DNA of 33,011 nucleotides from an uncultured Clostridia bacterium (GCA_944380935.1 CALWJF010000034.1:1-33011), one strand, 5' to 3'; shown: positions 1 through 33,011, counted from the stretch's first letter. A program made the numbers and translations. The notes: generated by a model not told the origin, from the sequence alone.

Positions 1-512
1 GCGTATGTCGGCGCTCTCAGATATTCCGGCTTTGCGCCAATGAAGTCGCCTACTGCTGCCACCAGCTCCTTGCGGCGCACACCGGTCACATTATAGGCCG
101 CTTCGATGCCTTCCGGCTCATTTCCCACCGTGGTAGGCTCACCGGGATCTTCCGCCGGGATTTCGTCGGTTTGCGGCCTTTCTTCCGTCGCGTCCTCTAT
201 TTCCGACTCGATAGTCTCCACGGCCATAACCTCGGTGCTTTCCTGTGCGGCGGCTTTGGCTGCGGCCTTTGCCGCTCGCCTTACTCTGGTACGGGCCTCC
301 GGGAATATCTCCGGCAGTGCACCTTCCGCATAGTGAATTTCAAAGGTGATCTTCCCGTCCACGTGTACGTTGAAATGGAAGTCGGTCATTTCCACTTCTT
401 TCAGCTCGTCCGGCAGCTCGATGTTCTTGTACCGCTTGACTTCCTCGCCATTTACCATAAGGCAAACTGGAACCGCGTCCCTCAGTTTCGCTGTGATTTT
501 TCCTGTTTTCAT
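1..512 (-). CDS. Partial accessory protein of phage/ICE type (C-terminus off the window)
   Basis: A frame open from ATG at 512 to the window edge encodes at least 170 residues and is cut by the boundary. AAAGGTGG lies just upstream of the start. The N-terminal 80 residues (start MKTGKITAKLR) look like a small beta-rich domain. An acidic Glu/Thr/Pro-rich linker follows, then a segment containing AAYNVTGVRRKELV and IGAKPEYL. From memory, that last segment resembles the repeated N-terminal motif of proteins labelled 'virulence-related' in Firmicute prophages and integrative elements, but I could not search it. Base composition is clearly GC-richer than the genes to the right, which fits a mobile-element edge. 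Function unknown. Confidence 0.6.
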   Translation of the reverse strand, partial: MKTGKITAKLRDAVPVCLMVNGEEVKRYKNIELPDELKEVEMTDFHFNVHVDGKITFEIHYAEGALPEIFPEARTRVRRAAKAAAKAAAQESTEVMAVETIESEIEDATEERPQTDEIPAEDPGEPTTVGNEPEGIEAAYNVTGVRRKELVAAVGDFIGAKPEYLRAPTY

Positions 513-544
513 TGTAATTTCCACCTTTCTTTTTTTGCTTGGGC

Positions 545-568
545 TTGTGTGAGTCACAGCTTACACAA
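545..568. promoter_or_regulatory. Imperfect 24-base palindrome upstream of the partial left gene
   Basis: TTGTGT and ACACAA arms flank a partly symmetric centre, 33 bases upstream of the minus-strand ATG at 512. The position suits an operator for that gene. No regulator is assigned. Confidence 0.3.
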
Positions 569-636
569 AACGGGTAGAAAAGCAAGGCTTTTCAAAAAAT
601 AAAATTTGTTTTTTGAATATCTGACCATTAGATATG

Positions 637-665
637 TTGAAAATAGAGATGGATTTTGGTACAAT
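637..665 (+). promoter_or_regulatory. Promoter of the LysR regulator gene
   Basis: TTGAAA (637-642), a 17-base spacer, then TACAAT (660-665). The ATG at 690 follows about 25 bases after the -10, leaving room for a short leader with the AGGGGAA ribosome binding site. Confidence 0.6.
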
Positions 666-689
666 ATTAAAAAAAGGGGAAAAGCAACT

Positions 690-1580
690 ATGGATCTTCG
701 AGTTCTAAACTATTTTCTGGCTGTCGCCAGAGAAGAAAATTTCACGCGGGCTGCACAGTCTCTTCATGTTACACAACCTACTCTCTCCCGCCAGATTGCT
801 CAATTAGAAGAAGAATTAGGAGTGGAATTATTTACTCGCAGCAATCACAACATCATATTGACTGAGGATGGTATGATCTTAAAGCGTCGGGCACAGGAAA
901 TGCTTGCGTTAGCGGAGAAAACCCGGCAGGATTTGAGACACCGTGATGAAGAACTTGCCGGGGAAATTGCCATTGGCAGCGGTGAGTTTCAGTCTACCCG
1001 TATTCTTTCACAGATAATTGCATCTTTTTCTAAAAAGCATCCCTTGGTTCAATATGAAATTTATAGTGGTAATGCTGACAATATCCATGATTATATTGAG
1101 CGCGGCTTTCTCGATATGGGCCTTATGGCGGAGCCCATCGACATACGGAAGTACGATTTTCTTCCTATGCCAACAAAAGAAAAATGGGGTGCATGGGTAC
1201 GCACAGATTCCCCGCTGGCGCAAAAAAAATGGATTCAGCCAGAGGACTTGGCAGAACATCGGCTTATTATCGCTACCGGTGATTTTGTAAAAAGCAGCTT
1301 AGACAAATGGTTGGGCGTATATAGTAAGCAGACAGAGATCATTGCTCGCGGAAATCTTTTGTATAATGAGATGATGTTGGCAGAAAGCAGTCTGGGAGTC
1401 GTATTAGGGATAAGGCTTAATTACACATATGAGGGGTTGACATTTGTTCCTCTTTATCCAGCACTTGAAACAAGCACTGTTTTGGCATGGAAAAAGGAGC
1501 AGATTTTTTCCCCCGCAACCAGCGCCTTTCTTTCCTTTGCAGGTCAATACGATTTTGTAATATCTGATGATAAATTATAG
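690..1580 (+). CDS. LysR family transcriptional regulator
   Basis: A 296-residue protein of normal LysR length. The N-terminal winged helix-turn-helix occupies about residues 1-60 (MDLRVLNYFLAVAREE, then the recognition helix region TQPTLSRQIAQLEEELG). Residues 90-290 form the periplasmic-binding-protein-like effector domain. The frame is open further upstream, but ATG 690 begins exactly at the canonical MDLRxLxYF motif, has AGGGGAA before it and sits correctly behind the 637-665 promoter. LysR proteins bind DNA as tetramers and respond to a small ligand, which cannot be told from the sequence. The MerR gene and flavodoxin that follow on the same strand have their own promoter. They may be its targets, but nothing here proves that. 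Confidence 0.92.
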   Translation: MDLRVLNYFLAVAREENFTRAAQSLHVTQPTLSRQIAQLEEELGVELFTRSNHNIILTEDGMILKRRAQEMLALAEKTRQDLRHRDEELAGEIAIGSGEFQSTRILSQIIASFSKKHPLVQYEIYSGNADNIHDYIERGFLDMGLMAEPIDIRKYDFLPMPTKEKWGAWVRTDSPLAQKKWIQPEDLAEHRLIIATGDFVKSSLDKWLGVYSKQTEIIARGNLLYNEMMLAESSLGVVLGIRLNYTYEGLTFVPLYPALETSTVLAWKKEQIFSPATSAFLSFAGQYDFVISDDKL

Positions 1581-1584
1581 GTAA

Positions 1585-1613
1585 TAGACATAGACGAGAA
1601 TCGAGGTTATAAT
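1585..1613 (+). promoter_or_regulatory. Promoter of the MerR-flavodoxin unit
   Basis: TAGACA (1585-1590), a 17-base spacer, TATAAT (1608-1613). It starts five bases after the LysR stop codon and drives the MerR gene at 1668. The following hairpin begins two bases after the -10, so the start site lies inside that hairpin sequence. Confidence 0.6.
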
Positions 1614-1614
1614 G

Positions 1615-1646
1615 AGAGTGTTCCAAATGGAGCACTCTTATTTTTT
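1615..1646 (+). terminator. Rho-independent terminator after the LysR gene
   Basis: AGAGTGTTCC and GGAGCACTCT pair as a stem (one G-T pair) around an AAAT loop, followed by TATTTTTTAA. It should end the LysR transcript. It overlaps the start region of the next promoter, so MerR transcripts would carry only its 3' half. Confidence 0.65.
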
Positions 1647-1667
1647 AAGAAAGGAGCAAGCCAGGAA

Positions 1668-2036
1668 ATGACGATTGACGAAGCAAGCGAACGGTATAAA
1701 ATTCCCGTTGAAGTCCTTCGGGAATATGAAAGCTGGGGTTTGTGCGGAGAAGTTGAAAAAGTCATGGGTGCGTGGCAGTATGATGAGCAAGATCTGCAGC
1801 GCCTGAGCGTGATTATGACACTCCACGATATTGGGTTTGGCAACGAAGAGATAGAGGCCTATATGCGCCTTCTTCTGGAAGGAAACTCTACCGAAGAAGA
1901 ACGTTTACAAATGCTGAACAAGAGGCGTGGAACAACTCTTAACGAAATTCACCTTAAGCAGAAACAGTTGGATCGCATGGACTATCTGCGGTACAAAATC
2001 GAAAAGGCACAAAAAGAACGGAGGTTATCAAAATGA
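1668..2036 (+). CDS. MerR family transcriptional regulator
   Basis: A 122-residue protein with an N-terminal MerR winged helix: [25 protein letters not shown] (residues 1-25) is the usual 'tolerate, leave one state, face a colour-coded W-G-L' pattern, and [20 protein letters not shown] (about 39-58) is the second helix pair. Residues 75-120 form a charged dimerisation coiled coil. There is no long C-terminal sensor domain, and no Cys cluster for metal sensing is seen. AGAAAGGAGC precedes the start. The stop TGA overlaps the ATG of the next gene (ATGA), so it is translationally coupled to the flavodoxin lipoprotein. That gene may be its regulated partner. Confidence 0.88.
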
Positions 2037-2467
2037 AAAAATTACTTTCTTTTGTTTGTATGTTGACAATGGTATTTGCTTTGACTGCCTGTGGGGCTCA
2101 GGAAGGGGCGCAGACCTCTGCACCGTCTTCCGAACCTTCTTCCTCTCAGACAACAACCGCCTCAGAATCTGAACCTGCTGAAACTACCCCGCAGCCGACG
2201 GAAACAGAATCCAGCGAGGAAACGGAAAACGCAGAATCCGAAAATGCGGAGCAGGAAGATACAGGTTCTCATGTATTGGTTGCATACTTTTCTGCAACTG
2301 GAAATACAAAGGCCCTGGCAGAATATACGGCAGATGCCCTTGATGCTGATCTTTACGAAATAGTTCCGGCTGAACCCTATACAGATGCCGATCTGGACTA
2401 TTCTCGTCCACTGCCTCATAAGTTCCACCATTGGCAAGGTTGTTTTGCGTTTCTTCCGCCAAAGTAA
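2033..2467 (+). pseudogene. Truncated lipoprotein flavodoxin (3' end replaced)
   Basis: The N-terminus is a lipoprotein signal with lipobox LTAC (Cys20). A Ser/Thr/Glu-rich linker runs to about residue 78, followed by a flavodoxin start: [17 protein letters not shown], the FMN phosphate-binding loop, then [18 protein letters not shown]. Homology stops at codon TAT 2399-2401. The last 21 codons read through the opposite strand of the lipoprotein gene at 2400-2918 and look random. Extracytoplasmic flavodoxins of this type normally run another 100 or so residues, including the second FMN loop, so this product cannot fold as a flavodoxin. AACGGAGG precedes the start, and the gene is coupled to the MerR gene upstream. 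An assembly chimera is the alternative to a genuine deletion. Confidence 0.75.
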
Positions 2468-2918
2468 TAAATACCTTATCCGCCTCCAATGCATAAATAG
2501 CAGCTGAGGAATTGGACGTAATGTCCACGCCGGAAAGAATCAGCTGAACCTTATCCGTATCCGGCGCATCAATGATGATCTGACCATCAGCAAGCGTTCC
2601 CGAGAGACGATAGATACCTTCCGCAGTAATACAGATCTGACTTCCATCAATGATGACATAGGCGGAATCACAGAAAGCAGTATCACCGTTGAGTTCTATA
2701 TCTATGACTTCGCTCTCATCCCAGGTTCCGTCCAGATCCCGCTCACTAAAGGCATTTACAATATCAACAGTAGTGAAAACATCGGCAATTTCCTCTTCAG
2801 CGCTGGAACTTTTCGAATCAGTTGAAAGTTCATTTTCGGTATTCTGGACCCCGCAGCCACTCAACAAGAGCAGGGTACATAATAGAAAAAGAAATGTATA
2901 TAGCCATTGTTTTTTCAC
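2184..2918 (-). pseudogene. Truncated carbohydrate-binding-domain (DUF4353-like) lipoprotein
   Basis: It starts at GTG 2918 behind TAGGAGGAA. The N-terminus is a lipoprotein signal with lipobox LSGC (Cys22), then an acidic linker. From about residue 65 it reads as the Ca-dependent carbohydrate-binding family DUF4353: [55 protein letters not shown]. Recognisable sequence ends at about VDENS (2397-2408), some 172 residues in. The remaining frame to 2184 is antisense to the flavodoxin gene and is noise. Family members usually exceed 400 residues, so only a fragment remains. The DUF4956 pseudogene directly upstream, which ends inside this gene's ribosome binding site, is a common partner of such lipoproteins. 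Confidence 0.75.
2396..2411. other. Tail-to-tail recombination or deletion junction
   Basis: Flavodoxin homology from the left ends at 2401. Carbohydrate-binding-domain homology from the right, on the minus strand, ends at about 2397-2400. The two convergent genes therefore abut within a few bases and both have lost their 3' halves. The exact breakpoint is blurred over about 10 bases. Confidence 0.6.
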
Positions 2919-2929
2919 GAGAGTTCCTC

Positions 2930-3448
2930 CTATAAAGTAATTATTTCAGATTCCTGGTGACCCAATACAATCTCCAGATTATTGTTTTGCAGTTCAATCG
3001 AGTCAATAAAGACCTTTTTCTGAGCAAAGACTGCCCAGCGGCGCTTTTCCATAGATAAAAGTGTAGCGGAAAGTTAACTGAGAGAGTGCCAATACTCCTG
3101 CATAATTAAAATTCTTAGGAACCTTGATATGAAGGAATCAGTCGAAGAATATTTTCATTGGGCACTGAGCAAAGAAAGTACAGGCAACCAAGATTTCACT
3201 CAAAACGATTGTAAAGAATATGGCATAGCCAAAAACAATTCATACCAGCAACAAAACTTATTCCAATAGCCATAAAAACGGTGAAAATTTCTCTATCGGA
3301 ATTGGAAAAAAGCAGAATCGGACAAAGTTGAACACATTTGCTACTGTTAAATCGGTGCCTGATCTAAAACAAAACTCCTCAACACAAAGAAAAAATCTGG
3401 GAAAGAAATGGAATTATCCAAGATTCCTTATAATAAAGCATCGAACAT
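2930..3448 (-). pseudogene. Decayed DUF4956 membrane protein gene
   Basis: Reading the minus strand from ATG 3448, behind GGGGAGG, gives MFDALL, a TAA, then GILDNSISFPDFFF, the start of a DUF4956 protein. Further frames give FVQLCPILLF, IFTVFMAIGISFVAGM, YAIFFTIVL and VPKNFNYAGVL. The intact tail, from codon ATG 3052, ends FIDSIELQNNNLEIVLG and stops at 2930-2932. These pieces follow the family order: N-terminal helices, membrane helices, then the cytoplasmic ferredoxin-like C-terminus. They are split by stops, at least two frameshifts and internal deletions. The TAG stop lies within the ribosome binding site of the lipoprotein gene, which shows a former operon. The family assignment rests on remembered sequence patterns. 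Confidence 0.6.
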
Positions 3449-3986
3449 ATTTGCAACCTCCCCAGCGATGACTCTGCATAGAATGCCATAGCGAGCCAAC
3501 AGCCTACAATTGTAAAAGATCCAGTATGTATTTCAAAAAACCTTCATGTCACGCCTCTTTATTGGAATGATAAGACTAATATAAGGGCCAAACTATAACT
3601 GAAGTTAAAAACACAAAAAATAATTCCTGCTGACAAACACCTCGATTTATGGTATTTTACTCTGCTTAACGTTAACATCAGATCTGATATCGACTTGAGA
3701 TGTAATTTCGCATTACTATTTATTTTGCAATTGACATACTATGGGTATTCTGTCCGTTTTGAACGCATAGGAACTCTGCTTCAATGTCACTATGAGCAAT
3801 TCTGAGGTTTCGAAGCTGCTCACCTGAATTCAGGTTATAAGTAAAAGCTCATCTGAAAGCCAGACCACCAATTTCCTGGATTTTGGCAAACCACTCTGAG
3901 AAAAGAAGTTTTCATTATAAAAATAGAAAATTAGACTGGTACTATAATTAGTTGGAAAATTTCAAAATACAGAAATAGTAATATTT
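3449..3986. other. Gene-free, probably decayed DNA
   Basis: About 540 bases with stops in all frames. On the minus strand just upstream of the DUF4956 remnant, short hydrophobic stretches can be read (ALILVLSF, TIVGCWLAMAF) and look like pieces of a lost membrane protein, but I cannot assign them. No RNA gene, repeat array or mobile element is seen. Confidence 0.5.
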
Positions 3987-4020
3987 AATATGTACCACCG
4001 CCGGAGCGGTGGTACATATT
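3987..4020 (-). terminator. Perfect 15-bp hairpin ending the vWA gene
   Basis: AATATGTACCACCGC pairs perfectly with its complement around a four-base loop. Read on the minus strand the loop is C(TCCG)G, a UNCG-class tetraloop. It touches the stop codon of the vWA gene. The T-tract is weak, so it may act as a 3' stabiliser as well as a terminator. Confidence 0.7.
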
Positions 4021-5392
4021 AAAAAGTAATGCTTGATTCACAGCAACGATAGTCAGTATCAATATTATTAGCAAGAAAACGGGCTTTAAATTCACGTGGA
4101 GTGCACATTGCCTTCCCTATTTCGTCCAAATCATCTGGGACTACGAATTTGATACATTTTACCAAAACATCTCTGCATACAGGAAAACTGTGTGCTGGGA
4201 TTGTTATAGTTTTCATGCCTCGTTGATATTCCATTCCGTCCTGGTCTACTTCGGTGAGTATAGCTGCCAAGGCTACCCTTTTCCCAGGGCAGACATTTTT
4301 TATAGTTACATCCATTTGTATAATCCGTCCTTGGGACGTCAGATAGACATCCCCTAAGTCTGCCAGAATAGAATCCTGGCAACTTTTTACAGTTAATGCT
4401 ACGGGATCAGGACATTTTTCTGGATGAATTATAATATTGCACTCTACTGCTACAGTGGGTTTGGGGAACGACACAACGTTCCCTTCTTTATCGGAATATG
4501 TGATCGATTGATTAACCAGTTTCGTTCCTGGTTCTTGCCCTACATGCCGAATGAAAAAATCCAGTGTTGCACTTTCACTTGAAGTTACACCCAATTGTGC
4601 AATATTCCATCGCAGAGCGTGAGCATCCAACATGGTGGCAGACCCTTTAGAGGGTGATGAAATACTGGTAATGACAAAATCGGAGTTGACTACTTCATCA
4701 ATCACTATATCGGTAGCACCTGGTTTAGAAATATTAGCAGCAAGTTCCTCAAAAAGCAATTCCAAATCGCCGGCATCTGGAGTTACTGCTACGTGGGAAG
4801 CATCTGGATCAGTAGCCCAGTTGTTTAATGCATTTAAATCCAGGCCGCTAGAACCGATTAAGCCGATGCAATAAATGATAATTCCTTGTGCCCTGGCCGC
4901 AGCAGCGACAGGAGCGGGAGGCGCACCTGTAGTGGTGTTGCCATCTGTAAATATGACAATAACTTTGGCGTTTGAAGAACTTGAATCAAACAGCTGTATC
5001 GCTTTTGTGAATGCATCTGCATGGTTGGTATTTCCATTAGCAGTCAAGCTATCTACGGCTGTTTTTAATGCATCTACAGAAGTGATCAGTTGTGTATCCG
5101 CTTCAGCTGTATTAGAAAAACTAACAATGCCTATTCGGCTTCCTGATCCGATTTGGCCATCCTTATTACCGTCGGTGGCTTCATCAATAATATCAATAAA
5201 AGTTTTTGCACCAAGCTTCATTTCAGCCAGAGGTGTACCAGTCATGCTGCCGGAACGATCTAATACTAATGCAATATCAGTGGGATTGGATATAATATCT
5301 GGTGCGGCTGTCAGAGCCAAAGTTACGCGCAATGATCCGTCACAAGTAATTCGATCGGTGTTAATTACTTTGTTGGAATTTGTAACACCCAT
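4019..5392 (-). CDS. vWA domain protein with Cys-rich C-terminal domain
   Basis: A 457-residue protein with no signal peptide and no membrane segment. Residues 38-225 form a von Willebrand factor A domain with a complete metal-ion-dependent adhesion site: DRSGS (45-49), Thr122 in GNTNH and Asp150 in FTDG. Residues 225-320 form a beta-rich domain of the DUF11/repeat type (LRWNIAQLGV, YSDKEGNVVSF). From about 320 to the end is a Cys-rich domain (CPDP, CQDS, NVCPGKR, MKTITIPAH, YRCCES). GAAGGAGG precedes ATG 5392. I recall the same three-part architecture in other Clostridia, but know of no assigned function. The divergent Cys-rich gene and sigma-E/K-like promoters suggest a sporulation-time or spore-surface protein; this is inference. 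Confidence 0.85.
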   Translation of the reverse strand: MGVTNSNKVINTDRITCDGSLRVTLALTAAPDIISNPTDIALVLDRSGSMTGTPLAEMKLGAKTFIDIIDEATDGNKDGQIGSGSRIGIVSFSNTAEADTQLITSVDALKTAVDSLTANGNTNHADAFTKAIQLFDSSSSNAKVIVIFTDGNTTTGAPPAPVAAAARAQGIIIYCIGLIGSSGLDLNALNNWATDPDASHVAVTPDAGDLELLFEELAANISKPGATDIVIDEVVNSDFVITSISSPSKGSATMLDAHALRWNIAQLGVTSSESATLDFFIRHVGQEPGTKLVNQSITYSDKEGNVVSFPKPTVAVECNIIIHPEKCPDPVALTVKSCQDSILADLGDVYLTSQGRIIQMDVTIKNVCPGKRVALAAILTEVDQDGMEYQRGMKTITIPAHSFPVCRDVLVKCIKFVVPDDLDEIGKAMCTPREFKARFLANNIDTDYRCCESSITF

Positions 5393-5427
5393 GTGTGTTA
5401 CCTCCTTCTGGGAAAAGATCCCATTTC

Positions 5428-5454
5428 ATATTATGCAGAAATCTATAAAAATGC
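5428..5454 (-). promoter_or_regulatory. Candidate sporulation-type promoter of the vWA gene
   Basis: On the minus strand CATAATAT (5435-5428) matches the CATA...T core of sigma-E/sigma-K -10 elements. GCATTTT (5454-5448) lies 12 bases upstream, a poor fit to the sigma-E -35 and its usual spacing. No good TTGACA/TATAAT pair was seen. Confidence 0.3.
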
Positions 5455-5482
5455 TCCTGTTGTATAAATAATAAAATGAAGG

Positions 5483-5511
5483 AACCGTTTTAATTTTTTG
5501 TGCATAGAATA
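5483..5511 (+). promoter_or_regulatory. Candidate sigma-K promoter of the Cys-rich gene
   Basis: AACC (5483-5486), a 16-base spacer, then CATAGAATA (5503-5511). This fits the mother-cell sigma-K consensus (AC at -35, CATAnnnTA at -10) and gives a leader of roughly 25 bases to ATG 5544. Confidence 0.45.
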
Positions 5512-5543
5512 GGAATGGCTATTGCCAGAAAGGAGTTTCTCTT

Positions 5544-5907
5544 ATGGCCAGTTTAAATGCTGAAGTGCTCAACGAATTGCAGACTTGTCCTGCTGTAGGA
5601 TACCAATCGGCATCTATATGCGTTCCTCTAACTGTGACACCATTTGCGCAGACAGGTGTTACTACCACATAAATGTTGCGGAAATCCCGTGATTACACCA
5701 GGCCGTGATGTATGTGTAGGTGTAAAAAATGGCTCTTGCTTCTTTACCATTACCCAGGATATCTATGTTGCGGTCCCTGTTGAATTTGGTGCAATTGCTA
5801 CGATAGGTGAAAGTTACGTTAACTGTAACGGAGCTTCGGAACAGGATATTTGCACTGACTGTGGAAAAATTCTTCCTGTAAGTGAGATTCCAATTCCTGA
5901 AGCATGA
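5544..5907 (+). pseudogene. Cys-rich small protein, broken by a +1 frameshift
   Basis: AGAAAGGAG precedes ATG 5544. The first 42 codons (MASLNAEVLNELQTCPAVGY to TGVTTT) end at TAA 5670-5672. Dropping the single T at 5670 restores a frame from AAA 5671 to the stop at 5905-5907, with KCCGNPVITPG, ITQDIYVAVPVEFGAIATIG and DICTDCG. The composite would be about 120 residues with Cys in pairs (TC, ICV, KCCG, DVCVG, SCF, ICTDCG). Both halves read as one protein, so the break is recent, a sequencing error or recoded. I cannot name the family. It is divergent from the vWA gene, ends in a strong terminator and has a sigma-K-like promoter, so a spore coat or exosporium component is the best guess. Confidence 0.6.
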
Positions 5908-5944
5908 TTATATTTTTGAAATAGGCTAGTTCTATTTCTATTGT

Positions 5945-5980
5945 AAGAGCCTCCTGCTTAATGCAGGAGGCTCTTTGTCT
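5945..5980 (+). terminator. Terminator after the Cys-rich gene
   Basis: AAGAGCCTCCTGC and GCAGGAGGCTCTT form a 13-bp stem with a TTAAT loop, followed by TGTCT. Between here and the next gene (5981-6250) only the promoter at 6164-6192 is recognisable. Confidence 0.8.
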
Positions 5981-6163
5981 ATACAAAAAAGGTTTTGTAA
6001 TTTCTATATTATTAAAAGCATAAAATGCGTTTATAATGATTTTTTATAGATAATAGTTTCGAACATCGGCACTATTATTATTTATGTTTTATCATGAAAA
6101 TAGAGATGTCTAGTAACAGGTAATTCTATAATGAAGAGAAAAAGAATTCCTTTCTTGAGCGTG

Positions 6164-6192
6164 TTGACGTAATAGGAAAGTTTTGTTATGAT
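6164..6192 (+). promoter_or_regulatory. Promoter of the AI-2E family permease gene
   Basis: TTGACG (6164-6169), a 17-base spacer, TATGAT (6187-6192). The gene starts at 6251. Confidence 0.6.
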
Positions 6193-6250
6193 AAAAATAC
6201 TTTCAGCATTTTATTTAAAGGCAAAATTTGCGTGAAAAGAGGCGGAAGCT

Positions 6251-7519
6251 TTGAATAAAAATAGTGAAAATAGGTCACTAAGTATAAAAACTCTTCTTTT
6301 CCTGATTAGCTTTGCCATTATACTATTTAGCGTAATACAGAATATTGGAACGGTAACAGATTGGATAAAAACATTTTTTGGATTTTTTTCGCCAATAATT
6401 ACTGGACTATGTATTGCTTTTGTTCTCAATGTACCTTTAAGTCTATTTGAGGATCGCCTTTTTATAAAAATGAAGCAGAGTAAAATTAAAATTGTGCGTA
6501 AAATCTGCCGTCCTCTTGCGTTATTATTGTCCAGCCTTTTATGTTTAAGCATTGTTGCCATTTCGTTATTAGTCATCATTCCGGATATGACAACGACATT
6601 GACAACACTTGCTAGTGCTTTGCCGAGTTTGTTTACGGATGCGATGACGTGGGTAGAGGAATTATTGGAAAATTTTAATATTGCAGCGGATACCATTCCT
6701 GATATTCGAATTGATTGGGAAAAGTTTTTCGGCCTTGTAGAAGATTTTCTTAGCAGTGATTCCACACAAATTGTCGGCGGTGCGGTAAACATTACGGCCA
6801 GCATTATCAGTGGAGCCATGAATTTTGTTTTTAGCATTATTATTGCCTTTTATATTCTCGCGAAAAAGGAACGGGTATCTGCGTTTGTCCATAAAATGAT
6901 ACATGCTTTTGTGCCCGCTCGTATAGAACGGCATTTATATCACATTTCTACATTAACATATAATGCTTTTGCTAACTTTATTACAGGTCAGTTAACAGAG
7001 GCTGTGATTCTAGGCGTTTTGTGTTTTATTGGGATGAATATTTTTGGATTTCCTTATGCAGCAGTAATTTCTGTAGGAATTTGCATCACAGCGCTTGTTC
7101 CAATTGTCGGAGCTGTTATCGGAGAAGCGATCGGCGTTATCTTTATTATGACGGTTAATCCATTACAGGCGCTTTTATTTCTGCTTTTTATACTTATACT
7201 TCAGCAGCTTGAAGGTTCCCTGATCTATCCGCGTGTTGTGGGTAAATCTGTCGGGCTTCCAAGTATTCTGGTATTAAGCGCGGTTCTTGTTGGCGGAAAT
7301 ATAGGGGGTGTTGCGGGCGCGCTTGCGGGGGTTCCAATTTGTGCGGTCTTATATGCGCTTTTAAAGAATGCGCTGGATCGTCATGAAGATGAAAAAGTGC
7401 ATTATGCGGTCGAAGCAGTGATTGGAATGGATGAAACAATATCTAAGGAGAAAACGGAAACGGATATAAAATGTTCAGAGGAAACAGCGCCGCGTGAAAA
7501 AGAACGATCCGACGGTTGA
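6251..7519 (+). CDS. AI-2E family (PerM/UPF0118) membrane transporter
   Basis: A 422-residue polytopic membrane protein. Two N-terminal helices (about 14-35 and 40-60) are followed by a helix pair near 85-112. Next comes a soluble amphipathic stretch (LPSLFTDAMTWVEELLENF to LVEDFLSSD), then a C-terminal block of five or so helices containing GxxxPxxGAVIG-like sequence (ITALVPIVGAVIGEAIGVIF) and the family's QQLEGSLIYPRVVGKSVGL motif at about 317-335. This pattern defines the AI-2E transporter family. Members are credited with autoinducer-2 or Na+/H+ transport, so the substrate is open. The start is TTG 6251, chosen because AGAGGCGG lies just upstream and the first helix begins soon after. The charged tail (about 375-422) is not conserved. 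Likely cotranscribed with uppP, 37 bases downstream. Confidence 0.85.
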   Translation: MNKNSENRSLSIKTLLFLISFAIILFSVIQNIGTVTDWIKTFFGFFSPIITGLCIAFVLNVPLSLFEDRLFIKMKQSKIKIVRKICRPLALLLSSLLCLSIVAISLLVIIPDMTTTLTTLASALPSLFTDAMTWVEELLENFNIAADTIPDIRIDWEKFFGLVEDFLSSDSTQIVGGAVNITASIISGAMNFVFSIIIAFYILAKKERVSAFVHKMIHAFVPARIERHLYHISTLTYNAFANFITGQLTEAVILGVLCFIGMNIFGFPYAAVISVGICITALVPIVGAVIGEAIGVIFIMTVNPLQALLFLLFILILQQLEGSLIYPRVVGKSVGLPSILVLSAVLVGGNIGGVAGALAGVPICAVLYALLKNALDRHEDEKVHYAVEAVIGMDETISKEKTETDIKCSEETAPREKERSDG

Positions 7520-7556
7520 TAGAAAGTTGAAAATATCAGTATAAGGAGGACATAAA

Positions 7557-8399
7557 ATGATAGAACTGCTTAAAAGCATTCTAATTGGAATCGTTCAGGG
7601 AATTACAGAATGGCTGCCTGTTAGCTCCACAGGACATATGATTTTGTTCAACGAGTTCATCCATCTTAAGGTTACGGATGCATTTTTTGAAATGTTTTTG
7701 GTTGTAATTCAATTTGGTTCCATTCTTGCAGTGTTTGTTTTGTATTTTACAAAGTTAAACCCATTTTCGAAAACAAAATCTCTACAAATGAAGAAAAAAA
7801 CCTGGAACTTGTGGTTTAAAGTTGTAGTTGCGGTGATTCCATCCGGAATTATCGGAGTTTTGTTTGATGACTGGTTTGATTTGCATTTTTATAACTATAT
7901 AACAGTTGCAATAGCTTTGATTGTCTACGGTATAGCTTTTATTTTGATTGAACGGAGACGTAGTGGAAAACATCAGCTGGAATCTTCCGTTTATGATATT
8001 GACTATAAAACAGCGCTTGGGATTGGCGTTTTTCAGATTTTGTCAATTATTCCGGGTACTTCCCGCTCGGGTTCAACGATTATTGGAGCGATGCTTTTAG
8101 GACTTTCGCGTACAAGTGCAGCGGAGTTTTCATTTTTTATGGCAGTTCCAACGATGCTAGGCGCGAGCGGTTTGAAAATTGTAAAGTATATATTGGATGG
8201 AAATGCATTGCTTAATGGGCAGGAATGGGCAATTTTGATTGTTGGATGTGTTACTGCATTTGTTGTGTCCTTGTTTGCAATCAAAGCTTTAATGCGATAT
8301 GTACGCAGTCACTCTTTTTCGGCTTTTGGGATCTATCGAATTGTACTTGGTATGTTGGTAATTGGATATTTCATGCTTAATCGTTTTCTTCCTTTTTAA
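7557..8399 (+). CDS. uppP: Undecaprenyl-diphosphatase
   Basis: A 280-residue integral membrane enzyme of the BacA/UppP family. It removes one phosphate from undecaprenyl diphosphate to regenerate the lipid carrier for peptidoglycan and wall-polymer synthesis, and gives some bacitracin resistance. Both catalytic motifs are present: GIVQGITEWLPVSSTGH (residues 11-27, with Glu18 and His27) and PGTSRSGSTI (166-175, with Arg170). About eight membrane helices are visible and the length is normal. AAGGAGG sits eight bases before ATG 7557. It follows the permease gene closely and ends in a strong terminator, so the two probably form one transcript. Confidence 0.95.
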   Translation: MIELLKSILIGIVQGITEWLPVSSTGHMILFNEFIHLKVTDAFFEMFLVVIQFGSILAVFVLYFTKLNPFSKTKSLQMKKKTWNLWFKVVVAVIPSGIIGVLFDDWFDLHFYNYITVAIALIVYGIAFILIERRRSGKHQLESSVYDIDYKTALGIGVFQILSIIPGTSRSGSTIIGAMLLGLSRTSAAEFSFFMAVPTMLGASGLKIVKYILDGNALLNGQEWAILIVGCVTAFVVSLFAIKALMRYVRSHSFSAFGIYRIVLGMLVIGYFMLNRFLPF

Positions 8400-8408
8400 A
8401 TATTTTTA

Positions 8409-8451
8409 CCCCTTGGATAAGATATAAAGCTATCCAAGGGGGTTCTTTTTT
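8409..8451 (+). terminator. Terminator after uppP
   Basis: CCCCTTGGATA and TATCCAAGGGG form an 11-bp stem around an 11-base loop, followed by GTTCTTTTTT. Confidence 0.85.
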
Positions 8452-8470
8452 ACAATTTCCCAATTCATAC

Positions 8471-8499
8471 TTTACAAATCCTACTGCCTTCGTTACAAT
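8471..8499 (+). promoter_or_regulatory. Promoter of the siroheme-protein/ABC transporter operon
   Basis: TTTACA (8471-8476), a 17-base spacer, TACAAT (8494-8499), 32 bases before the first start codon. Confidence 0.6.
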
Positions 8500-8530
8500 A
8501 AAATAGATGTCGAAAAAAGGAGAATGATTT

Positions 8531-9478
8531 ATGGAAAAACAAAAACTATCTGCTACAGAAATTGCACGTGTTAAGGGAATGGGATTTTTGCTGAATCGCG
8601 GAACACAGAATTTTTCCGGTCGTATTTTACCGCGTGGCGTAGTTTTTACTGCAGATGAACTGGCGGCCATTTCTGAATGTGCTCGCCGTTTTGGAAATGG
8701 AAACATTGCGTTTACGTCGCGTTTGACTGCAGAAGTCGTTGGAATTCCATATGAAAAAATAGAGGAGGCACGTCAGTTTATTTCGGATAAAGGATTGTGT
8801 TTTGGCGGCACCGGCGCAAAAATACGTCCGGTCACCGCTTGCAAGGGTACAACCTGTGTATATGGAAATTTTGATACTCAAGCGATGGCAAAAGAAGTTT
8901 TTGATCAGTATTATTTGGGCTGGTCTGATGTAAAACTACCGCATAAATTTAAAATTGCAATTGGTGGATGTCCTAATAGCTGCATGAAACCGAGTTTGAA
9001 TGATTTTGGAATTGAAGGCCATCGTGCACCAATATATGATATGCAGAAATGCCGAGGCTGTAAACTATGTCAAGTTGCGCAGCGTTGTCCCATTGGAGCG
9101 ATTAAAATGGAAAATGGAAAAGCGCAAATTGATACGCAGAAGTGCATTAGCTGTGGCGTATGTTTAGGAAAATGTCCTTTTGATGCTTTTGCATCAGATG
9201 CACCAGTTCAATATAAAATTTTTGTAGGAGGAACCTGGGGAAAAACTTCGCGTATGGGAACACCTTTATCTCGTATGGTAGAGCGTGAAGATGTTTTCCC
9301 GCTTTTAGAAAAAACCATGCTTTGGTTTAAGGAAAATGCTTACCAAAAAGAACGGCTTGGCGCAGCAATAGACCGAATTGGTGTAGAAAAATTGGAAAAA
9401 GCACTTTTTGATGAAGATTTGCTTAATAGAAAAGAAGAGATTTTAGCTGCTCCGCTTCGTGTGCGGGATGAGCAATAA
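8531..9478 (+). CDS. AsrC-like siroheme and 4Fe-4S reductase
   Basis: A 315-residue cytoplasmic protein of the nitrite/sulfite reductase superfamily, close in layout to anaerobic sulfite reductase subunit C. Residues 20-90 are the ferredoxin-like half-domain. The siroheme-4Fe-4S ligands are Cys104 and Cys109 (ACKGTTC) with Cys147 and Cys151 (GGCPNSC). An inserted 2x[4Fe-4S] ferredoxin has C174, C177, C180, C186 and C205, C208, C211, C215. The first pair spacing (CX4C) is one shorter than the CX5C of E. coli sulfite reductase. AAAAAGGAG precedes ATG 8531. No AsrA or AsrB gene is near, so its electron donor is unknown. The three genes that follow are an iron-chelate/cobalamin-type ABC importer, with the first starting two bases after this stop, so a role tied to imported metal or tetrapyrrole is possible. 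Sulfite or nitrite reduction is the family default. Confidence 0.85.
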   Translation: MEKQKLSATEIARVKGMGFLLNRGTQNFSGRILPRGVVFTADELAAISECARRFGNGNIAFTSRLTAEVVGIPYEKIEEARQFISDKGLCFGGTGAKIRPVTACKGTTCVYGNFDTQAMAKEVFDQYYLGWSDVKLPHKFKIAIGGCPNSCMKPSLNDFGIEGHRAPIYDMQKCRGCKLCQVAQRCPIGAIKMENGKAQIDTQKCISCGVCLGKCPFDAFASDAPVQYKIFVGGTWGKTSRMGTPLSRMVEREDVFPLLEKTMLWFKENAYQKERLGAAIDRIGVEKLEKALFDEDLLNRKEEILAAPLRVRDEQ

Positions 9479-9479
9479 T

Positions 9480-10460
9480 ATGAAGCGAAGGATTTGTGGG
9501 ATATTTGCTTTTTTGGTTGTATCCGCTATTTTTCTGTGTTCTTGTGCACGTATGGATTATACGGATGAAGAACCGCTTCTTTCTTCTGATACGGATGCAG
9601 AGGAAGCATGGTGTTTTACAGACGCTTTAGGACATGAAGTAGAGCTTACATCCCCGAAGCGGGTTATCTCTTTATATGGATCTTTTGCAGAAACTTGGAT
9701 ATTGGCCGGCGGAACACTCCTTGCAACCACGCAAGACGCAGTAGAAGAACGCGGATTGGAACTGGGTGAATCTGTAGAAATTATCGGGACGGTAAAAAAT
9801 CCGGATACCGAACGAATTGTCGCATTAGATCCGGATTTTGTAATTCTTTCGGCAGATATTGCTGCACATGTTCAATTAGAAGCATTGCTTGACGATATGC
9901 AGATTCCGCATGCCTATTTCCGCGTTGATACGTATCAGGATTATCTTTTTATGCTGGATGGATTTTGTACATTGACTGGGAGACCGGATCTTTATGAAGA
10001 ATATGGCAAATCTGTGGAAGATGAAATTCAACGGATTTTGGAAAAAATTCCTGCGGAGAGTCCCGCGCCTATGGTTCTTTTGATTCGGGCTTATGCAAGC
10101 GGTGCAAAAGCCAAAGGCATGGATAATTTAGCAGGTGTGATTCTTGATGATCTGCATGCGGATAATATTGTGCAGCACCATGAAAGTCTATTGGAAGAAC
10201 TCAGTTTGGAAGCAATCGTAGAAGAAGATCCGGATTTCATTTTTGTCTCTGCCATGGGATCCAGTGAAGAAGCGATGAAAGCGCTGAAGGAGAATCTTAT
10301 GGACAACCCGGCTTGGAATGGTTTGCACGCGGTACAGAATGAGCATTTTATCCTTTTGCCCAAAGAACTTTTTCATTATAAACCAAATGCTAAATGGGCA
10401 GAAAGTTATGCTTACCTTGCACAGCTTTTATATCCGGATGCCATGAATGAAGAAAAGTAA
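9480..10460 (+). CDS. ABC transporter substrate-binding lipoprotein (iron chelate/cobalamin type)
   Basis: A 326-residue class III (helical backbone) binding protein of the Peripla_BP_2 family, which captures ferric chelates, haem or cobalamin outside the membrane. The signal peptide ends at an unusual lipobox, L19-C20-S21-C22. The mature part begins with the typical DALGHEVELTSPKRVISLYG, then has IVALDPDFVILSAD (the 'P-D-L-V' segment) and a C-terminal half with LEAIVEEDPDFIFVSAMG. The frame extends up to 9459, but ATG 9480 gives the basic MKRR start of the signal peptide. ATG 9468, overlapping the previous stop, is the alternative. The ribosome binding site is weak, consistent with coupling to the upstream reductase gene. 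The permease follows 44 bases downstream. Confidence 0.88.
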   Translation: MKRRICGIFAFLVVSAIFLCSCARMDYTDEEPLLSSDTDAEEAWCFTDALGHEVELTSPKRVISLYGSFAETWILAGGTLLATTQDAVEERGLELGESVEIIGTVKNPDTERIVALDPDFVILSADIAAHVQLEALLDDMQIPHAYFRVDTYQDYLFMLDGFCTLTGRPDLYEEYGKSVEDEIQRILEKIPAESPAPMVLLIRAYASGAKAKGMDNLAGVILDDLHADNIVQHHESLLEELSLEAIVEEDPDFIFVSAMGSSEEAMKALKENLMDNPAWNGLHAVQNEHFILLPKELFHYKPNAKWAESYAYLAQLLYPDAMNEEK

Positions 10461-10504
10461 CAAGATGCGCGTTTGTAGGCATCTCAAAACAGTGAGAGGT
10501 TATT

Positions 10505-11542
10505 ATGCGCGGTAAGTGGAAGCCAGAGGCGTTACAGCGATGGATCACAAGCGGACAGAAAAGCCGAAAATGGATTTTATTGGTATTGAGCATCGGTTTG
10601 GTGCTCGCTATTGGAATCAGTCTATGCGTGGGATCTACCTTTGTATCCCCCGTGAAGATTGTTGCAGCTGTGCGAAATGGAGATGGCCAGTCATCTGCTT
10701 ATCGTATTTTTTTCTATATCCGTCTGCCGCGTACAATTGCGGCAGCTTTTTCCGGTGCGGCTTTGGCTGTTAGCGGCGTAATCATACAGGCAGCGTTGCA
10801 TAATGCTCTTGCTGGTCCCAATATTATTGGCGTGAATTCCGGCGCCGGATTTTTTACCTTGCTGACGCTTTATTTATTTCCGACCATGCCGCAATTGGCT
10901 CCGGTTGGCGCCTTTTTTGGTGCGCTCATATGTGTGTTGTTAATTTTTTTTCTATGTGCAGTTACTGGAGCAGGAAGACTGACGGTCATTTTGGAGGGAG
11001 TTGCAATAGGTAGTCTTTTTTCGGCAGGTGTGGATTTTATAAGCGTTTTAGATCCGGATTTGGCGGTAAACGCTTCTGCATTTATGATCGGCGGTTTTTC
11101 TGGTATTGCCTTATCCCGTTTACTTCCAGCTATTTGGCTGATCTTAATCGCGCTGGCTGTGTCCATGCTAAGTGGGAGCGTGCTGAATGTGTTACTGCTT
11201 GGAGATGAGAGTGCGAAGAGTTTGGGAATGCATGTCGGTGCAGTTCGGATTGGACTGTTGGCTATAGCTGCTGTGCTTGCCGGATCGGCAGTAAGTTTCG
11301 GCGGTTTATTAGGATTTGTCGGTTTACTGGTTCCACATATTACCAGACGGATATTGGGCAGCGACAATCGGATTTTATTACCTGCCGCCTGCCTTTTAGG
11401 AGCAGGTTTTGTGCTGGTCTGTGATGTACTCAGCCGCGTTTTATTTGCACCTTTTGAACTACCGGTTGGAATTTTGCTTTCCGCTGTAGGAGCCCCATTT
11501 TTTCTTGTTTTACTGCTTCGAATGCGGCGTGGAAGCGATTGA
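10505..11542 (+). CDS. FecCD/BtuC family ABC transporter permease
   Basis: A 345-residue permease with about ten membrane helices. Family landmarks are RLPRTIAAAFSGAALAVSGVIIQAALHNALAGPNIIGVNSGAGF near residues 75-118, a short GDESAKSLGMHV segment around 236-247 that contacts the ATPase, and GLLGFVGLLVPHITRRILGSDNR near 265-290. GAGAGG lies eight bases before ATG 10505. It would dimerise to form the channel of the importer with the binding protein upstream and the ATPase downstream. Only one permease gene is present, which is normal for BtuC- or FhuB-like homodimers. The ATPase gene starts 22 bases after this stop. Confidence 0.93.
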   Translation: MRGKWKPEALQRWITSGQKSRKWILLVLSIGLVLAIGISLCVGSTFVSPVKIVAAVRNGDGQSSAYRIFFYIRLPRTIAAAFSGAALAVSGVIIQAALHNALAGPNIIGVNSGAGFFTLLTLYLFPTMPQLAPVGAFFGALICVLLIFFLCAVTGAGRLTVILEGVAIGSLFSAGVDFISVLDPDLAVNASAFMIGGFSGIALSRLLPAIWLILIALAVSMLSGSVLNVLLLGDESAKSLGMHVGAVRIGLLAIAAVLAGSAVSFGGLLGFVGLLVPHITRRILGSDNRILLPAACLLGAGFVLVCDVLSRVLFAPFELPVGILLSAVGAPFFLVLLLRMRRGSD

Positions 11543-11564
11543 TTCAAACGATGAGGAAACTAGC

Positions 11565-12338
11565 ATGTTAAAATGGGATCATGTGAGCGCTGGTTACGGT
11601 CCTGTCCCCGTCTTTCAGGATTTGAGTCTCTGTATTGCACCGGGTCTTACTATCGTAATTGGACCAAATGGAAGTGGAAAAAGTACGCTTTTACGTAGTG
11701 CCATCGGGATTATCCCGATACGCGAAGGGCGTGTATTGTTGAATGGACGAGATATACGGGATTTTCATCGGCATGAACTAGCACGACAGATTGCATTTCT
11801 TCCGCAGATGCGTGAAATTCCGGATATGACGGTTGCATCGCTGGTGTTGCATGGAAGATATCCGCATCTTTCCTGGAACCGTCGGCTTACCCTCCGTGAT
11901 CGTGAATATGCCGAACAGGCAATATCAGATATGGGACTGTGGGAATTGCGAACACGTAATTTGCGCACTTTATCTGGCGGAGAACGGCAAAAAGCTTATT
12001 TGGCTATGGCAATCGTGCAGGATACTCCATGGCTGTTGCTGGATGAGCCGACTACGTTCTTGGATATCCGGCATCAGTTTGAAATCTTATCCCGTATCGG
12101 TGACCTTGCACACGATGGGAAAAACATTGTATTGATTTTACACGACCTTGCGCAGGCATTGGAACTTCAGGGACATATTCTTGTGCTGAAAGATGGCGTT
12201 TCACGTTTTTCAGGTACTGCAAATGCATTATATAAAAGCGGTCTGATGGAATCCATATTCGGCGTTATACCCAATCGTTTTTCAGATAACGGACGTCAGG
12301 TTTACTATTTCCGTCCGCTGTCTGAACAAAAAGCATAA
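11565..12338 (+). CDS. FecE/BtuD family ABC transporter ATPase
   Basis: A 257-residue nucleotide-binding subunit. Visible motifs are Walker A GPNGSGKST at about 32-40, Q-loop LPQMRE near 79, signature LSGGERQKA near 138, Walker B WLLLDEPTTFLD near 157-168, and an H-loop in ILHDLAQAL. The frame continues upstream into the permease gene, but ATG 11565 gives the standard MLKWDHVSAGYG start, with GAGGAAAC before it. It powers the importer encoded by the two genes upstream. The last gene of the operon, it ends before a strong two-way terminator. Confidence 0.93.
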   Translation: MLKWDHVSAGYGPVPVFQDLSLCIAPGLTIVIGPNGSGKSTLLRSAIGIIPIREGRVLLNGRDIRDFHRHELARQIAFLPQMREIPDMTVASLVLHGRYPHLSWNRRLTLRDREYAEQAISDMGLWELRTRNLRTLSGGERQKAYLAMAIVQDTPWLLLDEPTTFLDIRHQFEILSRIGDLAHDGKNIVLILHDLAQALELQGHILVLKDGVSRFSGTANALYKSGLMESIFGVIPNRFSDNGRQVYYFRPLSEQKA

Positions 12339-12383
12339 CTGTTATTTTAAGCGCAATTTTCTACAAATTTTACAATTTGATAT

Positions 12384-12440
12384 AAACAATAGAGCCGATC
12401 ACACGCAAAAATAGTTGCGGTTATCGGCTCTATTGTTTTT
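12384..12440. terminator. Two-way terminator between the ABC and Feo operons
   Basis: AAACAATAGAGCCGAT pairs with ATCGGCTCTATTGTTT (16 bp), with a smaller inner hairpin CGCAA/TTGCG. The plus-strand side continues into T-rich sequence. It separates two convergent operons. Confidence 0.8.
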
Positions 12441-12477
12441 GTTGAAGGAAGTAATATTCTTAATGCAAAATCGTATT

Positions 12478-12651
12478 TTATGATTTTAAGTTGCGCTTAC
12501 AACAATATTTCTCCTGTGCCTCTAAATTTAAATTGCAACAATTGCAATTTCCACAGCAGGTATTATTCCGTTTATGCCGGAATAGGGAAAACAATGCACA
12601 AACTGTCCAGGCAAGGAGAAGAATAATAATTATCCAGTCTAATATATGCAT
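12478..12651 (-). CDS. FeoB-associated Cys-rich membrane protein
   Basis: A 57-residue protein starting at ATG 12651 behind AAGGA, eight bases after the feoB stop. One membrane helix (DWIIIILLLAWTVCALFSLF, residues 5-24) is followed by a basic stretch RHKR and a Cys-rich tail (CC at 32-33, CNCC at 36-39, CC at 50-51). This is the layout of the small FeoB-associated Cys-rich family found at the end of feo operons in anaerobes. Its role is not established. The Cys cluster suggests iron or cluster handling beside the FeoB channel. Upstream in-frame sequence overlaps feoB and is not part of it. Confidence 0.85.
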   Translation of the reverse strand: MHILDWIIIILLLAWTVCALFSLFRHKRNNTCCGNCNCCNLNLEAQEKYCCKRNLKS

Positions 12652-12659
12652 AATCCTTA

Positions 12660-14645
12660 TCAAAATAACATAACAATTCGATAAATGATCGTTCCACAGA
12701 TCCATGCGATCAGACATTGTACAAAAACAATAAGCAAAGTTTTTACGGTTGAGTGCATTTCTCGGCGAATGGATGCAACGGCAGCCACACAAGGCGTGTA
12801 CAACAGTGTGAATGTCAAGAAGCTTGCGGCAGATTGTATAGTAAATAGTGAATTAAGCGGCGCGCCATTCAGCAGTACACCTAAGGTACTTACTACGGCC
12901 TCTTTTGCCATAAAGCCGGTCAATAACGAGGTGGAAACGCGCCAATCTCCAAACCCAAGTGGTCGAAAAATCGGAGCAATCCATTGCCCGATACCTGCCA
13001 AAAGACTATCAGCATTATTGGAAACGATATTTAAACGTGTATCGAAGCTTTGTAAAAACCAGATGATGACGCTGGCAAGAAAAATAACCGTAAAAGCTCT
13101 TCGAATAAAGTCTTTTGCTTTATCCCACATCAATAATCCGGTTGTTTTCAGGGAGGGCATGCGATAACTGGGAAGTTCCATAACAAAAGGAATGGGTTTT
13201 CCTGTAAATATTAGATTTTTTGATACTAAAGCAAATAAAACACCTACCGCAATCCCTCCGGCATATAGAATCATCATGACGAATGCACGATAGTTTGGAA
13301 AAAATGCAGCAGAAAAAACGGTATAAATTGGGATTTTTGCACTGCAGCTCATAAAAGGTGTAAGTAGAATGGTCATTTTTCGATCCCGGTCAGAGGTCAA
13401 TGTTCTTGTAGCCATGACAGCCGGTACCGTACAACCAAAACCAATGAGCATAGGCACGATACTTTTGCCGGATAAACCGATTTTGCGTAAAAGTTTATCC
13501 ATAACAAAAGCTACGCGTGCCATATAGCCAGTGTCTTCTAACATGGAGAGGAAAAAAAACAACACGACAATCAAAGGAAGAAAACTTAAAACATTACCTA
13601 CACCGGCAAAAATCCCATCAATCAGCAAGCTATGTACAACTGGATTCAAGCCATAGGCACTGAGCCATCCATCTACCAAACTCGTTAGAGCCGAGATTCC
13701 CTGTTCCAGCAGTGAACTGAAAAATTCTCCAATTACGTCGAAAGTCAGGTAAAAAATCAATAGCATCACAACCAGGAAAATTGGAATTGAAAAAAAACGA
13801 TGGGTTAAAATATTATCGATCTTTCGACTTCTGACGTATTCCCGACTCTCTCCCCCACGCTTCACGGCATGCGCACAGACCCCTTCAATATAAGCGTAAC
13901 GCATATCAGCGATTGCGGCAAATCGGTCGAGTCCCCGTTCTTTTTCCATTTCTACGATACTATGTTCCGCAAGCTGCAATTCATTTTCATTCAGTTCCAA
14001 GCGTTCAATAATATCGGAATTTCCCTCAATGATATTCATAGCTGCATATCTGGAGAAAATACCTAAACGTTCCGCATGATCTTCTATGATATGAGTTACG
14101 GCATGGATACATCGGTGTACGGGTCCAGGCTTACAAAAATCGTAAATTGCAGGGGCCTGCCGATTTTGCGCGGTTTTAATTGCAATTTCAATCAGTTCAT
14201 CTACGCCTTCATTTTTTGCTGCAATAATTGGAACTGCTGGTACCCCAAGTTCCTCAGAAAGGCGTTGGATGTCAATAGAACCGCCGGCAGCACGAACTTC
14301 GTCCATTAAGTTTAATGCTAATACCATTGGTATGTGCATTTCAATGAGTTGTAAAGTAAGATAAAGATTGCGTTCGATGTTTGTCGCATCCAAAATATTG
14401 ATGATTGCATCTGGTTTGTGTTGTAAAACGAAATCACGTGTTACAATTTCTTCTGCCGAGTAGGGCCGCAGCGAATAGATGCCCGGAAGATCAACAACCT
14501 CACAATTTTTATGTCCACGTACCTGACCGGATTTTTGATCTACTGTAACCCCTGGAAAATTTCCAACATGTTGATTGGAACCGGTAAGTTGATTAAATAA
14601 GGTGGTTTTTCCACAATTTTGATTTCCAACCAATGCAAAAATCAT
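12660..14645 (-). CDS. feoB: Ferrous iron transporter FeoB
   Basis: A 661-residue protein of normal clostridial length that imports Fe2+ across the cytoplasmic membrane. The N-terminal G domain has G1 GNQNCGKT (7-14), the switch region NFPGVTVDQKSG, G3 DLPGIYSL and G4 NLMDE. A helical spacer region runs to about residue 270. The membrane part holds the two Gate motifs, including SFLPLIVVLFFFLSMLEDTGYMARVAF and IGFGCTVPAVMATRTL, with the conserved Cys in GFGCTVP. The ATG overlaps the feoA stop (ATGA), and the Cys-rich partner follows. Expression is probably controlled by the operator upstream of feoA. Confidence 0.97.
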   Translation of the reverse strand: MIFALVGNQNCGKTTLFNQLTGSNQHVGNFPGVTVDQKSGQVRGHKNCEVVDLPGIYSLRPYSAEEIVTRDFVLQHKPDAIINILDATNIERNLYLTLQLIEMHIPMVLALNLMDEVRAAGGSIDIQRLSEELGVPAVPIIAAKNEGVDELIEIAIKTAQNRQAPAIYDFCKPGPVHRCIHAVTHIIEDHAERLGIFSRYAAMNIIEGNSDIIERLELNENELQLAEHSIVEMEKERGLDRFAAIADMRYAYIEGVCAHAVKRGGESREYVRSRKIDNILTHRFFSIPIFLVVMLLIFYLTFDVIGEFFSSLLEQGISALTSLVDGWLSAYGLNPVVHSLLIDGIFAGVGNVLSFLPLIVVLFFFLSMLEDTGYMARVAFVMDKLLRKIGLSGKSIVPMLIGFGCTVPAVMATRTLTSDRDRKMTILLTPFMSCSAKIPIYTVFSAAFFPNYRAFVMMILYAGGIAVGVLFALVSKNLIFTGKPIPFVMELPSYRMPSLKTTGLLMWDKAKDFIRRAFTVIFLASVIIWFLQSFDTRLNIVSNNADSLLAGIGQWIAPIFRPLGFGDWRVSTSLLTGFMAKEAVVSTLGVLLNGAPLNSLFTIQSAASFLTFTLLYTPCVAAVASIRREMHSTVKTLLIVFVQCLIAWICGTIIYRIVMLF

Positions 14646-14869
14646 CAGTCCACCTCAATCTCTACAGTTTTAGCGTCCTCTAATCGGATACTTAAACGAT
14701 ATCCACGTACAAGTAATTCAATGGGATCTCCCATCGGGGCAATTCTCGTAATTTTTAATAGAGTTCCTGGGATTAACCCCATATCTAACAATCGAAGTCT
14801 AAGCATTCCCTGGCCGCCCACGGCCTTAATTTTTCCTTCTTTTCCGATGGGAAGTTTATCAAGTGTCAT
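14645..14869 (-). CDS. feoA: Ferrous iron transport accessory protein FeoA
   Basis: A 74-residue cytoplasmic SH3-like protein. GGQGMLRLRLLDMGLIPGT (residues 18-36) and the end IELLVRGYRLSIRLEDAKTVEIE match FeoA. It is the small partner needed for FeoB activity, possibly acting on its G domain. GGAGGTATA lies upstream of ATG 14869. First gene of the feo operon, with a clear promoter and operator. Confidence 0.95.
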   Translation of the reverse strand: MTLDKLPIGKEGKIKAVGGQGMLRLRLLDMGLIPGTLLKITRIAPMGDPIELLVRGYRLSIRLEDAKTVEIEVD

Positions 14870-14915
14870 GCATTATACCTCCGATATTTAATAGGCTGTT
14901 TAAGCCAGTAGACAT

Positions 14916-14941
14916 ATTTTGTTAGTTGTGTCTAACAAAAT
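14916..14941. promoter_or_regulatory. DtxR/MntR-like operator over the feo start site
   Basis: ATTTTGTTAG and CTAACAAAAT form a perfect 10-base inverted repeat separated by six bases, containing the TTAG...CTAA core common in DtxR/IdeR-type boxes. It lies directly after the -10 and covers the expected start, so a bound iron-loaded repressor would block feoAB. The regulator itself is not in the window. Confidence 0.6.
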
Positions 14942-14943
14942 GT

Positions 14944-14972
14944 ACTATACCCCAGAAAATCGGAAAAGTCAA
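14944..14972 (-). promoter_or_regulatory. Promoter of the feo operon
   Basis: On the minus strand TTGACT (14972-14967), a 17-base spacer, TATAGT (14949-14944). Confidence 0.75.
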
Positions 14973-15033
14973 CTGCATTTCTATTTTTCGCAAATCGATC
15001 TTGTGTACATTAAAAAGGTATATAAGATATATG

Positions 15034-15071
15034 AAAGCGAGGGCTAATCAAAACAAATTAGCTCTCGCTTT
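15034..15071 (-). terminator. Terminator after the small unknown gene
   Basis: AAAGCGAGGGCTAAT and ATTAGCTCTCGCTTT form a 15-bp stem (one G-T pair) around eight bases, 13 bases beyond the stop of the 56-aa gene. It insulates that unit from the feo promoter. Confidence 0.7.
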
Positions 15072-15084
15072 ATCAACGCTTGCA

Positions 15085-15255
15085 TTATTTTATATTTTCT
15101 TCTGCACAATTATCTACTACACGCATACCCATTTTGTCTGGTTCAGCAATTGGAAACTGTGCAATACTATATGCGTCAAATTTTGGATTTATGCGTTTAT
15201 TTGGATTCAGACGCAAATCTTCTCCACAATTTTTTATTTTTTTCCTCTTAGCCAA
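15085..15255 (-). CDS. Small protein of unknown function, 56 aa
   Basis: A small frame starting at TTG 15255 with GAGAGGTG seven bases upstream. It begins MAKRKKIKNCGEDLRL, continues NPKFDAYSIAQFPIAEPDKM and ends RVVDNCAEENIK. It is basic at the start, acidic at the end, has two Cys (10 and 50), no signal peptide and no membrane segment. Its own ribosome binding site and the terminator right after its stop argue that it is real. GTG 15264 is an alternative start but sits on top of the ribosome binding site. It lies 69 bases downstream of the MATE gene and may share its transcript. I do not recognise the family. Confidence 0.6.
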   Translation of the reverse strand: MAKRKKIKNCGEDLRLNPNKRINPKFDAYSIAQFPIAEPDKMGMRVVDNCAEENIK

Positions 15256-15324
15256 ACTATTCACCTCTCACAATTAGTATTCCCGAAACATATCGCATTC
15301 ATACAGGAAGATTCTAGTGAGATT

Positions 15325-16701
15325 TTATGTTTCCGATAATAGCTTTTTTGTACGCCATTTTCCACTAAGGAAATAGACCATACACATTAAGCCAGGAATA
15401 ACATGACAGGCCACTCCGCCCCAGAAATAGTCTGTTGCGCCAGAATGGAAAATTGCAACAAAAATCAAACAGGCACCAATTCGGCATATACCGTCAAGAA
15501 TACCGATCATAAAACAAAGGCCAGCAGCTCCTGCGCCAGTTGCAATAGACTTAAAGGTCCCCGCCATAGCAGCAAAAATACATGCAAGCGACATAATCTG
15601 CAAGTAGGTTACGCCATATTCAATTACGGCTTCATCTGTTGTAAAGAGGCGGAACAAAGGCTTGGGGACGATCCAAAATAATGCGGCTACAATACCCGCA
15701 CAACACAACGCACAGCCCAATGTTGTCCACATTGTATGTACAACACGATCATGCTTTTTTGCCCCTATATTTTGACCAATCATTGCTCCTGCAGCACCAT
15801 CAATACCATTGACAAAGACATTCAAATTTTTCTCCAGCTTGTTTCCAACGCTGTATGTTGCAGAAGCGACTAATCCAAAAGAATTAATATTGGCTTTGAC
15901 CCAAAGCATGGAAAAATGCACAGACATAGAACGAATAAACTGAGGGATCCCAAGCCGCATCATAATACGCAGTGGGCCGGGATAAATTTTAAAGTAAGAA
16001 AGTTTCAGTTGAAATCCAAATTGCTCTCGCTTCTTATATAGGAAGAAAAAGGATGCAAAAAAAGAACCCATTTGGGAAATTACAGTTGCGATTGCTGTTC
16101 CAGCAGCTTCCATTTTAAAAACGACAACAAAAAGCAAATCAAAAAAGATATTCAAAACTGCTGCAATTGAGACAAACAGTAGCGGCCGCTTTGATTCTCC
16201 CATCCCACGAAGGAGCGCGCATACAGCATTATAACCGTAAATAAAAGGAAATCCAAGTGCTGTAATGATCATGTAACTAGATGCCTGCTGAAATGCTTCT
16301 GCTGGACAATTGAGCAGATGCAACAAAGGTTTATAAAAAAGGATGGAACCACCCATAAAAATAAATGACAATAACATCAGAAGTGTTAAAAGTGTACCGG
16401 CAGCTTCCTTAATACGGATATCATCTTTTGCTCCCGCTAATTGTGCGATGTAAACCTGTCCGGCGGTGGAAAATGCCATTGCAAAAGGCGTCATAAAATC
16501 TGAAAGTTCTCCGCCGGTTGAGACGCCAACTGTGCCGATACTTCCGGAAAAACGCCCAATAATAATTAAATCTACGGTAGAATATAATTGCTGAACCAGA
16601 TTAGTCAGGATTAATGGAAAAGCAAAGACCAAAAGCGTTTTTAAAATATTACCTTGCGTTAGATCTCGTCCTACCCGTTTTTCTACTGTCTGTACTGCCA
16701 T
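15325..16701 (-). CDS. MATE family efflux transporter
   Basis: A 458-residue membrane protein with 12 helices in two similar halves. The start GNILKTLLVFAFPLILTNLVQQLYSTVDLIIIGRF (residues 18-52) is the hallmark of the DinF/NorM-like MATE branch. The repeated half begins near residue 245 (MMRLGIPQFIRSMSVHFSMLWVK). These exporters use Na+ or H+ gradients to expel cationic drugs or metabolites, and the substrate is not predictable here. GAGGAGG is seven bases before ATG 16701. It has its own promoter with a leader of about 110 bases. No regulator gene is adjacent. Confidence 0.93.
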   Translation of the reverse strand: MAVQTVEKRVGRDLTQGNILKTLLVFAFPLILTNLVQQLYSTVDLIIIGRFSGSIGTVGVSTGGELSDFMTPFAMAFSTAGQVYIAQLAGAKDDIRIKEAAGTLLTLLMLLSFIFMGGSILFYKPLLHLLNCPAEAFQQASSYMIITALGFPFIYGYNAVCALLRGMGESKRPLLFVSIAAVLNIFFDLLFVVVFKMEAAGTAIATVISQMGSFFASFFFLYKKREQFGFQLKLSYFKIYPGPLRIMMRLGIPQFIRSMSVHFSMLWVKANINSFGLVASATYSVGNKLEKNLNVFVNGIDGAAGAMIGQNIGAKKHDRVVHTMWTTLGCALCCAGIVAALFWIVPKPLFRLFTTDEAVIEYGVTYLQIMSLACIFAAMAGTFKSIATGAGAAGLCFMIGILDGICRIGACLIFVAIFHSGATDYFWGGVACHVIPGLMCMVYFLSGKWRTKKLLSET

Positions 16702-16818
16702 TTAAACCTCCTCGCCGGTGAATATTTCATACCTTTAAAAAATAGTTTTGTTTCATCCAGATCATAAATGTTCATATTTAGAATGGGGTATTTATGTATA
16801 TTTAATCGAACGTAATTA

Positions 16819-16847
16819 AGTATACTCTATGGTTTGATGAATGACAA
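16819..16847 (-). promoter_or_regulatory. Promoter of the MATE gene
   Basis: On the minus strand TTGTCA (16847-16842), a 17-base spacer, TATACT (16824-16819). The 448-base gap 16702-17149 is AT-rich and otherwise shows only the esterase promoter and its nearby repeat. Confidence 0.6.
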
Positions 16848-17066
16848 GAGGTATAAAAAAAAGGCATATACCGGAGGTTCGTTATACTTTTATCGAAATA
16901 TATTAGCTTTAGTTTAATTAATAGTTAAATATAATCTAAAAATATTTTTTATTAACAAAACAGTTGCTTTTCCTTTTTACTTTCAAAAATGAATTAACAT
17001 GGAAATTTTGGTGTACTTATCCAAAAATTAATATAAACATTTTTGGAGAAAACGCACAAGCATCAC

Positions 17067-17095
17067 TTGCAAATTTCCGAATTTTTCTATATAAT
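17067..17095 (+). promoter_or_regulatory. Promoter of the carboxylesterase gene
   Basis: TTGCAA (17067-17072), a 17-base spacer, TATAAT (17090-17095). It gives a leader of about 48 bases before ATG 17150. Confidence 0.6.
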
Positions 17096-17108
17096 ATTAC
17101 TATAAAAC

Positions 17109-17125
17109 GCCCATATAGGGGTATA
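17109..17125. promoter_or_regulatory. CsoR-like imperfect repeat after the esterase start site
   Basis: Read on the minus strand it is TATACCCCTATATGGGC. This resembles the palindrome in the mrp promoter (TATACCCC...TGGGTATA), but the arms are one base further apart and the right arm is incomplete. Confidence 0.3.
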
Positions 17126-17149
17126 ACATGTCTTAAGAGGAGGCTGTTT

Positions 17150-18754
17150 ATGAGCAAGGGTATTGGTATTGTACAAACACAATATGGTAAGCTCAGCGGA
17201 GTGGAAGTTTCCAGTGGACAATATGAAGGAATTACCTATTTTAAAGGCGTTCCCTATGCAAAAGCTCCTGTTGGAGCACTGCGGTGGCGGCCTCCGGTAG
17301 ATCATGAAGGCTGGGAAGGTGTGCGTGAAGCTGTAAATTATGCACCGGCAGAGACACAGAAGCGTATTTCCGGGCTTGCTTTTGAGCCGTATTCTTCCGA
17401 TTTTTATTATATGGGAAATCCTTCATGCAGCGAAGATTGCCTCTATCTGAATATTACGACCGGTGCAAGCAGCGCAGATGAAAGACGTCCGGTTTATATG
17501 TGGTTCCATGGCGGCGGGCTTGCAGATGGGTATTCCTATGAAATCGCATTTGACCCAAGTGAGCTTGCACGTAAAGGGATTGTCGTTGTTTCCGTTGGGC
17601 AGCGCTTGAATATTTTTGGTTATCTCGCTCTTCCGCAATTATCCGCAGAGCAAGGCGGAAAAAGCGGGAACTATGGTTTTATGGATGAGATTAAAGCGCT
17701 CGATTGGGTTTACAAAAATATTGCCGCTTTTGGCGGAGATCCGGAAAACATTACCATTGGTGGTCAGTCCGGAGGAACCATGAAGACGGGTGCGCTGGCA
17801 GCTTCACCCTATAATAAAGGCCGGATAAAACGGGTAATTAATCAATCCAGTCTTTGCTGGCGCCGTAGTTTTCCCACGCTTGAACAGGCAGAACAGATAT
17901 GCATGAAATATTTGGAATTTATGGGCATAGATCCGCATGCCTCAATGGATCAATTGCGGGCTATTCCTGCATTGGATTTACTAAAAGAACCGGATGTCCA
18001 AGGGCCGCCGATTCCGTCTATGATGATTTATGATGGCGATTATGTACCCTATTTGGATATGATGCGCAGTGTGGATCTATATGCAGGCAACTGTGATTAC
18101 TTATGTGGTAGCAACTACGGTGAAAGCTCAATGACACGCGGGTTTGTTATCGGCGCTAAAGATTCGACCAAACTTGCAGATGTACAAGCTGCTGCTAAGG
18201 CCAACTTGGAAGATCTGTATACAGAATATGACTTTGAAGCAGTGTCTGGTTTAACGGAAGCAAATGCGGATCATCGATCTCGCTGGCTTGCTTCACTGGG
18301 TATCAATGGCATGGGCGGCATTGCTGAATTTACCAGTTTCGGTGCTCTGCGTGCCCGCACGCATCCGAAAAGCCGCACTTTCAGTTATTTGTTCTCGCAT
18401 GTTACACCGACCCGTCCGGAAGATAAAGATACACCGCGCGATGGTTCTAAACTGCTTGCCTGGCATTCCAGTGAGCTATGGTATACATTCGCTTCCCTGC
18501 GCGAAGGCGTTCCGCCTGCTCGGCCCTGGACGAAGCTTGATTTTGAGTTGGCAGATTTAATAAGTTCCTATTGGGCAAACTTTATGAAGACCGGCGATCC
18601 AAATGGAGAAGGGCTTCCTCTGTGGCCGGAAAGCAGGGAAAATTTGGGCTGGATGGAATTAGGTGATCAGCCTGTTGGTCATGAAGGAATTGACGGTAAA
18701 TTGGGCGAGCTGATTTATAAAAACTTCGAAAAGAAAATGGAAGAGAAAAAATAA
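17150..18754 (+). CDS. Carboxylesterase type B family hydrolase
   Basis: A 534-residue alpha/beta hydrolase of the para-nitrobenzyl esterase/acetylcholinesterase family, which hydrolyses carboxylic esters. The oxyanion hole is HGGG at 120-123, the nucleophile elbow is GGQSGG with Ser207, and a His in LAWHSSELW (His439) is the catalytic base. The family opening YFKGVPYAKAPVGALRWRPP is at 30-49. The elbow reads GQSGG where most relatives have GESAGG. The frame is open upstream to 16964, but ATG 17150 has AGAGGAGG, fits the promoter and begins the conserved fold. There is no signal peptide, so it is cytoplasmic. It stands alone between a promoter and a terminator, and its natural substrate is unknown. 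Confidence 0.92.
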   Translation: MSKGIGIVQTQYGKLSGVEVSSGQYEGITYFKGVPYAKAPVGALRWRPPVDHEGWEGVREAVNYAPAETQKRISGLAFEPYSSDFYYMGNPSCSEDCLYLNITTGASSADERRPVYMWFHGGGLADGYSYEIAFDPSELARKGIVVVSVGQRLNIFGYLALPQLSAEQGGKSGNYGFMDEIKALDWVYKNIAAFGGDPENITIGGQSGGTMKTGALAASPYNKGRIKRVINQSSLCWRRSFPTLEQAEQICMKYLEFMGIDPHASMDQLRAIPALDLLKEPDVQGPPIPSMMIYDGDYVPYLDMMRSVDLYAGNCDYLCGSNYGESSMTRGFVIGAKDSTKLADVQAAAKANLEDLYTEYDFEAVSGLTEANADHRSRWLASLGINGMGGIAEFTSFGALRARTHPKSRTFSYLFSHVTPTRPEDKDTPRDGSKLLAWHSSELWYTFASLREGVPPARPWTKLDFELADLISSYWANFMKTGDPNGEGLPLWPESRENLGWMELGDQPVGHEGIDGKLGELIYKNFEKKMEEKK

Positions 18755-18809
18755 AGTCTGTAATCTGCAGATTTTCTGTAAGGTTAGGCGCATGATTTTT
18801 ATAAAGAAG

Positions 18810-18848
18810 AAACCCCGGAAAAGCAATTATGCTTTTCCGGGGTTTTTT
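18810..18848. terminator. Terminator between the esterase and mrp genes
   Basis: AAACCCCGGAAAAGCA and TGCTTTTCCGGGGTTT form a 16-bp stem with a four-base loop. A T-run follows on the plus strand and an A-run precedes it, so it can serve both convergent genes. Confidence 0.88.
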
Positions 18849-18858
18849 AGAGCAGGAT

Positions 18859-19755
18859 TTAAAGTTTGCAAAATGTTTCAATGGCATCTGCAACCGGCGC
18901 AAAACTATTGTCTTCAATAAGCTCGATCATACCCGTATCGGCCAGATGTGCATATTCAGGATTGATCGGCAGTTTGGCTAGAACAGGAATCTGTTCTTTA
19001 TTTGCTACTTCTTCAATATGGCTTTCCCCAAATATTTTAAGTTCCCGACCACAGTCAGGACACTTAACATAGCTCATATTTTCAATAATCCCGATAATTG
19101 GAATATTCATCATTTGAGCCATACGAACGGCTTTCTTTACAATCATGGAAACCAGCTCCTGCGGAGAGGTTACCACCAGAATCCCGTCAACTGGTAAAGA
19201 TTGGAAAATTGTCAAAGGTACGTCTCCAGTTCCTGGAGGCATATCGACAAACATATAGTCTACATCTTTCCAGTAGCTCTGGCTCCAGAACTGTTGCACA
19301 AGATTTGCGATCATCGGCCCACGCCAGATAATTGGTTCAGAAGTATCTTCAAGCAAAAGATTTGCTGAAAGGATGTCGGTTCCCATTTTGCTGCGCTGTG
19401 GCAAGATCATCTCACCGGTTGAGGCAGCAAGACCGGTTATACCAAACATATTCGGTATAGATGGGCCAGTAACATCTGCGTCAAGTATTGCACTGTGGAA
19501 TCCACGCCGTTGCATATAAACAGCCGAAAGTGCGCAAATCAGCGATTTTCCCACTCCACCTTTACCGCTGACAATACCAATTACTTTTTTTACTGTAGAA
19601 GCGGAATTTAGCTTGACGGATAGATCGCCGCCATTTTTACTTGGACAATCTGCACCACAGGTAGAACAGTCGTGGGTGCATTCATCCGGTACTTGCTGCT
19701 GAGCTTCCGGGCAAGGGGTAGAACAGGATTCGCAGTTATGATTACACGTATCCAT
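18859..19755 (-). CDS. mrp: Mrp/NBP35 family P-loop ATPase (iron-sulfur cluster carrier)
   Basis: A 298-residue protein of the Mrp/ApbC/NBP35 family, which carries 4Fe-4S clusters to apo-proteins. The P-loop is GKGGVGKS with the deviant Walker A Lys, followed by LDADVTGPSIP. VDMPPGTGDVPL is the Walker B/switch region. The cluster-binding CPDCGRELKIFG is near the C-terminus. The N-terminal tail is unusual: CX3CX2CX3C occurs twice, at Cys4/8/11/15 and Cys26/30/33/37. ATG 19755 has AAAGGAG before it. The frame runs up to 19941, but that part covers the promoter. It is transcribed alone from a promoter with a palindrome between -35 and -10. Confidence 0.93.
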   Translation of the reverse strand: MDTCNHNCESCSTPCPEAQQQVPDECTHDCSTCGADCPSKNGGDLSVKLNSASTVKKVIGIVSGKGGVGKSLICALSAVYMQRRGFHSAILDADVTGPSIPNMFGITGLAASTGEMILPQRSKMGTDILSANLLLEDTSEPIIWRGPMIANLVQQFWSQSYWKDVDYMFVDMPPGTGDVPLTIFQSLPVDGILVVTSPQELVSMIVKKAVRMAQMMNIPIIGIIENMSYVKCPDCGRELKIFGESHIEEVANKEQIPVLAKLPINPEYAHLADTGMIELIEDNSFAPVADAIETFCKL

Positions 19756-19788
19756 GGATAGAATCTCCTTTGTCAATTGCTGGAAAAT

Positions 19789-19817
19789 ATTGTATACCCA
19801 TTTGGGGTATATGTCAA
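19789..19817 (-). promoter_or_regulatory. mrp promoter with a palindromic operator in the spacer
   Basis: On the minus strand TTGACA (19817-19812), a 17-base spacer, TACAAT (19794-19789). The spacer is filled by TATACCCCAAATGGGTATA (19811-19793), a near-perfect palindrome. A repressor there would sit between the two promoter elements. CsoR/CstR-family operators have this A-T-A-C-C-C...G-G-G-T-A-T form. Confidence 0.65.
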
Positions 19818-19919
19818 GGTATTGCAAAAAAGGAAAACTATCTTTATTTTTTGAAATTGATAAACAATTATACAGTGAGAATAAACTTATTGTAGTAAAT
19901 TGATTTTTTGTGTTTAGAT

Positions 19920-21368
19920 TTATACGGTGATTTTTAAGCAACTAACAAATTCGCATGGTAATTCCTGAGGCAACTTAATAGTTAAAATCCCAAAAGATTG
20001 CGCAAATTCACATCTTCCAAAACCTAACAATTCGACTGATTGCGCTCTTTCTGTGAGTGTACGTATTACTGCTACATTGTTTTCCGGCTGTGCCATAAGG
20101 AATGCATAAACAACATTTCCCTTTGCAGTAAACCGATAGTCCCCAGGCAGCCACTCAACCTTTGTTTCTTTAAATCCTTCCGGATTAACGCGGCTAATCC
20201 CCTCTCCAGAAACATGCCAAGGACGTGTGTCATAAATTGCTTCTCCATTGATGGCAAACCAGGCTCCCAGTTTTTCGAGAATAAATTCTGTTTCTTTGTC
20301 GATTGTACCATCCGGACGTTGTAAGACATTCAAAAGCATGTTCCCGTTTTTGGCTACAATATCTACAAGCATTTCAATAATATGTTTTGGGGTTTTGAAT
20401 TGCTGGCGTACATCATAGAACCAGTTTCCGATACAGGTATCTGTATGCCATGGTTGTTCAGCGATTTCTGTCAGTTGTGATTTTTCTATATCCAAAGTAC
20501 CGATGCTATAGAATTCCGGACGACGATCTTTTTGTAAGTAAACGACCTGATTTTCACCTTTTTCAGCAGCTGAGACATTATAGTAATAAGACAGAAACTC
20601 CAGCCCTTTTTGATACAGCAAATCCGTTTCTGTCGATTCGTGCATCTTTCCAAAGGGAAGTCCGCCGTCGGAGTAAATTAGATCGGGGTGGTACAGATCG
20701 ACCATTTCACGGCAACAGTCCAGCCAATACTGCTGGAATTGCTGATTCTTTGTATACCACCAGTCGATACTATTGGAGTTATCATGACAATGTTCATAAT
20801 TATTATGATAAAAATCGCGGTATTCCGGGTCATTCCCATCGTAAGGAACGCCTGCATATGGTCCATATTGATCCGAGCCTTTGTTCACACTCCACCAGGA
20901 AAAGGATGCACCCAGATGTTCGCTCATGCCGAAGGGCATGTTGTATTTTTGCGCAGCTTTTTGCCAAAGACCACAAATATCTTTATGCGGGCCTACTTGA
21001 ACGGAATTAAAACGATTAATTCGCGATGCATAATTGAAAAAATGGTCATGGTGGGAAGCCTGTGCCATAAAATAACGTGCACCGGATTTATAATACAACT
21101 GCATCAATCCGTCCGGATCAAAATTCTCAGCATGCCAAAGCTTTACCAAATCTTTATAACCAAATTCAGAGGGATGGCCATAATGACGCAAATGATAAAG
21201 ATACTGCGCAGTACCCTGAATATACATATTGCGGGCATACCAGTCTCCGTACATCGGAACACTTTGCGGACCCCAGTGGCTCCATATTCCGAATTTTGCA
21301 TTACGGAACCATTCGGGACATTGGTATTGGCGCAACGAAGTAAAATTTGGTTCAAATTTTTTTGCCAT
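19920..21368 (-). CDS. GH29 family alpha-L-fucosidase
   Basis: A 482-residue glycoside hydrolase of family 29, which removes terminal alpha-L-fucose with retention. The opening PEWFRNAKFGIWSHWGPQSVP (residues 18-38) and the active-site patterns ASHHDHF (104-110), SEHLGASFSWW (149-159) and DLIYSDGG are all clear, with Asp234 the expected nucleophile. A small C-terminal beta domain follows from about 370. There is no signal peptide, so the enzyme works on sugars already imported. The start ATG 21368 has AAAGGAG upstream. It is the last gene of a three-gene minus-strand cassette, 17 bases after the oxidoreductase, and no transporter is in the cassette. Confidence 0.88.
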   Translation of the reverse strand: MAKKFEPNFTSLRQYQCPEWFRNAKFGIWSHWGPQSVPMYGDWYARNMYIQGTAQYLYHLRHYGHPSEFGYKDLVKLWHAENFDPDGLMQLYYKSGARYFMAQASHHDHFFNYASRINRFNSVQVGPHKDICGLWQKAAQKYNMPFGMSEHLGASFSWWSVNKGSDQYGPYAGVPYDGNDPEYRDFYHNNYEHCHDNSNSIDWWYTKNQQFQQYWLDCCREMVDLYHPDLIYSDGGLPFGKMHESTETDLLYQKGLEFLSYYYNVSAAEKGENQVVYLQKDRRPEFYSIGTLDIEKSQLTEIAEQPWHTDTCIGNWFYDVRQQFKTPKHIIEMLVDIVAKNGNMLLNVLQRPDGTIDKETEFILEKLGAWFAINGEAIYDTRPWHVSGEGISRVNPEGFKETKVEWLPGDYRFTAKGNVVYAFLMAQPENNVAVIRTLTERAQSVELLGFGRCEFAQSFGILTIKLPQELPCEFVSCLKITV

Positions 21369-21385
21369 ATTTACAACTCCTTTTC

Positions 21386-22525
21386 TTATTTTTCCAGAGT
21401 AGAAAGATCAAAAGGATATTTTGAAAGATCGGTCCGTTTTTTCAGTTCCTGATAAAAAAGTTCATAATCAAAAGGAATTTCCACCATACGACCAAGCCAG
21501 GCTGACAAATACATGGCATTGGACAAAGTCAGCTCATTTAAACCTTCTTCTCCGCGCGCAATCAGTGGTTCTCCCCGAAGCAGATGTGCGGCAAAAGCAT
21601 TAAGCACACCTGCGTGCTGCTCATTTTTCCCATCTGTTTCCACTTCTGTGACGGTTAGTTCCGGATGTGCAAAGGGAATGGTACTGGAGCGGGAAAATTC
21701 CTGCTCGGAAACCGGTGATTTCCACATTGTAAGTTTTCCGTTTTCACTAACTAGTTTTCCACAATCGAAGTCGATTTCAAATCGGTTTGTTCCGGCAATA
21801 TCTCCAGTTGTAGTGACAAATGTACCGGTTGCACCATTTGCATATTCGACATAGGCTGTTACTTCATCTTCTACTTCAATATTGTGCCACTTTCCAATTC
21901 CCATTCGTGCATACACGCGCACAGGCATCCCGCAGATCCACTGCCAGTAATCTAAATTGTGAGGGCACTGGTTGAGCAGGACACCACCGCCTTCCCCGCC
22001 CCAGCTGGCGCGCCATAGCCCGGAATCATAATAGGCCTGATTGCGGTACCAGTCCGTAATGATGACATTGGAACGACGAATTGCGCCTAATTCGCCGGAT
22101 TGGACAATTTCCCGCATTTTCCGGTAAATACAATTTGTTCGCTGATTAAACATTAATGCGTATACAGCTTTTGATTTTGCTGCGGCCGCATTCATGCGTT
22201 TTACCTGCCGTGTGTATACACCGGCTGGTTTTTCGGAAATAGTATGAATATTGCGTGCAAGCGCTTCTACTACATATTTTTCATGAAAATAATGGGGTAT
22301 AGCTACGAGTACAGCGTCTATTTTCCCTGAATCGAGCATGTGTTCTGCATTATCGAATAATGCAATGCTTTCAGGATAATTTTGTCTGGCATATGCAAGT
22401 TTTTCCGGGTCACAATCAGCCAGCGCGCTGAGTTCAATTTCCGGACATTTTCCGCTCAGAATGTTTCCTATATGGGTTTTGCCGATATTTCCAATTCCGA
22501 TGATCCCGAGTCTGACTTTTTCCAT
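21386..22525 (-). CDS. Gfo/Idh/MocA family oxidoreductase
   Basis: A 379-residue NAD(P)-dependent dehydrogenase. The Rossmann motif GIIGIGNIGKTHIGNIL is at residues 8-24. EKPAGVYTRQ (near 97-106) carries the conserved Lys of the EKP motif. GEGGGVLLNQCPHNLDYWQWICG (near 178-200) carries the His of the catalytic region. Such enzymes oxidise or reduce sugars, inositols or glycosides. Its substrate is probably the sugar released by, or prepared for, the fucosidase downstream. GGAGGATAC precedes ATG 22525. It lies 12 bases after the isomerase/epimerase gene, so the three form one transcript. Confidence 0.93.
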   Translation of the reverse strand: MEKVRLGIIGIGNIGKTHIGNILSGKCPEIELSALADCDPEKLAYARQNYPESIALFDNAEHMLDSGKIDAVLVAIPHYFHEKYVVEALARNIHTISEKPAGVYTRQVKRMNAAAAKSKAVYALMFNQRTNCIYRKMREIVQSGELGAIRRSNVIITDWYRNQAYYDSGLWRASWGGEGGGVLLNQCPHNLDYWQWICGMPVRVYARMGIGKWHNIEVEDEVTAYVEYANGATGTFVTTTGDIAGTNRFEIDFDCGKLVSENGKLTMWKSPVSEQEFSRSSTIPFAHPELTVTEVETDGKNEQHAGVLNAFAAHLLRGEPLIARGEEGLNELTLSNAMYLSAWLGRMVEIPFDYELFYQELKKRTDLSKYPFDLSTLEK

Positions 22526-22537
22526 ATGTATCCTCCT

Positions 22538-23305
22538 TTATTGTAAGCCTTTTGCACGTAAATTACGATAACTTATCTCCAGACATGTAAAAGGATCTTC
22601 TCCATAGCAGTCGTCCTGCTCTACCAGAAGATATTCGGTTCCGGCATCTTCTGCGGCGGATAGGATCGCGTCGAAATTCATATTGCCCTCACCTACTGGT
22701 GCCATGCGCATCCCTTTCAGGCCGTCCCCCAGGACAAAAGCCATATCTTTTAGGTGAATATTGCGGACACGGCCGGAAAGTTTTCGCAGCCATGCTGCCG
22801 CATCGGCCCCGCCGGCTTGTGCCCAATAGGTATCGAATGTGATTGCCAATTCGCGCGGCGTAAAATCTTGCAGCAATCGGTCAAAGAATAATTCATGACC
22901 CTTCCCTGTCCTGGCAAACTCAATATTATGATTGTGATAAGCAAGCTGCATTCCTGCATCTGCAATGTTCTGCGCAACTGGTTTAAAGGTTCGAACGAAT
23001 TCATCATAAGCTTCCATTCCACCCGGCGCCATTCCGATCCCAATAAAGCGGCATCCAAATGTACGGTGTGCTTGGATAACTTGTTGGGTCTGTTGAAGAA
23101 TGCGGGTAGGATTTGTGTGAGTAATAACGCAATGGAGTCCGTTTTCCTGAAGCTTATCCCGAAGCCATGCTGCTTCAAAATCGCAAGTCCCGGAAACTTG
23201 AACAGCAGTATAACCAATATCTGCTACTTTTTTTAGCGCTTCGGCAAAGCCGTCCAGCGTTTTGGTGTATTCCCGAAGCGTATACAATTGAGCGCCGATA
23301 ATCAT
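22538..23305 (-). CDS. Sugar phosphate isomerase/epimerase (xylose isomerase-like TIM barrel)
   Basis: A 255-residue TIM-barrel protein of the AP-endonuclease-2/xylose isomerase-like superfamily. It begins MIIGAQLYTLREYTKTLDGF. It holds the metal-ligand patterns seen in this group: YHNHNIEF, TFDTYWAQAGG (Asp), IHLKDM (His/Asp) and LLVEQDD (Glu). Members interconvert ketoses or act with Gfo/Idh/MocA enzymes in inositol- and 3-keto-sugar pathways. Pairing with the oxidoreductase immediately downstream is typical. AAGGAGATC precedes ATG 23305. It is the first gene of the cassette. No convincing promoter was found in the 62 bases between it and the uxaC terminator. Confidence 0.9.
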   Translation of the reverse strand: MIIGAQLYTLREYTKTLDGFAEALKKVADIGYTAVQVSGTCDFEAAWLRDKLQENGLHCVITHTNPTRILQQTQQVIQAHRTFGCRFIGIGMAPGGMEAYDEFVRTFKPVAQNIADAGMQLAYHNHNIEFARTGKGHELFFDRLLQDFTPRELAITFDTYWAQAGGADAAAWLRKLSGRVRNIHLKDMAFVLGDGLKGMRMAPVGEGNMNFDAILSAAEDAGTEYLLVEQDDCYGEDPFTCLEISYRNLRAKGLQ

Positions 23306-23367
23306 ACCTGATCTCCTTGTATGTTTGAATGAAACTTATACTTTGAAGCATTTAAAAACATTTAGAG

Positions 23368-23412
23368 AAAGCGGCAAAAATCCACAGGACGCCTGCATAT
23401 TTTTGCCGCTTT
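23368..23412 (-). terminator. Terminator after uxaC
   Basis: AAAGCGGCAAAAAT and ATTTTTGCCGCTTT form a 14-bp stem around a 17-base loop, 18 bases beyond the uxaC stop. On the minus strand TTTCTCTAAATG follows. It separates uxaC from the fucosidase cassette. Confidence 0.65.
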
Positions 23413-23430
23413 TAAAATAACAATATCAGA

Positions 23431-24789
23431 TTAATCCAGCATCGTTTTCTTTACATTGCCATAGCAGACCGCTGAAACCAGCCGTTGTGCCAATTCATAG
23501 GAATACTCATCTGCTTCTACCCAGGAACCGACAAGCTCGCAGAAAATACGACGGAAATAGTCGTGCCGCGGATAAGAGAAAAAGCTTCGGCTATCGGTAA
23601 GCATGCCGAGGAAAGAGCCAATATAACCGGTTTCTGCGATGGTTGCACAAACTTCACGAATTCCGCGTTTGTGGTCGAGCATCCACCATGCCGCACCCAC
23701 GATAACATTACGGAAACAACCGGCAATACCGGACATGAGCGCAGTCAGGGCGGGATTCATGGCATATAAAATAGTTTTGGGCAAACCTCCAGCCAGTTCG
23801 ATTGCATCGAGTAAACGAATCATGTCTTTCGGATTGATCTGCCCCATGGTATCGCCACCGACATCCGGACCTAATTCCTGCAAAAGTTTAGTATTGGCGT
23901 TACGAACGGTTGCAACATGCAGCTGCATTACAAGGTCGCGAACGGCATATTCCCGACCAAGGAAAAGATACATATTCCCAAGGAAAGCGCTAAACGCTGC
24001 AGCATCCACAGGCTTACCGGCAATAGCGGCTGCAAATGCAGCTTCCGCCTCTTCGTCAGTCCCGATACGATCCGGAAATGCTTCCAGACCAATATCGGTA
24101 ATCCGGCATCCATGCGCTTTGAAAAAATCAAGCCGGGCAGAAAGCGCAGCTTTTAACTGTGCAACAGTTTGAATTTCCATCCCGGAAGCGGCAGAAAGGC
24201 GGGTTATATATTCCCGATAGCCAGGCGCTTGCAAGTTCATTGCGGCATCTGGGCGGAAAGTTGGTGATACACGGGTTGCCATATTTGGATCCGATGCCAA
24301 TGCAATATGGTATTCTAGCGTATCGGCAGGATCATCGGTTGTAGCTACATATTCAACATTTAATTTTTTCATAACCTTTCGCGGGCTGAGCTGCTCTTTT
24401 TCAATAATTTCATTGCAGGCTATCCAAATGCGTTCTGCACTGCTGCGGTCAAGTAACTCGGTTATGCCGAAAAATGCATCCAATTCCATGCGCGTCCACT
24501 GCGCAACTGGATTCCCGGCAGCCAACTCTAGCGCCTGCGCATAAGCACAAAATTTATCATGCCAGGAAGCAGAACCGGTAATAAGGGATTCGTCAATTCC
24601 TGCAGCACGCATAACGCGCCATTTATAATGATCTCCGCCAAGCATAACCTGCCCGACGTTGGTAAAAGGCTTGTCCTCGTAAATTTCTTTTGGGGAAAGA
24701 TGGCAGTGATAGTCAATAATCGGCAGGCTACGGACCTGCTGGTACAGCATTCTTCCCGTCTGATTTGCAATCATATAGCTGTCTTTCAT
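23431..24789 (-). CDS. uxaC: Glucuronate isomerase
   Basis: A 452-residue member of the amidohydrolase-fold uronate isomerase family, which converts D-glucuronate to D-fructuronate and D-galacturonate to D-tagaturonate. DYHCHLSP (residues 26-33) carries the two metal-binding His. VEYVATTDDPADTL near 148-161 is also conserved, and WWMLDHKRGIREV and SFFSYPRHDYFRRI toward the C-terminus are strongly characteristic. The length is slightly under the usual 465-470 but no motif is missing. AAGGATGG lies before ATG 24789. It has its own promoter and terminator. Its pathway partners kdgA, kdgK and uxuB lie about 5 kb away on the other strand. Confidence 0.95.
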   Translation of the reverse strand: MKDSYMIANQTGRMLYQQVRSLPIIDYHCHLSPKEIYEDKPFTNVGQVMLGGDHYKWRVMRAAGIDESLITGSASWHDKFCAYAQALELAAGNPVAQWTRMELDAFFGITELLDRSSAERIWIACNEIIEKEQLSPRKVMKKLNVEYVATTDDPADTLEYHIALASDPNMATRVSPTFRPDAAMNLQAPGYREYITRLSAASGMEIQTVAQLKAALSARLDFFKAHGCRITDIGLEAFPDRIGTDEEAEAAFAAAIAGKPVDAAAFSAFLGNMYLFLGREYAVRDLVMQLHVATVRNANTKLLQELGPDVGGDTMGQINPKDMIRLLDAIELAGGLPKTILYAMNPALTALMSGIAGCFRNVIVGAAWWMLDHKRGIREVCATIAETGYIGSFLGMLTDSRSFFSYPRHDYFRRIFCELVGSWVEADEYSYELAQRLVSAVCYGNVKKTMLD

Positions 24790-24822
24790 TTTAAATGCAC
24801 CATCCTTGAATTTGGTATTTTT

Positions 24823-24851
24823 ATTTTAACATATTTCCCATCGGGATTCAA
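24823..24851 (-). promoter_or_regulatory. Promoter of uxaC
   Basis: On the minus strand TTGAAT (24851-24846), a 17-base spacer, TAAAAT (24828-24823). Confidence 0.6.
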
Positions 24852-24937
24852 TCGCTCTCATTCATTTTCCCTCTATTCAAGAGGAAAAAAGCATGTTACA
24901 ATACCAGTTGTGAGAAATTTACTGTCAGGAGGTTCCT

Positions 24938-25777
24938 ATGAATGCGGAACTTTTAAATACCTTGAAACCGAAAATTCATGAAGTAGGAATTAAACATGGG
25001 GTTGTTAATCGTGTAAAAAATCTTATTGCCAATACCAAGCCAAATCCGGAAAAATTATTTGTGATTGAAGGAATTTGGGCGCATAATAAAGCGGAAATAA
25101 CACAACTCCCTATTGTCAGTTTTCTGATTTGTCCAGAGTATATTTATACACCAGAATCCGAAGCGCTTGTCATGCGTTTTGCTGAAAAAGTGGAATGTGT
25201 TTATGTTGTATCCGCAAAAACATTTGACAGGCTCAGTGAGCGGGATAAACCGGATGGGCTTTTATCGATCTGCCGTTTCCCGGTAAAACGGCCTGAGGAT
25301 CTCGTTTTGCCGGAACGGGCAGGCGTCGTTGTACTAGATGGATTGGAAATTCCAGGGAATATCGGGACGATTATCCGTACTTGTGACGGAGCTGCGATTG
25401 ATGCGATTTTGGTATGCAATCGTCGAGCTCGTCTTTCTCATCCAAAAGTAATTAAGGGCAGTATGGGCGCAGCATTTCGAATCCCTATTGTGGAATTTGA
25501 AACAGGAGTGGATTGTTCTGCCTGGCTGCAGAAAAACGGATTTTCCATCTATCTTGCAGATACCCGTGCTGAAAAAACCTATTACGAATACGATTATTCC
25601 GGACGAAGCGCATTGATAATGGGCAGCGAGCGCTATGGGATTCATAAAGAGTGGTATCAAAATAATCCCAATATGTTGATGATTCCTATGTTGGGAATCT
25701 GCGATTCATTAAATGTTGGCGTGGCTGCCTCAATTCTGATTTACGAGATGAGCTTGAAAATTAAGAGAATGAAATAA
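24938..25777 (+). CDS. SpoU/TrmH family RNA 2'-O-methyltransferase
   Basis: A 279-residue SPOUT methyltransferase that should methylate a ribose 2'-OH in tRNA or rRNA with S-adenosylmethionine. Residues 1-120 form a substrate-binding region (GVVNRVKNLI, FVIEGIWAHNKAE, LSERDKPDGLLSIC). The knot motifs are LDGLEIPGNIGTIIRTCDGAA (near 134-154), IMGSERYGI (near 224-232) and IPMLGICDSLNVGVAASILIYE (near 247-268), the last holding the conserved Ser-Leu-Asn. Motif 2 has GSERYG in place of the more common GxExxG with small residues. AGGAGG precedes ATG 24938. Single gene, divergent from uxaC. Confidence 0.92.
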   Translation: MNAELLNTLKPKIHEVGIKHGVVNRVKNLIANTKPNPEKLFVIEGIWAHNKAEITQLPIVSFLICPEYIYTPESEALVMRFAEKVECVYVVSAKTFDRLSERDKPDGLLSICRFPVKRPEDLVLPERAGVVVLDGLEIPGNIGTIIRTCDGAAIDAILVCNRRARLSHPKVIKGSMGAAFRIPIVEFETGVDCSAWLQKNGFSIYLADTRAEKTYYEYDYSGRSALIMGSERYGIHKEWYQNNPNMLMIPMLGICDSLNVGVAASILIYEMSLKIKRMK

Positions 25778-25896
25778 ACTCTTGTAAAGACGCCGAAAAT
25801 AAATTATAAGTTTGCTTCTTTTTTAGCTTTTTTTCTATAGTATTTATCGTAAGTTCATACTATACTAAGAATAATTATTATAGACGAGGTGTGGGA

Positions 25897-26973
25897 ATGG
25901 AACAGAAAAAACGGTCGGCTTTCCGCAGATTTTTGGATAAGCAGGGCATTACGCTTTCTCCGAAAGTGTATTTTATTGACGCTATGGGATCACTTGCAAT
26001 GGGCTTGTTTGCATCGCTGTTGATCTCTACGATTTTCAGTACATTGGGGAGTTGGACAGGTTTTTCTCTTTTTATAGAGGCGGCTGATTTTACACAGGCG
26101 GTTACAGGTGCTGCTCTTGGTGTCTCGGTTGCTTATGCATTGAAAGCGCCGCCGCTTGTATTATTTTCTGCTGCGTCTGTGGGCTATGCGGGCAACGCTT
26201 TAGGCGGAACCTTTATGCTTGACGGTGTGGAAAAGGCATTGACTGCAGGCCCGGCAGGTGCGTTTATTGCGGCGATTATCGCGGTTGAACTCGGGAAATT
26301 GGTATCTAAAACTACAAAAGTTGATATTTTGGTTACGCCAACAGTTACGATTTTATCCGGTTTATTGATTGCAAAATTGGTTTGTCCATGGATTGCTTAC
26401 ATTATGTATGCTTTGGGAAGTTTTGTTAATACCGCAACGGAGATGCAGCCTTTTATTATGGGAATCCTAGTTTCGGTGATCGTTGGTATCGTGCTTACGC
26501 TTCCGATCAGTTCTGCTGCACTGTGCGCTATGATCGGGATATCCGGTCTTGCGGGAGGCGCGGCAACGGCTGGGTGTTGTGCGCAAATGATTGGATTTGC
26601 CGTTATTAGTTTCCGGGAAAACCGTTGGGGCGGACTGGTAGCACAAGGTCTTGGAACGTCTATGCTTCAGATGGGCAATATTTGTCGGAAACCAGCCATA
26701 TGGATCGCACCGACTTTGGCTTCTGCGATTACTGGGCCTTTGGCTACCTTACTGTTTAAATTAGAATGTACGGGAGTTTCTGCTGGTATGGGTACTTGCG
26801 GACTTGTTGGTCCGCTTGGGATCATTAGTGCAATGGGTACAGAAAGCGTCACGATGTGGATTGGCCTTATACTTATCTGTTTTATTCTCCCTGCAGTATT
26901 TTCGTTTATAATCAACGAAGTTTTGCGGAAAATTGGTCTGATTAAAACGGGAGATATGAAACTGGATCTTTAA
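25897..26973 (+). CDS. PTS EIIC-like membrane protein (PTS_EIIC_2 type), without EIIA/EIIB
   Basis: A 358-residue polytopic protein with about ten membrane helices, rich in Gly and Ala. FLDKQGITLSPKVYFIDAMGSLAMGLFASLLISTIF and the later GMGTCGLVGPLGIISAMG match my recollection of the PTS_EIIC_2 family. These are related to sugar-channel EIIC subunits but usually lack fused or adjacent phosphorylation domains. No EIIA, EIIB or HPr gene is nearby, so phosphotransfer-driven sugar uptake is unproven. GTG 25891 opens the frame, but GAGGTG (25884-25889) is correctly spaced only for ATG 25897. The gene stands alone and ends in a hairpin. Confidence 0.82.
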   Translation: MEQKKRSAFRRFLDKQGITLSPKVYFIDAMGSLAMGLFASLLISTIFSTLGSWTGFSLFIEAADFTQAVTGAALGVSVAYALKAPPLVLFSAASVGYAGNALGGTFMLDGVEKALTAGPAGAFIAAIIAVELGKLVSKTTKVDILVTPTVTILSGLLIAKLVCPWIAYIMYALGSFVNTATEMQPFIMGILVSVIVGIVLTLPISSAALCAMIGISGLAGGAATAGCCAQMIGFAVISFRENRWGGLVAQGLGTSMLQMGNICRKPAIWIAPTLASAITGPLATLLFKLECTGVSAGMGTCGLVGPLGIISAMGTESVTMWIGLILICFILPAVFSFIINEVLRKIGLIKTGDMKLDL

Positions 26974-27006
26974 TTTAAGCGTTATCCTGAAAATTTTAAT
27001 ATCCAA

Positions 27007-27050
27007 ATCGAAGCCGTACCGTCGGGATTCTTCAGCGGTACGGCTTCGAT
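27007..27050 (+). terminator. Hairpin terminator after the EIIC-like gene
   Basis: ATCGAAGCCGTACCG and CGGTACGGCTTCGAT form a perfect 15-bp stem around 14 bases. The T-tract is short (GTTTC). Confidence 0.7.
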
Positions 27051-27097
27051 GTTTCGGCCCTGTATATTGTGTTTTTCCTATGGGTAAGGGTAATAAA

Positions 27098-27126
27098 TTG
27101 ACTTTTATTTATAAATACGTTATACT
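27098..27126 (+). promoter_or_regulatory. Promoter of the zinc-ribbon membrane protein gene
   Basis: TTGACT (27098-27103), a 17-base spacer, TATACT (27121-27126). Confidence 0.7.
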
Positions 27127-27172
27127 GAATCCCAAAAGGGCTAGGCTTGCTAGAATTGGAAAAGGAGAAATC

Positions 27173-27559
27173 ATGAAAAGTATTAAACCTGGTCGGGCTC
27201 CATCGATGATGAGCGCTGCCATGTCGGTTATTGTTGGTATTTTTGGAGTTGTCTGGACAATAATTGCCGCAAATATCAGCGGGATAATGGCAATTTTTGG
27301 AATAATATTTATAATTATTGCAATTGTACAAGCGGTTTACCATTATAAGAATGCGACAAGCCAAAATCGCTATTCGTCTTTTGATGTGGTTGACAGCGCT
27401 GAGGAACCAGACCCGCTTAATAACCGGTATGGACAGAGCAGTAGCAGCGGCCCTGTTTCTCAGGAAGAGCAGGCTGCATCGGCTGGATTTTGTCCATACT
27501 GCGGCACGCCAATGAAAAAGGGATTTGTATTTTGCCCGAAATGCGGAAAACGCAGATGA
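27173..27559 (+). CDS. Small membrane protein with C-terminal zinc ribbon
   Basis: A 128-residue protein. Two membrane helices span about 13-34 and 38-56 (SVIVGIFGVVWTIIAANI, IMAIFGIIFIIIAIVQAVY). A polar Ser-rich linker follows, then a zinc ribbon at the end: FCPYCGTPMKKGFVFCPKCGKR, CX2C repeated (residues 106-128). The start ATG 27173 is set by AAAGGAG and by the promoter at 27098-27126, with a start site past the earlier in-frame ATG. Many Firmicutes carry such 'zinc-ribbon domain' membrane proteins with no assigned function. It lies between a promoter and a terminator as a single gene. Confidence 0.8.
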   Translation: MKSIKPGRAPSMMSAAMSVIVGIFGVVWTIIAANISGIMAIFGIIFIIIAIVQAVYHYKNATSQNRYSSFDVVDSAEEPDPLNNRYGQSSSSGPVSQEEQAASAGFCPYCGTPMKKGFVFCPKCGKRR

Positions 27560-27658
27560 GAATTCAATGCGAAAGAAATTTGTTTAAAATTATGAGAGAT
27601 TGCCTGTGAGATGCAATACGACGATAGCATAACCAGTCTTTGCAGTATGGAACGGAAT

Positions 27659-27697
27659 AAAAACTGCCTTGTTTTGAAGACAAGGCAGTTTTTATGT
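27659..27697. terminator. Two-way terminator
   Basis: AAAAACTGCCTTG and CAAGGCAGTTTTT form a 13-bp stem with a nine-base loop. T-runs on both strands suit the two convergent genes on either side. Confidence 0.85.
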
Positions 27698-27720
27698 ACG
27701 GATATAGATAAAAGTCTTAT

Positions 27721-28671
27721 TTATAACCCCATAGTTTCCATAATTGTTTGAAACCGGGTATAGGCATGCTGTGCACCTTGACGGTTAGGATATTTTCGGT
27801 AAAATGCTTCGATATACAAAATCAGATTTAAATAAATATCGTACCATAAAATACGTTCCTTTTGCTGCTCGGAAAAATGCTCAATACCATATCCCCTTAA
27901 GAAATTGGTATTCCATGTAAAACTGCGGAAATTGTATTCCATTAATGGATCTCCCCAAAGTGCGCGTTCCCAGTCAATAATTCCAACAATATCATTATTC
28001 TGGATTAGCAGATTTCCATCCCAAGTATCCCAATGGATCAGGCATGGCGTATTTACTTCCATAAAAATAGCTTTCCTGGTTTGCAAATATGCAAGAATAC
28101 ATGCTGGTTCCCTCCCAAGAGAGATGTTTTGAGTCTGTGCGTTTTGTAAAAGCGCTTCCATCATTTGAAAAAAAGAGGAAAACCAGTCTGAAGTACAGAA
28201 CAGCCCGGAAAGTAATCCGTAGTGTTTGCCATGAATTTGGTGCAGGGATTTCAAAATCCTTCCAAGATCGAAATAAAGTTTTTGAAGCACAATAGAATCC
28301 AGATGGCTTTTAATTTTTGCAAGACTTTCACCGGACAAACATTCCATAATAAAAAATGGGCTGTCGCAAAGCGTACATTGATCATTTGCTACGTAAACTT
28401 GCGCCACCGGAATTTCGGTATTCGTCTGTGCCAGGCGCATTGCGGCCACCTCGGATTGCATCATCCCTTTTTCGTATTGTAACAGGTTGTCTTCGCTGGA
28501 AGGTGCAATCTTTATAATTGCGGTTCGTCCATCGGCCAGACGCAGTTTATATGCAGCATTACAATATCCTTCGGTTAGTTCTTCTGCCTCTAAAAGATTG
28601 ACGGATAAGGTTTGCAACACCATTTTCGAAAGCTGCTGAAAATTCTTTTTGTTTTTGGTTGCGCTTTCCAT
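27721..28671 (-). CDS. Aminoglycoside phosphotransferase (APH) family kinase
   Basis: A 316-residue small-molecule kinase of the APH/choline kinase fold. The N-lobe has YCNAAYKLRLADGRTAIIKIAP with the ATP-binding Lys. ECLSGESL is the hinge. The catalytic loop HWDTWDGNLLIQ (Brenner motif HxDxxxxN) is followed by IVGIIDWERALWGDPLMEY, which carries the metal-binding Asp. The frame opens at GTG 28680, but AAGGGGAG directly abuts that codon, so ATG 28671, eight bases further, is preferred. Substrates in this family range from antibiotics to choline, fructosamines and homoserine. Resistance should not be assumed. Divergent from the Nudix gene. Confidence 0.88.
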   Translation of the reverse strand: MESATKNKKNFQQLSKMVLQTLSVNLLEAEELTEGYCNAAYKLRLADGRTAIIKIAPSSEDNLLQYEKGMMQSEVAAMRLAQTNTEIPVAQVYVANDQCTLCDSPFFIMECLSGESLAKIKSHLDSIVLQKLYFDLGRILKSLHQIHGKHYGLLSGLFCTSDWFSSFFQMMEALLQNAQTQNISLGREPACILAYLQTRKAIFMEVNTPCLIHWDTWDGNLLIQNNDIVGIIDWERALWGDPLMEYNFRSFTWNTNFLRGYGIEHFSEQQKERILWYDIYLNLILYIEAFYRKYPNRQGAQHAYTRFQTIMETMGL

Positions 28672-28719
28672 CACCAGCACTCCCCTTTTGAACGGTTATT
28701 TATATATTCGATTTTCGCA

Positions 28720-28748
28720 ATTATATCAAAAATCAGCAATGGGTTCAA
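28720..28748 (-). promoter_or_regulatory. Promoter of the APH-type kinase gene
   Basis: On the minus strand TTGAAC (28748-28743), a 17-base spacer, TATAAT (28725-28720). Confidence 0.7.
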
Positions 28749-28890
28749 GTTTTTTCAACATATCAACAAAAAGGTATGATTATTAAACATTATCACCATA
28801 AGTATGCATAAAAGTCTCGCAACAAAGATGGAATTATGTTATAATTTATTTGTTTACAACAGAAAATTGTGAAGGATAACAGGAATACTC

Positions 28891-29385
28891 ATGAAGAATA
28901 CGACGCTTTGTTATATTGAGAAGGATGGTGCCTATCTGATGCTCCATCGTACCAAAAAAGAAAATGACGGCAACCATAATAAATGGATTGGAGTTGGCGG
29001 TCATTGTGAAGAAAATGAGAGCCCCGACGAATGCATTCGTCGGGAGGTTTTGGAAGAAACCGGACTTGTTTTGCATCAGCTCTCTTATCGTGGTTTGGTT
29101 ACCTTTGTAAGTGATTTGTATGAGGGCGAATATATGCATATCTTTACAAGCACCGTCTTTTCCGGTTTAATCTCAGCATGCGATGAAGGCGAACTTCTTT
29201 GGGTTCAGAAGACTCAGGTGCCCTCTCTTCCAATATGGGAAGGTGATCGAATTTTTTTAAATTTATTAGCGGAAAACGCACCATTTTTTTCATTGAAGCT
29301 GGTTTATACGGGTAGTATATTGAATTGTGCGATATTAAATGGGATAAGCCTGGATTTTAGGCAAAATTCCAGAGATTTCCTTTGA
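28891..29385 (+). CDS. Nudix hydrolase (8-oxo-dGTP diphosphatase-like)
   Basis: A 164-residue Nudix protein. The Nudix box begins GGHCEENESPDE (from about residue 36) and ends REVLEETGL, containing the REVLEE core that binds Mg2+. The opening NTTLCYIEKDGAYLMLHRTKKEND and GKWIGVGG-like NKWIGVGG match the MutT/YtkD branch that sanitises oxidised dGTP. The end, WEGDRIFLNLLAENAPFFSLKLVY, is also typical of that branch. GAAGGATAACAGGAAT precedes ATG 28891, and a TATAAT at 28840-28845 with a weak -35 lies upstream. Substrate specificity cannot be fixed from sequence. Confidence 0.9.
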   Translation: MKNTTLCYIEKDGAYLMLHRTKKENDGNHNKWIGVGGHCEENESPDECIRREVLEETGLVLHQLSYRGLVTFVSDLYEGEYMHIFTSTVFSGLISACDEGELLWVQKTQVPSLPIWEGDRIFLNLLAENAPFFSLKLVYTGSILNCAILNGISLDFRQNSRDFL

Positions 29386-29464
29386 TATTTTTAACAGACG
29401 AACCTGAAAGTATCAAAGGGAAAGACAATTTTTAAGGTGGCTGTGCAAAAACAGGAAAGAATAC

Positions 29465-29493
29465 TGGACTTTTTACGAATTCCGACGTATAAT
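29465..29493 (+). promoter_or_regulatory. Promoter of the kdgA-kdgK-uxuB operon
   Basis: TGGACT (29465-29470), a 17-base spacer, TATAAT (29488-29493). It is 36 bases before ATG 29530. Confidence 0.6.
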
Positions 29494-29529
29494 AAAATTA
29501 TCCTGTATAACATGGATTTGGAGGAAAAT

Positions 29530-30369
29530 ATGAACGATATTATTAAACAAATCGGCCTGATTGGCATTGTACCGGTTATTGCACTTGACCGTACTGAGGA
29601 TGCGCAGCCTCTGGCCGGTGCGCTGATAGAGGGTGGACTCCCCTGCGCGGAGGTTACTTTCCGGACGGCAGCAGCAGAGGAATCTATCCGGATAATGGCT
29701 GAAAAGTATCCGGAACTTTTAGTCGGTGCCGGTACGGTACTTACGCCCGAACAGGCGGATCGTGCTGTAGCTGCCGGTGCAAAGTTTATTGTCAGTCCCG
29801 GGCTGAATCCTAAAGTTGTAGCACATTGCATAGAAATTGGGATCCCAGTTGTTCCCGGTTGTGCGACGCCTTCTGATATTGAGACGGCGCTTGGTTTTGG
29901 ATTGGATGTTGTAAAGTTCTTTCCGGCAGAACCTTCGGGTGGCATAGCAATGATTAAAGCGCTGGCTGGTCCGTATGTCAATGTCCGTTTTATGCCGACC
30001 GGTGGAATAAATGCTAAAAATGTCACTTCCTACCTTGATTATGAAAAGATTGTTGCTTGCGGCGGTACCTGGATGATTGATAAAGCAATGATTAAAGCGG
30101 GCGATTTTGCCGGAATTGCGCGTCTGACCCGTGAAGCTGTGAATGCAATGCTTGGCTTCCGTGTGAGATCCAGCGCAAGTGGGGCGCTTTCCCCTTTCTT
30201 TGGAAACGAAGGTCGCGGTACGGTGATAGAAACCAACTACATAGATCGCGCAATGGATCATCTTGGCCGTCGAGGCGTAAAATTTGATGATTCTACTGCG
30301 ATTTATGATGGGAAAAAGCTTATTTCGATAAAAGTCAGTGGTACTGACGTGACTTTAGCTGCAAAATAA
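29530..30369 (+). CDS. kdgA: KDPG/KHG aldolase with a shortened C-terminal VOC-like extension
   Basis: A 279-residue class I aldolase that cleaves 2-keto-3-deoxy-6-phosphogluconate to pyruvate and glyceraldehyde-3-phosphate. Residues 1-208 are the TIM barrel: Glu41 and Arg45 in EVTFR, VGAGTVLT (65-72), FIVSPGLNPKVV, and the Schiff-base Lys129 in DVVKFFPAE. MPTGGI (155-160) binds phosphate. After the barrel, residues 209-279 carry a piece (VIETNYIDRAMDHLGRRGVKF, then YDGKKLISI) that resembles the end of the VOC-like domain fused to some clostridial KDPG aldolases. The first half of that domain seems to be missing. ATG 29530 is set by GGAGG and by the promoter; in-frame upstream sequence overlaps the promoter. 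Confidence 0.92.
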   Translation: MNDIIKQIGLIGIVPVIALDRTEDAQPLAGALIEGGLPCAEVTFRTAAAEESIRIMAEKYPELLVGAGTVLTPEQADRAVAAGAKFIVSPGLNPKVVAHCIEIGIPVVPGCATPSDIETALGFGLDVVKFFPAEPSGGIAMIKALAGPYVNVRFMPTGGINAKNVTSYLDYEKIVACGGTWMIDKAMIKAGDFAGIARLTREAVNAMLGFRVRSSASGALSPFFGNEGRGTVIETNYIDRAMDHLGRRGVKFDDSTAIYDGKKLISIKVSGTDVTLAAK

Positions 30370-30382
30370 AACGGAGGATACT

Positions 30383-31408
30383 ATGAGTAAACGAGTTGTT
30401 ACATTTGGAGAAATTATGCTTCGCCTGGAACCGGAAGGATACTATAGATTCCTGCAGGCAACGTCTTATGGTGCTACGTATGGCGGCGGTGAAGCCAATG
30501 TTGCGGTTTCACTGGCTAACTTTGGCTTGGATTCCCGCTATGTAACGAAGCTGCCCAAACATGAGATTGGCCAGGCCGGCGTAAATGCTCTTCGTCAATT
30601 TGGCGTTGATACCAGCTTTATCTCCCGTGGTGGTGATCGCGTGGGCATTTATTTCCTTGAAAAAGGTGCGTCGCAGCGTGCTTCAAAGGTAATTTATGAC
30701 CGCGCCGGTTCTTCTATTGCTACTGCCGCCCCTACCGATTTTGATTGGGATACAATTTTTGAAGGTGCAGATTGGTTCCATTTCACCGGGATTACGCCGG
30801 CACTTGGGGATAATATTGCCCAAATTTGCATCGAGGCTTGCCAAAAGGCAAAGGAAAAGGGAATCCCGATCAGCTGCGATTTGAACTACCGAAACAAATT
30901 GTGGAGCAAAGAAAAAGCACGCGAGGTTATGACAAAGCTTTGCGAATATGTGGATGTTTGTATTTCCAATGAAGAAGATGCATCCGATGTATTTGGAATT
31001 AAAGCGTCCGGTACGGATGTTACGACCGGAAAGCTGAACGCTGAAGGTTATAAGGAAGTTGCGGAGCGTCTTGCCCGGGAGCATGGATTCAAGAAGGTAG
31101 CGATTACGCTGCGTGAATCCATATCTGCGAATGACAACGTTTGGGCTGCGATGCTTTATGATGGTAGCGAATACTGTTTTTCTAAAAAATACCCAGTACA
31201 TATCGTCGATCGTGTTGGCGGTGGGGATAGTTTTGGCGCAGGGTTGATTTACGGAATTCTTTCCGGCTATACTACGCGTCAGACGGTCGAGTTTGCAGTT
31301 GCAGCAAGCTGCTTGAAACATTCAATTGAAGGTGACTTCAATATGGTTTCTGTGGATGAGGTTCAGAAACTGGCTGGCGGCGATGCTTCCGGTCGTGTAC
31401 AGCGCTGA
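30383..31408 (+). CDS. kdgK: 2-keto-3-deoxygluconate kinase (PfkB family)
   Basis: A 341-residue ribokinase/PfkB-fold sugar kinase that phosphorylates KDG to KDPG, the substrate of the aldolase upstream. The start VVTFGEIMLRLEPEGYYRFLQA and YGGGEANVAVSLANFG (33-48) bind the sugar. DLNYRNKLW (167-175) is characteristic of KDG kinases. The ATP/anion-hole motif GGGDSFGAG (279-287) carries the catalytic base Asp282. ACGGAGGA precedes ATG 30383, 13 bases after the aldolase stop. The gene is within the same operon. Confidence 0.92.
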   Translation: MSKRVVTFGEIMLRLEPEGYYRFLQATSYGATYGGGEANVAVSLANFGLDSRYVTKLPKHEIGQAGVNALRQFGVDTSFISRGGDRVGIYFLEKGASQRASKVIYDRAGSSIATAAPTDFDWDTIFEGADWFHFTGITPALGDNIAQICIEACQKAKEKGIPISCDLNYRNKLWSKEKAREVMTKLCEYVDVCISNEEDASDVFGIKASGTDVTTGKLNAEGYKEVAERLAREHGFKKVAITLRESISANDNVWAAMLYDGSEYCFSKKYPVHIVDRVGGGDSFGAGLIYGILSGYTTRQTVEFAVAASCLKHSIEGDFNMVSVDEVQKLAGGDASGRVQR

Positions 31409-31433
31409 ATGCATTTTATAAGAGGAGGACTCT

Positions 31434-33011
31434 ATGAAACTGAATCAAAGCGCAATTGAAAATAAGGATATATGGCTTTCAAAAGGATATGAGCTTCCGA
31501 ATTTTGATCGGGAAACTGTTGCAGCCCGGACAAAGGCGGATCCGAACTGGATTCATTTCGGCGCCGGGAATATTTTCCGCGCTTTTCCGGCAGCGGTATT
31601 ACAGGATTGCTTAAACCAAGGTGTCTGTGACTGCGGTGTAATTGTTGCGGAAGGATTTGACTATGAAATTATTTCCAAAGCTTATGCACCTTTTGATAAT
31701 TTAAGTCTTTTGGTCGTGTTGAAATCCGACGGTACAATTGAAAAGCGTGTAATTGCGTCAGTTGCCGAATCCATCGCTGCCGATTTTGCAGATACAGCTG
31801 CGCTGGCGCGGCTAACGGAGATCTTTGAAAATCCCGGCCTGCAAATGGTCAGCTTTACCATTACTGAAAAGGGTTATGCTGTACATCAGTCTGATGGTTC
31901 CATTGCGGGTCTTGTTGCGCGCGATTTTGAGAAAAATTCCTTTGATGTTGCCCATCTAATGGGAAAAATTACGGCTTTATTGTATAAGCGTTATTTGTCC
32001 GGGGCTGCGCCGATCGCTATGGTTAGCATGGACAACTGTTCTCATAACGGTGATAAACTGCGCGAAGGTGTGTTATGTTATGCACAGCGCTGGGTTGAGA
32101 CGGGTTTGTGCGAAAAGGGATTTTGGGATTATCTCAATAATCGTGAAAAGGTCAGCTTCCCCTGGAGTATGATCGATAAGATTACGCCCCGTCCGGATGC
32201 TTCGGTCAAGGAAATGCTGGAAAAGGATGGATTCGAAGATGCCGAAACCATCATAACAGGAAAGAATACGTATACATCTGCTTTTGTCAATGCAGAGGAA
32301 ACTCAGTACCTGGTTATTGAGGACTGGTTCCCCAATGGCCGGCCGCAGTTGGAAGCAGGCGGCGTTATGTTCGCCGATCGTGAGACTGTTGATAAAATTG
32401 AAAAAATGAAAGTATGTACTTGCCTCAACCCGTTACATACAGCTTTGGCTATTTTCGGAAATCTTTTACGTATTCCGACGATCAGTGCGGAAATGCAGGA
32501 TAAGCAGCTTGTTTCGTTGATTAATCGTATGGGATACGATGAAGGTATGCCTGTAGTGGTTGATCCGGGTATCATCAAACCGGAAGATTTTATTGCACAG
32601 GTTCTTAAAGTTCGACTGCCCAACCCCTTTATGCCGGATACTCCGCAACGAATTGCAACGGATACGTCGCAGAAAATTCCGATTCGTTTCTTTGAGACGA
32701 TTAAAGCTTACCTTGCGCGCGGAGAGCGTGTAGACGGCTTGATCTATATCCCGCTTGTACTCGCCGGATATTTGCGTTATTTGATGGCAATTGCAGATGA
32801 CGGTATGCCTTTTGAACCCAGTTCGGATCCCCTTCTTACGCAATTGCAGGCTCCACTTTCCAATGTCAAGCTTGGGGATCACGTAGAAATGGATACAATC
32901 CGTCCGATTTTGGAAATGCGTGAAGTTTTCCCGGTTGATTTATTTGCCTGTGGGCTTGCGGAAAAAATCCTTGCGTATTTTAATGAATTTATTGCTGCAC
33001 CTGGAGCAGTA
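31434..33011 (+). CDS. uxuB: Mannitol dehydrogenase family protein, probably fructuronate reductase (3' end cut)
   Basis: The frame is open from ATG 31434, behind AGAGGAGG, to the window edge: 526 codons with no stop, close to full length for the long-chain mannitol dehydrogenase family. The N-terminal NAD motif is HFGAGNIFR (near 42-50). FTITEKGY, MDNCSHNGDKL, TPRPDASVKEML and the C-terminal PNPFMPDTPQRIATDTSQKIPIRF (holding the catalytic Lys region) define the family. Members reduce D-fructuronate to D-mannonate (UxuB), tagaturonate to altronate (UxaB) or oxidise mannitol. The uxaC, kdgK and kdgA context supports a uronate reductase, UxuB rather than UxaB by likelihood only. It lies 25 bases after kdgK, last visible gene of the operon. 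Confidence 0.85.
   Translation, partial: MKLNQSAIENKDIWLSKGYELPNFDRETVAARTKADPNWIHFGAGNIFRAFPAAVLQDCLNQGVCDCGVIVAEGFDYEIISKAYAPFDNLSLLVVLKSDGTIEKRVIASVAESIAADFADTAALARLTEIFENPGLQMVSFTITEKGYAVHQSDGSIAGLVARDFEKNSFDVAHLMGKITALLYKRYLSGAAPIAMVSMDNCSHNGDKLREGVLCYAQRWVETGLCEKGFWDYLNNREKVSFPWSMIDKITPRPDASVKEMLEKDGFEDAETIITGKNTYTSAFVNAEETQYLVIEDWFPNGRPQLEAGGVMFADRETVDKIEKMKVCTCLNPLHTALAIFGNLLRIPTISAEMQDKQLVSLINRMGYDEGMPVVVDPGIIKPEDFIAQVLKVRLPNPFMPDTPQRIATDTSQKIPIRFFETIKAYLARGERVDGLIYIPLVLAGYLRYLMAIADDGMPFEPSSDPLLTQLQAPLSNVKLGDHVEMDTIRPILEMREVFPVDLFACGLAEKILAYFNEFIAAPGAV

Follow-up and report, generated by a model that had tools for sequence, protein, structure and literature searches.

Why should a stand-alone siroheme reductase be encoded together with an ABC importer of the metal-chelate class? 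The question is raised by a 33,011-nucleotide stretch of DNA from an uncultured Clostridia bacterium (GCA_944380935.1, CALWJF010000034.1:1-33011; hereafter the window, meaning the whole stretch that was analysed), in which a four-gene unit on the plus strand (8531-12338) encodes the reductase, a lipoprotein binding protein, a FecCD permease and an ATPase (Table 1). A first-pass annotation had reported this arrangement, and the open reading frames and their Pfam families agree with its description; it had the reductase stop and the binding-protein start adjacent, as they are, with a spacing of two bases, which we measure as one. It offered three readings of the pairing: the enzyme might free metal from a chelate that is imported, process an imported tetrapyrrole reductively, or have the importer as a supply line for its own cofactor.

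Table 1. Positions of the genes of the unit and of the putative signals around it, counted along the window.
Feature	Position	Strand	Basis or remark
Terminator-like hairpin (8409-8441) and T-run, between uppP (bacA) and the operon	8409..8448	+	RNA fold -18.8 kcal/mol, z -3.3
Promoter-like site TTTACA-17-TACAAT, 5' of the reductase gene	8471..8499	+	10/12 consensus matches
Siroheme reductase, AsrC/Fsr-like, 315 aa	8531..9478	+	NIR_SIR with inserted 2x[4Fe-4S] ferredoxin; Pfam
Lipoprotein substrate-binding protein, predicted siroheme binder	9480..10460	+	Peripla_BP_2; ATG 9480
FecCD-type (type II) ABC importer permease	10505..11542	+	PF01032 E 3.2e-81
ABC importer ATPase	11565..12338	+	PF00005 E 1.1e-26; FecE-like, under cut-off; ATG 11565
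Terminator-like hairpin (12388-12434) and T-run, after the operon	12388..12441	+	RNA fold -26.2 kcal/mol, z -6.0

The gaps within the unit are of 1, 44 and 22 nt. An alternative GTG start for the binding protein (9459) is less likely than the ATG listed, and an alternative TTG for the ATPase (11505) would overlap the permease gene. The flanking hairpins were not called by a terminator scan and were found by folding both sites directly, while the promoter-like site is a consensus match only, such sites being no commoner in the region than in shuffled sequence. From the promoter-like site, the hairpins and the short gaps, the four genes are likely to form one transcript. Upstream lies uppP/bacA and downstream, on the opposite strand, feoB (Pfam, NCBIfam); the latter encodes a FeoB ferrous iron transporter (12660-14645, minus strand) convergent with the operon. 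FeoB relatives occur near the reductase in only three other loci, and the proximity is probably coincidental. An Rfam scan of the window found no riboswitch or other RNA family, so that RNA regulation offers no hint of a ligand. Elsewhere in the window, 19920-33011 holds genes for sugar and sugar-acid metabolism (alpha-L-fucosidase, a GFO/IDH/MocA oxidoreductase, glucuronate isomerase UxaC, KDPG aldolase, a PfkB kinase, a member of the mannitol dehydrogenase family and PTS EIIC), and a short open reading frame that follows a MerR regulator (2033-2467, plus strand) aligns, from its own residue 81 onwards, with no more than the initial 45 positions of a flavodoxin profile and is possibly a truncated or frameshifted flavodoxin.

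The reductase comprises NIR_SIR_ferr and NIR_SIR domains and two 4Fe-4S sites, and matches PF01077 and PF03460 above their cut-offs, which makes it a NIR_SIR protein, the only one found in the window's genome. Among solved structures the reductase half of Fsr (7npa, E 1.9e-32) comes nearest, followed by DsrAB. AsrC (TIGR02912) is the best NCBIfam match, at 127.8 bits against a cut-off of 324.1; the score lies so far under the cut-off that the label AsrC-like, as first given, is apt and plain AsrC would be wrong. The cysteine spacings had likewise been read correctly: CX4C (CKGTTC), CX3C (GCPNSC) and the CX2CX2CX5C of the first ferredoxin motif are invariant in a seven-member alignment, and a regular-expression survey recovered the exact three-motif combination in 79 of 91 homologues, the others deviating or escaping the pattern. 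The cofactor-binding residues are conserved, with C104, C109 and C147 kept in 83 of 83 homologues and C151 in 82. With the C-terminal half of Fsr, AsrC, DsrA and DsrB the protein shares the NIR_SIR fold, the inserted ferredoxin domain and the siroheme-[4Fe-4S] cysteines. Unlike Fsr, with which its 315 residues align confidently only in the C-terminal half, it is not fused to an N-terminal F420H2-oxidase domain and has CX4C in place of CX5C; its first ferredoxin motif sets it apart from Fsr, AsrC and DsrAB alike. It differs from AsrC also in its company, as neither the window nor the conserved neighbours at 88 loci showed any AsrA- or AsrB-like gene, in keeping with the absence of both from the original description. 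One homologue, in the genus g83 (L218 in G191), does without the whole ferredoxin insert, and in three more g83 genomes the match to the reductase profile is likewise limited to about residues 2-164; the insert thus appears to be dispensable.

As to substrate, sulfite in MjFsr is bound by Arg355, Arg423, Lys460 and Lys462 (PMC10229431). The last three correspond to R99, K139 and K141 here, whereas the equivalent of R355, placed by sequence alignment, is Ser29, a position occupied by Ser or Asn in 80 of 83 homologues and by Arg in none. The enzyme thus keeps three of the four positively charged residues, and the Fsr authors took such replacements in Group II Fsr to signal a different specificity (PMC10229431). 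With one of the four residues missing, sulfite is a likely substrate, not a certain one.

Is the pairing of reductase and importer peculiar to this genome? A scan of 84,980 species genomes returned at least 590 relatives of the reductase, the best 80 loci of which were kept; among 86 distinct loci (these and same-family loci) 44 have the importer within about 5 kb. The linkage is therefore not unique to one genome, and the neighbourhood survey that the first-pass annotation had proposed comes out in favour of a conserved association. The importer usually lies downstream on the same strand, and divergent (L034, L035, L067, L079, L092) and convergent (L103, L117) layouts also occur, as does an order with the importer genes first and the reductase last (L216 and L217, genus g32). 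This survival of the adjacency through changed gene orders points to selection on the linkage. Viral contigs, scanned as well, yielded no relatives.

It had also been stated that close homologues lying with AsrAB or with sulfite-pathway genes would speak against a functional unit. No AsrAB were seen beside them, as noted above; siroheme-biosynthesis genes or a gene for a CoA-disulfide-reductase/rhodanese-like protein do adjoin some homologues, for the most part ones that lack the importer. Judging from the cluster-representative sequences, some reductases have hemA, hemL, hemB, sirC and cobA as neighbours. In related loci, mostly in pathway-bearing genomes, a CoA-disulfide-reductase-like flavoprotein either precedes the reductase or is fused to it, often with a LysR gene in divergent orientation. 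Neighbours of these two kinds suggest a role in the reduction of sulfite or sulfane sulfur. The fusions, of about 850-866 residues, place the reductase behind a CoA-disulfide-reductase-like FAD domain (L037:7681-10242, L087, L104, L110, L114, L119, L221, L222) and include, as judged by eye, a rhodanese-like segment; in Blautia-type loci their parts are separate neighbouring genes accompanied by a divergent LysR gene.

The importer and the siroheme biosynthetic pathway are, with few exceptions, mutually exclusive. We compared 58 genomes, including 39 in which the reductase is linked to the importer and 18 in which it is unlinked. HemB, the second common step of tetrapyrrole synthesis, was found in one of the 39 importer-linked genomes as against 16 of the 18 others, SUMT exceeded its cut-off in three as against 16, and SirC was detected in three as against 17 (two of the 17 weakly). 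CbiK was present in only five of 38 importer-linked genomes, and CbiX in none of the 38 searched. Among the bacteria with this unit is a cultured one, Anaerotignum lactatifermentans DSM 14214 (L046), in which HemB was not found. In the window's genome HemB, SUMT, SirC, CbiK and CbiX were all not found, which at 87% completeness is only suggestive; many of the other genomes are metagenome-assembled too, single absences there are weak, and it is the pattern over many genomes that carries the argument.

A profile built from 37 binding-protein sequences and run on 71 genomes gave a bimodal result: E was at most 1e-92 in each of the 39 linked genomes and also in G007 and G062, where the importer's binding protein is present though apart from the reductase. 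Outside these, a second, weaker paralogue was matched at 3e-51 (G032), and all remaining matches were at 1e-25 or worse. By this profile the binding protein occurred in none of 16 HemB-positive unlinked genomes and in none of 13 family members without the reductase. Among the departures from the pattern, G048 has both the siroheme pathway and the importer, and G061, in this targeted set, has the reductase without HemB and without the importer.

The same relation holds when genomes are chosen regardless of the importer. In a draw of 295 genomes of the same order, each at least 80% complete, the binding protein was present in 44 of 48 genomes with the reductase and without HemB, and in 0 of 32 with both; among genomes without the reductase it was present in 5 of 204 without HemB and in 0 of 11 with HemB. 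Association of the binding protein with HemB among reductase genomes (Fisher p 2.7e-18) and with the reductase among HemB-negative genomes (p 1e-38) is accompanied by a within-family permutation p of about 5e-6, obtained by shuffling within the four families in which both states occur. In a tree of 83 reductases the importer and HemB traits each change at least 14 times, and about seven of nine well-supported independent pairs run in the same direction, with none opposite (p 0.016). Even single genera hold both states, as in g51 (importer in G125, HemB in G162) and g73 (importer in G169, HemB in G296), where the latter two genomes both have a fused reductase of one kind. Among enzyme-bearing genomes the importer is found where the pathway is missing and not where the pathway is retained, and this lends strong support to the supply line among the three roles first offered.

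The exceptions in the draw are of two kinds. Four genomes have the reductase with neither HemB nor importer; the congeners of two have HemB (G115, G275), those of a third have the importer (G152), and the fourth (G083) is unexplained. Five have the binding protein without this reductase. One of them (G326) encodes a NirA-like siroheme enzyme together with SirC and CobA-HemD beside the importer (L212), which supports the view that the importer follows siroheme and not this one reductase. Three others (G259, G318, G342) have CbiK, in G342 directly after the importer, and in the last (G196) the binding protein is an orphan, without adjoining permease or ATPase genes.

We suggest, with a probability of somewhat more than three in four, that the unit is a siroheme-scavenging operon whose importer feeds the reductase its own cofactor. 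In this gut-type clostridial bacterium, apparently unable to make tetrapyrroles, siroheme (or the compound that comes nearest to it) that other microbes release would be captured by the lipoprotein and brought across the membrane by the FecCD permease and ATPase, import being the presumed direction; and the cytoplasmic AsrC/Fsr-like apo-reductase would presumably take it up on delivery. With siroheme and its own [4Fe-4S] clusters the enzyme could then carry out a low-potential reduction, of which the conversion of sulfite to sulfide is the most likely, ferredoxin being the putative electron donor.

What the importer might bind is suggested by comparative evidence throughout. It is of type II (BtuCD/FecCD-type), with a Peripla_BP_2 protein, a FecCD permease and an ABC_tran ATPase encoded together, in line with the iron-chelate/cobalamin class first assigned to it. 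Its proteins fall under the cut-off of every named NCBIfam subfamily among the matches listed; scores were 68.2 bits against 298.65 for the haem-binding IsdE model (TIGR03659), 203.7 against 334 for BtuC (PRK03784) and 22.6 against 234 for BtuF (PRK03379). Its Peripla_BP_2 lipoprotein, FecCD permease and ATPase resemble those of the type II tetrapyrrole importers for haem (IsdEF/HmuTUV) and cobalamin (BtuFCD), but its distribution is tied to the loss of siroheme synthesis and its binding protein has a basic signature of its own. In that protein, where E118 and E251 are also conserved, the signature consists of a basic R-x6-K/R-x-K and KPNxRW, with basic residues at R210, K/R217, K219, K308 and R/K312 (333-aa numbering). 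Nearly every binding protein encoded near the reductase or SirC retains this cluster, as do the two unlinked ones; the g32 proteins retain only part of it, and paralogues from other contexts have lost it. An orphan binding protein at L209:6180-7160 keeps arginine 210 and has lost most of the basic signature. Uroporphyrinogen, sirohydrochlorin and siroheme have eight carboxylates each, so a basic pocket is to be expected in a protein that binds siroheme, and the conserved cluster would be suited to such an octacarboxylate.

The shared carboxylates also mean that one pocket could fit all of these compounds, and the cargo could conceivably be sirohydrochlorin, uroporphyrinogen III or uroporphyrin, a metal-free or earlier tetrapyrrole from which the cell completes siroheme. 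Some importers do share an operon with SirC and CobA(-HemD) in genomes that yielded no HemB (L111, L144, L212). Such loci tie the importer to further parts of the siroheme pathway, which speaks for siroheme scavenging, but an earlier octacarboxylic tetrapyrrole may be what is imported there. The one at L144:7931-12755 is the second importer of its genome (G033), shares its operon with SirC and a CobA-HemD fusion, and may have such a cargo. At L211:6220-12534 the importer has behind it a CbiK-like sirohydrochlorin chelatase gene and another type II importer; its genome yielded neither this reductase nor HemB. Uroporphyrin III has been detected in human stool, as cited in PMC6461909. Against this, neither the window's genome nor most linked genomes yielded SUMT, SirC, CbiK or CbiX, so that known enzymes could not complete an imported precursor there; we therefore regard precursor import as unlikely for the importer at large, and finished siroheme as the simplest predicted cargo in most linked genomes. 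A corrin precursor is a candidate cargo for a paralogous, more distantly related importer (L215:7462-10457, also L148) that adjoins a CbiA-like cobalamin gene; searches of its genome (judged as G032, apparently the same genome) detected no HemB, SUMT or SirC.

A general haem or cobalamin (corrinoid) importer serving tetrapyrrole auxotrophs, with no specific tie to the reductase, would suit the fold and family relatives, which include IsdE, the Listeria protein 5joq and BtuF, and HemB-negative bacteria that use B12 must import it. The AF2 model of the binding protein (pLDDT 91.6) has the haem-binding IsdE as its best fold match (Z 24.2), with siderophore-binding folds nearly as high (about 22-22.6); the predicted fold is compatible with a tetrapyrrole, and as the gap is small we do not use the fold search as proof of ligand and hold sequence conservation to be more ligand-specific. 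However, the importer is missing from 199 of the 204 HemB-negative genomes without the reductase, its linkage to the reductase has been rebuilt in several gene orders, and it accompanies the reductase even where the two are not adjacent (the G007 and G062 case); general B12 or haem import is thus very improbable, and we reject it. That the importer brings in the reductase's substrate, or a metal chelate or tetrapyrrole for it to reduce, is suggested by the operon structure and the low-potential enzyme, but the two reductive roles of the first-pass annotation predict an importer regardless of biosynthesis and a substrate importer should not depend on cofactor synthesis, so that its absence from 32 of 32 HemB-positive reductase genomes in the draw leaves all of these unsupported and, in our judgement, scarcely credible.

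Type II importers for haem and cobalamin are known; a siroheme-scavenging operon would add a predicted new ligand to a known kind of transporter. In the collection of papers searched we found none on siroheme uptake, import or a siroheme transporter, and we know of no bacterium that has been shown to take up siroheme. The nearest precedent is the prediction, tested with ALA, of tetrapyrrole precursor salvagers for cobamide synthesis (Shelton et al., PMC6461909). As far as the passages of that paper bear on the matter, these are likewise mostly Firmicutes without the first tetrapyrrole steps that are predicted to depend on outside precursors; unlike the bacteria considered here, they were defined for cobamide synthesis, no importer is named for them in those passages, and the word siroheme is absent from its text.

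Siroheme auxotrophy served by a dedicated importer would be a new biological idea. We think it somewhat probable that finished siroheme is shared in gut communities, that the importer lets clostridia whose tetrapyrrole synthesis has been lost keep siroheme enzymes, and that importer and pathway have replaced each other many times. If so, siroheme, like haem and the cobamides, would be a cofactor that passes between microbes, genome-based predictions would be wrong to take the lack of a siroheme pathway for a lack of siroheme enzymes, and sulfide formation by many gut clostridia would depend on the tetrapyrrole synthesis of their neighbours. The hypothesis also provides a testable ligand prediction for many importers that generic family models now place only as of iron-chelate, haem or cobalamin type.
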